From Dethiobacter alkaliphilus AHT 1 (GTDB lineage Bacteria; Bacillota; Dethiobacteria; Dethiobacterales; Dethiobacteraceae), in the NCBI RefSeq assembly GCF_000174415.1, contig NZ_ACJM01000016.1, forward strand, positions 1 through 55,374: 55,374 nt of DNA. The letters run 5' to 3'. The first letter of the stretch is position 1; every line of letters starts with the position of its first letter. The notes under the pieces are model-generated. The model searched no databases. It saw nothing but the letters and a program-made list of their open reading frames with translations, and was not told where the DNA came from. Shown in pieces: positions 1-55,374 of the stretch. Both the position numbers and the translations under genes were made by a program.

Positions 1-37
1 CTATAGGGACCAAACTCCGGTGAGTGCCCTTCCATTT

Positions 38-526
38 TCATTTTACCAGCCGGCTGGTTAGAACGTCTAAGCTAAAACCATCCTCGTCCAGCGGAATAGA
101 GTGGCGGTCGCCCTGATAATTGTAGATGGCGCCCAGGCCGCCCACGTAGCCCGGCTCCTCAACCAGCACCAAATCACCGGGGTTGAGAAAGACTTTGCTT
201 AACAAATCCATTCCCTGCTGGGAACCGTTGGTGATCAGAATGTGGTCTACATCGGCTTTAATGCCTTCGCGGGTCATTTTCTGGGCCAGATATTCACGCA
301 GTTCCTGGTTGCCTTCGGTGGGTCCGTACTGCAGGGCACATTTACCCTCTTCGCGGATTAAATCCTGCATTACTTCGTTTACTTTATCCATGGGGAAAAA
401 TTCGGCACTGGGAAATCCGCCTGCAAAAGACATTACATCCGGCTGTTCCGTCAGTTTAAAAAACTCCCGAATTTCCGATGTTTTCATTAATTTGGCGCGA
501 TCAGCGTATAAGTGATCAAATACCAT
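38..526 (-). pseudogene. PLP-dependent aminotransferase (class I/II fold), N-terminal part only, frame broken near window edge
   Basis: The start is ATG at 526, behind a GGAGGTG ribosome site. The 162 readable residues match the N-terminal third of fold-type I aminotransferases of the aromatic / 2-aminoadipate kind (usually about 400 aa). Visible landmarks are SFAGGFPS near residue 33, the LQYGPTEGNQELRE block and ITNGSQQGMDL, which contacts the cofactor. A TGA at 40-38 ends the frame. One base away the frame stays open to the window edge and reads MKMEGHSPEFGPY, as the family would continue, so a single-base indel in the AAAA run at 41-44, real or a sequencing error, is likely. The neighbours (iorAB, paaK, ACT) suggest that it deaminates aromatic or branched amino acids; that is inference. 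The rest of the gene lies outside the window. Confidence 0.75.
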
Positions 527-584
527 TGTGCTGCACCTCCGTCAGGTTAAGAAAAATAAGTTAGTAAAGTAATAGATAAAACAA

Positions 585-880
585 AAACTCCCGTCTCTGC
601 AAATCTGCAGAGACGGGAGATATACCCGTGGTACCACTCTGATTACCGATTAAAAAATCGGTCACTCAAGCATCAGCTTTCTGGATAACGGCAGTGCCGG
701 CGCCGCTTACTAAGATTCAGCGGGCAGCTCCGGGGCGGCCTACCTTTCACGATACCGAGGAACCTCTCAACTCATGGCTCCCTCTCTGTCGGTCGATCCT
801 GGCTTCTTCCCCATCTTCGCTTTCTTTACAATATGAATTGTCTGCAAAATCCGTGCTTTGAAAAAAGTAAAACTTGAATG
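585..880 (-). promoter_or_regulatory. T-box leader (tRNA-sensing riboswitch) ahead of the aminotransferase
   Basis: Read on the minus strand, the leader holds an AGAGAG-type stem I region, the conserved CCGTTATC block, and the T-box sequence AGAGTGGTACCACGGG at 640-625. A 14-bp terminator hairpin (arms 606-619 and 588-601, loop of 4) follows, with TTTTTG after it. In this family uncharged tRNA pairs with the specifier codon and the T-box bulge, which stops the terminator from forming. I could not assign the specifier with confidence. Triplets GGC or GCC near 740 sit where it might be, just before GGAGCTG. Confidence 0.85.
588..619 (-). terminator. Intrinsic terminator of the T-box leader
   Basis: A perfect 14-bp inverted repeat (588-601 with 606-619) with a 4-base loop is followed on the minus strand by TTTTTGTTTT. 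The T-box motif at 625-640 lies just upstream and would form the competing antiterminator. Confidence 0.9.
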
Positions 881-882
881 TA

Positions 883-911
883 ATTATAGCAGACGGCAAG
901 CCGTTACGCAA
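883..911 (-). promoter_or_regulatory. Sigma-A-type promoter for the T-box transcript
   Basis: The minus strand shows a perfect -10, TATAAT (888-883), 17 bases after TTGCGT (911-906, consensus TTGACA). Transcription would begin near 876, just before the T-box leader. Confidence 0.7.
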
Positions 912-955
912 GCTTATTTTTATAATTTTTTGAATTTATTTTTTCCATTTTTTGT

Positions 956-1546
956 TTAGGAGGAAAAGTGCTCATAACCGGACATGAACGCTTTTTTGTT
1001 GGTCTCCAAAAAGCGTGCCGGAACCACAGCTTCCAAAGCTTCCAGGAAGCTTTCCAGCGGAAACTCCAGGGAACGGGCCAACACACCCACCAGCACCACG
1101 TTGGATGCTTTGGGCTGCCCGCAGGCGCGGGCCGCTTCCAGCGCGTCCATGGCATAGATTTTCTCTTGGCCGGAGAGCGCTTCCATTTTTTCCATAATGG
1201 TTTGCGGGTATTTTTGAGCACCGATAATTACCGGCACCGGTTTAATCTCCTGAGTGTTCATCACCAGGGTGCCGCCGGGCCGTAAAAACGGCAGCCAGCG
1301 CCAGGATTCCAGCTTTTCCGAAGCTACGATATAGTCGGCCTGTCCCGCCTCAATCAACGGAGAGTGCACTTCCTCACCGTAGCGCATGTGGGTCAGTACA
1401 CTGCCGCCACGCTGGGCCATGCCGTGGATTTCAGAAATTTTCAGGTCTAAGCCGTGGGCCTGAATCACATGGGCCAGAATCTTACTGGCCAGAATAATTC
1501 CCTGGCCGCCCACGCCGCCCATCAGAATACTGGTTGTTTTAGGCAT
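956..1546 (-). CDS. iorB: Indolepyruvate:ferredoxin oxidoreductase, beta subunit
   Basis: The 196-aa protein of the pyruvate/ketoisovalerate oxidoreductase gamma-type family carries GGVGGQGIILASKIL near the N-terminus and HGMAQRGGSV, both hallmarks of IorB. With IorA it decarboxylates aryl-pyruvates to aryl-acetyl-CoA in the cytoplasm and reduces ferredoxin. I chose ATG at 1546 because AGGTGG lies six bases upstream; a GTG at 1555 is also in frame. It overlaps the 3' end of iorA by eight bases, so translation is probably coupled. Length is normal for the family. Confidence 0.93.
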   Translation of the reverse strand: MPKTTSILMGGVGGQGIILASKILAHVIQAHGLDLKISEIHGMAQRGGSVLTHMRYGEEVHSPLIEAGQADYIVASEKLESWRWLPFLRPGGTLVMNTQEIKPVPVIIGAQKYPQTIMEKMEALSGQEKIYAMDALEAARACGQPKASNVVLVGVLARSLEFPLESFLEALEAVVPARFLETNKKAFMSGYEHFSS

Positions 1547-3293
1547 TGTCGCCACCTGCCTTTACAATGGCATCAGATTTACATACCTGGACACATACGG
1601 CGCAGCCTACACAAAGGGAGCTGTCCACGGAATAAATTTCACCGTGTTGTGAAATGGCGGGGCAGCCCAGTTTCATACAGCGGCCGCAGGTTACGCATTT
1701 ATCTTTGTCGATTTCATAGAGGTCTTTGGGGCTCTTGTCCTGCAGAGTACACATGCGGCGGACAATAATGACAGACGGCTCATCTGCCGCCGCTTCTTCC
1801 TTAATAACCGCTTCCAGTTCCTTAAGGTTAAAGGGATCTGCCTCACGTATCCGCTCCACTCCAAGGGCTTTGCAAATAGCGCTGATATCCAGGGCTAATG
1901 TGGGGTCCCCTTTTAAGGTGGATCCGGTTCCCGGATGATGCTGGTGGCCGGTCATGGCGGTGATGCGGTTATCCAGAATCATGGTCAGGGTGGTGCCGCG
2001 GTTATAAACCACATCGGCCAGTCCGGTCATGCCGGAGTGGAAGAAGGTGGAGTCACCGATTACCGCCACCACTTTACCCTTTAAATCTGCATTTCCTTTT
2101 TCAAAACCCAGGCCTGCTGAAACGCTGGCGCCCATGCAGACACAGGTATCCATGGCTTCTAAGGGCGCTAAACTTCCCAGAGTATAACAGCCGATGTCGC
2201 CGCTGACCACCATCTTCAGTTTCTTTAACATATAGAAAACACTGCGATGGGTGCAGCCGGGACACAAAACGGGCGGGCGCATGGGAATGGGCTCGTCACA
2301 ATAGCCTGCTACTTCCAGCGGCTCGGTGTGGGGTTTGCCCAGGATTTTATCGGCAATCATGTTGGGGAAAATCTCACCGATTACCGGGAAATCTTCCTTG
2401 CCGCGGACTTTGATACCCATGGCTTTAATCTGCTCTTCCATGAAAGGATCAAGCTCTTCCACCACATACAGCTGGTCCACGCCGGAGGCGAATTCCTCCA
2501 GCTTTTTCTCGGGAAGCGGGAAATTAATGCCCAGCTTCAGCACCGAGGCTTCCGGCAGTGCTTCCCGTACATACTGGTAGCAGATACCGGCACAAATCAC
2601 ACCAATCTTTTTGTCTCGCCATTCAATGCGGTTTAGAGGAGACTGTTCCACATATTTGCGCAAAAGATCCATCCGCTCTTCCACCACCACATGACGCAAC
2701 CGGGCGTAGGCGGGAATCATCACATTCTTTTTTAAATCCTTTTTATACGGACGTACTGCAACCGCTGTCCGCTCACCCTGCTCCACCAGTGTCTGGGCGT
2801 GGGAAATGCGGGTGGAGGACTTCAGCATCACCGGAGTATCGAACTCTTCGCTGATATCCAGGGCAATGGCAACCATGTCTTTTGCTTCCTGGCTGTCGGA
2901 AGGCTCCAGCATGGGCACTTTGGCCAGCCTGGCATAATGACGGCTGTCCTGTTCGTTCTGTGAACTGTGCATACCGGGGTCATCTGCGGCTACCAGTACC
3001 AGGCCGCCGTTTACACCGGTATAGGAAAAGGTCATTAGCGGGTCCGCCGCCACGTTCACTCCTACGTGTTTCATGGCCACCAAAACGCGGGAACCGGCGA
3101 TAGATGCACCGATACCTACTTCCAGGGCCACTTTTTCATTACCGGACCATTGGGCGTCAATTTCGTCGTACCGGGCCACATTCTCCAGGATCTCCGTGCT
3201 GGGTGTGCCCGGGTATGCGGCAGCAAAATGTACCCCGGCCTCATAGGCACCACGGGCAATGGCTTCGTTGCCGCTCATCAGTGTCTTTTTCAT
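1539..3293 (-). CDS. iorA: Indolepyruvate:ferredoxin oxidoreductase, alpha subunit
   Basis: The 584-aa protein has an N-terminal pyrimidine-binding half (MSGNEAIARGAYEAG, then YPGTPSTEI), a thiamine-diphosphate domain in the second half (PPVLCPGCTHRS, GDIGCYTLG, VIGDSTFFHSG), and a C-terminal ferredoxin-like tail. The tail holds two cysteine clusters, CVTCGRCMKLGC and CVGCAVCVQVC, for [4Fe-4S] centres. It is the catalytic subunit for indolepyruvate and other aryl-pyruvates. ATG at 3293 follows GGGAGG; a TTG at 3302 is the alternative. It stands between paaK and iorB in a tight operon, which points to aromatic amino acid fermentation. Confidence 0.95.
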   Translation of the reverse strand: MKKTLMSGNEAIARGAYEAGVHFAAAYPGTPSTEILENVARYDEIDAQWSGNEKVALEVGIGASIAGSRVLVAMKHVGVNVAADPLMTFSYTGVNGGLVLVAADDPGMHSSQNEQDSRHYARLAKVPMLEPSDSQEAKDMVAIALDISEEFDTPVMLKSSTRISHAQTLVEQGERTAVAVRPYKKDLKKNVMIPAYARLRHVVVEERMDLLRKYVEQSPLNRIEWRDKKIGVICAGICYQYVREALPEASVLKLGINFPLPEKKLEEFASGVDQLYVVEELDPFMEEQIKAMGIKVRGKEDFPVIGEIFPNMIADKILGKPHTEPLEVAGYCDEPIPMRPPVLCPGCTHRSVFYMLKKLKMVVSGDIGCYTLGSLAPLEAMDTCVCMGASVSAGLGFEKGNADLKGKVVAVIGDSTFFHSGMTGLADVVYNRGTTLTMILDNRITAMTGHQHHPGTGSTLKGDPTLALDISAICKALGVERIREADPFNLKELEAVIKEEAAADEPSVIIVRRMCTLQDKSPKDLYEIDKDKCVTCGRCMKLGCPAISQHGEIYSVDSSLCVGCAVCVQVCKSDAIVKAGGDNA

Positions 3294-3310
3294 CCTGTCC
3301 AACTTCCTCC

Positions 3311-4615
3311 CTAAACTGTTTTCCTTTTATCTATAACCCGTTTGGCTTTGCCCGTACTGCGTTCCAGGGATTTGGGCTCCACCAGTTTTACACGGGGACT
3401 TACCGTTAAAACATTGGCCAGCTTGCGGCTGATTTTTTTCTCCACCGCTTCCAGGTCACGGAATGAGCCGGTAAACTTCTCCCGGTTCAACTCCACATGA
3501 ACTTCCAGATCATCCAGAAACGCCTTCTTTTTATCCACCACAATCAAATAGTGGGGGGCAACCTCCGGAATTTCCATCAACACACTTTCTATCTGAGACG
3601 GGAAAACATTGACCCCGCCAATAATCAGCATATCATCAGTGCGACCCGTTACTTTGCGCATCCTGGCGCCGGTGCGCCCGCAGGAGCAGGCATCACGGTT
3701 CAGCACAGAAATGTCTTTGGTGCGGTAGCGAATGATGGGGAATGCTTCCTTGGTCAGGGAAGTAAACACCAACTCCCCTTCTTCACCGTCGGGCAGCACC
3801 TCTCCTGTTTCCGGGTCAATTACCTCCACCAGGAAATGGTCTTCATTGATGTGCAGACCGGCCCGCGACTGGCACTCCCCGGCCACTCCGGGCCCCACAA
3901 TTTCACTGAGCCCGTAGTTATCGGTGGCCACAATACCCAAACGCTCCTCAATCTGGGTGCGCATATTTTCCGTCCAGGGTTCGCCGCCAAACATCCCTAC
4001 CCGCAGCGAAAGCTTTCTGGGATCCAGGCCCATGTCGTTGGCCACCTCTGAAAGGTACAGCGCATAGGTAGGCGTGCAAACCAGCACGTTAACGTCAAAA
4101 TCCTGAATGAGCATAATCTGCTTTTCGGTGTTTCCCACCGAAGCGGGCACCACTGTGGCTCCCGCCTTTTCCAGTCCGTAATGGAGACCGAAGCCGCCGG
4201 TAAACAGACCGTAGGAAAAACAAATCTGGGCCACATCATCCTGGCTTACACCGGCCATGGTGGCCAGCCGGGCTATCAGGTTTGACCACATATCGATATC
4301 GTTTTGGGTATAACCAACCACAATGGGTTTACCGGTGGTACCGGAGGAAGCATGCAGACGCACAATATCTTTCATTGGCCGCGCAAACAACCCGTACGGA
4401 TAATTGTCCCGCAGCGCATCTTTGGTGGTAAACGGAAACTTTTGCACGTCTTCCAGTGTCTGCAAATCATCGGGATGAACTCCCTCTCTGTCAAAAAGCT
4501 CCCGGTAAAACGGCACATTTTCATATACATTTCTGATTGTCTGCTGCAAAAGAGGCAATTGCTCCCGCCGCAGTTCTTCTTTGTCCATCATTTCTTTGGC
4601 CGCATCCCAGACCAT
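3311..4615 (-). CDS. paaK: Phenylacetate-CoA ligase family protein (AMP-forming)
   Basis: The 434-aa adenylate-forming enzyme has the PaaK signature LHASSGTTGKPIVVGYT (P-loop) near residue 85. It also has YGLSEIVGPGVAGEC, the motif YRTKDI, and the C-terminal TGRTDDMLIIGGVNVFPSQIE. It joins aryl-acetate to CoA with ATP. Next to ioR it may instead salvage aryl-acetates or run towards acid release; the direction is inference. Length is typical (430-440 aa). It starts at ATG behind GGGGTTGAG, and iorA begins about 17 bases after it ends. Confidence 0.93.
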   Translation of the reverse strand: MVWDAAKEMMDKEELRREQLPLLQQTIRNVYENVPFYRELFDREGVHPDDLQTLEDVQKFPFTTKDALRDNYPYGLFARPMKDIVRLHASSGTTGKPIVVGYTQNDIDMWSNLIARLATMAGVSQDDVAQICFSYGLFTGGFGLHYGLEKAGATVVPASVGNTEKQIMLIQDFDVNVLVCTPTYALYLSEVANDMGLDPRKLSLRVGMFGGEPWTENMRTQIEERLGIVATDNYGLSEIVGPGVAGECQSRAGLHINEDHFLVEVIDPETGEVLPDGEEGELVFTSLTKEAFPIIRYRTKDISVLNRDACSCGRTGARMRKVTGRTDDMLIIGGVNVFPSQIESVLMEIPEVAPHYLIVVDKKKAFLDDLEVHVELNREKFTGSFRDLEAVEKKISRKLANVLTVSPRVKLVEPKSLERSTGKAKRVIDKRKTV

Positions 4616-4638
4616 TTTAACTCAACCCCTTCATCCAA

Positions 4639-4706
4639 TGCAAAAACAGAACCGTCCCTGGTTTGCATTACTTTGTGAGACTTTGGGAACCGTCCCCGGC
4701 GTCTCA
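4639..4706. repeat. Pair of REP-like imperfect palindromes with GAACCGTCCC core
   Basis: Two adjacent imperfect inverted repeats are present. One spans 4639-4667 (ends TGCAAA/TTTGCA, core GAACCGTCCC). The other spans 4676-4706 (ends TGAGAC/GTCTCA, core GGAACCGTCCCC). The shared core in the same orientation and the palindromic ends look like REP units of the IS200/RAYT-associated kind seen in many Clostridia. No transposase is in the window. Confidence 0.55.
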
Positions 4707-4717
4707 ATTTGCTCCGT

Positions 4718-4749
4718 AAAAAAAAGCACCGCAAGAAAATATGCGGTGC
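4718..4749 (-). terminator. Intrinsic terminator after the ACT-domain gene
   Basis: The 8-bp stem GCACCGCA (4726-4733) / TGCGGTGC (4742-4749) has an 8-base loop and eight T after it on the minus strand. It ends the transcript of the ACT-domain gene, so paaK-iorA-iorB should have its own promoter. Confidence 0.8.
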
Positions 4750-4810
4750 CGCACTACTCCATCACCTACCGCACTACCTGCCTACAACTACATGTTCCTA
4801 CCTGCTGCTC

Positions 4811-5242
4811 TTACAGAGCATATACCTCGCTACCGTCAAGTACCCGTATATTCTTTTCCTTTAGGGCTTTCATCGCAGCGTCGCAGTCTTCCACCCGGAA
4901 AACTACCAGCGCATCCTGTGATGTTTGCCCGATAAATGCGTAGAGATACTCAATATTGACATTTACCTTGCCCAGGGTGTCCAGTACATCGGCCAGCCCA
5001 CCGGGTCTGTCCGGCACATCCACCGCAATCACTTCCGTTTCACTAACCATAAATCCTTCATCACGCAGAACCTGGTTGGCTTCCTCCGGCTTATTGACTA
5101 TGAGACGCAGGATGCCAAAATCAGTGGTATCCGCAATAGACAAAGCACGGATGTTAATGTCATTGTCACCTAGGGCCCGGGTAACTTCCGCCAGGCGTCC
5201 TGATTTATTTTCCAGAAATACCGAAATCTGCTTAACTTTCAC
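4811..5242 (-). CDS. Tandem ACT-domain protein, probable amino-acid-binding regulator
   Basis: The 143-aa protein is made of two ACT domains. One is at about 2-70 (KQISVFLENKSGRLAEVTRAL) and the other at about 70-143 (VIAVDVPDRPGGLADVLDTLG). ACT domains bind small ligands, most often amino acids. Stand-alone pairs of this kind commonly sit beside phenylacetate-CoA ligase and IOR genes. I placed the start at GTG 5242 because AAAGGGGG lies a few bases upstream; the longer frame to 5296 lacks a ribosome site. No catalytic domain is present, so a regulatory role is inferred. Confidence 0.85.
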   Translation of the reverse strand: MKVKQISVFLENKSGRLAEVTRALGDNDINIRALSIADTTDFGILRLIVNKPEEANQVLRDEGFMVSETEVIAVDVPDRPGGLADVLDTLGKVNVNIEYLYAFIGQTSQDALVVFRVEDCDAAMKALKEKNIRVLDGSEVYAL

Positions 5243-5313
5243 GCAAATCCCCCTTTCAGGCACTGTTTGTCTTCTATTCGACACTGCCGGCCTCATTCCT
5301 GCCTGGCAATTTT

Positions 5314-6096
5314 TTATTTTACTTTACGGTAAATGGCCGGCTTTACTTTTTGCAAGCCAAAACGTGCCGGGTTGGTAATCATTTCCGAACAGCCGATGAT
5401 AAAGAAGCCGCCGGCCTGAAGGCCCTGAGTAAAACGGTCAATGAGGTTCTCCTGGGTTTCCACTGTGAAATAGATAAAAACATTGCGGCAAAGAATCAAA
5501 TTGCAGCCGATCTCGTAACGGTCGGTTAACAGGTTTTGCCGCCGAAACTGGACACGGTTTTTGATTTGACTGTCCAGGAAAAATAACCCGTCCCGTTCAT
5601 TAAAATAGCGTTTACGAAAACGTTCCGGCACATGCGTAAGCAGATTATCCGGGTATTTGCCTTCCTTTGCTTTGGCCAGGATATTTACATCAAAATCGGT
5701 GGCAAGGACACGCCAACTGCATCCGGGATCCTGTTCGGAGAGCAGCATGGCCAGGGAATAGGGTTCAGCGCCCACCGAACAGCCTGCGCTCCATACCTTA
5801 AGGGGTTTGCCACCTTGAAGCAGCTCGGGCAGCAGCTGCATCTCCAATGCCCGGTAAATGACGGGATCGCGGAAAAACTGTGACGTATTAATGGTCAGAT
5901 AATCGGTAAAATGCCGCAGGATGTCCCCATCGTCGTTTAGCATCCGCATAAATGTATCATAATCCGCTGCCTTGTAGCGCTGCATCAACTGGTGAATCCT
6001 CCGCCGCATCTGCTGTTCTTTATAATGGCTGAGATCCAAGCCGATTTTGGCTTTTATTTTATGTTTGAATCCTTCATAATCCAGGGCCAGAGCCAT
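5314..6096 (-). CDS. cheR: Chemotaxis protein methyltransferase CheR
   Basis: The 260-aa protein has the helical CheR N-terminal domain followed by an SAM-dependent methyltransferase fold. Landmarks are FFRDPVIYRAL, VWSAGCSVGAEPYSLAM (SAM site) and LILCRNVFIYF. It methylates glutamates on chemoreceptors for adaptation. I chose ATG 6096, just after the cheB stop, with GGGAGGTAAGG upstream; the longer frame to 6114 overlaps cheB. It is the last gene of the che block. Confidence 0.95.
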   Translation of the reverse strand: MALALDYEGFKHKIKAKIGLDLSHYKEQQMRRRIHQLMQRYKAADYDTFMRMLNDDGDILRHFTDYLTINTSQFFRDPVIYRALEMQLLPELLQGGKPLKVWSAGCSVGAEPYSLAMLLSEQDPGCSWRVLATDFDVNILAKAKEGKYPDNLLTHVPERFRKRYFNERDGLFFLDSQIKNRVQFRRQNLLTDRYEIGCNLILCRNVFIYFTVETQENLIDRFTQGLQAGGFFIIGCSEMITNPARFGLQKVKPAIYRKVK

Positions 6097-6101
6097 CTTC
6101 C

Positions 6102-7133
6102 TTACCTCCCGCACAATGATGTAATGGCCGCCGCTATTTTTTCCAGGGGCAGAACCTGATCTGCCGCACCGGCCTGAATAGCGGCTCTGGGCATGCTAAA
6201 GATTGCCGAAGTGGCCTCGTCCTGGGCCAACACACTGCCGCCCTGACGCTTGATTTCCACCATGCCGTCGGCTCCGTCTTTGCCCATACCGGTCAGAATC
6301 ACTCCCACCATCTGTTTGCCGTATACGGAGGCGGCAGAAAGCATCATCACTGTGGCTGACGGGCGTACATGCTGTACCGGGGGGTCCTGGGTCAGGCGCA
6401 CCGTATGGTCCGAAGCCACCTCCAGGTGGAAGTTGCCCGGGGCTATATATGCCACACCGGCTAATATGGGCTCTCCCTCTTCTGCTTCTTTAATGCGGAT
6501 TGCCGCCGCTTTGTTCAGCCTATCGGCCAGGGCTTTGGTAAATTTAGGCGGCATATGCTGTGTCACCAGCACCGCCGCCGGCAGGTTCTGCGGAAGGGAG
6601 AGTAGTACTGCTTCCAAAGCCCGCGGCCCTCCGGTAGAGGCACCAATGGCCACCACTTTTGCCGCGCTGCGCACCGCCGGTTTCTGCGGCACAAGCTTTG
6701 GAGGGAGCACAGGGACCGGCCCGGACTGCACTTTAACCTGGGCGGCCACCGCTGCCTTTGTCAGAAGCTGCTCTTTTAGAGTTTCCTTGACGTTACCATG
6801 ATGCAATTCAGGTTTGGTGATAAAATCAACCGCCCCGATGGAAAGCGCTTCAACCGTTACCTGGCTGCCCTGCTGTGTCAGACTGGAGAGCATAATAACA
6901 GGAACATCAAAACGGCGCACAATCTCTTTTAAAGTCGCCAATCCGTTTAAACGGGGCATTTCCACATCCAGTGTAACCAGACCCGGCTGGAATTTAATGA
7001 TTTTTTCCAGCGCGTCCACACCGTCCCGGGCGATGGCTACTACCTTAAAACGGGGGTCTGCATTAAATATATCCTTAACAATGCGGCGCATCAGCGCCGA
7101 ATCATCTACCACCAGAACCTTAACGGGCTCCAT
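6102..7133 (-). CDS. cheB: Chemotaxis response regulator protein-glutamate methylesterase CheB
   Basis: The 343-aa protein has an N-terminal receiver domain (DD at 10-11, phosphoacceptor Asp56 in TLDVEMP), a linker near 125-160, and a C-terminal methylesterase. The esterase shows GASTGGPRALE with the catalytic Ser, TQHMPP with the His, and GMGKDGADGM with the Asp. It removes methyl groups from receptors, opposing CheR. It starts at ATG 7133 and nearly abuts cheR. Confidence 0.96.
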   Translation of the reverse strand: MEPVKVLVVDDSALMRRIVKDIFNADPRFKVVAIARDGVDALEKIIKFQPGLVTLDVEMPRLNGLATLKEIVRRFDVPVIMLSSLTQQGSQVTVEALSIGAVDFITKPELHHGNVKETLKEQLLTKAAVAAQVKVQSGPVPVLPPKLVPQKPAVRSAAKVVAIGASTGGPRALEAVLLSLPQNLPAAVLVTQHMPPKFTKALADRLNKAAAIRIKEAEEGEPILAGVAYIAPGNFHLEVASDHTVRLTQDPPVQHVRPSATVMMLSAASVYGKQMVGVILTGMGKDGADGMVEIKRQGGSVLAQDEATSAIFSMPRAAIQAGAADQVLPLEKIAAAITSLCGR

Positions 7134-7175
7134 ATAAACCTCCAGATTATTAATCTATTGAGTCTGATACTGCGC

Positions 7176-7658
7176 CTAAAGCTCTCTTTCACCGTTGCCG
7201 ACGGTGGAGACCAGCACCGTCCCGTCGGCAGCCATCACTTTCATTGTTCTGCCCACACTGCCGCCTACGTCTTCGCTGGTGATGGGTACGCGCAGCCCGG
7301 CCAACACGGACCGGACAGAGGCGATGTTTTTTTCGCCCACGGAAAGCGTCTTATTTTCAAAGGAGAAAAGCTGGCTTCCGCCAGCAATTTTGGCTTTTAT
7401 ACGGTTTGGCCTGGCGCCGAATCTTGCCATATCCTCAAGCAGCAGAGGTAGCGCCGTATCGGCAAACTTGCCCGGATTGGACTGGTTTTTAAATAAAGAA
7501 CTGTCCGAGAGCAAAATATGGGCCAGCCCCGCTACTTTGGCAGAAGAATCATAGAGAGCTACCCCTACACAGGAACCAAGCCCCACCGTAATTAACATCC
7601 CCTCTTCCTTGAGAGCGGCGTAGTCTGCAATTTTTACCCGGATACTCTGCGTGTTCAT
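7176..7658 (-). CDS. cheD: Chemoreceptor glutamine deamidase CheD
   Basis: The 160-aa CheD has VGLGSCVGVALYD with the catalytic Cys, and GLAHILL with the catalytic His. The family deamidates receptor glutamines and, in Bacillus, binds CheC to raise its phosphatase activity. Its ATG overlaps the cheC stop (ATGA), so the two partners are translationally coupled. Confidence 0.95.
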   Translation of the reverse strand: MNTQSIRVKIADYAALKEEGMLITVGLGSCVGVALYDSSAKVAGLAHILLSDSSLFKNQSNPGKFADTALPLLLEDMARFGARPNRIKAKIAGGSQLFSFENKTLSVGEKNIASVRSVLAGLRVPITSEDVGGSVGRTMKVMAADGTVLVSTVGNGEREL

Positions 7659-8266
7659 TTAGCAACTCCGTCAATTAACAATTTAACCACCGTGTCCAGA
7701 GCGTCAATATCGGGGATAATCAGAAAGTTGCCGTCAATATCTCCCGAGTCGGTGGAAAATGCCGTCTTCAACACCAAAATATAGTCCTCGGCCACATTGG
7801 CCTCGGCAAGTACCGTTCCCAGAATGGCGCCGGCCATATCCACCGCCAACTGTGGCGGTTCGGGCAAAAACGTCAGGTCGGTCATATAGGACAGCGCATT
7901 AAGATATGCTGCGGTAACAATATTACCGACCTCAAGCAGCACAGAACGCCCCATCTCACCATCCAAAGAATGTTCACGGCCTGTAAGATTGGTTACCAGA
8001 GACTGGGCACTCTCCTCACCCATTAAAAACACGGTGTAAAACGAGATGTCACCGGGAGCTTTAATAAACACTCCCTGTACCGGTTTCTCCGCGCCTCCCA
8101 AAAGATCCGGAATTTCATCCAGCGGACACAGATCCACCTCAGGAACATACATATCGACCCGCTGATAGTTTAAAAGCTGAGACAGGGATGTGGTGGCATT
8201 CCCGGCCCCGATATTACCAACTTCCTTTAAAATATCCAGCTTAAAGTCTTGGTTCAGCTCAGGCAT
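7655..8266 (-). CDS. cheC: CheY-P phosphatase CheC
   Basis: The 203-aa protein has two copies of the CheC active-site pattern: LKEVGNIGAGNATTSLSQLL near residue 13 and VLLEVGNIVTAAYLNAL near 110. These Glu and Asn residues place water for CheY-P hydrolysis in the family. It lies directly upstream of its partner cheD and downstream of cheY. Confidence 0.94.
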   Translation of the reverse strand: MPELNQDFKLDILKEVGNIGAGNATTSLSQLLNYQRVDMYVPEVDLCPLDEIPDLLGGAEKPVQGVFIKAPGDISFYTVFLMGEESAQSLVTNLTGREHSLDGEMGRSVLLEVGNIVTAAYLNALSYMTDLTFLPEPPQLAVDMAGAILGTVLAEANVAEDYILVLKTAFSTDSGDIDGNFLIIPDIDALDTVVKLLIDGVAK

Positions 8267-8284
8267 ATTTTCTCTCCTTTTACC

Positions 8285-8647
8285 TTAACCGATTACTTTT
8301 TGTACGGCGTTAATAATCCTGTCTGCCTGAAAAGGTTTAACAATAAAGTCCCGGGCACCGGCATTTAATGCTTCAATTACCAGCGCTTTCTGACCCATGG
8401 CACTGCACACCACAATTTTTGCCCCAGGGTCGGTCTCCATAATTTTCTTAATGGCTGTGATGCCGTCCATATTGGGCATGGTAATGTCCATGGTAACCAG
8501 GTCGGGGCGAAGTTCCTTATATTTATCTACGGAAACCTGTCCGTCTTCTGCCTCACCAACCACCTCATACCCATTCTTCTCCAAAATGTTGCGCAAAGTC
8601 ATGCGCATAAAAGCTGTGTCATCTGTGATTAAAACCTGTCTTCCCAC
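8285..8647 (-). CDS. cheY: Chemotaxis response regulator CheY
   Basis: The 120-aa single receiver domain shows DD at 9-10, phosphoacceptor Asp54 (TMDITMP), the switch Ser in VVCSAMG and the Lys in FIVKPF. Phosphorylated by CheA, it binds the flagellar switch. The start codon is GTG at 8647, with GGAGGAAAAG upstream. Confidence 0.95.
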   Translation of the reverse strand: MGRQVLITDDTAFMRMTLRNILEKNGYEVVGEAEDGQVSVDKYKELRPDLVTMDITMPNMDGITAIKKIMETDPGAKIVVCSAMGQKALVIEALNAGARDFIVKPFQADRIINAVQKVIG

Positions 8648-8725
8648 CGCTTTTCCTCCTTCTCTTCAAGTCATCTCCCGAAAGCGAAAAATTTATCTCA
8701 CGGCTGCTGCCGTTAGTAACAAGTA

Positions 8726-10714
8726 TTAAATAAGATTGGAAACATCCAGGATTAAGGCCACTTTTCCGTTGCCCAACACAGTGGCTCCGGCCACGCCGGG
8801 TATACCTTCCACCACTTTGCTCAGAGACTTAATAACAATCTCCTGCTGTCCCAGCAGAACGTCCACCACCAGGCCGGCCTTCCGGCTTCCGGCCTCCACA
8901 ACCACCACCGAAAGCTCATCATGGTTATGTGTGGCCTGCATGCCCAGCGCCTCATCCAGATGAATCAGAGGCAGCACTTCATCACGCAGGTTAATAACAT
9001 TTTCACCCTGAATGGTTTTGATGTCCGCAGGGGTCACGTACAGGTTTTCGCGAATGGACTCAATGGGGATGGCATATGTTTCGCCGGCCAATTCCACCAA
9101 AAGCGCCTTAATAATTGCCAAAGTCAGCGGCAACCGGACATAAAAAGTTGTGCCGCTGCCCGGTTCTGTTTTAATGTCCACATTACCGTTCATACTTTCG
9201 ATTACTGTTTTTACCGCATCCATGCCCACACCGCGCCCTGAGATATCGGTAACCTGTTCCGCGGTGGAAAACCCGTTTCGGAATACTAGCCGCGCCGCAT
9301 CTTCATCGGACAATCGCTGCGCTTCAGCAGAACTTATTAAGCCTTTTTGCACCGCTTTTTCCCTGACCACGTCGGCGTTAATGCCTTTACCGTCATCACT
9401 GACGGAAATCAGGACAAAAGATCCTTCATGGCGGGCATCCAACAATACGGTGCCTTCTTCCGGCTTACCTGAGGCCACCCTGTCTCCGGGAGGCTCAATG
9501 CCGTGATCCACCGAATTACGCAGTAGATGGACCAGGGGGTCTCCGATTTGATTGACGATGGAGCGGTCCAGCTCCGTTTCTTCCCCCTGAATCTGCAGGT
9601 TGACCTTTTTGCCTTTTTCCTGGCTTAAATCGCGCACCATACGGGGGAAACGGTCAAACACCTGCTTGATGGGAACCATGCGCAGCTTCATAACAGCACT
9701 TTGCAGATCCGTTGTTATTCTGTCCAGCTGCTCCACGGAGCTGACCATTTCGGTCATGGCTTCTGATTTGCTTAGCTCCACCACCCTGGTGCGGTTGATA
9801 ACCAACTCACCCACCAGGTTAATCAGCTTATCCAGTTTTTCCGTCTCCACACGAATGGTCTTTTCAGCAGATCGGCGCACAACTTTTTTAGTTTCACCGT
9901 TTGCTTCTTCGCCAGCCGCCACTTCTGCCTTAACCTGACCCTCCGGCCTTTTGGCCACCTCGTCAGTCTTGCTCACGGATTCCTGGGAAACTTCCCGCAG
10001 TGTTACCCGCTCCACCTCGGCAATCTGGCTCAGTTCCTCACGGATTGTTTCATCATCGGTTTTAGTCAGCAAAACAATATCAAAGCTGTTATCAAACTGC
10101 TCCTCTTCCAATTCCTGTGCCGAGGGGACAGATTTAACAACATGGCCCAACCTCTCCAGAGCTTTAAAGACCATATAAGCCCGAACCGACTTTAGCAGAC
10201 AGGTGGCCTCCAGCGCCACCTGGATATGCCGGGCACATTCCCCATTTTCCGCAGACCGGATTAATTCCTTTTCAAACTCATCCAGATCCATCTCCGCAGA
10301 AGCATAGCTCCGTCCGCTTTCTGCGTCCTCATCAGGCTGGGCATCACACACGCTGCACAGCTTTGCCACCAGCGCATTGACCTGCCCCATACCCGCCTCC
10401 GGGTCGTCCAGACTATCCAAAAGAGTTTCCAATAAGTCCAATGATTCAAATAGCAGGTTGGCCACATTCCGATCCACCTGCAAAAGGCCCTGGCGTAGCA
10501 GATCCAGCACATTTTCCATTTGATGAGTCAGGTTGGCCAGCAGTTGAAAACCCATGGTTGCCGACATGCCTTTGAGGCTGTGGGCCGCCCGGAACATTTC
10601 CTGCAGGATTTCTTCATCGGGATTATGTTCCAGCTCCAGAAGTGCAGTATTTAAGCCCTGCAGATATTCCTGAGCCTCCGCCAAAAAAATATCTCTGTAT
10701 TCACTGGTGTCCAT
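8726..10714 (-). CDS. cheA: Chemotaxis histidine kinase CheA
   Basis: The 662-aa kinase has the domains in the usual order. HPt is at about 1-110 with His45 in RAAHSLKGMS. A probable CheY-binding P2 region follows at about 165-240. The dimerisation domain begins near 285 (LDKLINLVGELVINRT). The ATPase domain has LLRNSVDHGIEPP, SDDGKGI and GRGVGMDAVK. A CheW-like domain runs from about 530 to the end. It autophosphorylates under receptor control and passes phosphate to CheY and CheB. It starts at ATG 10714 with GAGGTG upstream. Confidence 0.96.
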   Translation of the reverse strand: MDTSEYRDIFLAEAQEYLQGLNTALLELEHNPDEEILQEMFRAAHSLKGMSATMGFQLLANLTHQMENVLDLLRQGLLQVDRNVANLLFESLDLLETLLDSLDDPEAGMGQVNALVAKLCSVCDAQPDEDAESGRSYASAEMDLDEFEKELIRSAENGECARHIQVALEATCLLKSVRAYMVFKALERLGHVVKSVPSAQELEEEQFDNSFDIVLLTKTDDETIREELSQIAEVERVTLREVSQESVSKTDEVAKRPEGQVKAEVAAGEEANGETKKVVRRSAEKTIRVETEKLDKLINLVGELVINRTRVVELSKSEAMTEMVSSVEQLDRITTDLQSAVMKLRMVPIKQVFDRFPRMVRDLSQEKGKKVNLQIQGEETELDRSIVNQIGDPLVHLLRNSVDHGIEPPGDRVASGKPEEGTVLLDARHEGSFVLISVSDDGKGINADVVREKAVQKGLISSAEAQRLSDEDAARLVFRNGFSTAEQVTDISGRGVGMDAVKTVIESMNGNVDIKTEPGSGTTFYVRLPLTLAIIKALLVELAGETYAIPIESIRENLYVTPADIKTIQGENVINLRDEVLPLIHLDEALGMQATHNHDELSVVVVEAGSRKAGLVVDVLLGQQEIVIKSLSKVVEGIPGVAGATVLGNGKVALILDVSNLI

Positions 10715-10731
10715 TGTTTCACCTCGCTGGC

Positions 10732-11907
10732 TTAAGCAAGCTTATATTGCTCCGTTAAACGCTGCATCTTTTCGGCCATCCCGGCCAACTCCTGGGCAGC
10801 CGCCGCCGTTTCCTGGGCTCCGGCGGCCGTTTCCTGCGTAATGGCAGACACAGTGTCAATGGAGGTTACAACCTGTTTGTTATTATCCAGTTGCGTCTGT
10901 GATGCACGGGAGATGTCCTCCACCATGGCCGCCACTTCCGTGGAACCGCGAATAATGGACTCCAGTGCCTCGCCGGCTCTGCCGGCCACCACCGAACCCT
11001 GTTCCACCGCACTCACCGCCGCGGTGGTGCCTTCCTGAATCCCCACAATAAGCTGCTCGATTTCCTGAGTCGCCTCACTGGAGCGTTCCGCCAGCTTGCG
11101 CACTTCGTCGGCCACCACAGCAAACCCTTTGCCGTGTTCACCGGCCCGCGCCGCTTCGATGGCGGCGTTTAACGCCAACAGATTGGTTTGTTCCGCAATT
11201 TCGTCGATAACCTTGATAATCTCTCCTATTTGCTGCGAGCTTTTGCCCAACTCCTGCACCGTTTCCTGAATCTGACGCATGCTTTCCACCGCTTCCATCA
11301 CCGACTGTCCGCCGCTCTGTGCCAAATCGGTGGCTTCCGCAGCGGTGCCGGCGGCGCTCATGGCGCTGCCCGCCACCTGCTGTATAGCAGCGCTGGCATC
11401 GGTGATGATGGCGGCGGCGCTTTGTACTTCGTTGGCCTGATTTTGATTGCCGGAAGCAATTTCTTCAGAGGATGCGGCAATTTCCTGCGCAGAAGCGGCC
11501 AGATTTTCTGAGGCTTCCTTGATTATCTTCAAGGCCTTGGCCAGGTTGGTAAATTCTCGGTTACATGCCTTAGCCAATGCTCCCAATTCGTCATTTGTCT
11601 TTTCTTCGATACGAACCGTCAAATCACCGGTTGAGACAGTCTCCAGCCCGCTGACCACAGACTTCACCGGGCCGACCACGGCATGCTGCAATAACTGCAT
11701 ATAGCCCACAATACTGACGGCCACAATCACCACGGCAAACAAGGCCATATTACGCAGCAGTGCGGCCAGGGCGCTGCGCATTTCTTCGGTCTGTAAAACT
11801 GCTTCGGTATTTACACTATGTAAAACAATGGCAAACATCACAGCAAACACGGCAAGTATGTACAGGGTGGTAAACAACGTTAATTTTGTCTTTATGCCTG
11901 TGCGCAT
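10732..11907 (-). CDS. Methyl-accepting chemotaxis protein with almost no extracytoplasmic domain
   Basis: The 391-aa protein has a membrane segment near residues 9-28 and a second near 52-72, with only about 25 residues between them. A HAMP domain at about 75-125 ([20 protein letters not shown]) and a long signalling helix pair follow. The hairpin tip, [39 protein letters not shown], is strictly canonical. The start is ATG 11907, eleven bases after the cheW stop, with AGGGGG upstream. With no room for a ligand pocket outside the cell, it may sense membrane or cytoplasmic state; that is inference. Confidence 0.94.
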
Positions 11908-11917
11908 CCCAATCCCC

Positions 11918-12439
11918 CTACTGGCCAAGCAGTGCTTCCGACACCGGTCCCGGCTGCAGCTGCTCCAGTTCCACCTGCTCATCGGTGGAGAGTATTTTCT
12001 CCAGGTCCAGAATAATAATCAGTCGGTCATCTAACTTGCCTACGCCGGAGATAAACTCAGTGCGGGTACCGGCCAGTCTCCGCGGCGGTGCATCCACAGC
12101 AGACACAGCAAGATGAAGTACTTCTGTAACCGAATCCACTATAAGGCCTACCAGGCTTTCATCTATTTCCACAATGATAATACGGGTCTGTTCCTCTTGT
12201 GCCTCGCCGGCAATGCGGAAGCGCTTGCGCAAATCTATGACGGGTATGACTTCCCCTCTTAGATTAATTACCCCTTCAATAAAGTCCAGCGACTGCGGTA
12301 AGGGGGTAATCTGCGTAAGTTTTAAAACTTCCCGTACTTTTTGAATATCCACCGCAAATTCTTCCCCTTGCAGAAAAAACGCCACCAGCTGCAACTCTTC
12401 CTGACTCTGCTCTTCATTTTTCTTCACCAGGCTGTTCAA
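11918..12439 (-). CDS. cheW: Chemotaxis coupling protein CheW
   Basis: The 173-aa CheW-fold protein has [36 protein letters not shown] and [13 protein letters not shown]. It links CheA to receptors. I set the start at TTG 12439 because AAAGGAGG lies eight bases upstream. The frame also runs back to a TTG at 12475 inside the fliY 3' end, where no good ribosome site is seen. The C-terminal 20 residues are Q-rich and extend past the usual fold. Confidence 0.92.
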
Positions 12440-12459
12440 GGCAATGGCCTCCTTTGTTC

Positions 12460-14085
12460 TCAGTTTCTCTTCCAATCCTGCATTATCTCTGTGATTTTAA
12501 TGCCGAACCGTTCGTTGTAATGGACCACTTCCCCACGGGCCACCAGCTTGCCGTTGGCCAGTATATCCACCGGTGCATCGGCGGGACAGGAAAGCTCCAC
12601 CACCGACCCGGCCTTGGCGGCCATTAATTCTTTCAGCGGCAGCTTACGCCGCCCCAACAGACCGGTTATCTCTACAGGGATATCACGTATTAAATCCAGC
12701 TGCAGCCCGCGTTCTTCCGGCAACGTACTTTCCGGAGAGCTTTCCTGCAGCCAGTCTTGGGGCTCTGTGGACATTACCGGCTCCACGTCCTCCACATTGG
12801 GCAGCAGGGGTTCAACCACAGGCTCCGTCTCTTGGGCAAAATCGTGATTCTCCTCTTCGCCGGCAAAAGCTCCCAAGAGCACTCCGGCCATTTCGCGGGC
12901 AAACTTCAGCGGAATTAGCTGAATCAGGTCGCTGTCCAGGATGTCGGCAACCTCCATCCTAAACGATACCTGTACCATGGGGTCATCAATATTTACAGTC
13001 AAATCCGCCTCTTCGGCAGGATTGCCGTATTCGGTCACCGGCGGGGTAATATCCACTTCCCGGGAAAACATTTCTGCCAAAGCGGTGGATGAGGAACCCA
13101 TCATCTGGTTCATGGCTTCACTGACGGCACTGAGACGAATCTCGTCCAACTCGCCCAAAGGGCCGTCGGTGGGCTCCCCCATCATGACGGCGGCAATCAG
13201 CGCCGCATCCTGCTCCCCCATAATCAGGACATTCTCTCCGGAAAGGCCGGTTCGGTAGCGAACGTTTACCACCACACACGGCTGCGGGTACTGCTCCCTT
13301 ACCTGGCGCAGCGTGGTGATGGATATCCGGGGAGTTGTAATATTGACCCGGTTATCCAAAAGCGTTGATAACGCGGTGGCTGCCGCACCCATGGAAATAT
13401 TGCCGATTTCCGCTATTGTATCTCCTTCATCGGCAGAAATGGCTTCTTCCTTAACCCCTTCTTCAACTTTTTCCTCAGTTCCGTCGGTGAAACTACCTAA
13501 CAACTCGGCAACCATATTCTCCGCAAACTCTAAGGGCAGAACCTGCAGCATGGTACTGTTCACATAATCACCGATGCTTAAATCAAAGGACACCTTTATC
13601 ACTTCATCACTGTCTAAGGCAAATTCTCCGATCTGCTTTTCCTGTGTGCTCAGGTCTTCCACATAAGTCAGGTCCGGAGGGGTAATATCAACTAGGCGGC
13701 CCAGCATCTCAGACATGGCCGTGGCCGAAGAGCCCATCATCTGGTTCATGGCCTCACTGATGGCACTAAGATACAGCTCGTCCAAAACTTCAGGAACGGG
13801 CAAATCCGCGTCACCCATCATCATGTTGGCAATCACCCCGGCATCACAGCGGGAAAGGATAAACATATTGCTGCCCTCAATGCCTTTGCTGTAACGCACC
13901 CTGGCCAAAACGCAGGGAACGGGATAAGCCTCCCTGATTTTACCCATGGACGTATATGTAAGTGTGGGAGTAGTAATTTCTACCCGGTGCCCCAACAGAT
14001 TGGACAGGGCGGTGGCGGCCGCACCCATGGCAATGTTTCCGTTTTCAGCCAGTGCGTCCAGCTGCAATGATGTAAGCTTTTTCAC
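12460..14085 (-). CDS. fliY: Flagellar switch phosphatase FliY with two full CheC-like units and a FliN C-terminus
   Basis: At 541 aa it is much longer than Bacillus FliY (about 380). Residues 1-210 form one CheC-like unit (ENGNIAMGAAATALSNLL and LSAISEAMNQMMGSS). Residues 220-405 repeat it closely (EIGNISMGAAATALSTLL and LSAVSEAMNQMMGSS). After an acidic linker, the SpoA/FliN domain fills about 465-541 (LDLIRDIPVEITGLLGRRKLP). It would sit in the C-ring and hydrolyse CheY-P. The N-terminal EIDALL CheY-binding peptide found in Bacillus FliY is absent. The start is GTG 14085, and this is the first gene after a terminator at 14184-14204. Confidence 0.93.
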   Translation of the reverse strand: MKKLTSLQLDALAENGNIAMGAAATALSNLLGHRVEITTPTLTYTSMGKIREAYPVPCVLARVRYSKGIEGSNMFILSRCDAGVIANMMMGDADLPVPEVLDELYLSAISEAMNQMMGSSATAMSEMLGRLVDITPPDLTYVEDLSTQEKQIGEFALDSDEVIKVSFDLSIGDYVNSTMLQVLPLEFAENMVAELLGSFTDGTEEKVEEGVKEEAISADEGDTIAEIGNISMGAAATALSTLLDNRVNITTPRISITTLRQVREQYPQPCVVVNVRYRTGLSGENVLIMGEQDAALIAAVMMGEPTDGPLGELDEIRLSAVSEAMNQMMGSSSTALAEMFSREVDITPPVTEYGNPAEEADLTVNIDDPMVQVSFRMEVADILDSDLIQLIPLKFAREMAGVLLGAFAGEEENHDFAQETEPVVEPLLPNVEDVEPVMSTEPQDWLQESSPESTLPEERGLQLDLIRDIPVEITGLLGRRKLPLKELMAAKAGSVVELSCPADAPVDILANGKLVARGEVVHYNERFGIKITEIMQDWKRN

Positions 14086-14183
14086 ATTAAACCGCCTTCC
14101 TTATTAAAGCTGGTAAACTTATTGCGACCTTATTTCGACAACTACTTACATATTCCTTCCTGAATTGGCATAGACCAGTTAAA

Positions 14184-14204
14184 AACAGGCCTGTTAAGCC
14201 TGTT
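14184..14204 (-). terminator. Intrinsic terminator directly after fliN1
   Basis: The stem AACAGGC (14184-14190) / GCCTGTT (14198-14204) has a 7-base loop and is followed on the minus strand by TTTTA. It lies next to the fliN1 stop codon and separates fliM-fliN1 from the fliY-che block. Confidence 0.75.
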
Positions 14205-14630
14205 TTAGAGCATATTTTCAATTCTTTGCTGTGGGGTGATAATCTGAGAAATGCGGACACCGAAATGCTCTCCCACCACCACCACTTCTCCGCGGGCGAT
14301 TAATTTGCCGTTTAGGGTAATATCCACCGGTTCTCCCACATTGCGGTCAAAATCCACAATGGCGCCGGGAGCCAGTGATACCACATCCAAAATAGGCTTT
14401 TCCGTCTTGCCCAAACTAACGGAAACACGCAAAGGAATATCCAAAATCCGCTCCAGATTAGGATGGCTCTGCATCCCGGCATTTGCGGCCCGGGGCTTAT
14501 TTTTTTTGGGCTGGGGCATCTCTTTGGCCTGAAATGACAAGTCCTCAACCACCGGCGTTTCTTCCGTCTCCGACGGAACCTGGGTCAAAAGCGCATCTAT
14601 TTCCGCCTGGGATAACAGGGAATCACTCAT
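14205..14630 (-). CDS. fliN: Flagellar motor switch protein FliN (first copy)
   Basis: The 141-aa protein has an N-terminal peptide LLSQAEIDALLTQV, as in the CheY-P-binding end of FliM, then a charged linker. A SpoA/FliN domain follows at about 60-141 (LERILDIPLRVSVSLGKTEKP, ARGEVVVVGEHFGVRI). FliN builds the lower C-ring and docks the export ATPase complex. Its ATG overlaps the fliM stop. A second separate FliN-like gene lies at 29755-30207. Confidence 0.92.
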   Translation of the reverse strand: MSDSLLSQAEIDALLTQVPSETEETPVVEDLSFQAKEMPQPKKNKPRAANAGMQSHPNLERILDIPLRVSVSLGKTEKPILDVVSLAPGAIVDFDRNVGEPVDITLNGKLIARGEVVVVGEHFGVRISQIITPQQRIENML

Positions 14631-15604
14631 TCGGCTTCGCCCCCTTCCGCATGAAGGAACTGCACGGCACGGCGGCCTTTGGAAACGCCGGCCTGTATCT
14701 TAAACATGGGCTTTTCTTCAACCAATAACGTCATGGGGCAATCCACCCGCTGGTCCAACAAAATAACATCGCCTTCCTCAAACTGCAGAAAATCCTCCAT
14801 TTGCACTGTAGAGGACCCCAAAACCGCAGTTAATTCCACATCCACGTCCTCCAGCCCCGTTTCCAGCATACGGCTGTGCACTCCGCCGGAGATTTGTGAA
14901 TTGGAAAACCAATGCTGTGCGGTAAGGTTGGCAATAACCGGCTCCAGCGTTATGAAAGGAAAACAGACATTAATCAAACCTTCAGAGTCACGGATTTTTG
15001 TACTCAGGGTTAAAAGGGCCACCGTCTCATTAGAGGCAATCATCTGGTTGAACTGTGGATTTGTATCCATATTTTCAATCTGGGGCGATAATTCATTGAT
15101 ATCTTCCCAGGCGTAGCGCAGGTTCTCCAAAATCTTGTTAACTATACGCCGCATCACCGTCAACTCAATCTCCGTCAATTCCCGGATTTGTTTTGGCGTT
15201 TTCCCTTCGCCGCCAAAAAGCAAATCAATGATGGGGAAAACAAACTGGGGGTTTGTTTCCAGCATGGCGCTGCCCATGTTGTCCGACGCTTTAAAAATAC
15301 TCATCAGCGTTGGGGTAGGCAAAGAAAATATAAACTCTTCAAAGGTAACCTGCGAAACCGACGCCAGTGTAACCTGTACCGGGGTGCGCAGATACGCGGT
15401 GAGAAAATTGGACAGAATGCGGGCAAAATTTTCATGCACAATTTGCAATGTGCGCATCTGATCTTTGGAAAACTTATTTGGGCGCCGGAAGTCATAAACC
15501 TGCACCGGCGTGTCTGATGTCTGTGGTTCTTCTTCTGCTATTTCCCCTGTGGATAGGGCATGAATTAAAGAATCGATTTCATTTTGCGACAGTACATCCT
15601 TCAT
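14627..15604 (-). CDS. fliM: Flagellar motor switch protein FliM
   Basis: The 325-aa protein has the N-terminal CheY-binding motif VLSQNEIDSLIHAL, a middle FliM domain (RPNKFSKDQMRTLQIVHENFAR; DLLFGGEGK; VMRRIV) and a C-terminal SpoA domain (VDVELTAVLGSSTVQMEDFLQFEEGDVI). ATG 15604 has GGTGGTGAG upstream; a frame-extending start at 15625 is less likely. It forms the middle of the C-ring with FliG and FliN. Confidence 0.95.
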   Translation of the reverse strand: MKDVLSQNEIDSLIHALSTGEIAEEEPQTSDTPVQVYDFRRPNKFSKDQMRTLQIVHENFARILSNFLTAYLRTPVQVTLASVSQVTFEEFIFSLPTPTLMSIFKASDNMGSAMLETNPQFVFPIIDLLFGGEGKTPKQIRELTEIELTVMRRIVNKILENLRYAWEDINELSPQIENMDTNPQFNQMIASNETVALLTLSTKIRDSEGLINVCFPFITLEPVIANLTAQHWFSNSQISGGVHSRMLETGLEDVDVELTAVLGSSTVQMEDFLQFEEGDVILLDQRVDCPMTLLVEEKPMFKIQAGVSKGRRAVQFLHAEGGEAE

Positions 15605-15625
15605 GTTCTCACCACCAGTTGTCAA

Positions 15626-15770
15626 TTAGCTAAACATTCGACAGAGATGGTAAATTTCCTCTTTATTACCTGTATTTTTCCCCGTTTGTCATATTTGGCA
15701 GGATAATGCAGATAAAGCACGAATTGTAGCATTGAAAGATAGGTAAAGGGTAAATGGAGGTTTAGCAGCT
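15626..15770. other. Divergent spacer between fliM (minus) and fapA (plus)
   Basis: This 145-base AT-rich spacer should carry promoters for both directions. I see AAATGGAGG before fapA but no convincing -35/-10 pair, and no TAAA-N15-GCCGATAA match on either strand. Confidence 0.4.
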
Positions 15771-17255
15771 ATGAGCAAACAGACAGCGGCGAGAATTACC
15801 ATTAGTGCAGATAAGATGCAGGCCGAACTTTATATTGCGGCGGATGACCAGGTGTCCGCAGAGGATATCACCAGTGAAATTAAAGCGGCGGGAGTATGCT
15901 TTGGCCTAAACAAGGAAGCTGTAAACACTGCCTTAACCAGCAGAGACGTCTCCGTTACACTGGCCATAGGTGAGCCGCCCCAACCAGGCAGCGAAGATAG
16001 CCTGGAATTTCATGTGCCGGAGCACATGCTGGACAAGGATGTCTGCCTGGGCATCCGTGAAGACCTGCAGCGCAAATCGGAAATCCCCTCTGTGGAAGCG
16101 GGCCAGCCCATTGTGACCCGCATTGCCGGCACTCCCGGAACTCCCGGCACCGATGTATTGGGTAATACTGTGGAGCCGCCGCCCGTACCAACTCTTTATC
16201 TGCGTGCTTTATCGGGAACCGAATTAAGTGAAGACGGCAATACGGTGGTTGCCACCATTACCGGACGCCCCCGCCTGGAACGGGACGGCAGGATGTACCG
16301 CCTGCAGGTCCAGCCCAGCTACACTCACCCCGGTGACGTAACCACCTCAGTGGGCCACCTGGTCTTTCAGGGAGATGTCTCCGTTTTCGGTAACGTCATG
16401 GAAGGCACATCCATTTCCGCCACCGGCAATATCGAAATTCTGGGCAGTGTGAATGGCGCAATGCTGCAGGCAGGTCAAAGTATCAGGGTTACCGGCAACG
16501 TGATTAAAAGTGAAATTACTTCCGGCACAGAACGCCTCTTTTGGCAGCAGGTTGCTCCTATTATGGAGCAGATCTCCCTGCAGCTGTACGAACTGGCGGG
16601 AGTACTGGAGCAGTTGGATGAACGGGGTCAGTTGTCGCAGCTGCCATTTGCCCAAATTGCCTCCCGCGTAATTTCCCTGCGCTTTGAAGAATACCCCAAG
16701 ACACTGCAGACCCTGCAGCAGGCAGTTTTGCCGCAAAATAAAAAAACACCGCTTCCCAGCGGTGCTGAAGAACTATTACCTCTTGTACAGAGTCTGAACC
16801 CGGAGCACTGGACCAATTTAAGTGACCTGCAAACATTGGCCGCCCGCGTCTACCAAAACAAAATCAGTGTTTCTGATATGACGGAAATTCATGCCGATAT
16901 TAACTTATCCTACACTCTAAACGCTAAAATCCGCTCCGCCGGCAGTATCATCGTAGAAGGACAGGGCTGTATTCATTCGCTTTTGGAAGCCGGTGATGAA
17001 ATCCAGGTTCAGGGCAAGCTCCGCGGCGGCTCCGTGCAGGCTACCAAACGCATTTTTGCCCGGGAAGTGGGCTCTGAGGCCGGCGCCATAACCACTTTAA
17101 TCACTGGCAAGAGTGGCCGCATAGATATTGATAAGGCTTATGAAAATACTGTGTTTGTGGTGGGCAAAGGCACCAGAAAGATCAGCGAGCAGATAGGCAG
17201 GACCACTGCCAGCCTGAATCAGGAAGGACTGGTACAGTTACTGAGCCGCCACTGA
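15771..17255 (+). CDS. fapA: FapA (DUF342) family protein
   Basis: The 494-aa protein of the FapA/DUF342 family has an N-terminal mixed domain to about residue 190 (VTRIAGTPGTPGTDVLGNTVEPP, then GRPRLERDGRMYRLQV). A right-handed beta-helix-like run of hexad repeats follows (GDVSVFGNVMEGTSISATGNIEILGSVNGAMLQAGQSIRVTGNV), then a helical insert at about 260-380 and further repeats to the end. In Vibrio, FapA helps localise polar-flagellum factors; elsewhere the role is unclear. It is the only plus-strand gene inside the main fla/che run, and its last 18 bases overlap the convergent TPR gene. The ribosome site is GGAGG. Confidence 0.88.
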   Translation: MSKQTAARITISADKMQAELYIAADDQVSAEDITSEIKAAGVCFGLNKEAVNTALTSRDVSVTLAIGEPPQPGSEDSLEFHVPEHMLDKDVCLGIREDLQRKSEIPSVEAGQPIVTRIAGTPGTPGTDVLGNTVEPPPVPTLYLRALSGTELSEDGNTVVATITGRPRLERDGRMYRLQVQPSYTHPGDVTTSVGHLVFQGDVSVFGNVMEGTSISATGNIEILGSVNGAMLQAGQSIRVTGNVIKSEITSGTERLFWQQVAPIMEQISLQLYELAGVLEQLDERGQLSQLPFAQIASRVISLRFEEYPKTLQTLQQAVLPQNKKTPLPSGAEELLPLVQSLNPEHWTNLSDLQTLAARVYQNKISVSDMTEIHADINLSYTLNAKIRSAGSIIVEGQGCIHSLLEAGDEIQVQGKLRGGSVQATKRIFAREVGSEAGAITTLITGKSGRIDIDKAYENTVFVVGKGTRKISEQIGRTTASLNQEGLVQLLSRH

Positions 17256-17741
17256 TATTTTCTTACTTACCACTTTCAGACTGTCCTTAACGGAATCGTT
17301 ATCCGGCTCCAGCTGCAGTGCACGACGGTACCAATGCCAGGCCAGGCCCCATTGTTCCAATTGAAAGCAAACATAACCCAAAACTGCGGCACAACTGGGG
17401 CTGTCCGGGTTTAACCGCAGAGCCTGCTCCAGATACGGCAGGGCGCGTTTTGCTTCCCCCTGGCGGCATAAAACAATTCCAAGATTGGAAAATAACGGCG
17501 CATGGTGATCACAGTTGCGCACCGCCTGCTCGTAGGCCCAGATAGCCGCCTCATTTTCCTCCAGCCGTGCCCAGCAATTGCCCAGATTAAAAAAGGCCGG
17601 CCAATAGTCGGGATCACAGACCACGGCGGAAAGAAAATAATATGATGCCTGGCGGTAGGCACCGCAAGGCATAAGCAGTGCGCCCTGTCTGTTATAATCC
17701 GCAGCGGCGTTTTTTTTATGGTTCTGGGGTGCAAATCGCAT
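17238..17741 (-). CDS. Tetratricopeptide-repeat protein
   Basis: The 167-aa soluble protein is built of about four TPR helix pairs (GALLMPCGAYRQASYYFLSAVVCDPDYWPAFFNLGNCWARL; ALPYLEQALRLNPDSP; AWHWYRRALQLEPDN). TPRs mediate protein contacts; the partner is unknown. The ATG at 17741 follows GGGAGG by nine bases. That GGGAGG lies in the 3' arm of the terminator hairpin at 17747-17801, so initiation may be limited by that hairpin. The 3' end overlaps fapA by 18 bases on the opposite strand. Confidence 0.8.
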   Translation of the reverse strand: MRFAPQNHKKNAAADYNRQGALLMPCGAYRQASYYFLSAVVCDPDYWPAFFNLGNCWARLEENEAAIWAYEQAVRNCDHHAPLFSNLGIVLCRQGEAKRALPYLEQALRLNPDSPSCAAVLGYVCFQLEQWGLAWHWYRRALQLEPDNDSVKDSLKVVSKKISVAAQ

Positions 17742-17746
17742 ATAAA

Positions 17747-17801
17747 AAAACCTCCCGGTAATTTTTTCCTTATACCAACAGTATAGTCACCGGGAGGTTT
17801 T
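17747..17801 (-). terminator. Large terminator hairpin after flgG, containing the ribosome site of the TPR gene
   Basis: A 13-bp perfect stem (17747-17759 with 17789-17801) encloses a smaller TATAC/GTATA hairpin. On the minus strand it is followed by a run of T. The 3' arm includes GGGAGG, the only ribosome site for the ATG at 17741. On the plus strand TTTTCTT follows, so it may also stop transcription running past the TPR gene. Confidence 0.75.
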
Positions 17802-17830
17802 CTTATGCATTTTTTGCCGGACAAGCTGTT

Positions 17831-18610
17831 TTATCTGTAGAGCTGATTGGCAATGCTCCACATTTCCTCTGCGGTACGCAAAGCACGGGAATTCAGCTCA
17901 AAAGAACGCTGGTTGATAATCAGCTGGGTCATTTCAGCTGCCAAATCCACATTGGAGCTTTCCAAATACCCCTGGGAAACCCTGGATCCTTCGCCGGGGA
18001 AGGCAAGAAGTGCAGCCCCGGAGGCCGGGGTGGCCTGCAGCAGGTTATCTCCCAGCTGCTCCAGACCGTGAGGATTATCAAAATAAGCCAATTGCAGCAT
18101 ACCCAGCGGGACTACTGTACCGTCTTCATATACGGCGCTTACTGCTCCCTCGGGAGCCACATTAACCTCATATTGGCCCTCCGGCAGCTGGGGAAAAACA
18201 ACCCGGTACCCCTGTGAGTTCACAATATTTCCCTCACTGTCCCGGGAAAAGCTGCCGTCACGGGTATAAGCCATACCTCCGCCCGGCAGGGTTATCTGAA
18301 AATAGCCGTCACCCACAATGGCCATATCCAGATCTCTGTCAGTCTGCAGATAGGTTCCGGGCCGCAAATCGGAGCGAATGGCCGCCACCTTACTGCCCAC
18401 ACCCACTGTCTTGGGATGCTCGCCGGCAGCCGCCGGCTCCACCGCATTTCCCCGCCGCTCTATGGACTGATAAACTAAATCGGAAAACAGGGTTGTTTTC
18501 TTTTTATAGCCCGTGGTATTTACATTGGCAATATTATGAGCAGTCACATCAATTTTTTGCTGTTGGGCCCGCATACCGCCCGCCGCATTCCAAAGTCCGC
18601 GAATGGTCAT
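17831..18610 (-). CDS. flgG: Flagellar distal-rod protein FlgG family
   Basis: The 259-aa rod/hook-family protein has an N-terminus MTIRGLWNAAGGMRAQQQKIDVTAHNIANVNTTGYK. It also has DRDLDMAIVGDGYFQI, which is typical of FlgF/FlgG, and a C-terminus QGYLESSNVDLAAEMTQLIINQRSFELNSR. It forms part of the rod crossing the wall. In Bacillus the pair is called flhO/flhP. It is the second of two paralogues here and the last gene before a terminator. Confidence 0.9.
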   Translation of the reverse strand: MTIRGLWNAAGGMRAQQQKIDVTAHNIANVNTTGYKKKTTLFSDLVYQSIERRGNAVEPAAAGEHPKTVGVGSKVAAIRSDLRPGTYLQTDRDLDMAIVGDGYFQITLPGGGMAYTRDGSFSRDSEGNIVNSQGYRVVFPQLPEGQYEVNVAPEGAVSAVYEDGTVVPLGMLQLAYFDNPHGLEQLGDNLLQATPASGAALLAFPGEGSRVSQGYLESSNVDLAAEMTQLIINQRSFELNSRALRTAEEMWSIANQLYR

Positions 18611-18622
18611 CTGTTTTCCCCC

Positions 18623-19378
18623 TTATCTTAGAGCAGCAATTTCGTTGGTGGCTTTGCGCAACATATCATCCTGGGCCTGCACTACCCTTTGGTTTGTTTC
18701 ATAGGCACGCATGGCGGCCAGCATCTGTACCATCTCCTGTACAGCCTGTACATTTGAGCCTTCCAAAAAGCCCTGTTTTACCATGCCGGTAACCGGCTGC
18801 TGCTCGGCCCCTTCAGCGGCGGTAAACAATGAGTCGCCGACTTTCTGCAGTTCTGAGTTATCGGCAAAACTGACCCGAGCCAACTGGCCCTGCATGGCAT
18901 CATTGACAAAAACATTTCCCGCCTGGTCAATTTGCACCTCTCCTGCCGGTAATTGCAGCGGGCCTGTGGTTCCCATTACTCTGTGGCCCTGGTCATTGAC
19001 CAGCATGCGGTCCGCATCAATGGAAAAGGCCCCATTGCGGGTATAGCGCAGCCCCTGTTCTGTTTCCACCACAAAATAGCCGTCTCCGGCCATGGCCACA
19101 TCCAGGTCCCGTCCCGTTTCCTGCAGGCTGCCCTGTTCATGGGATGTATGAATTCCGTCAATCAGCGAACCCACACCCAGAGAGCCGATAACGGGACGAA
19201 CTCCAAAAGGCTGCCTGTCCCCCAGGCGCACCACCGGTTGCTCCCCGTGGGAACGCTGCAAAGCCAGATCCCTTTTAAATCCTGTAGTTTCACTGTTAGC
19301 CAGATTATTGGTGATGGTTTCCTGCCTGGTTGATTCCACCATCATGCCGCTGGCTGCGGTGTAAAGCCCTCGTATCAT
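18623..19378 (-). CDS. flgF: Flagellar rod protein FlgF/FlgG family
   Basis: The 251-aa protein has MIRGLYTAASGMMVESTRQETITNNLANSETTGFKRD at the N-terminus, a central GRDLDVAMAGDGYFVV block and a C-terminal QGFLEGSNVQAVQEMVQML. It is a rod protein and paralogue of the next gene. Its ATG overlaps the stop of the small upstream reading frame (ATGA at 19378-19375), which indicates translational coupling. Assignment to FlgF rather than FlgG rests on order. Confidence 0.88.
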   Translation of the reverse strand: MIRGLYTAASGMMVESTRQETITNNLANSETTGFKRDLALQRSHGEQPVVRLGDRQPFGVRPVIGSLGVGSLIDGIHTSHEQGSLQETGRDLDVAMAGDGYFVVETEQGLRYTRNGAFSIDADRMLVNDQGHRVMGTTGPLQLPAGEVQIDQAGNVFVNDAMQGQLARVSFADNSELQKVGDSLFTAAEGAEQQPVTGMVKQGFLEGSNVQAVQEMVQMLAAMRAYETNQRVVQAQDDMLRKATNEIAALR

Positions 19379-19617
19379 TGTTCATCCCCGCCTTTCTCAC
19401 TGTCACTGCTTCCAGCTCCACTGCTCATTCCGGAAAAAGGCACTACTTCCTCCGGAAATACCATCCCCTGATTGCGGGCCAACTGTTCCACACGTTCCGG
19501 CGGCAGCGGGCGGGTTGCCTGCATCAGCATAATCAGAGCAGCCAGAAGAAGTCCCAGGCCAAAGCCCAGAAGAAAATGCCAGTTAATCTGCTCTATCTTC
19601 TCAAGCCAAGTATTAAT
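19375..19617 (-). CDS. Small membrane protein, unknown function, apparent ATT start
   Basis: This 80-codon frame opens right after a TGA and reads through one clear membrane segment (NWHFLLGFGLGLLLAALIMLM). A tail with LPPERVEQLARNQGMVFPEEVVPF and an acidic Ser/Gly-rich end follow. No ATG, GTG or TTG is in frame before the membrane segment. The likely start is ATT at 19617 behind GGGAGAGGTGAGG. It overlaps the end of the DUF6115 gene and its TGA overlaps the flgF ATG, as a real operon gene would. Similar short proteins occur at this place in related flagellar clusters as far as I recall; function is unknown. Confidence 0.6.
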   Translation of the reverse strand: MNTWLEKIEQINWHFLLGFGLGLLLAALIMLMQATRPLPPERVEQLARNQGMVFPEEVVPFSGMSSGAGSSDSEKGGDEQ

Positions 19618-20048
19618 TCAACCTCACCTCTCCCTATCCCTAATTGTGCGGCGATATCGGCCACATCAGACCCCTCATCCTTTAGGCGGTAAACCTCCTG
19701 GTGCCTGACACGGCCGGTAGGGGTTTCCGGCCGGGAAACGGGGTTATTGAGAATGGCCTCAGCGCGGCTGATTAGCCTGTCCAGCTGCTGCAGCCGGAAT
19801 TCCACCGCCTCCCGCTGCTTTTCCATCCGTGTTACCAGATGGTGGTACACCTGATTTTTTTCATCCAGTTCGGAAAGCGCCGATTCCACCGATTCCTGCA
19901 ACTCAAACAAGGCCACCAGTTCACGGTTTAACGGCCGGTCAACCTCGGCACGCAGAGCATCATCGAACGGTTCATTCTTTTTTTGTGTCAGTTTGAAGGC
20001 AGCCGTAAGGGCCAGAGCAAGTCCGACAAAAAACAGTAGGTATGGCAT
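19593..20048 (-). CDS. DUF6115-type membrane-anchored coiled-coil protein
   Basis: The 151-aa protein has an N-terminal membrane segment (PYLLFFVGLALALTAAF), a long charged coiled coil at about 35-110, and a C-terminal helix-turn-helix-like end (VYRLKDEGSDVADIAAQLGIGRGEVELILGL). It resembles DUF6115 proteins found after fliA in Clostridia. ATG 20048 follows CGGAG by eight bases; a GTG at 20057 is the alternative. The function is not known. Confidence 0.7.
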   Translation of the reverse strand: MPYLLFFVGLALALTAAFKLTQKKNEPFDDALRAEVDRPLNRELVALFELQESVESALSELDEKNQVYHHLVTRMEKQREAVEFRLQQLDRLISRAEAILNNPVSRPETPTGRVRHQEVYRLKDEGSDVADIAAQLGIGRGEVELILGLRR

Positions 20049-20081
20049 CAATCCCACTCCGTTCTCCGCTTGGGTTAGTAT

Positions 20082-20801
20082 CTATTCGTCCTGCAAAGCA
20101 GTGCGCAGCCGGGCAATAATCCGGGCATGCAGCTGGCAAACCCGGGATTCGGTTACGCCCAGCACCAATCCCACCTCTTTTAAGGTCAGGTCCTCCTGAT
20201 AATAAAGTGCCAATAACTGCTGATGGCGCTCCGGCAGTTGGCCGATGGCTTCCGCCAGACGCTGCCGGTCCTCGGCGGCAATCAGCCGGTCCAGCGCTTC
20301 CACTTCCGGGCCGTCCACTGCCGGAACAGCCAGCAGGGTGTCCTCCAGAGACAGCAGCGAGCTGCTGTTAATCATACCGGTGATTTTGCGCAGTTGCGGG
20401 ATGGTAATTCCCATTTTCTCCGCAATCTCCTCTTCGGCAGGCTCCCTACCCAACTGCGTTGCCAGCTCCTGCACTGCCCGGTCCATTTCACGCATTTCCC
20501 GCACCACAGAACGGGGCACCCAACAAAGCCGGCGCAGTTCATCCAGCATGGCTCCACGGATGCGCAGCGCAGCAAAGGATTCAAACTTTACCCCCCGAGT
20601 AGGGTCAAAGCGCTGCAGCGCTTCCAACAGGCCCAGCATACCGGCCTGCAGCAAATCATCGCGGTTCACATGTGCCGGCAAACCCAGTGCCAGCCGCCCT
20701 GCATGCAGGCGCACCAGCGGCAGGTATTTTTCCACCAGCGTTTCCTGTAGGCCCTCTTCTTTTGTCTCCTGGTATTTAACCCATACATTGGCGCCGCTCA
20801 T
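20082..20801 (-). CDS. fliA: Flagellar RNA polymerase sigma factor FliA (sigma-28 / sigma-D)
   Basis: The 239-aa sigma-70 family factor has region 2 (LVRLHAGRLALGLPAHVNRDDLLQAGMLGLLEAL, FESFAALRIRGAMLDELR), region 3 (LGREPAEEEIAEKMGIT) and region 4 (LTLKEVGLVLGVTESRVCQLHARI). It directs late flagellar genes; five matching promoters lie in this window. The start at ATG 20801 has GGGAGAGA upstream, and the longer frame would overlap the PilZ gene. It is inhibited by FlgM, encoded at 54485-54763. Confidence 0.95.
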   Translation of the reverse strand: MSGANVWVKYQETKEEGLQETLVEKYLPLVRLHAGRLALGLPAHVNRDDLLQAGMLGLLEALQRFDPTRGVKFESFAALRIRGAMLDELRRLCWVPRSVVREMREMDRAVQELATQLGREPAEEEIAEKMGITIPQLRKITGMINSSSLLSLEDTLLAVPAVDGPEVEALDRLIAAEDRQRLAEAIGQLPERHQQLLALYYQEDLTLKEVGLVLGVTESRVCQLHARIIARLRTALQDE

Positions 20802-20814
20802 ACCATCTCTCCCG

Positions 20815-21474
20815 TCAGGTTTGCGTACGCTGACGCATTTTGCTGAAGATATACGCGATAATCCGTTCCTGGTCCACCTCGCTGATATCGGCAAAGCCAA
20901 TACCGAAGCGGATCGTTTTGGACCGGGCATCCTCGTAAACCCAGGATATCTTCCCCGACAGGGAAAGAACCTGGGAGCTGCCGTCATCAAGGCGTAAATT
21001 TAGCAGTGCGGTATCTCCCTGGGCAACACGCCTGGTATCGGCAATCTGCAGCCCGCCTCCGGAGATATCCACCGTATTACCGGTATAGGTATCACTGACT
21101 TCCGGCAGTCCGGTATCTTCGTTTCTGGAAATAAGTCTGTACTCCACCGGCAGCATGACCGGTATGCGGACAAAACTGCGTCGCTGGCGCCGGGCAAAGC
21201 GGGTGGGCCGCTCCAAAATGATAAGTGGAACATTGTTGGACTTTTTCCGGCTCAGTACTCTACTTTCAAACCGGTAAATGGCATCCTCAATGGCAAACTC
21301 TACCCTCACCATTTCCCCCGGCTGCAAAAGTAAATACCGGCCCTGGTGAATGGGGATGTTTATGGCAACCGATTCTTTATCCACTTCCTGCACAGAACTT
21401 TTATAATAATCTCCATCCGGCAGAAGCATCACTTCTAACTTTTGCTGTAGCTGCAATCGAACTTTTTTCAACAA
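20815..21474 (-). CDS. ycgR: PilZ-domain flagellar brake protein (YcgR/YpfA type)
   Basis: The 219-aa protein has an N-terminal YcgR-like domain at about 1-95. A PilZ domain from about 96 onward has RRQRRSFVRIPV (the RxxxR c-di-GMP grip) and NTVDISGGGLQI (the D/NxSxxG motif). Both halves of the binding site are intact. In Bacillus the homologue slows the motor when c-di-GMP is high. The start appears to be TTG at 21474 behind GGTGGTGG. It stands between flhG and fliA in the operon. Confidence 0.9.
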   Translation of the reverse strand: MLKKVRLQLQQKLEVMLLPDGDYYKSSVQEVDKESVAINIPIHQGRYLLLQPGEMVRVEFAIEDAIYRFESRVLSRKKSNNVPLIILERPTRFARRQRRSFVRIPVMLPVEYRLISRNEDTGLPEVSDTYTGNTVDISGGGLQIADTRRVAQGDTALLNLRLDDGSSQVLSLSGKISWVYEDARSKTIRFGIGFADISEVDQERIIAYIFSKMRQRTQT

Positions 21475-21493
21475 GTGCTACCACCACCGGATC

Positions 21494-22372
21494 TTATTTT
21501 TCCATCATTTTGGTAAAGCGGCTCAAGAAACCGCTGATGCCGCGTGGTTTCCCAGGCATGATATCCAAAAGCTTTCCGGCGATATTTTCCACATCTTTGG
21601 TTGCACGGGCCCGGGGAAACAGCGTAACCAAAGGCTGCTGCTGCTTAACCGCGCGCACAACCTGCCCGTCACTGCAGATCTCTCCCAGAAATTCCACATC
21701 CACCTGTAAAAACTTCTGACTTACTTCGGCGAACCGTTCGGCAATAACTGTTCCTTCCTGGTGATCCCGCACCTGGTTTACCACCAGCTTTATTTTCTGA
21801 TGCACCCGCAGTTTGGAGACCACCTTGATAATACCGTAAGCATCGGTGATGGAGGTGGGCTCCGGAGTGGTTATCACAATTAATTCATCGGCGGCGGAAA
21901 CAAAGGAGAGTACAGAGCGGGACAAACCGGCGCCGGTATCGATGAGCAAAATATCGGCGGCGTTTTCCAAATCCATCAGGCTTTGCAGCAAACGGTCACG
22001 CTGCGCCGGGGAAAGGTTGGCCATTTCCGCCAGTCCGGATCCGCCGGGGATTATCTTTATTCCCTCCGGTCCGGTGATAATAATATCCTCCATCATTTTC
22101 GTGCCTTTGACCACGTCTTGCAAATTATGCAGCGGCAAAAGGCCCAGGATAATATCAACGTTGGCCAGGCCCAAATCCGCATCCAAAACGGCGACCCGCT
22201 TACCCAACCGGGAAAGGGCGATGGCCAGATTAACCACCAGGTTGGTCTTACCCACCCCGCCTTTTCCGCTGGTAACGGTAATAACCCGGGGGATTTTCTT
22301 TTGCTTAATAATTTTTCGCCGTTCATTGGCGCCCAAAGCCAGCTGTCGTAAACGCTCCGCCTGATCAAACAT
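21494..22372 (-). CDS. flhG: MinD-like ATPase FlhG (FleN/YlxH)
   Basis: The 292-aa protein begins MFDQAERLRQLA, the activator helix (DQAxxLR) that stimulates the FlhF GTPase. It has the deviant Walker A GKGGVGKTNLVVNLA near residue 38, then VLDADLGLANVDIILG and LLIDTGAGLS. It controls flagellar number and placement with FlhF. ATG 22372 follows GGGGG; a TTG at 22381 is also in frame. It overlaps flhF slightly. Confidence 0.94.
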   Translation of the reverse strand: MFDQAERLRQLALGANERRKIIKQKKIPRVITVTSGKGGVGKTNLVVNLAIALSRLGKRVAVLDADLGLANVDIILGLLPLHNLQDVVKGTKMMEDIIITGPEGIKIIPGGSGLAEMANLSPAQRDRLLQSLMDLENAADILLIDTGAGLSRSVLSFVSAADELIVITTPEPTSITDAYGIIKVVSKLRVHQKIKLVVNQVRDHQEGTVIAERFAEVSQKFLQVDVEFLGEICSDGQVVRAVKQQQPLVTLFPRARATKDVENIAGKLLDIMPGKPRGISGFLSRFTKMMEK

Positions 22373-23450
22373 TCTGCTCAACCCCCAGAATCAATTTTGC
22401 CAGTTTGTCGGCTGTGGCGTTTTCGATGTCGTCGGGGACATTTTGTCCCGTGGTCAGGTATGTAATGGGCAGGTTACTGGTATTGGCCACATTTAAGAGT
22501 GCTCCAAAAGTTTCAGTTTCGTCCAGCTTAGTGAAAATCAGTCGGTTAAAGTTTACTTTGCTGAACTTGGCGATAATCTGCTGCAAATCTCTGGTTTTGG
22601 TGGTGGCGCTCAACACCAGAAAAGTTTCCGGCGCCGGCAGCGCTTCCATAAAGACGGCCAACTCGGAGACCTGCATGGAATTCTTAGCATTACGGCCTGC
22701 GGTATCCACCAGAATAATTTCCCGATCCGCCAGCCTCTCCAGTGCCTGGGTCATATCTTTAGGCGTCATAACCACCTCAATGGGCATACCGGTAATATCG
22801 GCGTAAGTGCGCAATTGCTCCACCGCCCCGATACGGTAGCTATCAATGGTAATCATGCCCACCTGTTTGTTATGATACAGAGCAAAACGCGCCGCCAGTT
22901 TGGCCAGCGTGGTGGTCTTTCCCACACCGGTGGGGCCCACAAAGGTAAGAACACGGGAAGTATCCGGCACATCTGCGGTGCGCAGGTGTTCCCTTACTTT
23001 CTTTTGCAGAATCAATTCCACCACTTCATCGGAAAGAGCATTTTCGGCGGCAAAGTCTTCGTGAATTTCCGTTAGAATCTGCTGCGCCAGTGCCGGATCC
23101 ACATCGTTGTCGATGAGCCGCTGCATCCAACGATAAAACGGCCCTTTTTCCTCTATGTTTTGTTTCTGCTGCCGGCTTACCAATTGATTCACCATCTGTT
23201 TCAACTCGCTGATTTCACTTTGCAGCCGCTCTTCCTGCCTATCGGGCTGGCGCGCCGCCGCCACCGGCTGCTGGCGCACCGGCGTGTCCACCGCCGCCGT
23301 AATCTCCACTTTAACCGGTGCAAACAACCCACGGAACCCCTTTTCCCGTACTTTGCGGCTTTCAATAATAACCGCTTCGGGCCCCAACTCCTTTTTAATC
23401 TGGAGCATTCCCTCTTGTACGGTGTCAACGCAATACTTTTTAATCTTCAC
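22365..23450 (-). CDS. flhF: Flagellar SRP-like GTPase FlhF
   Basis: The 361-aa protein has a basic N-terminal region, a Q-rich linker, and a C-terminal SRP GTPase domain. The latter shows FVGPTGVGKTTTLAKLAARFAL (P-loop), IDSYRIGAVEQLRTYA, ILVDTAGRN and FTKLDETE. It fixes the site of flagellar assembly. The start is GTG 23450, whose GTGA overlaps the flhA stop. Confidence 0.95.
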   Translation of the reverse strand: MKIKKYCVDTVQEGMLQIKKELGPEAVIIESRKVREKGFRGLFAPVKVEITAAVDTPVRQQPVAAARQPDRQEERLQSEISELKQMVNQLVSRQQKQNIEEKGPFYRWMQRLIDNDVDPALAQQILTEIHEDFAAENALSDEVVELILQKKVREHLRTADVPDTSRVLTFVGPTGVGKTTTLAKLAARFALYHNKQVGMITIDSYRIGAVEQLRTYADITGMPIEVVMTPKDMTQALERLADREIILVDTAGRNAKNSMQVSELAVFMEALPAPETFLVLSATTKTRDLQQIIAKFSKVNFNRLIFTKLDETETFGALLNVANTSNLPITYLTTGQNVPDDIENATADKLAKLILGVEQNV

Positions 23451-25528
23451 CCTTGACTCACCATCCCAACTGATTCTACTTCCACACCGGGGACTATTTC
23501 ATTGAAAGAGAGGACTACCAGATTAGGTAAAAACCTCTCTGTCAAACGCTTGAAGGGCAGCCTGATTCTCGATGAGGTAAGCACCAGAGGCTGCCGGCCC
23601 TGCATCAGTTCCTGATCGGCCCGCACCGAGAGGTCAGAGATAATATTCTGAGTGGCCTGGGGATCCATAACCGGATAAGATCCATGGGCGGTAACCTGCA
23701 GAGAATCCGCCAGTTTCTGCTCCAGCCGCGGATCCAGGGAAATCACATAAAGTTTACCTTCCTCAGCGTACAGATTACAGATGGTGCGCCCCAGGGACTG
23801 CCGCACATATTCGGTGAGCAGATCAATCTCCCGGGTGGAGCGCGCGTAATCTGCCAGCGTTTCAAAAATTGTGACCAGATCGCGAATCGGTACCCGTTCT
23901 CTTAATAGATTCTTCAAGACCTTCTGTATTTCCCCCACGGTCAGCAAATCCGGCAATAATTCGTCAATAACTGCAGGCTGTTTCTCCTTTACCAGATCAA
24001 TAAGGGACTTAACTTCCTGGCGTCCCAGCAAATCATGGGCAAATGTTTTAATGGTTTCAGTCAGATGGGTAATCATCACCGTGGTTACATCCACCACGGT
24101 ATAGCCGGCCATTTCCGCCTCATCCTTCTTTTCAGCGGGAATCCAGACCGCCGGCAGGCCGAAGGTGGGCTCCCGGGTGGGGAAGCCGTCCAAATCGGTG
24201 GGAGTATCCCCCTCCAGCGGATTCATGGCCATATAGTAACCGGGGCGCAGTTCGCCGCGGGCTATTTCATTGCCTTTCAACTTAAAAATATAAGTATTGG
24301 GCGGCAGCTGCAGATTATCCCGGATCCGGATGGGCTGCACCACAATCCCCAGCTCCAGAGCACACTGCCGTCGGCTGGCGGTAATCCGGTCTAAAAGATC
24401 GCCGCCGTGGCCGCTGTCTGTGAGCGGTATCAGGCTGTAGCCGATTTCTATCTCCAACGGTTCCACCGCCAGCAGGTTCAGGACATTTTCCGGCGGTGCC
24501 GGCTTCTCTTCTTCCCGGGCCTCCGCCGCCTGCAGGCGCTCTTGCTCTATCTTTTCTTCATCCAGCAAAGTGTAGGCGGCAAAACCGGTGGCCGCCGAAA
24601 GCATCATAAAGGGCCAGGTAGGAATATTGGGAACCAATCCTAAAATTAATAAAATCGCGCTGGTTAAAATCATCACCCGGGGAAAACCCAGGATTTGCTT
24701 GGACAAATCCTCCCCGAAACTGCCCTCGGAAGCACTACGGGTTACCAGCATGCCCGCCGCCGCCGAAACCAAAAGCGCCGGAATCTGCGTCACCAGGCCG
24801 TCACCCACCGTCAGCAGAATATAGGTCTGGATTGCCTGCTCCAGGTCCATGCCCTGCTGAATCATACCGATGGCAAACCCGGCTAAAATGTTTACCATCA
24901 CAATGACAATCCCGGCAATGGCATCGCCGCGCACAAACTTACTGGCACCATCCATGGCTCCGTAAAAATCTGCTTCCGACTGCAGATTTTTGCGGCGGGA
25001 CCGCGCTTCGTGCTCATCAATGAGCCCGGCATTAAAATCGGCATCGATACTCATTTGTTTTCCGGGCATGGCATCTAAGGTGAACCGGGCCGCCACTTCC
25101 GCCACCCGGCCGGCGCCGTTGGTGATAACCACAAACTGAATTACCGTAATAATGATGAAAATAATCAAACCCACCGCATAATTGCTGCCGGCCACAAAAC
25201 TGCCGAAAGCGGCAATCACGTTGCCCGCCTCACCGCGGCTCAAAATCAGCCGGGTGGAGATATTCAGCGACAGGCGAAACAGCGTCACCACCAAAAGCAG
25301 TGATGGAAAAACGGCAAACTGCAAAGTTTCGGTGGTAAACAAAGTCAAAAGAATGGTAATAAGGGCAAAAGCGATGGAGAAAGTAAGTAAAATATCCAGC
25401 AGCAGAGGCGGGATGGGGATGATGATAATCATCACCACGGCAATCACCGCAGCGGCTACGAACATATCGGCGTTTTGCAGCATACCGTGCCAGCCACGGC
25501 GAGCCAAAGTCTTAGCCAAACCTGCCAC
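23447..25528 (-). CDS. flhA: Flagellar export gate protein FlhA
   Basis: The 693-aa protein has about eight membrane helices in residues 20-320. The conserved FHIPEP-type loop is seen here as GKQMSIDADFNAGLIDEHEARSRR. A large cytoplasmic domain follows (DGFPTREPTFGLPAVWI, TVVDVTTVMITHLTETIK, ERVPIRDLVTIFETLADYA). It is the export-gate ring and substrate dock. The start is given as GTG 25528; ATG 25483 is a possible shorter start. It lies 16 bases after flhB. Confidence 0.95.
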   Translation of the reverse strand: MAGLAKTLARRGWHGMLQNADMFVAAAVIAVVMIIIIPIPPLLLDILLTFSIAFALITILLTLFTTETLQFAVFPSLLLVVTLFRLSLNISTRLILSRGEAGNVIAAFGSFVAGSNYAVGLIIFIIITVIQFVVITNGAGRVAEVAARFTLDAMPGKQMSIDADFNAGLIDEHEARSRRKNLQSEADFYGAMDGASKFVRGDAIAGIVIVMVNILAGFAIGMIQQGMDLEQAIQTYILLTVGDGLVTQIPALLVSAAAGMLVTRSASEGSFGEDLSKQILGFPRVMILTSAILLILGLVPNIPTWPFMMLSAATGFAAYTLLDEEKIEQERLQAAEAREEEKPAPPENVLNLLAVEPLEIEIGYSLIPLTDSGHGGDLLDRITASRRQCALELGIVVQPIRIRDNLQLPPNTYIFKLKGNEIARGELRPGYYMAMNPLEGDTPTDLDGFPTREPTFGLPAVWIPAEKKDEAEMAGYTVVDVTTVMITHLTETIKTFAHDLLGRQEVKSLIDLVKEKQPAVIDELLPDLLTVGEIQKVLKNLLRERVPIRDLVTIFETLADYARSTREIDLLTEYVRQSLGRTICNLYAEEGKLYVISLDPRLEQKLADSLQVTAHGSYPVMDPQATQNIISDLSVRADQELMQGRQPLVLTSSRIRLPFKRLTERFLPNLVVLSFNEIVPGVEVESVGMVSQG

Positions 25529-25544
25529 CCTTTCCAGTTAAAAA

Positions 25545-26621
25545 TTAGCGTAACTTATAGACCAGCGCCAGAATTTCCGCCACCGCCTGGTAGAGGTCCA
25601 CCGGGATTTCCTGCCCGATTTCCACCTGATCGTAAAGCATCCGCGCCACCGGCTTGTTTTCCATAATGGGAACATTGTTTTCTTTGGCCGTTTCCCTGAT
25701 TCTCTTAGCCATCAGGGCCGCCCCTTTGGCCACCACTGTGGGGGCCTCATCCCGGTCTTCCCGGTAGCGGATGGCCACAGCCAGTTCGGTGGGGTTGGTG
25801 ATTACCACCGTAGCCTCCGGCACATCCTGCATCATGCGCTGCGTGGCAATGCTGCGCTGACGCTCCCGCAGCTGAGATTTAAGCTGTGGATCCCCTTCCA
25901 TCTGCTTGTGTTCCTCTTTTATCTCCTGTTTGCTCATCTTCAGATTCTGGTTATGCTCATAGCGCTGATAGATATAATCCAGCACCGACAGCACCAGAAA
26001 CAGAGCCCCAATCCGCAGCGCCAGATTAAGAGACAACGAGCGCAGAGTCTCCCAGACGCCTGCGGCATCCTGGTAAAGCGTGGCCAAAAGATTCTCCAGG
26101 TTTCCGCGAACAAACAGAAAGGCCACAAAACCAACCATCAATACCTTCAACAAAGATTTTGCCAGTTCAAACAGCGCCCGTTTGGAAGCAATTTTCTTAA
26201 ACCCTTCCGCCGGATTGAGCCGGTTAAACTGGGGATTCAGCGGCTCCGTGGTGAACAAAAAGCCCACCTGCAGGTAATTTACCGCCAGCCCTGCAATGAG
26301 GGAAACGGCAAACACGGGAGCCATAAAGAGAAAGAAATCGCCAAAAGCTCTCATGGTCAGGGCATTAAGGTTTCCCGGGGTAAGCAGCCTGCCGTCCATC
26401 TGCAAAAAGCGCAGCATGGTCTGTGCCAGGTGGTTAAAAAGAAACTGCCCCACCGCCATAAACAGGGCGGTCATAACCAGCAGATTTACTGCGGAATTCA
26501 GTTCGGCCGACTTAACAACCTGTCCTTTTTTCCGCGCCTCCTGCTTGCGCTTGGGCGTGGCCTCTTCTGTTTTATCACCTTCGCCGGCAAACAGCTGCAG
26601 GTCAAGACGTCCGCGGGACGT
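25545..26621 (-). CDS. flhB: Flagellar export switch protein FlhB, apparent ACG start and NPTE cleavage motif
   Basis: Conserved FlhB coding begins well before the first ATG (26474): DLQLFAGEGDKTEEATPKRK and ARKKGQVVKSAEL are in frame upstream. The frame meets the fliR stop as TAACG, so the likely start is ACG at 26621, giving 358 aa (usual 350-380). There are four membrane helices, then a cytoplasmic domain. The self-cleavage site reads TNPTELAV, where nearly all family members have NPTH. It sets the switch from hook to filament export. Confidence 0.88.
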   Translation of the reverse strand, partial: TSRGRLDLQLFAGEGDKTEEATPKRKQEARKKGQVVKSAELNSAVNLLVMTALFMAVGQFLFNHLAQTMLRFLQMDGRLLTPGNLNALTMRAFGDFFLFMAPVFAVSLIAGLAVNYLQVGFLFTTEPLNPQFNRLNPAEGFKKIASKRALFELAKSLLKVLMVGFVAFLFVRGNLENLLATLYQDAAGVWETLRSLSLNLALRIGALFLVLSVLDYIYQRYEHNQNLKMSKQEIKEEHKQMEGDPQLKSQLRERQRSIATQRMMQDVPEATVVITNPTELAVAIRYREDRDEAPTVVAKGAALMAKRIRETAKENNVPIMENKPVARMLYDQVEIGQEIPVDLYQAVAEILALVYKLR

Positions 26622-27382
26622 TAAAACAGATTGAACAGATGGATAATATCCTCCTGCATCCGGGCAAACACCGTCTCCAGCACCTGTGCCAGGTAAGGAA
26701 ATATCAGATAAATAATGAATAAAGCAACTCCCACCTTTAACGGCATCCCCACCATAAAAACATGGAGCTGAGGGACCGTCTTGGATAGCAGACCCAATGC
26801 CAGGTCACTGAAAATCAATACCGCCACCACCGGCACCGCCAACTGAAAAGCAATGATAAACATCTGAAAAATAAACTGCATTACATTAGGTATCAGCTGC
26901 GGAGAAAATACCACTCCGCCGGGAGTCACCAGCTCTATGGAGCGGGCTATGGCCATAAACAGCATATGGTGCCCGTTTACTGTCAGGTAAAATACCAGGG
27001 CAAACAAGTAGTAAAACTGCCCAAACAACGTAACCTGGCTGCCAAACTGCGGATCAAACACCGAAGCCATCATCAGGCCCGCCTGCACATCCACCATCTG
27101 GCCGGCAATGCGGGCCGCAGCAAAAATCAGCAGCACCAGAAAACCCAAAGCCAGACCAAAGAGCACCTCCGAGCCCACCGCCAACACATAATAATAAAAA
27201 TGCTCCGGAATCTCAAACTCCTGCGGTGAAGAGGCCAGAAAAATCAGGTAGGCAAAAACCCCGGCAAAGCCGATTTTAGGCAGGGCGGGGATCCCGCGCC
27301 AGGTGAAAAAGGGAAGCACCGCTATCAATGCGCTGAGACGGACAAAGATAAGAAACAGGACGGACCATTGCTCTAAAACCAT
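26621..27382 (-). CDS. fliR: Flagellar export protein FliR
   Basis: The 253-aa protein has about six membrane helices (LFLIFVRLSALIAVLPFFTWRGIP at the N-terminus, ELVTPGGVVFSP in mid-protein, and AVPVVAVLIFSDLALGLLSKTVPQLHVFMVGMPLKV, the family signature). It is part of the FliPQR export pore. It starts at ATG 27382 and its stop shares a base with the presumed flhB start. Confidence 0.95.
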   Translation of the reverse strand: MVLEQWSVLFLIFVRLSALIAVLPFFTWRGIPALPKIGFAGVFAYLIFLASSPQEFEIPEHFYYYVLAVGSEVLFGLALGFLVLLIFAAARIAGQMVDVQAGLMMASVFDPQFGSQVTLFGQFYYLFALVFYLTVNGHHMLFMAIARSIELVTPGGVVFSPQLIPNVMQFIFQMFIIAFQLAVPVVAVLIFSDLALGLLSKTVPQLHVFMVGMPLKVGVALFIIYLIFPYLAQVLETVFARMQEDIIHLFNLF

Positions 27383-27391
27383 AATCTCATC

Positions 27392-27661
27392 CTACAGACC
27401 AAACGTTCCCAGCTGGGCAAACAGATTGGCGGTAAACTGTACCAGCGTATTTAGCATCCAGCTGCCAAACACCAGCAGGGCCAGAAAAACAGCAATGATT
27501 TTGGGGACAAAGGTCAGCGTCTGCTCCTGAATCTGGGTTGTGGCCTGAAAAACACTGATGCCCAGCCCCACCAACAGGCTGATGATCAGGACGGGGGCAG
27601 CAATAAACAATGTGGTTAAAATCGCGTCTCTGGCCACAGACAAAACAAATTCGTGTGACAT
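27392..27661 (-). CDS. fliQ: Flagellar export protein FliQ
   Basis: The 89-aa protein has two membrane helices (AILTTLFIAAPVLIISLLVGLGISVFQATTQIQEQTLTFVPK and FLALLVFGSWML), which match FliQ along its whole length. It is a pore subunit with FliP and FliR. GGGAGG precedes ATG 27661. Confidence 0.95.
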   Translation of the reverse strand: MSHEFVLSVARDAILTTLFIAAPVLIISLLVGLGISVFQATTQIQEQTLTFVPKIIAVFLALLVFGSWMLNTLVQFTANLFAQLGTFGL

Positions 27662-27676
27662 TTTTTCCTCCCGTCT

Positions 27677-28450
27677 TTAACCGAAACTTTCCACCAATGA
27701 TTTGACCACCAGATGCCAGCCGTCAACCATCACAAACAACAGCAGCTTAAAGGGCAGAGAAACCATCACCGGCGGCAGCATGAACATCCCCATGGACATC
27801 AGGGTGCTGGCCACCACCATATCAATAATTACAAAGGGGATAAAAAGCATAAATCCCATCTGAAATGCTGTTTTCAATTCGGAAATTACAAAGGCGGGCA
27901 CCAGTACATGCATGGGCACATCATCCCGGGTCTCGGGGCGCTCGCCGTTGGAGATGTTTACAAACAAAGCCAGATCCTTTTCCCGGGTCTGGTGAAACAT
28001 GAACTCCCGCAGCGGTTGTGCACCGATGGCCAACGCCTCTTCCTGGGTTATTTCCTCCTCCAGGTAGGGTTGAATAGCGGTCTCGTTAACCTGGGTGTAA
28101 ATCGGAGCCATGATGAAAAAAGTAAGAAACAGTGCCAAGCCGATAATCACCTGGTTGGGCGGTGTCTGCTGCGTGGCCAGCGCGTTGCGCACAAAACCCA
28201 GCACCACCACAATCCGCGTAAAAGAGGTCATCAGAGCCAGAAAGGCCGGCACTAAAGTAAGCACCGTCAATAACATTAAAAGTTGTAAGGAACCCACCAC
28301 CTGCTCCGGTTCCGTTGCAGTCCCGATATCAATATTTACATTAGTAGGGAAAGGCAGGGGCTCCGCGCCCAGGCGGGACGGCAAAAACAGTATCCCTATA
28401 AACAAAACCGCGCTAAGAGCGGTAATTATCCTCCGGTTGGCCATGGTCAT
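27677..28450 (-). CDS. fliP: Flagellar export protein FliP (intact copy)
   Basis: The 257-aa protein has a probable signal-type N-terminus, then LTLVPAFLALMTSFTRIVVVLGFVRNALATQQTPPNQV, a periplasmic stretch at about 115-190, and the C-terminal VPAFVISELKTAFQMGFMLFIPFVIIDMVVASTLMSMGMFMLPPVMVSLPFKLLLF. This is the core pore subunit. ATG 28450 lies inside the end of fliO. A broken second copy lies at 28855-29360. Confidence 0.95.
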   Translation of the reverse strand: MTMANRRIITALSAVLFIGILFLPSRLGAEPLPFPTNVNIDIGTATEPEQVVGSLQLLMLLTVLTLVPAFLALMTSFTRIVVVLGFVRNALATQQTPPNQVIIGLALFLTFFIMAPIYTQVNETAIQPYLEEEITQEEALAIGAQPLREFMFHQTREKDLALFVNISNGERPETRDDVPMHVLVPAFVISELKTAFQMGFMLFIPFVIIDMVVASTLMSMGMFMLPPVMVSLPFKLLLFVMVDGWHLVVKSLVESFG

Positions 28451-28841
28451 TTTCCGTGTCTTTCCTTTCCTGCACACGCCCGGAGCGCTCTTTGAGCTGG
28501 CTGCGGAACATGTTCACCTTGTCTTTGCTCTTAGCAAGAATTTCTGCAAAATCGGGAGGATCCGGCGGTTCCGTACCGCTTTCCGGCAAATCTTCTTCAC
28601 TAACCTCGGCCAGATATTCCATACTGGCCGGCGTTACACCAATTAAAAAGTAGCGCTCACCCACTTTTACCAGGCACAGGCTGGTGCGCATCCCCAAAGA
28701 TACGCGCTCGATTACAGTCATGGCGCCGGTCCGGGCAGGAGTAAGGGTTTGCAGCCGCGGCAGCAGGTAGCGAATACTCCACCAGGCCAAAAATATTACC
28801 ACCGCCAAAGCCAGCATCATTTTTATGGCCTCAATAAACAT
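28413..28841 (-). CDS. fliO: Flagellar export assembly protein FliO (intact copy)
   Basis: The 142-aa protein has one N-terminal membrane helix (MMLALAVVIFLAWWSIRYLLPRL) and a small FliO domain (TVIERVSLGMRTSLCLVKVGERYFLIGVTPASMEYLAEV), with a charged tail. FliO aids assembly of the FliP ring. Its start follows GAAGGAGTAAGCAA. That stretch also precedes the damaged copy, so the duplication carried the ribosome site with it. It overlaps fliP. Confidence 0.92.
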   Translation of the reverse strand: MFIEAIKMMLALAVVIFLAWWSIRYLLPRLQTLTPARTGAMTVIERVSLGMRTSLCLVKVGERYFLIGVTPASMEYLAEVSEEDLPESGTEPPDPPDFAEILAKSKDKVNMFRSQLKERSGRVQERKDTENDHGQPEDNYRS

Positions 28842-28854
28842 TTGCTTACTCCTT

Positions 28855-29360
28855 CTGTTTTCAATTCGGAAATTACAAAGGCGGGCACCAGTACATGCAT
28901 GGGCAAATCATCCATGGTCTCGGGGCGCTCGCCGTCGGAGAGGTTTACAAACAAAGGTAAGACCTTTTCGGTGGTTTGTTGAACCATGAACCTTTCCAGG
29001 GGGGGTGAGCGGGTGGCCAACGCGTATTCGGAGGTGATCTCGTCCTCCAGGGATGGTAGAATAGCGGTTTCGTTAACGCGGGAGTAAATAGGAGCCATGA
29101 TGAAAAAAGTAAGAAACAGTGCCAAGCCGATAATCACCCGGTTGGGCGGTGTCTGCTGCGTGGCCAGCGCGTTGCGCACAAAACCCAGCACCACCACAAT
29201 CCGCGTAAAAGAGGTCATCAGAGCCAGAAAGGCCGATATCAATATTTACATTAGTAGGGAAAGACAGGGGCTGCGCGCCCAGCGCGGGACGGCAACAACA
29301 GTATCCCTATAAACAAAACCGCGGTTAGAGCGGTAATTATCTTCCGGTGGCCATGGTCAT
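28855..29360 (-). pseudogene. fliP: fliP remnant from a tandem duplication
   Basis: This is a second fliP lacking its C-terminal third. It stops at SELKT, where the sequence jumps into the leader of the intact fliO (junction near 28855). A 77-base stretch present in the intact copy (28245-28321) is missing near 29235, which shifts the frame. From 29242 to 28860 a frame stays open and reads ISAFLALMTSFTRIVVVLGF onward, but about 28905-29090 differs from the intact copy at many codons. It cannot make a working FliP. Confidence 0.85.
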
Positions 29361-29750
29361 TTTCGTGTCTTTCCTTCCTGCACACGCCCGGAGCGCTCTT
29401 TGAGCTGGCTGCGGAACATGTTCACCTTGTCTTTGCTGTTAGCAAGAATTTCTGCAAAATCGGGAGGATCAGCCGGTTCCGTACCGCTTTCCGGCAAATC
29501 TTCTTCACTAACCTCGGCCAGATATTCCATACTGGCCGGCGTTACACCAATTAAAAAGTAGCGCTCACCCACTTTTACCAGGCACAGGCTGGTGCGCATC
29601 CCCAAAGATACGCGCTCGATTACAGTCATGGCGCCGGTCCGGGCAGGAGTAAGGGTTTGCAGCCGCGGCAGCAGGTAGCGAATACTCCACCAGGCCAAAA
29701 ATATTACCACCCGCCAAAGCCAGCATCATTTTTATGGCCTCAATAAACAT
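29357..29750 (-). pseudogene. fliO: fliO remnant from a tandem duplication
   Basis: It is nearly identical to the intact fliO, but an extra C at about 29709-29712 (ACCACCCGCC against ACCACCGCC) shifts the frame after codon 14, and a one-base loss near 29373 shifts the 3' end. It keeps the native junction with fliN2. The original order was therefore fliN2-fliO-fliP, and this is the upstream, decayed half of the repeat. Confidence 0.85.
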
Positions 29751-29754
29751 TTGC

Positions 29755-30207
29755 TTACTCCTTCTTTGGCGGATTGGCGGATGAGCCACCCACTTCCGCC
29801 ACACGGAAGCCAAAATTATCGTTTATTACCACCACTTCCCCGGAAGCCAGAGGCTTACCGTTCACACACAGGGCGGCATTCTCCCCGGCCAGTTTGTCCA
29901 AACGGATGATGGAGTCTTTTTGCAGCGCCAGAATTTCCCTCACCGTCAGTGTGGCTGCCCCTAACTCCAAATCCAGGGTTACCGGAACGGACTCAAAAAA
30001 GTTTACCCCCCGTTCCTTCGCCCCTTGTGGCGCCTGAACAAACTCAGGAAATTCCACCCGCTCCACCTCTTCTGCCGGAGCCGCCGGAGGTTCCTCCTGC
30101 TTTGGCTGGGAACCCTCTTTCTCCTGCTTTACTTCATCGGCCAAATCCGGATGGAGCCGGTCTATTAGTTTTTCAATCTCTTGTTGGGATAAAAATGAAG
30201 ATGACAT
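29755..30207 (-). CDS. fliN: FliN-like flagellar switch protein (second copy)
   Basis: The 150-aa protein begins MSSSFLSQQEIEKLIDRL, again a FliM-like CheY-binding peptide. A Pro/Glu-rich linker follows, then a SpoA domain at about 75-140 (NFFESVPVTLDLELGAATLTVREIL, ASGEVVVINDNFGFRVAEV). It stands where single-FliN species have fliN, before fliO-fliP-fliQ-fliR. It is only weakly like the first FliN and FliY, so the three are not recent copies. Confidence 0.88.
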   Translation of the reverse strand: MSSSFLSQQEIEKLIDRLHPDLADEVKQEKEGSQPKQEEPPAAPAEEVERVEFPEFVQAPQGAKERGVNFFESVPVTLDLELGAATLTVREILALQKDSIIRLDKLAGENAALCVNGKPLASGEVVVINDNFGFRVAEVGGSSANPPKKE

Positions 30208-30228
30208 ACATTGCCTCCGTTGACCAGT

Positions 30229-30708
30229 TTATTGCACCAGAAAATCGGTAAAATAAATCTCTACGATTTCACCGCCGCTTAAAACAGAATTTACTTCTTC
30301 AATCAGCTCACCGCGCAGTTTCTCTGTCCCATCTCCGTCACTAACATCGTTCACAGCTTTACTGCGCATTGTGTTAATAATCAGGTCACGGATTTGCGCT
30401 TTACGCTCCTCCAACTCCCCTGCCAGGCGCCTTTCCTCATAGGCAAGAGTGATGGTGGCTTTGAGGTAATTGCGCTGGCCGCTGTCGGAGAGATTAACGG
30501 TAAAATCCAGCGGGCCAAACTGACGAAATGGCCCGGCCACTTCTTCTTCAGCCTGCGCGCCGCCGCCAAACAGCGGTTCTTCTCTGTCCGCCAGCAATGC
30601 ATAAACGCTGATTACCACACCCATCAGAGCCAGGACGGCCACTATGGCCAGCAACAGGTTAGTGCGACTGCCCTTTTTGGGGGCACTGTTTTCTTCAGCC
30701 TTACTCAT
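30229..30708 (-). CDS. fliL: Flagellar basal-body protein FliL
   Basis: The 159-aa protein has a short basic start, one membrane helix (LLLAIVAVLALMGVVISVYALL) and the periplasmic FliL domain (FTVNLSDSGQRNYLKATITLAYE, IYFTDFLVQ at the end). It surrounds and supports the stator. ATG 30708 follows GGGAGG and overlaps the motB stop by eight bases. Confidence 0.93.
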   Translation of the reverse strand: MSKAEENSAPKKGSRTNLLLAIVAVLALMGVVISVYALLADREEPLFGGGAQAEEEVAGPFRQFGPLDFTVNLSDSGQRNYLKATITLAYEERRLAGELEERKAQIRDLIINTMRSKAVNDVSDGDGTEKLRGELIEEVNSVLSGGEIVEIYFTDFLVQ

Positions 30709-31438
30709 AATAATCAACCTCCCGGTCCAACAGGTTTACTTCAGATATTACAATATTTACGCGACGGTTTTTAGCACGCCCCTGCACTGTCTCGTTGGAA
30801 GCCACCGGCTGAAACTCACCGTACCCGGTGGCTAAAAAACGCTCCGGATCGATGTCCTGCCGTTCGCTAAGGTAACGCACCACCCGCACAGCGCGGTCCA
30901 CCGACAGTTCCCAGTTGGAAGGGTATTGTGCCGTTTGAATCGGCACGTTGTCTGTGTGGCCCTCCACAATGATCTGGTTTGGTACATTGGCTAAAATCCC
31001 CGCCACCTTTACCAGCAACTCCCGGGCCTCAGGCCTGATTTCCGCCCGCCCGGTATCAAAAAGCAGCCGGTCCTGTATTTCCAGCACCACGCCCCGGTCT
31101 TCAATACGGACGTCGATAATATTGGCCAGGCCCTCTTCCTGCAGATGGCTTTTTACCTCCAGGTAAGTCATCAGCACATCCTCAAACTTATGGTCCACCG
31201 CCAGTTCAATCATTTCACCGCGGCTGGGGTCCAAAGACGACTCCATGATACCGTCCTGGCCAAGAAACGACACCTGAATGGAGGACATAATCTGCTGAAA
31301 CTTGATCACATCAATCACCGAATAAGAAAAGAGCAGGACAAAGAAGGCCAAAAGCAGTGTAACCATATCGCTGTAGGTGGTCATCCACTCCGGCGCTCCG
31401 CCTTCCTGCCGGGGTTGGGCGTGCCTGCTTTTACGCAT
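30701..31438 (-). CDS. motB: Flagellar stator protein MotB
   Basis: The 245-aa protein has one membrane helix with the ion-binding Asp (APEWMTTYSDMVTLLLAFFVLLFS). An OmpA-like peptidoglycan-binding domain at about 115-235 has IIVEGHTDNVPIQ and NWELSVDRAVRVVRYL. It anchors the stator to the wall. Whether protons or sodium drive it cannot be told with certainty from this helix alone. ATG overlaps the motA stop. Confidence 0.94.
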   Translation of the reverse strand: MRKSRHAQPRQEGGAPEWMTTYSDMVTLLLAFFVLLFSYSVIDVIKFQQIMSSIQVSFLGQDGIMESSLDPSRGEMIELAVDHKFEDVLMTYLEVKSHLQEEGLANIIDVRIEDRGVVLEIQDRLLFDTGRAEIRPEARELLVKVAGILANVPNQIIVEGHTDNVPIQTAQYPSNWELSVDRAVRVVRYLSERQDIDPERFLATGYGEFQPVASNETVQGRAKNRRVNIVISEVNLLDREVDYYE

Positions 31439-32258
31439 GGTCGTAAATCACTTCCTCACCGGCGGTATCCGGCGTTTCCGACTGCCTGGCCATCTCTTCA
31501 CGCTGCGCCGGTGATGCAAAGGCTTTCATCTTCTCCTGCAGAATTCTGGGGTTGGTACCGGCCTGAATAGCCAGAACGCCTTCCACCACCGCCTCTTTCT
31601 GGGCAATCTCCGCATCGCTGCGGATGGCCAGTTTACCCGCCAGCGGGTTAAACAGCAGGTTGGCCAACAGCGCACCGTAAAAAGTGGTGAGCAAAGCAAC
31701 GGCCATCCCGGGCCCAATGGCGCTGGGATCGTCCAGGTTGGCCAGCATCTGAATCAGGCCAATCAGTGTCCCAATCATACCAAAGGCCGGCGCCAACGCC
31801 CCCCAGGTCTTAAACAGGTCCTGACCCATTCTGTGCCGGGCCACGGTGGCGGTAATTTCCGTATCCATAATGTCGCGAATCAATTCCGGCTCCAGACCGT
31901 CGATGACCATCTGGAGGCCGTTGCCCAAAAACGGGTCTTCCAGGTCATTTAAGTCATCCTCCAGAGCAAGGAGCCCTTCACGGCGGGCTTTCTGACCCAG
32001 GTCCACAAATACACTAATCAGCTCGCCAATGTCCTGAACTTCCTGCTGGAAAGCATTTTTTGTGACCCCATAAACCATGGTGATCTGGGGCAGCTGAAAA
32101 TTAACGAGCAGCGCCGCAAAAGAGCCCCCCACCGTAATCATTATGGAATTCAAACTCCAGAACATGGCCACGCTGCCGCCCAGGGCTATAGCCCCCATTA
32201 CCAGGGACAGGCCCAGGCCTATCCCCAGTATGGTCAAAAAATCCATGCGCTGCTGCAT
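31431..32258 (-). CDS. motA: Flagellar stator protein MotA
   Basis: The 275-aa protein has four membrane helices. The cytoplasmic loop carries LEDDLNDLEDPFLGNGLQMVIDG. The conserved GTLIGLIQMLANLDDPSAIGPGMAVALLTTFYGALLANLLFNPLAGKL contains the Pro residues of the channel. It forms the stator with MotB. The ATG at 32258 follows GTGAGGTG. Confidence 0.94.
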   Translation of the reverse strand: MQQRMDFLTILGIGLGLSLVMGAIALGGSVAMFWSLNSIMITVGGSFAALLVNFQLPQITMVYGVTKNAFQQEVQDIGELISVFVDLGQKARREGLLALEDDLNDLEDPFLGNGLQMVIDGLEPELIRDIMDTEITATVARHRMGQDLFKTWGALAPAFGMIGTLIGLIQMLANLDDPSAIGPGMAVALLTTFYGALLANLLFNPLAGKLAIRSDAEIAQKEAVVEGVLAIQAGTNPRILQEKMKAFASPAQREEMARQSETPDTAGEEVIYDHA

Positions 32259-32278
32259 ATTACGTCACCTCACGTATG

Positions 32279-33505
32279 TTACCGCTTAAGATTCACCACT
32301 TCCTGCAACAAATCATCCGATGTGGTAATTACCCGCGAGTTGGCCTGAAATCCCCGGGAAGTGGTAATCATCTCTGTAAACTCGTAGGACAGATCCACGT
32401 TTGACATTTCCAGGGTGCCTGTTTCAATGACACCGCGCCCTTCCAACCCGGCACCACCTACACGAGCCTGCCCCGAATTGGATGAAACCTGATACATATT
32501 CCCGGCTGCTTTCATTAGCCCTTCCGGATTATCAAAAGATGCCAGTGCAATCTGGCCTAACTCTACCACCAAGCCATTGGTATATATTCCACTGATAACA
32601 CCTGTTTTGCCGATGGTAAACTCAGTCAGTTCCCCGGCAGGAAAACCGTCTTGGTAGCGAACCTGAGCGTTGCTATGCCCTACCACCTGCGACATATTGT
32701 TAAAATCCACCGCCATACTAATATCGTCGGCACCGTCTATATCTGTGATGCTGATGGCTGCATCGCCGGTGGCTTGAAGCAAGTTGCCAAACTCATCAAA
32801 TTCAATGGTTCCCTGGCCGGAAACAGTTTCGTTGCCGGTGATCCCGCTGGCTTCCCATTCCCAGGTATTAGACCCGGTCTTTGTAAAGATGATTTCCACC
32901 AGATGCGACCCACCCTGGGAGTTGTAGACTAATGACTCGGCCATATGCTCTGTTCCTATTTCTGCCAGAGAATCCAAGTTCGAACTGAAAGTCAGGTTCT
33001 CGGTAGCTCTGGTGGTAACGTTGTGGCCCAGCGGTATATTTAATGGCTGCAGCGGCCCGTTGGTATTGATATTGCCAAAAGCATCTGCCTGCCACCCCAG
33101 CGGTTTGAACCCGTTGGCGCCGTTTACCAAATCACCGTCCGAACCAAGAGAAAACGCACCGTCACGACTGTAGAACTCGTTTGCACCATCACTCATCACA
33201 AAAAAACCGCTTCCCTGGATGGCCAAATCGGTTGGACGGCCGGTGCTTTGCAAGCTACCTGGAGTATGTATGGTATCAATAGATGCTACACTCATACCCA
33301 ATCCTACCTGCGCCGGGTTAATTCCCCCACGTCCATCCTGGGGGGCGCTGGCACCCCGGATATTCTGGCTCAGAATATCCTGAAACCGGACCCTGCCGGC
33401 TTTAAAAGCGGTGGTGTTCACATTGGCAATGTTATTGCCAATCACATCCATCTTGGTCTGATGGTTACGCAATCCGGACACGCCGGTAAATAATGATCTT
33501 TGCAT
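32279..33505 (-). CDS. flgE: Flagellar hook protein FlgE
   Basis: The 408-aa protein has the rod/hook N-terminus (MQRSLFTGVSGLRNHQTKMDVIGNNIANVNTTAFKAGR), GRPTDLAIQGSGFFVM, an insert with FlgE-type beta domains in mid-protein, and the C-terminus GTLEMSNVDLSYEFTEMITTSRGFQANSRVITTSDDLLQEVVNLKR. It builds the hook. AAGGAGG precedes its ATG. The small FlbD/SwrD gene that often follows flgE is not seen. Confidence 0.95.
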   Translation of the reverse strand: MQRSLFTGVSGLRNHQTKMDVIGNNIANVNTTAFKAGRVRFQDILSQNIRGASAPQDGRGGINPAQVGLGMSVASIDTIHTPGSLQSTGRPTDLAIQGSGFFVMSDGANEFYSRDGAFSLGSDGDLVNGANGFKPLGWQADAFGNINTNGPLQPLNIPLGHNVTTRATENLTFSSNLDSLAEIGTEHMAESLVYNSQGGSHLVEIIFTKTGSNTWEWEASGITGNETVSGQGTIEFDEFGNLLQATGDAAISITDIDGADDISMAVDFNNMSQVVGHSNAQVRYQDGFPAGELTEFTIGKTGVISGIYTNGLVVELGQIALASFDNPEGLMKAAGNMYQVSSNSGQARVGGAGLEGRGVIETGTLEMSNVDLSYEFTEMITTSRGFQANSRVITTSDDLLQEVVNLKR

Positions 33506-33587
33506 AAAAGATGACCTCCTTTAATTTGAGGGATTGGCCGCTTCAATCGGTCCGCAGCCTGTGGCTTCCTCTCTGAGGTCCAGCCAC

Positions 33588-33977
33588 TTATTTAATAATT
33601 ACTGCACTGTCAATGTTGGTAAATACATGCTCCCGCATATCTTCGCCGCCCATGGCGGTGATGATGGTACGGTTCTTTACACTGGCCACCAACGCCAGAT
33701 CATCGTAAAGCAACAGGGAAGAACGGGCACCCTTTTTGTCCGCCGCATTGACCGCCTGGTTAATCTTGGCCAACTCTCCTTCTCCCAGTTCAATTCTTCT
33801 GTCCTGCAGCCGCTGCATGGCGTGAGCCGAGAATTTAACATCGGTCTGCTTTTGCAGTGTTTCCTGCCAGACCTGGGAAAAAGGCGAAACATCGGGAGTC
33901 TTCTTTTTTACCGGCGATGTACCGGGTTTAGGCTGGCTTATCGGTTGTCCCGGAAAACGAATATCCCCTGTGTTCAT
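33588..33977 (-). CDS. Flagellar operon protein, TIGR02530 family
   Basis: The 129-aa protein has a disordered Pro-rich start and a conserved second half (VKFSAHAMQRLQDRRIELGEGELAKINQAVNAADKKGARSSLLLYDDLALVASVKNRTIITAM). It fits the TIGR02530 family, which lies between flgD and flgE in Firmicutes. The role is unknown; a hook-assembly aid is often supposed. The ATG follows GGTGGTGAG at the end of flgD. Confidence 0.85.
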   Translation of the reverse strand: MNTGDIRFPGQPISQPKPGTSPVKKKTPDVSPFSQVWQETLQKQTDVKFSAHAMQRLQDRRIELGEGELAKINQAVNAADKKGARSSLLLYDDLALVASVKNRTIITAMGGEDMREHVFTNIDSAVIIK

Positions 33978-33979
33978 CA

Positions 33980-34405
33980 CTACTCACCACCTGCTGTTAC
34001 TTTCTGCACACTCTCCAGTCCGTAGCGGTTACCGTCAATTACTAACCGGGGTTTACCGTTATCGTATTCCACTGCACTGACAATTCCTGTAAGCGGCAAT
34101 CCATTATCGTCTTTTACAGTAACGGAAAGGCCGAGAAAAGCCGGTGCGGAATTATGGAGACTGCTTTGGATGTCAAGAAGTTTTGCCATGGTATTGTTTA
34201 AGTTCTGCATTTGCTCCAACGAGGTAAACTGCGCCATCTGTGCCACAAACTCGCTGTTGTCCTGCGGGTCCAGCGGATCCTGATAACGGAGTTGCGTAAC
34301 CAATAGCTGCAAAAACATATCTTTGTCCATTTCCTGCATAGCACCTGTAGCTTTATTGCTTTGTTGCGTGGCAGCGGTGGTACCGGCTGCTGAAACAGTT
34401 GTCAT
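33980..34405 (-). CDS. flgD: Hook assembly scaffold FlgD
   Basis: The 141-aa short-form FlgD has the N-terminal motif MDKDMFLQLLVTQLRYQDPLDPQDNSEFVAQMAQFTSLEQMQNLN and a small C-terminal domain (GLSVTVKDDNGLPLTGIVSAVEYDNGKPRLVIDG). It caps the growing hook. Its length matches other Firmicutes rather than the longer proteobacterial form. Confidence 0.94.
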   Translation of the reverse strand: MTTVSAAGTTAATQQSNKATGAMQEMDKDMFLQLLVTQLRYQDPLDPQDNSEFVAQMAQFTSLEQMQNLNNTMAKLLDIQSSLHNSAPAFLGLSVTVKDDNGLPLTGIVSAVEYDNGKPRLVIDGNRYGLESVQKVTAGGE

Positions 34406-34420
34406 TTCCTCACCTCCAGA

Positions 34421-35641
34421 CTAGGCCCGCATGTCCAACGCTCCTGGAATCAGAACGGCAGACGGCGGTATTTCCTCCACAGCTTCTACCGGTAAAACAT
34501 CTCCGCCTCCGGCTTGGGTTTGCCGGAAATCATGGAAACCGCTACCCTGGCGGGAGCTTTGTTCCTGATTAACGGTGACGGTCATTTCAGCCACGTTAAT
34601 CTGCTGCGCCTCCAGACGCTGGCGTAATTGATTCAGAGCTCCGTCCAGAGTTTCTTTTACCTGAGCATTCTCCGTAAGAATATTGGCCACAAGTCGCCCT
34701 TCTTCCATACGCAGCCTCACTTCCACCTCTCCTAGCACTGCGGGACGCAACCGGACAAACAGCGTTGACTCTCCCTGGGGCTCTTTAACCAACAGCATTT
34801 TCTCCAGAACCTGCTCCACCACAGCGGCACGGCTGACCTGTGCTTTGTCGGAGTTATAAGACGCGGTCTGCACCAGTGACCTGAATGGATCATGTTCCAC
34901 AAGCGGACGCTGTACATGCTCAGAAGACAGCTCGGTGGCATTCTTGCTTTTTACTCCTGAGGAATCTTCACCGGAAACCTGCTTAAATGCCAAGTTTGCG
35001 CCGAGACGCTCCGCAGCAAGAATATTGCTATCCCGTTCTCCAACCGGTCTTACTAATTGCGCTCCGTTTTTTTCATTATCGGAACCCTCTGCGACTTCAA
35101 CATCCTGTTGCAAAACAGCCTTAGCATCCTGCATGGACATTCCAGACGCAAGCTTTTCCGCCTGGTTACCCTTCTGCCCAACCGGCTCTAAGCTTTCCGC
35201 CCCTTCTTCCATAATAGCTTGGGGAACTTCTGCAACTGCAACCAACTTATCAGCAACATCTGAGGCCTCCAAAGCATCGGAGCTTACAGCAACTTCCAAT
35301 AACTGCTCCACAGGAGCCTGGGCCATAAATGCCAGAAGATCAGGGTACATGTCAAGCTCATGGTTCTCCTCAGCCATGCCCTCTAAATCCGTTTGTTCGC
35401 CTGCCAACTGTGGCATGAGGGCCATAACAAGGTACGGCAAAACTGCGGAATCCTGCTCTTCTTTTCCTGCCATTTGCAGTCCCAGCATGGCCTGTGCCGG
35501 ATCAAATTCCTCTGACTGCTGCAGCATAGCCAGCAGCCCGGCAAAGCCAATCTGCGGTGCACCTTCTTCCCGGTTCTGTCCCGCTGCGGTTGCCTGAGCC
35601 TTTAAAAGCGGCGCAAGTAACGGCAGCATACCTGCCTCCAT
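34421..35641 (-). CDS. fliK: Hook-length control protein FliK
   Basis: The 406-aa protein has a long, poorly conserved acidic N-terminal part and the Flg_hook domain at about 290-370 (STLFVRLRPAVLGEVEVRLRMEEGRLVANILTENAQVKETLDGALNQLRQRLEAQ). It measures the hook and triggers the FlhB switch. ATG 35641 has AAGGAGG eight bases upstream; ATG 35647 and GTG 35650 are in frame too. Confidence 0.9.
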   Translation of the reverse strand: MEAGMLPLLAPLLKAQATAAGQNREEGAPQIGFAGLLAMLQQSEEFDPAQAMLGLQMAGKEEQDSAVLPYLVMALMPQLAGEQTDLEGMAEENHELDMYPDLLAFMAQAPVEQLLEVAVSSDALEASDVADKLVAVAEVPQAIMEEGAESLEPVGQKGNQAEKLASGMSMQDAKAVLQQDVEVAEGSDNEKNGAQLVRPVGERDSNILAAERLGANLAFKQVSGEDSSGVKSKNATELSSEHVQRPLVEHDPFRSLVQTASYNSDKAQVSRAAVVEQVLEKMLLVKEPQGESTLFVRLRPAVLGEVEVRLRMEEGRLVANILTENAQVKETLDGALNQLRQRLEAQQINVAEMTVTVNQEQSSRQGSGFHDFRQTQAGGGDVLPVEAVEEIPPSAVLIPGALDMRA

Positions 35642-35676
35642 CTTCATCACCTCCTTTCTTGGAATTAGATGGTTAT

Positions 35677-36123
35677 TTAAGAAGGCTTCACATGATACAA
35701 ATGCATGAAGCGCGCCATCTCATCGTTTTGTCTCTGCTCTTCCAGTTTCGTTTCCTGCTGGTAGCGCCACTGGCCTTTATCCCGCAGAGAATCCATAACT
35801 TTTCTCTCCTGCATAGCTTTTTCCGTCAACTGAACCTGTTCTTGCAGACGTGAGTCAAGCTGTTCCACAGCCTGCTTTTGCTCCTTAATGCGATGGGCCA
35901 GATGCAAAGAATATTCCCCGGCCATCAGGGCCTGCGGCACATTTATCTTTTTGGTTTGCTCAGCCGCAGCTTTTGCCTGCATACCTGCCAGGTCCTCCTG
36001 CAATGTAACTAAATTTTCTTTTGCCGTATCCCGCTCCCGGAAGGCCTGGTTTAGGCGGAGCTGCTCTTCTTCCTCTTTGCGTTTGCGGTAGTCCAAAACT
36101 TTCTGCAGGGGAAAAACGTACAT
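35677..36123 (-). CDS. fliJ: Flagellar export protein FliJ
   Basis: The 148-aa almost wholly helical coiled-coil protein starts MYVFPLQKVLDYRKRKEEEEQLRLNQA, as FliJ does. It links the FliI ATPase to FlhA. It follows fliI by seven bases. The residues of the coil are rich in Gln, Glu and Lys. Confidence 0.9.
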   Translation of the reverse strand: MYVFPLQKVLDYRKRKEEEEQLRLNQAFRERDTAKENLVTLQEDLAGMQAKAAAEQTKKINVPQALMAGEYSLHLAHRIKEQKQAVEQLDSRLQEQVQLTEKAMQERKVMDSLRDKGQWRYQQETKLEEQRQNDEMARFMHLYHVKPS

Positions 36124-36130
36124 CAGTCAC

Positions 36131-37450
36131 TCACTCCTTTTTAAAAAGGTGCTTGAGCTTGTCCAACGCCTGTTCATAAGGATCACACTCATTCACATCC
36201 TGCCGCAAAAACGTGTGCATCGCCGTTATATACTGACGGGCCCGGTCTACCCGGGGATTGGTGCCGTCTACGTAAGCACCTATATTAATCAAATCCTCCG
36301 CCTCGGCATAGGCGGACAGGTAATCACGAAACTGTCCGGCCAATTTCCTGTGTTCTTCACTGGCCAATTCCGTCATCAGGCGGCTGATACTTTTACCGAC
36401 ATCGATGGCGGGAAAATGGTTTTTGGCCGCCAAATCCCGGGTAAGCACGATATGGCCGTCCAAAATACCACGCACCGCATCGGCCACCGGCTCATTAAAG
36501 TCATCACCGTCAACCAGTACGGTGTACAGCCCGGTAATGGAACCGGACCGCGAAGTCCCGGCTCGTTCCAACACTCTTGGCAGAAGAGCAAACACCGACG
36601 GCGTATAACCCTTGGTAGTTGGCGGTTCACCGATGGCCAGCCCCACTTCCCGCTGGGCCATGGCCAACCGGGTCACCGAATCCATCATCAGCATCACTTT
36701 TTTACCCTGATCCCGGAAATATTCGGCGATGGCGGTGGCCACCAGGGCTCCTTTAATTCTTAAAAGGGGTGGGCGGTCCGAAGTTACCGCCACCACCACG
36801 GAACGGGCCAGCCCTTCCTCGCCCAGATCCCGTTCTATAAAGTCCACCACTTCCCGGCCCCGCTCGCCAATCAGAGCAATAACGTTAATATCCGCTTCAC
36901 TGTGTTTGGCAATCATGCCCAGCATGGTGGATTTACCCACACCGCTGCCGGAAAAAATACCTATCCTCTGTCCCTGCCCGCAGGTCAGAAACATATCTAT
37001 GGCCCGGATTCCGGTGGGCAGCACTTCTTTGATACGCTGCCTCTCCAGCGGGTTGGGCGGATCATTGTCAACAGAACAAACTTTTCCGGCCCCGTTTATC
37101 CGGGCGCCGTCTAAAGGTACCCCCAGGCCGTCCAGCACATGGCCCAAAAGATGGGGTCCGGCTTTTACGGTAAACTCCCTGCCGGTGGGCAAAACCTCAC
37201 AACCGGGGCCTATGCCCCGCAGATCTCCCAAGGGCATCATCAGCACATGGCCGTTTTTAAAACCCACCACCTCGGCGGTGACCGGCTCCGCCTCCGGGGT
37301 CACATATATTAAACACATCTCCCCCACAAAAGCCTGCAACCCGCGCACTTCGATGGTCAGTCCCACCACTTGGGTCACCCTGCCAATCACCTTGGCCCGG
37401 GGGAAAGAAGATACTGCTTGTATGTAAGAAGATAAATCAAGTTTACTCAT
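36131..37450 (-). CDS. fliI: Flagellum-specific ATPase FliI
   Basis: The 439-aa F1-beta-like ATPase has GIFSGSGVGKSTMLGMIA (Walker A), VIALIGERGREVVDFIE, VMLMMDSVTRLAMAQREVGLAIGEPPTTKGYTPSVF (Walker B region) and GSITGLYTVLVDGDD. It powers early steps of export. It overlaps fliH by eight bases. Confidence 0.96.
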   Translation of the reverse strand: MSKLDLSSYIQAVSSFPRAKVIGRVTQVVGLTIEVRGLQAFVGEMCLIYVTPEAEPVTAEVVGFKNGHVLMMPLGDLRGIGPGCEVLPTGREFTVKAGPHLLGHVLDGLGVPLDGARINGAGKVCSVDNDPPNPLERQRIKEVLPTGIRAIDMFLTCGQGQRIGIFSGSGVGKSTMLGMIAKHSEADINVIALIGERGREVVDFIERDLGEEGLARSVVVAVTSDRPPLLRIKGALVATAIAEYFRDQGKKVMLMMDSVTRLAMAQREVGLAIGEPPTTKGYTPSVFALLPRVLERAGTSRSGSITGLYTVLVDGDDFNEPVADAVRGILDGHIVLTRDLAAKNHFPAIDVGKSISRLMTELASEEHRKLAGQFRDYLSAYAEAEDLINIGAYVDGTNPRVDRARQYITAMHTFLRQDVNECDPYEQALDKLKHLFKKE

Positions 37451-38219
37451 TGGATGTCACATCCAACAAGGTCTCACGCAATTTGGCAAATCGTTCATCC
37501 AACATGCATTCAATGGCGGCGCCGCTGGTTTCCACCCTGCAGTGTCCCCGGGCAACAGCACCGTCAGCCAAAAAGCTCAAAGAACTGTGCTCCCGCAACT
37601 CAGCCTGCAGTTCAGCCGCCTTGTCCCGGCAGAGCGGCACATCATCAGGATGAAGGCGTATCAGGATATCTCCCGACTCTTTAACCTGCTGCAAAAGCTC
37701 CCGTACCATGGAAACCACCGTTTCCGGCTCCTCCGACAGCTGCCGGCTCACCAGTTTTTCTGCGATGCATACCGCCAGCTCCACCACCTGCGGCTCCACA
37801 GCCTCCAGCATTTCAGAGCGTATTCTTCTGGTTTCGGCCAGCAATTCCTCAGCTTCACGCTGCATCCTGCTACCCTCACGCTGGCCGGCGGCCATGCCTT
37901 CCAGATAACCGGTATCATAGCCGCGCTGCTTAGCGCCCTCCTCCAGCTCCAGCACCTGCATCTCTGCTTTTTTACGGAGCTCTTCACATTCCTGTCCCGC
38001 AGCGGCCAGAATCTCCTCCCGCTCACGCCGGGCTGCTGCTACTATTTCAGCCGCCTCCGCCTGCGCATCATGGAGCACCTGGGCACCCGGCGCTTCAGGC
38101 ACCGCCGTCTGGCTCTTTGGCTCAGCTGAACCGGCGGCGTGAAAATAAGCGGGTAAACGCAAAACGCCACCATTTAGTTTCACACTATCAGCCTTGAGTA
38201 CACTAGACAATGATGGCAT
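37443..38219 (-). CDS. fliH: Flagellar export ATPase regulator FliH
   Basis: The 258-aa protein has a long Ala/Glu-rich coiled coil at about 45-130 (AQAEAAEIVAAARREREEILAAAGQECEEL) and the FliH C-terminal domain (VVELAVCIAEKLVSRQLSEEPETVVSMVRELLQQV, VETSGAAIECMLDERFAKLRETL). It holds FliI and docks it to FliN. ATG 38219 has GGTGGTG upstream; two GTG codons at 38228 and 38225 are alternatives. It overlaps fliG. Confidence 0.92.
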   Translation of the reverse strand: MPSLSSVLKADSVKLNGGVLRLPAYFHAAGSAEPKSQTAVPEAPGAQVLHDAQAEAAEIVAAARREREEILAAAGQECEELRKKAEMQVLELEEGAKQRGYDTGYLEGMAAGQREGSRMQREAEELLAETRRIRSEMLEAVEPQVVELAVCIAEKLVSRQLSEEPETVVSMVRELLQQVKESGDILIRLHPDDVPLCRDKAAELQAELREHSSLSFLADGAVARGHCRVETSGAAIECMLDERFAKLRETLLDVTSNE

Positions 38220-39210
38220 CTTCACCACCCCGCGAAATAATTATTTCACCGGTCTCGTCAAGCTTGCGAATGATACTGACGATCCGCTGCTGCCCTTCTT
38301 CCACTTCACGCAATCTGACCGGACCCATGAAGTCTATATCCTCGCGCAGCATTTCTGCAGCGCGCTTGGAAACATTTTTGAATACTCTTTCCCGCACTTC
38401 ATCACTGGAGCCCTTAAGTGCCAGAGCCAGGTCTTTTTGATCCACTTCACGGATAATCCGCTGAATAGAGGCATCGTCCAACGAAATGATATCTTCAAAA
38501 ATAAACATCCGCTTGCGAATTTCGTCCACCAGCTGCGGGTCGTCTTTCTCCAACTCTTCTAAAATCAGCTTTTCTGTGCCACGATCAACATTGTTTAAAA
38601 TATCCACCAAGGCCTGAATCCCGCCTGCTGAAGCAAAATCCTGCTGTACCACGGTGGAAAGCCGCTCTTTTAGAACGCCCTCCACCTCCTTTAACACTTC
38701 CGGAGAAGTTCTGTCCATCACCGCAATGCGGCGGGCAATCTCAGACTGCTGTTCATCGGGCAGCTCCGATATTACCATGGAGGCCTGCTGCGGTTCCAGA
38801 TAGGATAATATCAGCGCAATGGTCTGGGGATGTTCCTGACTAATCAGATTGGTAAGCTGCTTAGGGTCAGCCTTGCGCACAAACATAAAAGGCTTAATCT
38901 GTGATGCTTCCCGCAGCTTCTTGATTATTTCTCCGGCCTTTTTCCCCCCCAATGTTTCTTCCAGCAATGTTTGGGCATATTCCAGGCCACCGTCAAGCAT
39001 ATAACGCTGAGCCTGGCTTAAAAGTAAGAATTCATCCAACACATCTTCAATGGATGAGACATCCACCTGTGTGGTATTGGCAATTTCCAACGAGATACGC
39101 TCGATATCATTTTCGCTGAAATGCTTCAGGATATTGGCAGACACAGTAGGCCCCAACGCCATTAATAAGATTGCTGATTTTTTTATACCGTTTACTTTAG
39201 CGCGTGCCAA
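38203..39210 (-). CDS. fliG: Flagellar motor switch protein FliG
   Basis: The 335-aa protein has all three FliG domains. The C-terminal one carries the charged torque helix (ALALKGSSDEVRERVFKNVSKRAAEMLREDIDFMGPVRLREVEEGQQ), and the middle EHPQTIALILSYLEPQQAS motif is present. It contacts MotA and couples stator motion to rotation. Length is standard. Confidence 0.96.
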   Translation of the reverse strand: MARAKVNGIKKSAILLMALGPTVSANILKHFSENDIERISLEIANTTQVDVSSIEDVLDEFLLLSQAQRYMLDGGLEYAQTLLEETLGGKKAGEIIKKLREASQIKPFMFVRKADPKQLTNLISQEHPQTIALILSYLEPQQASMVISELPDEQQSEIARRIAVMDRTSPEVLKEVEGVLKERLSTVVQQDFASAGGIQALVDILNNVDRGTEKLILEELEKDDPQLVDEIRKRMFIFEDIISLDDASIQRIIREVDQKDLALALKGSSDEVRERVFKNVSKRAAEMLREDIDFMGPVRLREVEEGQQRIVSIIRKLDETGEIIISRGGEDAIIV

Positions 39211-39221
39211 AAAAATCTCCC

Positions 39222-40781
39222 CTATTCTTCGGCGAGCCAGGCTCGAATCAAATGAGCAACCGATTCGGGTTCCCTCTCGGCCAAATCACGAACTCGTTTA
39301 TGCAGGCGCTGCTGAGGCGTCTCTTCCATTTCCTCCGCAGGCTCTTCTTGAATTTTTGGCGCACTAGCCAATGCAGCCAGCTCCGCCTCCAGCTGTCTTT
39401 CACGCCAGGCCCGGAAAGCACGCAAAATGACAAAAAAGATTATTATTGCAGCTAAAGCTATGGCCCCGATGGTAACATATCGTTCAATCATTTCCCTGCG
39501 AGCCGCTTCCTCCATGGCCAGCATGGCATCTTCCTGATGGGATGTATCAAAACTCATCCCCTGCACACTGATACTGTCGCCCCGTCCCACCTGATAGCCC
39601 AAGGCCGCCTCCACAGCCTCACTGATCTGTCGGACCTGCGCCTGAGACAGCTGACCGCCGTTATCATTTACCACAACGGAAGCATTGAGCTGCACCAGCT
39701 TTCCCGGAGCCCGGATTTGCCTTTCCGTTGTTTCGTTAATTTCATAGTTTGTGGTTTCATCATAACGCTCATATGTAGAGTCACCGGTACCACCGACCCA
39801 CGGATATCCGGGAATGTTACTGTCTGCTCCCGCCTCACCGGGTACCACGCCGGCTCCTTCAAAATATTCCTCGGTAATTGTCTGGCTGCGCGGCACACCC
39901 TCGCTATCAAAGGTAATAACGGTGGACTCATGGGAATCAAAGTCCAAATCTGCGGTTATCATGGCAATGGCCTGTCCCGGACCTAAAATACGCTCCAGCA
40001 TCACCTGTACACGCCGTTCCAGTTCTTTTTCAAAGGAGCGTTTAATATCCAACTGCGCCATGGTGGCTTCCGCCAACTGCTTCGTGGGATCCAGATTATC
40101 CAGCTGGTCACTGAGAATGTTCCCTGTGGTGTCAATCACCGTAACATTTTCCGGCCGCATATTCTCCACACTACCGGCCACCAGATGCACAATACCGCGC
40201 ACCCGCTCCGAATCCAAACGCGAAACAGGACTCAAAGCCAGCACGATGGAGGCGGAGGGCTCCGCCGAATCCTGGATAAAGACACTGGGCTCAGGAAGTG
40301 CCAGATGTACCCGTGCCTGCTCCACTTCATCCAGACGGACAATGGTCCGGCGCAGCTCTTCCTGCAAAGCGCGCAGATAATCCATTCGTCTGTTGAAATC
40401 CGTGGCGCCCAGATTTGTCTGGTCAAACAGCTCAAAACCACTGCCGCCACCGATATTTAATGACTCATCGCTTGCCAGTTGAATCCTTACATCATCCACC
40501 ATGTCCTGTCGGACCAAAATAGTTCTTCCTTCATCATCAAGGGAGTACTGCACATTCATTTCCTGCAATCTGGCTGCAATTCGCCCCGCATCCACCGGCT
40601 CCAACCCGGTAAATAACAATGCCATGCGCGGCCGGGCAATGGCCTGTCCCAGGAAAAAGAGAGTAACTATAATGGCAACGGCCATAACTATGGCCGCTAT
40701 TTTTTTGCGTTGGCTCAGCTGCTGCCATTTCTCCGGCAAATCCTGCACCCTAACTGCTGTCGCACGCTCCTCTTCGGCCAA
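39222..40781 (-). CDS. fliF: Flagellar MS-ring protein FliF
   Basis: The 519-aa protein has an N-terminal membrane helix (IAAIVMAVAIIVTLFFLGQAIA), the secretin-like periplasmic domains (LFTGLEPVDAGRIAARLQEMNVQYSL; ARVHLALPEPSVF), a second helix near 445-465 and a C-terminal FliG-binding tail. It forms the MS ring, the base of the motor. The start is TTG 40781 behind GGGTGGAG. Confidence 0.95.
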   Translation of the reverse strand: MAEEERATAVRVQDLPEKWQQLSQRKKIAAIVMAVAIIVTLFFLGQAIARPRMALLFTGLEPVDAGRIAARLQEMNVQYSLDDEGRTILVRQDMVDDVRIQLASDESLNIGGGSGFELFDQTNLGATDFNRRMDYLRALQEELRRTIVRLDEVEQARVHLALPEPSVFIQDSAEPSASIVLALSPVSRLDSERVRGIVHLVAGSVENMRPENVTVIDTTGNILSDQLDNLDPTKQLAEATMAQLDIKRSFEKELERRVQVMLERILGPGQAIAMITADLDFDSHESTVITFDSEGVPRSQTITEEYFEGAGVVPGEAGADSNIPGYPWVGGTGDSTYERYDETTNYEINETTERQIRAPGKLVQLNASVVVNDNGGQLSQAQVRQISEAVEAALGYQVGRGDSISVQGMSFDTSHQEDAMLAMEEAARREMIERYVTIGAIALAAIIIFFVILRAFRAWRERQLEAELAALASAPKIQEEPAEEMEETPQQRLHKRVRDLAEREPESVAHLIRAWLAEE

Positions 40782-40853
40782 CCGTCTCCACCCCCCGGGT
40801 CAACAAAAAATACGTAACTTTATATAAAAAACAAAAACGATTTAGCAAAGTAT

Positions 40854-41153
40854 TTATAACTGCATCCTGGAAACTTCCTGGTAAGCCTCCACAACCTTAT
40901 TTCTCACCTGGACCGTCAGCTGCATGGCCATTTTTGCCTGCTCCATGGCAATCATCACCTGATGAATATCTTCCGCTTCACCCATGGCCAGTTTCTGTGC
41001 CGCTTCATCGGCATTAACCTGCAACTGGTTTACTTCTCCCAACGCCTTATGTAAAGTCCCGGCAAAACCTTCCGCCGCCTTTGTCTCCGGTGCCGCTGCA
41101 GCAGGCTGCTGCCACTGAAGGGGAATAAAAGGGTTTAATACCTGAGTCTTCAT
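40854..41153 (-). CDS. fliE: Flagellar hook-basal body protein FliE
   Basis: The 99-aa protein's second half has the FliE signature (FAGTLHKALGEVNQLQVNADEAAQKLAMGEAEDIHQVMIAMEQAKMAMQLTVQVRNKVVEAYQEVSRMQL). It joins the MS ring to the rod. Its N-terminal part is Pro/Gln/Ala-rich. It lies between flgC and fliF as in Bacillus; the 72 bases before fliF hold no further feature I can name. Confidence 0.94.
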   Translation of the reverse strand: MKTQVLNPFIPLQWQQPAAAAPETKAAEGFAGTLHKALGEVNQLQVNADEAAQKLAMGEAEDIHQVMIAMEQAKMAMQLTVQVRNKVVEAYQEVSRMQL

Positions 41154-41161
41154 CTAATCAC

Positions 41162-41572
41162 CTACCCTCTGCCGATTTCCAATGCTTTGAGAAACATGTT
41201 CTTGGAAGCATTCAGCGCCGTCACATTGGCTTCATAAGCCCGGGTGGCGGTAATCATATCCACCATTTCCTGCACTATGTTTACATTGGGGTAAGCTACG
41301 TAACCCTCTTCATTGGCATCGGGATGCTCCGGCTCATAAACCAGCCGGGGCTCTGTGTTATCCACACTTACACCCTGAACCCGCACGCCCTGGCCGGACT
41401 TCCTGGCGCCGTCCATCACTTCAGCAAACACTGCCGACTTGCGCTGATAAGGCCCACCGTCTTCGGTCCTGGTGGTATGGGCATTGGCAATGTTATTGGC
41501 AATCAGATCAAGGCGAAAACGCTCTGCGGTCAACCCGGAAGATGACACATTCATAGCCTTAAAAATCTGCAT
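41162..41572 (-). CDS. flgC: Flagellar rod protein FlgC
   Basis: The 136-aa proximal rod protein starts MQIFKAMNVSSSGLTAERFRLDLIANNIANAHTTRT. The central GVSVDNTEPRLVYEPEHPDANEEGYVAYPNVN is characteristic of FlgC, and the C-terminus follows the rod pattern (VQEMVDMITATRAYEANVTALNASKNM). It is two bases from flgB. Confidence 0.95.
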   Translation of the reverse strand: MQIFKAMNVSSSGLTAERFRLDLIANNIANAHTTRTEDGGPYQRKSAVFAEVMDGARKSGQGVRVQGVSVDNTEPRLVYEPEHPDANEEGYVAYPNVNIVQEMVDMITATRAYEANVTALNASKNMFLKALEIGRG

Positions 41573-41574
41573 TA

Positions 41575-41988
41575 TTACCGCCTCCCTTCATGGATTACAT
41601 ACCGCAACAAACTGTAGCGCTCGTTAAGAACCTGAGTCATAGCATTATAATTAAGCTGGTTAGTGGCCATAAGCGCCATCTCACGGTCAATATCCACATT
41701 GTTCCCGTCTGAGCGCATGGCCGAACTGCGGTCCGTACTTACCTTATGCCCTACATCCTGCAGGCTCTTCTGTCCCCCCACATGCCTTTCATGCGTGGTG
41801 GCCAGCGGCAGCCTGCTTGGCGCGGCAAGCGCCTGTCGCAGCTGCTTTTCAAAAGAAACATCCTGTCGTTTAAACATGGGAGTATTTACATTGGCCACAT
41901 TATGGGCCATCACCCGGTTACGCTCCCCGGCAGCATCCAGCCCTTTTTGCAGGGATACCGTTGCATTATCCGTCCATAAGCTGTTCAA
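41575..41988 (-). CDS. flgB: Flagellar rod protein FlgB, first gene of the fla/che operon
   Basis: The 137-aa rod protein has the N-terminal LQKGLDAAGERNRVMAHNVANVNTPMFKRQDVSFEKQLRQAL and a C-terminal NNVDIDREMALMATNQLNYNAMTQVLNERYSLLRYVI. It follows AAAGGAGG. Its 400-base leader holds the c-di-GMP-I riboswitch and a terminator, so flgB and all genes downstream should be under c-di-GMP control. Confidence 0.95.
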   Translation of the reverse strand: MNSLWTDNATVSLQKGLDAAGERNRVMAHNVANVNTPMFKRQDVSFEKQLRQALAAPSRLPLATTHERHVGGQKSLQDVGHKVSTDRSSAMRSDGNNVDIDREMALMATNQLNYNAMTQVLNERYSLLRYVIHEGRR

Positions 41989-42010
41989 TGAAATCCTCCT
42001 TTCCCAAAGA

Positions 42011-42037
42011 AAACCCTAGGGCACAGACCTAGAGTTT
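42011..42037 (-). terminator. Terminator hairpin of the c-di-GMP riboswitch
   Basis: A 10-bp stem (AAACTCTAGG, 42037-42028, with CCTAGGGTTT, 42020-42011, one G-U pair) has a 7-base loop. It is followed on the minus strand by TCTTT. It lies 15 bases past the riboswitch and 22 bases before flgB, which is the usual place for an expression platform. Confidence 0.75.
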
Positions 42038-42051
42038 AAGGTAACAGTGGC

Positions 42052-42126
42052 CGGCAACCCAGCCGCCATAGTCATTACAACCGTAGGCCTGTGGCTTTGC
42101 GTCCCCGCCTTTCGGCGAGTTTGCCT
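42052..42126 (-). promoter_or_regulatory. Cyclic di-GMP-I (GEMM-I) riboswitch upstream of flgB
   Basis: Read on the minus strand, all the class marks are in order. GGCAAAC comes first. Next is a helix closed by a GAAA tetraloop (CGCCGAAAGGCG). Then come GACGCAAAGCC, GGCCTA, a second helix ending CTATGGCGGC, and GGGTTGCC, which closes P1 with GGCAA. This matches the Vc2-type aptamer block for block. In C. difficile the same class before flgB turns the operon off when c-di-GMP rises; the direction here is inferred from the terminator that follows. Confidence 0.93.
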
Positions 42127-42249
42127 TTATTCGACATTTTTTCATTAATTTTGGGGATTTGAGTTTTCATGAACTTACTTTTCGCTAAATAATGTGAAAA
42201 TCCTGCAACAATATAAAAATAATGGCAACAAAAGTAGAAATAATTAACA

Positions 42250-42347
42250 TAATGTCGCCACTTCCCAAGTGGGACACGGGAACCCCTTACAAGGACAGGC
42301 AGCTCAACGGCAACTGCCTCACTTTCAAGCCACTTTGCCTGTTTTTT
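42250..42347. ncRNA. Compact structured region of unknown class, possible small RNA or second leader element
   Basis: Between AT-rich flanks lies a GC-rich stretch with several self-complementary pieces. CCACTT/AAGTGG (42258-42263 and 42267-42272) closes a 3-base loop. AGGCAG/CTGCCT pairs 42297-42302 with 42314-42319. The competing ACAGGCA/TGCCTGT pairs 42295-42301 with 42336-42342. AAGTGG can also pair with a second CCACTT at 42330-42335. On the plus strand the last stem is followed by TTTTTT (42342-42347). I do not recognise a named RNA class and cannot fix the strand. Confidence 0.4.
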
Positions 42348-42360
42348 AGCCCTAAAAACA

Positions 42361-42390
42361 AAAAAAAAGACAGCTAAGCTGCCTTTTTGC
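42361..42390 (-). terminator. Terminator after the FlgN-like gene
   Basis: The 6-bp hairpin GGCAGC/GCTGTC (42383-42378 with 42374-42369, loop TTA) is followed by nine T on the minus strand. It also has TTTTT on the plus side, so it may work both ways. It isolates the flgB leader from the sigma-D transcript upstream. Confidence 0.75.
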
Positions 42391-42391
42391 C

Positions 42392-42811
42392 CTAAGCCCC
42401 AACTCCATGCCGGTTCAACTGTAGGGTCTGACTTAATTCATAAGCATTATTACGCTTTGTTTGCTCTATTTCACCTAACAAATTATTTATCTCGGAAACA
42501 ATTTTATGGTGTGCAATATAAGCAGCGGGTTCCGCGGCACAGGCTAACTGATCCATGGTGAGCCGCCGGCCTGGCAATTTGCTTAACAACACCTCTTTTA
42601 ACTGTGCTTTGGCATCATCCAGCACCTGTACCTGCTCCATCAACTGGCCCTCCACTTGCTGCAGGTCGATCAAGCCCAGCATATCGCGCTCTTTAATGGC
42701 CTTGGCCTCCCAAAGAGCTATTTCCGCCAGCTTACCGTATAAAACCTTCTGTCTGGAATAAATCTCCGTCAGCCCGTCCAAAAGCTCTGTCAGAGTTACT
42801 TCCACAGCCAT
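42392..42811 (-). CDS. FlgN-like export chaperone (probable)
   Basis: The 139-aa helical protein shows FlgN-type features: EIYSRQKVLYGKLAEIALWEAKAIKERDMLGLIDLQQVEGQLMEQVQVLDDAKAQL in the first half and EINNLLGEIEQTKRNNAYELSQTLQLN near the end. The family guards FlgK and FlgL before export. A second FlgN-like protein is encoded at 44189-44632 before flgK, so this one may serve another client or be divergent. It is co-transcribed with the FlaG-like gene from a sigma-D promoter. Confidence 0.6.
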   Translation of the reverse strand: MAVEVTLTELLDGLTEIYSRQKVLYGKLAEIALWEAKAIKERDMLGLIDLQQVEGQLMEQVQVLDDAKAQLKEVLLSKLPGRRLTMDQLACAAEPAAYIAHHKIVSEINNLLGEIEQTKRNNAYELSQTLQLNRHGVGA

Positions 42812-42823
42812 CCCTCCCCCGAA

Positions 42824-43183
42824 TTAAAGGACGTAATCAACCATTATCCCCACAAAACTCTGCATATCAACCAACATCTCATTGATTTTATCCGGCTCCA
42901 GCTCCCGGATAATTTGCTGCGTTTTCTTCTCCATCACCAGAACAACCCAAGCCTCTTCATCCCAAAAGAATAACAAGTCAATGCCCAACGTCTCTGCAGT
43001 ATCGTTTAGCTTTTTAACCGCAGCTGCCATTTTGTCACTGTCAGCCGCCTCTCTCTGCTGCTCCTTCTTCTGCCGCCCCTGCTCATTGGAAATATAGGCC
43101 TGCTCCGATTGCTGCACAGTATGCTTTTTCACTTTTTCCTGGATTCGGTTTAACATGATGGGGTCTACACCCTGCACCCGCAT
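42824..43183 (-). CDS. FlaG-family-like flagellar protein
   Basis: The 119-aa protein has a charged N-terminal half and a FlaG-like C-terminal half (AAAVKKLNDTAETLGIDLLFFWDEEAWVVLVMEKKTQQIIRELEPDKINEMLVDMQSFVGIMVD). It parallels the FlaG encoded divergently at 43354 (EQLNKTSDALNLSLRFKL, DEIIKEMPPENLLNVVAQIQNMVGLM). FlaG affects filament length in some species. A sigma-D promoter at 43221-43247 precedes it. Confidence 0.7.
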   Translation of the reverse strand: MRVQGVDPIMLNRIQEKVKKHTVQQSEQAYISNEQGRQKKEQQREAADSDKMAAAVKKLNDTAETLGIDLLFFWDEEAWVVLVMEKKTQQIIRELEPDKINEMLVDMQSFVGIMVDYVL

Positions 43184-43220
43184 GGCTATCCCTCACTTCC
43201 CGAAACATCATATTATACAT

Positions 43221-43247
43221 TCATCGGCACCAATTAACTCAACTTTA
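43221..43247 (-). promoter_or_regulatory. Sigma-D (FliA) promoter, minus strand
   Basis: The minus strand reads TAAA (43247-43244), a 15-base spacer, then GCCGATGA (43228-43221), against the consensus GCCGATAA. It drives the FlaG-like and FlgN-like genes at 43183-42392. Confidence 0.85.
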
Positions 43248-43281
43248 CACCTATCTACAAAATTTTTTTATAAATTTTTCC

Positions 43282-43308
43282 TAAAGTTTTGCAGCTTCCC
43301 GCCGAAAA
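43282..43308 (+). promoter_or_regulatory. Sigma-D (FliA) promoter, plus strand
   Basis: TAAA (43282-43285), a 15-base spacer and GCCGAAAA (43301-43308) match the sigma-28 consensus at seven of eight -10 bases. It drives flaG-fliS and lies back to back with the minus-strand promoter about 35 bases away. Confidence 0.85.
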
Positions 43309-43353
43309 GATAATTAACAACATGCCAAAAACTGAATACAAGAGGTGAAGAAA

Positions 43354-43704
43354 ATGAGAATAGTGACAAATAATCCCCCGCCCCAACCGGATTCCCGCCA
43401 CACCACAGACGTCTCCCACTCGCAGCAGGCGCAAAAAAAAGATGTGGCAATCCAGGGCAAGAATCCGGCACAAGAAATATCTCCCCAAGAAACCGATCAC
43501 GCCGTGGAGCAGCTGAACAAAACATCCGATGCCCTCAATCTTAGCCTGCGCTTTAAACTGCATGAAGGCACCGACCGCATGATGGTGCAAGTGGTGGATA
43601 CAAAGGCCGATGAAATCATCAAAGAAATGCCCCCCGAAAACCTACTCAACGTTGTAGCACAGATCCAGAACATGGTGGGTCTGATGCTGGACGCTAAACG
43701 CTAA
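43354..43704 (+). CDS. flaG: Flagellar protein FlaG
   Basis: The 116-aa protein has a disordered Pro/Gln-rich N-terminal half and the FlaG domain (AVEQLNKTSDALNLSLRFKLHEGTDRMMVQVVDTKADEIIKEMPPENLLNVVAQI). The ATG at 43354 has AGAGGTG upstream. FlaG genes usually stand next to fliD or fliS and modulate filament growth. It is followed by fliS at 14 bases. Confidence 0.88.
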   Translation: MRIVTNNPPPQPDSRHTTDVSHSQQAQKKDVAIQGKNPAQEISPQETDHAVEQLNKTSDALNLSLRFKLHEGTDRMMVQVVDTKADEIIKEMPPENLLNVVAQIQNMVGLMLDAKR

Positions 43705-43718
43705 AAGGAGGAACCTAT

Positions 43719-44090
43719 ATGTTAGCAAACCCCTATCAAAAGTACAAACAAAATCAGGTAGAAACTTCATCACCACAACAACTAATCATCATGCTCTATA
43801 ACGGTGCCATTAAATTTCTAAAGCTGGCACAAATGGGCATTACTGAACAGAGCATAGAAAAAGCACACACCAACATCATTAAAACCCAGGACATAATTAA
43901 TGAATTAATGGCCTCCTTAGACATGAACCAAGGCGAAGTAGCCTCACATCTCTACTCACTTTATGATTACATGAACTCCCGCCTATTGGAGGCAAATCTA
44001 AAAAAAGATACCCAAATCCTCTCTGAAGTAGAAAACATGCTCACCGAACTGCGGGATTCCTGGGTCCAGGCACTTAAATTTGTTCAATAA
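43719..44090 (+). CDS. fliS: Flagellin export chaperone FliS
   Basis: The 123-aa helical protein begins NPYQKYKQNQVETSSPQQLIIMLYNGAIKFLKLA, the FliS signature. It goes on to GEVASHLYSLYDYMNSRLLEANLKKD. It binds the flagellin C-terminus, and in Bacillus also FliW, in the cytoplasm. AAAGGAGG lies upstream. A terminator follows at once. Confidence 0.95.
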   Translation: MLANPYQKYKQNQVETSSPQQLIIMLYNGAIKFLKLAQMGITEQSIEKAHTNIIKTQDIINELMASLDMNQGEVASHLYSLYDYMNSRLLEANLKKDTQILSEVENMLTELRDSWVQALKFVQ

Positions 44091-44118
44091 AAAGATGGCC
44101 GGCGCGCCATCTTTTTTT
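44091..44118 (+). terminator. Intrinsic terminator after fliS
   Basis: The 9-bp stem AAAGATGGC (44091-44099) / GCCATCTTT (44106-44114) is followed by TTTT. It separates flaG-fliS from the next sigma-D unit. Confidence 0.85.
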
Positions 44119-44129
44119 ATATATAGCAC

Positions 44130-44156
44130 TAAAGCTTTTCTCACCCCCGCCGATAT
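44130..44156 (+). promoter_or_regulatory. Sigma-D (FliA) promoter for flgN-flgK-flgL-fliW-csrA
   Basis: TAAA (44130-44133), a 15-base spacer and GCCGATAT (44149-44156) fit the consensus at seven of eight -10 bases. It lies directly behind the fliS terminator and 33 bases before the flgN start. Confidence 0.88.
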
Positions 44157-44188
44157 ATATACCAACAGCAATTTACGGAGGGATACCG

Positions 44189-44632
44189 TTGGAACAATTA
44201 CTCAATGTCCTAAAGCAACAACAACAAGCACTGACTGATTTAATAAATGTGGCTCTAAAAGAACGGGAAGCCATCCTTACCCGGGACAAAGAACAAACAA
44301 TAGCAGCCCTTAAACAAAAGGAAAACTTGCAACAGAAGCTCTCTTCACTGGACAAAGAAATCCATAACTTTTCCGCAGGCAAAACCCTGCAGGAAATCGC
44401 CGCCACTTCCAAGGATGAAGAAACCCTGCTTGAACTGCGGCAATCCCTTAAAACCTTACTTCGTGAAGCACAAAGCCTGAACACCACCAACATGGTTCTC
44501 TTGAAAAACGAACTGGCCTACCTGGGGCAAATCCGCGAGATAATTTCACCGGATGCAGCAAACACCCCCTATAACGCCAGCGGAGCAATCAACAAGCAGC
44601 AAGCAGAACTAATGATTAGCACACGCGCCTAA
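44189..44632 (+). CDS. flgN: FlgN-family export chaperone
   Basis: The 147-aa helical coiled-coil protein (LLNVLKQQQQALTDLINVALKEREAILTRDKEQTIAALKQKENLQQKL) has a C-terminal segment TTNMVLLKNELAYLGQIREIISP of the FlgN type. It stands just before flgK, its usual client. The start is TTG 44189, with GGAGGG six bases upstream and no ATG nearby. Confidence 0.82.
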   Translation: MEQLLNVLKQQQQALTDLINVALKEREAILTRDKEQTIAALKQKENLQQKLSSLDKEIHNFSAGKTLQEIAATSKDEETLLELRQSLKTLLREAQSLNTTNMVLLKNELAYLGQIREIISPDAANTPYNASGAINKQQAELMISTRA

Positions 44633-44647
44633 CTGGGAGGAAGATAA

Positions 44648-46132
44648 ATGTCCACATTCTTTGGTTTAAATATCTCACGCCTGGGCATGCAGGCCCAGCA
44701 AAAAGCTCTGGAAGTAACAGCCCATAACGTGGCCAACGCCAACACCCCGGGCTACAGCCGCCAGGTGGCCGGCATGTCCACCACCACCCCTCTTCCGTAT
44801 CCCAACGGACAAGGCATGCTGGGTAGCGGTGTCAAGGTAAGCCAAATTGCCCGTGTCCGCGAACTGTTTCTCGACAATCAAATCCGCGACGAAATGCACA
44901 TCCTGGGTAACTGGGAAAGCCGCAAAGAATACTTAAGCCAAGTGGAAATGATCTTTATGGAACCTTCCGACACCGGCTTCAACTCCGTCCTCAGCACATT
45001 CTTTGACAGCTGGCAGGAACTGAGCCTGAGCCCGGAAAGCTCTCCGGCCCGTGCCGCCCTGGTTGAAAACGCCAACTTCCTGGTAAATTCCATCCAACAT
45101 ACCTACACACAATTGGAATCAGTCCGTGCCGACATCACAAAAGACATTGAGCTCAAGGTAAACGACTTAAACTCCCTTGCCGAACAAATCAAAGATTTAA
45201 ACCAACAAATTACCACGCTGACAGCCAAAGGCGATAGCCCCAATGATTTAATGGACCGCCGCGACCTGCTCTTAGACAACCTGGCCAAAATGGTGAATTA
45301 CGATCTGCACATTGCTGATAACGGTGCCGTCAACATCTTCATCGGAGGCCGCCCCCTTGTCCAGCAAAACATTGTAAATACCTTAAAGACAGTAGAGGGC
45401 ACACCTGAACAAAACAGTGAGTGGCTACCAGGCCCGCAAATAGTCTGGTCCCGCGATGAACGCCCAACGCAAATTAACAGCGGCGAAATCGCCGGCCTGA
45501 TTGCCACCAGAGACGATGACCTGCGCAAGTACATGGAAGAATTCGAAAGCATGGCCTGGGGTCTGGTTGACTCTATTAACGAGTACCACAATAACGGCAT
45601 GGATCTAACCGGTGAATACGGTATAGATTTCTTCACAGGCGACCACCTGAAAACTATTGGGGTTAACAAAGATATTCAAAATGATCTGAGAAAAATAGCC
45701 GCCTCAACGCCACCGATTCCCCGGGGAGAAGATGGGTCAGAAGAAGCACCATTTAAACCTGCTCCCGGTGACGGCAGCAATGCCGTACAAATTTCTCAAC
45801 TCCGCAACAGCCGGATCACCGTGAATTCAGATGCCAAAAACCTGAGGGGCCGCCTGGAACTGGATGACGAAGGCGGCACCACTTTCGCCAACTTCTACAG
45901 AGACACCATCGCCCGTTTGGGCGTGGACTCCCAGGAAAGTATCCGCATGGCAACCAACCAAACCTCCCTGGTAGAAATGATGTCTGATCGCCGAGACTCC
46001 ATCTCCGGCGTCTCCATCGACGAAGAAATGGCCAATATGGTTCAGTTCCAGCTCTCCTACCAGGCCTCCGCCCGGGTTATCACCACCCTGGACGAGATCT
46101 ACGACACTCTGATTAACCGTATGGTCCGCTAA
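44648..46132 (+). CDS. flgK: Flagellar hook-associated protein 1 FlgK
   Basis: The 494-aa protein has the N-terminal LNISRLGMQAQQKALEVTAHNVANANTPGYSRQV. The mid-region has SVLSTFFDSWQELSLSPESSPARAALVENANFLVN and LNQQITTLTAKGDSPNDLMDRRDLLLDNLAKM. The C-terminus ends SGVSIDEEMANMVQFQLSYQASARVITTLDEIYDTLINRM. It is the first hook-filament junction protein. Confidence 0.96.
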   Translation: MSTFFGLNISRLGMQAQQKALEVTAHNVANANTPGYSRQVAGMSTTTPLPYPNGQGMLGSGVKVSQIARVRELFLDNQIRDEMHILGNWESRKEYLSQVEMIFMEPSDTGFNSVLSTFFDSWQELSLSPESSPARAALVENANFLVNSIQHTYTQLESVRADITKDIELKVNDLNSLAEQIKDLNQQITTLTAKGDSPNDLMDRRDLLLDNLAKMVNYDLHIADNGAVNIFIGGRPLVQQNIVNTLKTVEGTPEQNSEWLPGPQIVWSRDERPTQINSGEIAGLIATRDDDLRKYMEEFESMAWGLVDSINEYHNNGMDLTGEYGIDFFTGDHLKTIGVNKDIQNDLRKIAASTPPIPRGEDGSEEAPFKPAPGDGSNAVQISQLRNSRITVNSDAKNLRGRLELDDEGGTTFANFYRDTIARLGVDSQESIRMATNQTSLVEMMSDRRDSISGVSIDEEMANMVQFQLSYQASARVITTLDEIYDTLINRMVR

Positions 46133-46152
46133 ACACTTAGGAGGTGCCGCAA

Positions 46153-47043
46153 ATGCGCGTAACCCATCAAATCATAAAAAACACGGTAATCCGTAATGTA
46201 AACCGCAACCTGAGTACCATGAACCACTATCAAAACATGCTCTCCTCCGGGAAGGCCATCAATAAACCCTCAGAAGATCCCATCGCCGTCTCCCGCATTC
46301 TGGGCTACAACACTTCCCTGGATAACAACGAGCAATACAAACGCAACATCGATACCGCCCGCTCCTGGATCGACACCACCGAAGACGCTCTACACGGCAT
46401 TAACGAAGTCCTGCAGCGCGCCCGGGAACTGGCAGTGTACGGAGCCAACGACTCACTATCTCCGGAAGATCGTCGTGCTCTGGCCATGGAAGTGGATGAA
46501 CTCACCAATGTCCTTGTCCAGTTTGCCAACACCAGCTACGAAGGCCGCAATGTCTTTGCCGGCCATCAAACAACCACCGTCCCCTTCCATCGGGACGGAG
46601 AAGGTGAAGTTGATTACCATGGCGATGAGGGAGCAATCAGGTGGGAGGTTGCCCCTAATGTTATAATTCAGGGCAATATCGACGGAGAAAGCCTGTTTAT
46701 GCATGAAGATTCTCAGATATTTTCCCGTATGAATGAATTGAAAGATGCCCTGAATAGAGCTGATACCGCAGACATCAACCAATCCATTGCAGATTTATCC
46801 CAAAGCATTGACTGGGTTCTGGACAAGCGTGCCGCCCATGGCGCTCTCAGCAACGGCCTGGAACTCACCGAAAATAACAACGGTGCTCAAAAACTGAACC
46901 TGACAACTCTGCGCTCCAAACTGGAAGACATCGACTTTGCCGAAACATTTATGAATTACTCCACCATGGACACACTGTACAGAGCATCTCTTTCAGCCGG
47001 AGCCAGGATCATGGTACCCAGCCTGGTAGATTTCCTAAGATAA
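46153..47043 (+). CDS. flgL: Flagellar hook-associated protein 3 FlgL
   Basis: The 296-aa flagellin-like protein has MRVTHQIIKNTVIRNVNRNLSTMNHYQNMLSSGKAINKPSEDPIAVSRILGY at the N-terminus and a C-terminal helix ending in SLSAGARIMVPSLVDFLR. ATG 46153 has AGGAGG eight bases upstream. It forms the outer junction ring on which flagellin assembles. Confidence 0.95.
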   Translation: MRVTHQIIKNTVIRNVNRNLSTMNHYQNMLSSGKAINKPSEDPIAVSRILGYNTSLDNNEQYKRNIDTARSWIDTTEDALHGINEVLQRARELAVYGANDSLSPEDRRALAMEVDELTNVLVQFANTSYEGRNVFAGHQTTTVPFHRDGEGEVDYHGDEGAIRWEVAPNVIIQGNIDGESLFMHEDSQIFSRMNELKDALNRADTADINQSIADLSQSIDWVLDKRAAHGALSNGLELTENNNGAQKLNLTTLRSKLEDIDFAETFMNYSTMDTLYRASLSAGARIMVPSLVDFLR

Positions 47044-47056
47044 GGTGGTATTAAAA

Positions 47057-47464
47057 ATGACTAAACCAAGCAAGCTCACTTTAACAATGACCCCACCCCT
47101 GATGGGCTTTGAAGATACTACTACATACACCCTACAGCCCCTCCCTGATAACGCCTGCTTCTTTACCCTGGAAGCCCAAGACGGCCCCTCCTTTATCCTC
47201 ACCAAACCCCATTTCTTTTTCCCCGACTACCGCGTGCAGGTAAAACAATCCGATTTGGCGAATATAAAAGCAGAGGGAACGGAACCGGATGTGTACCTGA
47301 TTGTCACCGTACCGGAAAAGGTAAGTGACATGTCCGCCAACCTGATGGCGCCATTACTTGTGAACGCACAAAAAGGACTGGCCTGTCAACACGTAATGCA
47401 CGACTCACCATACAGCACACGCCACTATCTTTTCCCTCCGGAAAAACGCCGCCATTGCGGCTAG
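47057..47464 (+). CDS. fliW: Flagellar assembly factor FliW
   Basis: The 135-aa FliW has the family blocks MGFEDTTTYTLQPL, FFTLEAQDGPSFILTKPHFFFPDYRVQV and VPEKVSDMSANLMAPLLVNAQKGLACQHV. FliW binds either flagellin or CsrA; free FliW blocks CsrA and so lifts repression of flagellin translation. ATG 47057 follows AGGTGG. csrA is ten bases downstream. Confidence 0.94.
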   Translation: MTKPSKLTLTMTPPLMGFEDTTTYTLQPLPDNACFFTLEAQDGPSFILTKPHFFFPDYRVQVKQSDLANIKAEGTEPDVYLIVTVPEKVSDMSANLMAPLLVNAQKGLACQHVMHDSPYSTRHYLFPPEKRRHCG

Positions 47465-47473
47465 GAGGAAATA

Positions 47474-47695
47474 ATGCTCGTACTCACGCGTAAATCAGGA
47501 GAAAACCTGATAATCGGAGACAACATAACCATAAAAATCCTCGAAATCAAGGGAGACACGGTTAAAATAGGCATCGATGCCCCTAAAGAAGTGGCCATCC
47601 ATCGTGAAGAAGTTTTTGAGGCCATCAAAGAGGCTAACCGCGCCGCAGCCCTGTCCCCCAAAAAAATACCAACACTGCCTACTCCTGAAGAATAA
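47474..47695 (+). CDS. csrA: Translational regulator CsrA
   Basis: The 73-aa protein is a canonical Csr[52 protein letters not shown], with the Arg and Leu of the RNA-binding strands intact. It binds GGA in RNA hairpin loops. The flagellin leader at 52227-52260 carries such sites. GGAGG precedes the start. Confidence 0.97.
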
Positions 47696-47698
47696 TCA

Positions 47699-47725
47699 AA
47701 CAGCACCCATCGGTGCTGTTTTTTA
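47699..47725 (+). terminator. Intrinsic terminator after csrA
   Basis: The 9-bp stem AACAGCACC (47699-47707) / GGTGCTGTT (47712-47720), with a 4-base loop, is followed by TTTT. It ends the flgN-csrA transcript and faces the convergent GGDEF/HD-GYP gene. Confidence 0.88.
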
Positions 47726-47739
47726 ATACTCCTATGTAG

Positions 47740-49404
47740 TTAACCACACAATGCATCAGAATCTCTTGCCTCCACAAAAACGCTCACTATATCCGGATCG
47801 AAAACTGTCCCGGAGCAGCGCTGCAGCTCCTGCAAAGCGGCACATTTGCCCAGAGCCTGCCTGTACGGCCTATCCTCCAACATAGCATCATAAGCCACAG
47901 CCACCGCAATAATCCTGGAATATAAGGGAATTTCCCTTCCCTTCAAACCCAGTGGGTAGCCTTTACCATTCCACCACTCATGGTGATACAAAATAGCGTC
48001 TGCAATATGGCTTAAATCAACGCAGGAGCGAACAATATGATAACCGGCCTCACAATGACCTTGCACAACAGCCCATTCATCTGGGCTCAACGGCCCTTGC
48101 TTATTGATTATTTCATCAGGTACAGCAATTTTTCCGATATCACACAGCTCAGCCACCAGCGAGAGCTCTGAAAGCTGCATCTTTGTTAAACCCAGCGACT
48201 CCCCAATATCACCGGCTGTCTTCTTCAGCCGTTTAGTATGTTCTGTGGTCTGGTAGCCCCTCTTCTGCAGCTCCTGCACTATAAACTTAATCAGCCTGCT
48301 GCGGAAGTTCTTATTTTCCTGCAATTTATTATTATACATCTCTTCTTCCGCTCTCTTAAAAACACTATGCATATCTTCGGAGACAACGCCCTTTGTTGCC
48401 ACTCCCAAAGAGATATTCACAGGGATATCTTCGAAAGTAATCTGCCCAAAACATTCTTTTACCCTTTCAACAACCTGCCAGGCTACCTGGTACTCTGTTT
48501 TCGGCAAAAGAATAACAAACTCGTCTCCACCCCACCGGGCAATAATATCTTCTTTCCTAAAAAACTTCCGCAACAACGTAGCTGCTTCTACTAACAGCTC
48601 GTCCCCTTTATGGTGACCAAAAATATCGTTACTAAGCTTTAATCCGTCCAAATCGCCAACCACTAAACTAATGGGCAGATTTTCTTTACAATTCATAAAC
48701 TGCAATATTTCTTCAAAATAGCTTCGATTATATAAACCTGTCAGCTTATCATATTTGGTAAGATAATCAATTTTTCTTTGTCCTTCTAACAAATCCGTTC
48801 TGATCTTCTGAAAATAGCCGGTAATCAGGCTCAGGGCAGCAGCCAGCCCAATAGACCCTACAAAGACATGGAAAACCGAAACAGAAGCAGGAAAGCTTAC
48901 CTCAACAACCGGATAGAAAAAGATGCCCAAGCCCCACAAAATAAAAGCAATCCCCACCAGGTAACCGATTGGCCCCAAAAACTTCTTTGTCCTAATAAAG
49001 GCCACCCCCGCACCCCAGTACAACAGTCCCACAAATATAGCGGCTGAGAGCAAATAAATCCATGAGGGTAAAGCAAAAATCTGCACCCCTGCAAACAACA
49101 GCACATTACCCCCCAGAAAATACGCCCACCATTTAACGCTTCTTTCCAGAAAATCATTTACCCCAATATAAATCAGTACCGCACTACCCAACGTTGACAG
49201 ATAATTAACTGTCAACAGCAAAGGCGTTTCCTGGTATGAGAACATAGCAAGCCTTGCCCCATAACTAACCACCAGCAATAACCATCCCAGAGACCAAGAC
49301 AGCATATATCTTTTTCGCTCAATACCATACAAACAGCTATATAAAAAAAATAAAACCACCGAAACTGCAAAAGAAGTCATGATAATTGAGGACTGATCTA
49401 ACAT
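47740..49404 (-). CDS. Membrane GGDEF / HD-GYP dual-domain c-di-GMP protein, HD motif altered to CD
   Basis: The 554-aa protein has about seven or eight membrane helices in residues 1-200 (7TM-like input part). A GGDEF domain at about 215-370 has RWGGDEFVILL and the inhibitory-site pattern RKED four residues ahead of that Arg, so cyclase activity looks possible. An HD-GYP domain at about 375-554 has GHCEAGYHIVRS and HHEWWNGKGYP intact, but the defining HD pair reads CDIGK, with Cys at residue 421. ATG 49404 follows GTGAGGAGG. It may make, break or only sense c-di-GMP. Confidence 0.9.
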   Translation of the reverse strand: MLDQSSIIMTSFAVSVVLFFLYSCLYGIERKRYMLSWSLGWLLLVVSYGARLAMFSYQETPLLLTVNYLSTLGSAVLIYIGVNDFLERSVKWWAYFLGGNVLLFAGVQIFALPSWIYLLSAAIFVGLLYWGAGVAFIRTKKFLGPIGYLVGIAFILWGLGIFFYPVVEVSFPASVSVFHVFVGSIGLAAALSLITGYFQKIRTDLLEGQRKIDYLTKYDKLTGLYNRSYFEEILQFMNCKENLPISLVVGDLDGLKLSNDIFGHHKGDELLVEAATLLRKFFRKEDIIARWGGDEFVILLPKTEYQVAWQVVERVKECFGQITFEDIPVNISLGVATKGVVSEDMHSVFKRAEEEMYNNKLQENKNFRSRLIKFIVQELQKRGYQTTEHTKRLKKTAGDIGESLGLTKMQLSELSLVAELCDIGKIAVPDEIINKQGPLSPDEWAVVQGHCEAGYHIVRSCVDLSHIADAILYHHEWWNGKGYPLGLKGREIPLYSRIIAVAVAYDAMLEDRPYRQALGKCAALQELQRCSGTVFDPDIVSVFVEARDSDALCG

Positions 49405-49451
49405 ACGCGGCCTCCTCACTGAATACATTTAAATTTGCTGTGAATGGTCTG

Positions 49452-49460
49452 ATTATATCA
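49452..49460 (-). promoter_or_regulatory. Possible extended -10 promoter for the GGDEF/HD-GYP gene
   Basis: TGATATAAT on the minus strand (49460-49452) is a perfect extended -10, 48 bases before the ATG. No good -35 is seen at 16-18 bases, so support is moderate. Confidence 0.45.
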
Positions 49461-49635
49461 GATTAATACTCTCCGTTTTTCCCGCCTGCTGATATAGGCT
49501 ATTTTCATGACTTGGCTATTAAAGGTTCACTAGTAGCTTTTTTTGTATTTGTAAATTACAGTACATTCCGAGGTCTGAGATATCTGGACTTAAATTTAGT
49601 ATTCCAACCTGTTATGTCCATAGATAGCAATGCCT

Positions 49636-50007
49636 CTACGAGACAGTGTAAGGTCTAAGTACTCTCTCTAATTCTGCTTTCCAATCTTTAAAGGCTGGTA
49701 GAGCTTCTTCTCCTACTTGTTTTTCTAAATCTGCATTTTTTCCACTTTCATAGCTTGATACGACTATACTCATTTTTTCTTTAAGATTATCTCCTAAGAA
49801 GTTCGTCTTGTTTTCTGGAAGTTTCTGAAGTATTGGCTGAACGGCTTTTTCAATACTTACAATGCCTCCCATAGCATCTTGTAAAAGTTCTAATGCTTCC
49901 TCATAGCGTAGCTCTGTTAATTGCTTTTTTATATATTCAAGTCCTTCTTCTATGGTTGGAAGAAGTTGCAGGATGCTGTGAATCACTTCTATGTTTTCAA
50001 TTTTCAT
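49636..50007 (-). CDS. Unknown helical protein beside fliB
   Basis: The 123-aa acidic protein is predicted to be all helical (IEVIHSILQLLPTIEEGLEYIKKQLTELRYEEALELLQDAMGGIVSIEKAV), with no signal or membrane segment. I do not recognise the family. It is AT-rich like fliB, whose stop is 16 bases upstream of its start, so the two are probably one operon. Function unknown; a link to flagellin modification is only suggested by position. GGGG precedes the ATG. Confidence 0.7.
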   Translation of the reverse strand: MKIENIEVIHSILQLLPTIEEGLEYIKKQLTELRYEEALELLQDAMGGIVSIEKAVQPILQKLPENKTNFLGDNLKEKMSIVVSSYESGKNADLEKQVGEEALPAFKDWKAELERVLRPYTVS

Positions 50008-50022
50008 AAAAAAACTCCCCTT

Positions 50023-51264
50023 CTAATTTTTAACTAATATAGACATATAAGCTAAAGTATCATATCCACTATCTTTTAAGAGCTTTATAATTTGTTGAAT
50101 GTATTGATTGTTATGAAGTACCACTTTTGTAAAGGATTGGATTATTTTTATAACTAATTCATCATTAAGCTCTTTATGGTATCCTGCCATTCCAATCATG
50201 TGAAATTTTATCATTGCATATAGCAAACAAAGGAAAATGTAAGAATCCCAAATAGATTGATAAGAGCCAAAAGGCATCATCTCCTTAAAAAATTCATTAA
50301 CAAGATAATTCTCAAGAATGTGTTCTTTTTCTTTTAAATAAGGTCTTAAAAATTCTTGATAATTTCTATCATATTTATCTTTAACCTGTTCAATATCATC
50401 AGTTTCCACAAAACCTATTCCCTGGAAGGTCTCCTTTAAGCACTCCATATATCGTTTACTGCTAATTCCTAGACTAAATTTATGATTAGCTATCGTTTTT
50501 GCTACTTGCATTTGAACTTCACTTTCTATTGGAATTTTTGCAAGCTCTGACTTAAAATTACCGGCCTCAATCATGCTATTCATAGTCTCTAACATTAGTG
50601 GAATATCCCTTACACGACCTTCTAATTGTATAACTTCAATTTTTTTGTATACAATGCCAAGAATTACTAGACGTTCTGCTAAAGAGTAGTCTCTATTTTG
50701 TAGAAGGCACAGACTAAACATTCGAATTTCCCAGAAAAACCTTTGTGGCTTGTTTAAAAATAAATGTCCTTGTGTATCAAAAGTACCGTGAATTTGGATA
50801 GTTTCCTCTGCATTTTCTTCTACTTGCTCAAAACTAATGCCTTCTAAACTTAGAATTCCTAGTCGCACAATTTCTGGGCAAGACGGAGTGGCACTTCTTT
50901 CAAACGCTCCATCTATTTTTTTAACATCTCTTGGGTAGAATGTGCACGTATTCGAGAGGTATTCTTCTCCTGCAAAGATGTAGATTTTACAAAGATTTTC
51001 TTTATTAAGAAAGGGGCACTTTCCGTTTCTATCCATCTTAATTTTTCCATAACAAGCATTGCTTTTATCGTTGTGTTTACGGTTTACCATTTTCTCTATA
51101 GTTAACCTTAGTTCTGGCTGATTCAGTTTTTTATATGCTAAGTACGTTTTTTTATCCAAATCCACTCTCCAACCAATGCAGCAACTATCTTCGCAGTCCG
51201 ATCCAATACAATGGAAATTTTTCAAGTATTCTGGTTGTAATATGATTCTTTTTCTTTGTGTCAT
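50023..51264 (-). CDS. fliB: Flagellin lysine-N-methylase FliB
   Basis: The 413-aa protein has an N-terminal Cys-rich signature (LQPEYLKNFHCIGSDCEDSCCIGWRVDLDKKTYLAYKK), then KCPFLNKENLCKIY, LSNTCTFYPR and SCPEIVRL. This pattern of cysteines defines the FliB family, which methylates lysines on flagellin. The ATG at 51264 has AAAGGAGATAT upstream. Base use is strongly AT-rich: a hand count gives 20 G+C of 60 at 50161-50220, unlike most of the window. It lies just downstream of flagellin. Confidence 0.9.
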   Translation of the reverse strand: MTQRKRIILQPEYLKNFHCIGSDCEDSCCIGWRVDLDKKTYLAYKKLNQPELRLTIEKMVNRKHNDKSNACYGKIKMDRNGKCPFLNKENLCKIYIFAGEEYLSNTCTFYPRDVKKIDGAFERSATPSCPEIVRLGILSLEGISFEQVEENAEETIQIHGTFDTQGHLFLNKPQRFFWEIRMFSLCLLQNRDYSLAERLVILGIVYKKIEVIQLEGRVRDIPLMLETMNSMIEAGNFKSELAKIPIESEVQMQVAKTIANHKFSLGISSKRYMECLKETFQGIGFVETDDIEQVKDKYDRNYQEFLRPYLKEKEHILENYLVNEFFKEMMPFGSYQSIWDSYIFLCLLYAMIKFHMIGMAGYHKELNDELVIKIIQSFTKVVLHNNQYIQQIIKLLKDSGYDTLAYMSILVKN

Positions 51265-51388
51265 AGAAATATCTCCTTTTTCCATATCTGAAAAGGATCA
51301 GAGGTATAATTCCCCTGATCCTCTTAATGCTTTTCTATATTGCTAACTATGTTAAGACTTGAGAAGTTTATTTAATATCGGTACAGAA

Positions 51389-52219
51389 TTATCCCAATAG
51401 TTGCAATACAGATTGAGGAGCCATATTAGCTTGAGCCAACATTGCTGTTGATGCTTGCTGAAGAATATTTGCTTTAGTAAAATCCATCATTTCTTTAGCC
51501 ATGTCTACATCTCTAATTCTTGATTCTGCTGCTTGCAAATTCTCTGCAGCATTATCTAGGTTTTTAATAGTATGCTCTAATCTGTTCTGCCAAGCACCTA
51601 GCTTTGAACGCCCTGCAGACACATCAGTAATAGCTGTATTTACTAATTCTACAAAATCTTGTGCCTTATCTGAATCAGATACGTCAACAACTAATGAACT
51701 AATAACATCATCCAGTTTAATCCCTTTAATGGTTAAATCTAATTCCATTTCCTCCCCTTTATTAGCACCTACTAAAAGGTTTACTTTACCCGCCGTGCCT
51801 GCAGTTCCATCTAATACATTCTCAGTGTTAAATTGGGTATTATTGTTAATTCTCGTTAGTTCTAGTTTTAATTCATCCAGTTCATCTTTAATTGATGTTC
51901 TGTCTGCCGCAACGTTAGTGTCATTAGCTGCCTGAACGGATAGCTCCCTCATTCGCTGAAGAATTGCATGCGCTTCCTGCAAAGATCCTTCTGCAGTTTG
52001 AATCATTGATATACCGTCTTGTGCATTTCTAGAAGCCTGTTGCAAACCCCTGATTTGACCTCTCATTTTTTCTGAAATTGAAAGCCCAGCAGCGTCATCT
52101 CCAGCCCGGTTGATTCTAAATCCTGAAGATAGCTTCTCCATTGAATTAGCACCTGAATTGTTGTTGATGCTCAACTGACGATGGGTGTTCATTGCCATGA
52201 TGTTGTTGTTAATTCTCAT
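51389..52219 (-). CDS. hag: Flagellin
   Basis: The 276-aa protein has conserved D0/D1 ends: MRINNNIMAMNTHRQLSINNNS and KLSSGFRINRAGDDAAGLSISEKMRGQIRGLQQASRNAQDGISMIQTAEG at the N-terminus, and RIRDVDMAKEMMDFTKANILQQASTAMLAQANMAPQSVLQLLG at the C-terminus. Only a short central part of about 75 residues lies between, so the outer domain is minimal. It has a sigma-D promoter and a CsrA-type leader. It is the only flagellin gene in the window. Confidence 0.97.
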   Translation of the reverse strand: MRINNNIMAMNTHRQLSINNNSGANSMEKLSSGFRINRAGDDAAGLSISEKMRGQIRGLQQASRNAQDGISMIQTAEGSLQEAHAILQRMRELSVQAANDTNVAADRTSIKDELDELKLELTRINNNTQFNTENVLDGTAGTAGKVNLLVGANKGEEMELDLTIKGIKLDDVISSLVVDVSDSDKAQDFVELVNTAITDVSAGRSKLGAWQNRLEHTIKNLDNAAENLQAAESRIRDVDMAKEMMDFTKANILQQASTAMLAQANMAPQSVLQLLG

Positions 52220-52226
52220 TTTTCTT

Positions 52227-52260
52227 CCTCCTTGAATTTATTGCCTCCATTCCTTTGGAG
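52227..52260 (-). promoter_or_regulatory. Putative CsrA-binding sites in the flagellin leader
   Basis: On the minus strand, CTCCA-AAGGAA-TGGAG (52260-52245) is a hairpin with GGA in its 6-base loop, the classic CsrA target. AAGGAGG at 52233-52227 supplies a second GGA inside the Shine-Dalgarno, seven bases before ATG. The arrangement mirrors the two-site hag leader of Bacillus. Confidence 0.7.
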
Positions 52261-52334
52261 ACTTTATTTACAGAAAAACAGCTCCTCGGCAGGTCGGCCG
52301 CCCCGCGAATTAGCTACTTTTTCTTTCACAAGTA

Positions 52335-52361
52335 TTATCGACAAGGTATCAACAAACTTTA
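52335..52361 (-). promoter_or_regulatory. Sigma-D (FliA) promoter for flagellin
   Basis: TAAA (52361-52358), a 15-base spacer and GTCGATAA (52342-52335) give a near-perfect sigma-28 promoter. Transcription would start near 52328, leaving a leader of about 110 bases. Confidence 0.9.
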
Positions 52362-52371
52362 TATAGAAGCA

Positions 52372-52806
52372 TTAATTTTTTTTTGAATCTATGAAAAACC
52401 CTTCCGATTGTAGTGAGGTCTTTTTATATAACACTCCAGCTTTTTTCTCTGCCTGAAACATGAGAATATCTTTTTTTACTTTATCCCGGCTTACCTGTAG
52501 ATAATCTGTGACTTTTTTATTCAAGATAGCGGTTTTCTGCAAAACCGAACGCATTTCATAGTGCAGGTTTTTAATTTCAGGAGAAAGCCCACCTTCATCG
52601 TTGGTAACAACAGAATCCTGTTGAAATTGAGTAATTTCATCCATTATTTGCTGCCTTTTGGAAAGAAGTTTATCTATTTGTTTCTGATCTTGAATGCCTT
52701 GAGCACACAGATCTGCTAAAGCTTCAGTTACACTATATATTACACGAAATAGCTGCAGTTGGTGTGACAGCTCCATCTCCGTGCTCAGATGTTCCAAGTC
52801 TGACAT
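52372..52806 (-). CDS. fliT: FliT-like flagellar chaperone (probable)
   Basis: The 144-aa helical protein follows fliD in the same operon, the place of fliT in many bacteria. It is rich in Gln and charged residues (LFRVIYSVTEALADLCAQGIQDQKQIDKLLSKRQQIMDEITQFQQ). Sequence similarity to FliT is weak to the eye, so the call rests mainly on place, size and fold type. Confidence 0.55.
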   Translation of the reverse strand: MSDLEHLSTEMELSHQLQLFRVIYSVTEALADLCAQGIQDQKQIDKLLSKRQQIMDEITQFQQDSVVTNDEGGLSPEIKNLHYEMRSVLQKTAILNKKVTDYLQVSRDKVKKDILMFQAEKKAGVLYKKTSLQSEGFFIDSKKN

Positions 52807-52824
52807 ACTCTGCCTCTCCCTATA

Positions 52825-54453
52825 TTAAAATTGCTGCAACTGCATCATTAGCCAATCGCCTTGTGAATGGAGTTGCTGTAATGCCTTTTCCATAGCGGTA
52901 AACCTTCGATAATACTGCTCTTCTCTGCGTTGCAGCATTTCATTGATACGATCAATCTGCCGGTTTACCTGTTTAATTTGATTATCATAATAGTTATCGA
53001 ACTCAGTTGTATCGCCTACAATTCCGGCCCGTTCCAGCAGTACTCCTTTCCTACCGTTGCTATTTCTCGTGGTGCGGATATTATCCTGAAGGATATCGCT
53101 TAAACGGTGAGCCAAGCCTGACTCCTGATAGCGCTGGGAACGATCTTCTGCGGACAAGTTTGGGCTATAGGAGATATCGGAGCGGCGGGCAAACAGATCC
53201 ACCACACTGTCGGGATTTTCAGCAATAGCAGCGCGCAAATCATTGCCACCGTTCTTGAGAACCAGTTTGCCGTTATCCAGATAATTGCGTGATGTTTCGA
53301 TACCGATGGAAGAGAGATGACCTTCTCCAACCATATCATAAAGAGCAGAGCGCATATTCCTCAGCATATTCTCCAACGCCGAGTCCCGACGTAAAAGGCC
53401 GCTTTGAGCTTTCTCCTCCCAGAGCTCAATCTCTCTGTCACTCATTGCTTCTTTCTGCTCATCTGTCAGGGGAGGGAAGCCGCGGAAACGTTCTTCATTT
53501 AACTTACCGCTGATATCATCAATTAACTGGTTATAGTCACTGATAAATTTTTCGATGGTATTAAAAATGGCATCGGTGTCTACCGATACATTTATTCTGA
53601 TTGTTTCAAGAGGAGCTTCAGGATCAACGGGCGGGTCAACTTGCTGATTTATGGAGTATGTAATACCGTCAATGGTAAAAGAGTTGGTCGTTCTGGTTCC
53701 TTCAAAACCATTGATTCTAAAAACCGCATCCCGACCGGATTGCCCCACTTCTCCTTCAGCATTTGGCACCAGACCAAGAGCGGAGAAGAAGTTACCACCG
53801 TCATCGGTGGTGATATGTCCTGCTCCCGTCTCCCTTGCGGTCATGGTAAAGGTGTCACTGAATGTGCTGTAGGAAACCTGCACACCAGCGTTACTATTAT
53901 TAATTCGTTGAAGGACGCTACCAAAAGTGTCACTTTCACTTATTTCAATTTCTACATCATTGATAGTCAAAGAAAATCGCCCATCCTCAAAATTAAGGAC
54001 GCCTTCGCCTGCCGCTTCCCCTAACTTACTACTGATAGTAGCCATTGTATCCGTCATGCTAAGCCGCATTCCTTCTTCATGACCAGCGGTAACTTCATTT
54101 GCTATCGCTTTAGCAGCAGTGGCACTCTGAAGCACTTGAAACGTAGACTCTCCCTGGAAAGCGATGGCGCCAGCACTGACGGAGACAATACCCGGCATGC
54201 TGGAGGTTGCTGACATTTTTTTCATTGCCGAGGCAGAAGTAAGGTTCGTCTCGGGTTTTAGGATATCAAAGTACTGGTCGCGAAAACTACGAACTTTGTT
54301 GGTCATTTCGCGGTACTGTTCTTTTTGCCACTGCAGCGTCTGGCGCTGCTGGAAAGTGCGGTCCACCTTCATGCGTTCCACACGCATCAGGTCGCGAATA
54401 ATCTGTTCTGTATCAAAGCCGGAGGCTATACCTCCGATACGTAATGTGCTCAT
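52825..54453 (-). CDS. fliD: Filament cap protein FliD
   Basis: The 542-aa protein starts MSTLRIGGIASGFDTEQIIRDLMRVERMKVDRTFQQRQTLQWQKEQYREMTNKVRSFRDQYFDIL. The middle region has ITINDVEIEISE-type segments and NGFEGTRTTNSFTIDGITYSI. The C-terminal FliD_C region has SDYNQLIDDISGKLNE and IDRINEMLQRREEQYYRRFTAMEKALQQLHSQGDWLMMQLQQF. It caps the growing filament. AAGGAGG precedes the ATG. Confidence 0.95.
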   Translation of the reverse strand: MSTLRIGGIASGFDTEQIIRDLMRVERMKVDRTFQQRQTLQWQKEQYREMTNKVRSFRDQYFDILKPETNLTSASAMKKMSATSSMPGIVSVSAGAIAFQGESTFQVLQSATAAKAIANEVTAGHEEGMRLSMTDTMATISSKLGEAAGEGVLNFEDGRFSLTINDVEIEISESDTFGSVLQRINNSNAGVQVSYSTFSDTFTMTARETGAGHITTDDGGNFFSALGLVPNAEGEVGQSGRDAVFRINGFEGTRTTNSFTIDGITYSINQQVDPPVDPEAPLETIRINVSVDTDAIFNTIEKFISDYNQLIDDISGKLNEERFRGFPPLTDEQKEAMSDREIELWEEKAQSGLLRRDSALENMLRNMRSALYDMVGEGHLSSIGIETSRNYLDNGKLVLKNGGNDLRAAIAENPDSVVDLFARRSDISYSPNLSAEDRSQRYQESGLAHRLSDILQDNIRTTRNSNGRKGVLLERAGIVGDTTEFDNYYDNQIKQVNRQIDRINEMLQRREEQYYRRFTAMEKALQQLHSQGDWLMMQLQQF

Positions 54454-54484
54454 GGGTGAAGCCTCCTTGTGTTAAAGATAAATC

Positions 54485-54763
54485 CTACTTCTTATCGTCT
54501 AGCATTGCGGCGGCGATTTTTTTGGTGTCCAGCGTATACTCGCCTTTGGCAATAGCTTCTTTGAGCTGCTCCACCCGCTCCGTTCTTACTTCGGGCGGAA
54601 CCGAGGCTGCTTTAACCAGTTCCTGCACTTTGGCTGCTTCGCCGGAAATGGAGAGCTTATCGCCCTTGGCAGATTCTTGAGGGCTTTTGGCCTTTGCTTT
54701 TTCGTCTGCCTGGGCTTTATAAAGTTTGTTAACCTGAATGCCGTGGTTGTTGTTAATTTTCAT
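54485..54763 (-). CDS. flgM: Anti-sigma-D factor FlgM
   Basis: The 92-aa protein starts MKINNNHGIQVNKLYKAQ and has the FlgM C-terminal helix region (DKLSISGEAAKVQELVKAA, RVEQLKEAIAKGEYTLDTKKIAAAML). It holds FliA inactive until exported through the finished hook. ATG 54763 has AAAGGAG upstream; the longer frame to 54868 runs through the promoter. fliD starts 31 bases after its stop. Confidence 0.93.
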   Translation of the reverse strand: MKINNNHGIQVNKLYKAQADEKAKAKSPQESAKGDKLSISGEAAKVQELVKAASVPPEVRTERVEQLKEAIAKGEYTLDTKKIAAAMLDDKK

Positions 54764-54794
54764 GGAAAACACTCCTTTAGCTTGCTCACCTATT

Positions 54795-54821
54795 GTATCG
54801 GCAGGATGGCAAATTACTTTA
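54795..54821 (-). promoter_or_regulatory. Sigma-D (FliA) promoter for flgM-fliD-fliT
   Basis: TAAA (54821-54818), a 15-base spacer and GCCGATAC (54802-54795) match at seven of eight -10 bases. FliA would thereby drive its own inhibitor, as in other systems. Confidence 0.88.
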
Positions 54822-54889
54822 CCCTCAGAATACAAAAATATATTTTTTGAGAAGATAAAGACAAACATATTGAGTAAGGTGGGATTTAG

Positions 54890-55351
54890 ATGTTATCGCT
54901 AACTAGCTGGAATCCGTACGGCGAATTTGCCAGGATGGCTGAAGAGCAGCGGCATATGCGTTTTCCCGACAGTCCGTTTCTGGATATGAAGGGGCAGCCT
55001 TATGACAGGATGCCCGGGCCGACCGTGGATATCCATGAAACGGAGAAGGAAGTGCTGGTCAGTGCGGAGATACCGGGAGCTAATCCGGATGAATTGGACA
55101 TTACCGTGGATGATATGCAGATTACTATAAGTGGAGAAATTAAGCGCCGGGCCGATAGGGAACGGGACGGCTACCGTATGGTGGAGAGGCGTTATGGTAG
55201 ATTCTCCAGGACCGTACCGCTGCCGGTGGAGGTAAAACCGGATGAAGCCTGGGCAGATTATCATCATGGTGTATTGGAAGTACGGATTAATAAAGTAGAA
55301 AACGGGCGGATACGCTCACGCAAATTAAAAGTAAATACACAGCAACACTAA
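54890..55351 (+). CDS. Small heat-shock protein Hsp20 family
   Basis: The 153-aa protein has a short N-terminal arm and the alpha-crystallin domain at about 42-145 (TVDIHETEKEVLVSAEIPGANPDELDITVDDMQITISGEIK, and YHHGVLEVRINK near the end). It is an ATP-independent chaperone. AAGGTGGG precedes the ATG. No CIRCE element is seen. It is divergent from flgM and not part of the flagellar set. Confidence 0.93.
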   Translation: MLSLTSWNPYGEFARMAEEQRHMRFPDSPFLDMKGQPYDRMPGPTVDIHETEKEVLVSAEIPGANPDELDITVDDMQITISGEIKRRADRERDGYRMVERRYGRFSRTVPLPVEVKPDEAWADYHHGVLEVRINKVENGRIRSRKLKVNTQQH

Positions 55352-55354
55352 AAA

Positions 55355-55374
55355 ATGCGACCGCCTGGTCGCAT
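55355..55374 (+). terminator. Probable terminator hairpin after hsp20, cut by the window end
   Basis: The 8-bp stem ATGCGACC (55355-55362) / GGTCGCAT (55367-55374) has loop GCCT. The T-run, if present, lies outside the window. Confidence 0.65.

Follow-up and report, generated by a model that had tools for sequence, protein, structure and literature searches.

Gene organization around flgB

The window (here, the whole stretch of 55,374 nucleotides that was analyzed) harbors a long array of flagellar genes on its minus strand, headed by flgB. From flgB to flgG, 31 closely spaced ORFs occupy about 24.2 kb; they were read as one unit from gene order and spacing. The unit's content comprises the basal body, the export apparatus, the motA/B motor, flhF, a flhG-like MinD protein, a YcgR-type PilZ protein, and FliA/sigma-D. 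The features that delimit and characterize it are as follows.

42364..42388, minus strand: terminator of the upstream flaG/flgN unit, separating flaG/flgN from the riboswitch unit
42176..42254 (approximate limits), minus strand: conserved block ATTATGTTAA...GCAGGATTTT...TTTAGCGAAAAGTAAG (alignment, three genera)
17831..41988, minus strand: predicted gated unit, flgB-flgC-fliE-F-G-H-I-J-K-flgD-flbD-like-flgE-motA-motB-fliL-fliN-fliO'-fliP'-fliO-P-Q-R-flhB-flhA-flhF-flhG-like-ycgR/PilZ-sigD-DUF6115-flgF-flgG (Pfam/NCBIfam, gaps)
41575..41988, minus strand: flgB, which heads the unit; TTG start at 41988 (TIGR01396, 114.6 bits; cut-off 59)
20815..21474, minus strand: YcgR-type PilZ protein (PF12945 and PF07238)
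20082..20990, minus strand: sigma-D/FliA, the putative link from the riboswitch to the late flagellar genes (TIGR02479, 244.7 bits; cut-off 189.6)
17740..17806, minus strand: terminator after flgG, end of the unit (67 nt, -30.2 kcal/mol, z -6.7, 0/200 shuffles)

The unit includes a partial tandem duplication of fliO-fliP (27677-29710, minus strand), in which an extra FliO and a shortened FliP precede the intact fliO-fliP. The shortened FliP (139 amino acids) is missing its C-terminal part; over 126 amino acids, it shares 82% identity with the intact copy.

An earlier note on this DNA had placed the "whole fla/che operon", nearly 30 kb of co-directional genes, behind the flgB leader. Past the flgG terminator, however, the order is a TPR gene, plus-strand fapA (15771-17255), a 145-bp divergent region, and fliM, and the cluster fliM-fliN-fliY-cheW-mcp-cheA-cheY-cheC-cheD-cheB-cheR starts from that divergent intergenic region of its own. 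On account of the terminator, the opposite-strand fapA and the separate region before fliM, we rejected the che genes as members of the flgB operon; thus, neither the gating of a whole fla/che operon nor the figure of nearly 30 kb is supported, the uninterrupted unit being that of 41988-17831. The same note had envisaged an operon longer than that of Clostridioides difficile, with the PilZ and che genes both inside. PilZ/YcgR does lie within the unit, but the che genes do not, and the length (~24 kb) is near the 23 kb of C. difficile. It could be argued that read-through extends the control by the switch to the fliM/che cluster: the cluster is further downstream on the same strand, and a promoter scan before fliM had no clear outcome. 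Yet transcripts would have to pass the strong flgG terminator and the opposing fapA, and would meet a cluster that has a 145-bp intergenic region to itself; we consider such read-through highly improbable. The gated unit would hence consist of flagellar structure, motor, sigma-D and the PilZ brake, leaving the chemotaxis genes out, unless they are affected indirectly.

A c-di-GMP-I aptamer in the flgB leader

An Rfam scan of the entire window gave a sole match, RF01051 (c-di-GMP-I), at 42135..42050 on the minus strand (79.4 bits; gathering score 35; E 5e-14). The alignment spans the full model, positions 1-87, with no broken or non-standard pairs; P2 with its GAAA tetraloop, P3 with its receptor region, and the conserved junction GACGCAAAGCC are all there. 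The earlier note had recognized a GEMM-I aptamer in this leader from the letters alone; each block that it named is found where it had put it, and the comparison with the RF01051 covariance model, which it had proposed as a check, bears the assignment out with a full-length match. Judged by its sequence, the element is a genuine riboswitch of the known c-di-GMP-I class, which would bind c-di-GMP. The leader is laid out as follows.

42050..42135, minus strand: c-di-GMP-I (GEMM-I) aptamer (RF01051, full length)
42125, minus strand: G equivalent to Vc2 G20, model position 11 (sequence and RF01051 alignment)
42084..42093, minus strand: P3 5' strand CACAGGCCUA, common to aptamer P3 and the antiterminator (sequence, folds)
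42022..42031, minus strand: switching strand UAGGUCUGUG, the 10-bp complement of the P3 5' strand (minimum-energy fold)
42011..42037, minus strand: intrinsic terminator hairpin AAACTCTAGG-tctgtgc-CCTAGGGTTT (fold -11.4 kcal/mol, z -3.3)
42006..42010, minus strand: U-rich terminator tail TCTTT (sequence)
41995..42002, minus strand: flgB ribosome-binding site AAAGGAGG, outside the terminator (sequence)

In the terminator stem, AAACTCTAGG (42037-42028) forms 10 pairs with CCTAGGGTTT (42020-42011) around a 7-nt loop; 2/200 shuffles folded equally well. The hairpin starts exactly 15 nt after GGGTTGCC, in agreement with the 10-bp stem that the earlier note had placed 15 bases on. The distance from the aptamer to the start codon is 61 nt. 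As the ribosome-binding site and the start of flgB are not part of the hairpin, control is most simply viewed as transcriptional.

A predicted antiterminator and its OFF logic

Folding of the leader without constraints yielded a minimum-energy structure that the earlier note lacks: an antiterminator. In this structure, CACAGGCCUA (42093-42084) pairs with UAGGUCUGUG (42031-42022) in a perfect, unbroken 10-bp helix. Because UAGGUCUGUG covers most of the terminator's loop together with the loop-proximal part of the 5' arm, and CACAGGCCUA belongs to P3, the antiterminator is incompatible both with the aptamer and with the terminator; the latter two can coexist in the folds. The mean pair probability of the terminator was 0.00 in the free leader vs. 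0.94 when the aptamer was forced. When transcript length was scanned, the antiterminator came to dominate with the emergence of the switching strand, while the terminator's 3' arm was still incomplete: the pair probability of the antiterminator rose from 0.19 at 107 nt to 0.58 at 110 nt and 0.97 at 116 nt. A 10-bp match arose in 113/20000 shuffled platforms, and a separate test gave p 0.004.

Given that the antiterminator excludes both other structures, an OFF switch is predicted, and we hold it very probable that this element acts on the early flagellar operon as a c-di-GMP-I OFF switch of transcription. The earlier note had pointed to an off switch as a known theme at this place; the explicit 10-bp antiterminator backs that prediction, and the sign remains a predicted one. 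Without c-di-GMP, the P3 5' strand would pair with the switching strand, undoing the aptamer and blocking the terminator, and polymerase would continue into flgB...flgG, with sigD and the PilZ brake among the genes read. With c-di-GMP bound, the P3 strand would be kept in the aptamer; the switching strand, thereby freed, would enter the 10-bp terminator, and transcription would stop before flgB. Because sigD is inside the gated unit, we infer that late genes with sigma-D-type promoters would also drop when c-di-GMP is high. Sigma-D-like sites (at most one mismatch, 15-nt spacer) were found before flaG (43247, minus strand), upstream of flgK (44130, plus strand) and before a flagellin gene (52361, minus strand), which fits a putative cascade via sigD. 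The scan returned 29 such sites vs. 12.8 expected in shuffles, so that a single sigma-D-like site is no proof.

Could the same aptamer act as an ON switch, with the ligand favoring read-through? Such switches exist in the class, as in Bacillus thuringiensis Bc2 (PMC6366702) and in Geobacter pilM, a cGAMP relative (PMC9262584). An ON switch would need a terminator that consumes aptamer sequence, however, whereas the aptamer and terminator of the window do not overlap and the alternative pairing takes up parts of the aptamer and a terminator arm. This arrangement counts against an ON switch, which we regard as very unlikely.

c-di-GMP signaling in the genome

The genome from which the window derives (G000) contains 15 c-di-GMP riboswitches, 10 of class I and 5 of class II; these numbers are close to those of C. 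difficile 630, which has 12 c-di-GMP-I and 4 c-di-GMP-II riboswitches (PMC6366702). By eye, the first ORFs behind the other class I copies encode an HD-domain protein, a likely methyl-accepting protein and an apparent cell-wall-binding-repeat protein, among others. A domain search of the genome found 11 GGDEF domains, so c-di-GMP is plausibly made, and no EAL domains. In the window, an HD-type hydrolase domain is fused to GGDEF (47740-49428). In the collection of papers that was searched, none dealt with riboswitches in Dethiobacter.

These data also bear on the identity of the ligand. Changes in the pocket can switch GEMM-I specificity (PMC9262584, PMC6456294), so another cyclic dinucleotide, namely cGAMP, might be recognized, as in Geobacter GEMM-Ib. 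The G20 position is a factor in cyclic-dinucleotide selectivity, and a G is expected there for c-di-GMP rather than for cGAMP (PMC9262584). We assigned Vc2 G20 to model position 11 in this analysis; at that position (42125), the window has G, the c-di-GMP form. Together with the 11 GGDEF domains and the flagellar nature of the targets, this leaves cGAMP as an implausible ligand.

Conservation and variation among relatives

We examined 20 genomes from 12 genera of the Dethiobacter-like family, the named relatives including a Dethiobacter sp. MAG. c-di-GMP-I riboswitches occur in 19 of the 20. Leaders of flgB were assigned by matching aptamer positions to flgC matches; one genome (G001) was unreadable and was left out. 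An aptamer stands directly before flgB in 15 of the 19 readable leaders, window included, and in 10 of 11 genera. The four genomes of genus g5 had no riboswitch in their flgB leaders even at a permissive threshold, and no diverged copy was found in them. A TGTCGAA motif, which has the form of a Spo0A box, sits at the 5' edge of the window's aptamer (42136-42130, minus strand) and also in several of the riboswitch-free g5 leaders.

Nine leaders could be aligned (the window and eight others, from five genera). Their terminator arm ACTCTAGG is invariant, and the core pairing GGCCTA:TAGGCC is found in most of them. The full 10-bp antiterminator is confined to the window and G010, a member of a second genus whose own 10-bp pair, CGCGGGCCTA:TAGGCTCGTG, has changes in both strands (p<0.001); relative to the window, it has one A-U to G-C double change. 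Most other leaders have an antiterminator core of 4-6 bp that, taken singly, is not unusual. In the antiterminator register, 68.5% of alignment cells are paired vs. 9-37% in slid registers. Double changes in the aligned leaders were not above column shuffles, and covariation was weak beyond the 4-6-bp core; the covariation support is thus modest. In several relatives, the full-length leader favors the terminator at equilibrium even without ligand, in which case kinetics would have to matter.

The same comparison speaks to another alternative, that of a degenerate riboswitch without regulatory effect: there are non-functional copies in C. difficile (Cdi-1-4, 1-5, 1-7; PMC6200980), but the window's aptamer is full-length and high-scoring with all pairs intact, its platform is kept in several genera and the terminator arm does not vary, so we find this reading scarcely credible.

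Upstream of the aptamer, the conserved block at 42176..42254 is a probable promoter or regulatory region; a sigma-A promoter scan for the unit found no convincing site on the right strand. A block of ~75 bp, ATTATGTTAA..TTTCTACTTTT..GCAGGATTTT..TTTAGCGAAAAGTAAG, is kept whether or not a genus has the riboswitch (window and L125-L131). Because the block is present in either case, the riboswitch resembles a module that was acquired or dropped downstream of a promoter region that stayed in place.

Not all of the platforms are alike. In G005, G015 and G016 (L141, L139 and L138), the aptamer precedes flgB with expression platforms unlike that of the window. In G015, G016 and L154, no more than about 6 nt separate the aptamer from a U-run that follows it. 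Tandem c-di-GMP-I aptamers stand before flgB in L142 (G014) and in L154 (G087, from another family), apparently independently; the two copies in G014 hardly differ, and a terminator-like stretch comes after each of them. Outside the family, besides the tandem of G087, a c-di-GMP-I aptamer is found before flgB in G097 (L156). There is a small chance that a single family combines the same aptamer and flgB target with at least two unrelated platforms, such that the sign or mode of control in G005, G015, G016 and G087 might differ from OFF. If true, this locus would offer a natural set of cases in which the platform was replaced while aptamer and target stayed the same.

Other variants of the locus were also noted. 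In G093 (L155 2270-2353), a c-di-GMP-I aptamer precedes what reads as fliF rather than flgB. G010 has two flgB-flgC loci (contigs C30 and C91), of which one has the riboswitch and the other lacks it; the genome could contain two flagellar clusters or be contaminated (contamination is reported as 5%). In a Bacillota MAG that is more distant, the flgB leader (L020 2355-2444) matches the c-di-GMP-I-GGC variant family (RF03167).

Comparison with known flagellar and GEMM-I switches

The closest counterpart is Cd1 (Cdi-1-3) of C. difficile, located before a flgB operon that spans 23 kb, comprises 29 flagellar genes and contains sigD (PMC6200980, PMC6366702, PMC5386303, PMC9262584). Cd1 is an experimentally proven OFF switch in which c-di-GMP causes termination (PMC6366702, PMC6200980, PMC9262584), and the earlier note's statement that C. 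difficile has the same riboswitch class before flgB as an off switch agrees with these reports (PMC6366702, PMC6200980). The two systems share the aptamer class, the flgB target and a terminator before flgB. Their operons are of similar size (~24 kb and 31 ORFs in the window vs. 23 kb and 29 genes), both with sigD. The OFF sign, proven for Cd1, is predicted for the window.

There are also differences. The leader is shorter in the window than in C. difficile, where a 154-bp invertible segment follows Cd1 (PMC5386303). We found no inverted repeats of at least 12 bp here; with no such repeats and no room in the 61 nt, we rejected a C. difficile-like invertible flagellar segment. The Cd1 antiterminator has been described as using aptamer-stabilizing strand A (PMC9262584). 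Set against that description alone, the use of the P3 5' strand in the window suggests that the two switches differ in their choice of strand.

Bc1 and Bc2 of B. thuringiensis and the GEMM-I riboswitch of Geobacter pilM have the same aptamer fold and, like the window, terminator-based platforms. Their target genes are different, however; Bc2 and pilM have the opposite sign, and pilM senses cGAMP. For a c-di-GMP-I switch of the flgB type, the present analysis offers a concrete antiterminator, 10 bp long and built on the P3 5' strand, and the predicted switch would extend flagellar OFF control of the kind seen in C. difficile to Dethiobacter-like anaerobes.
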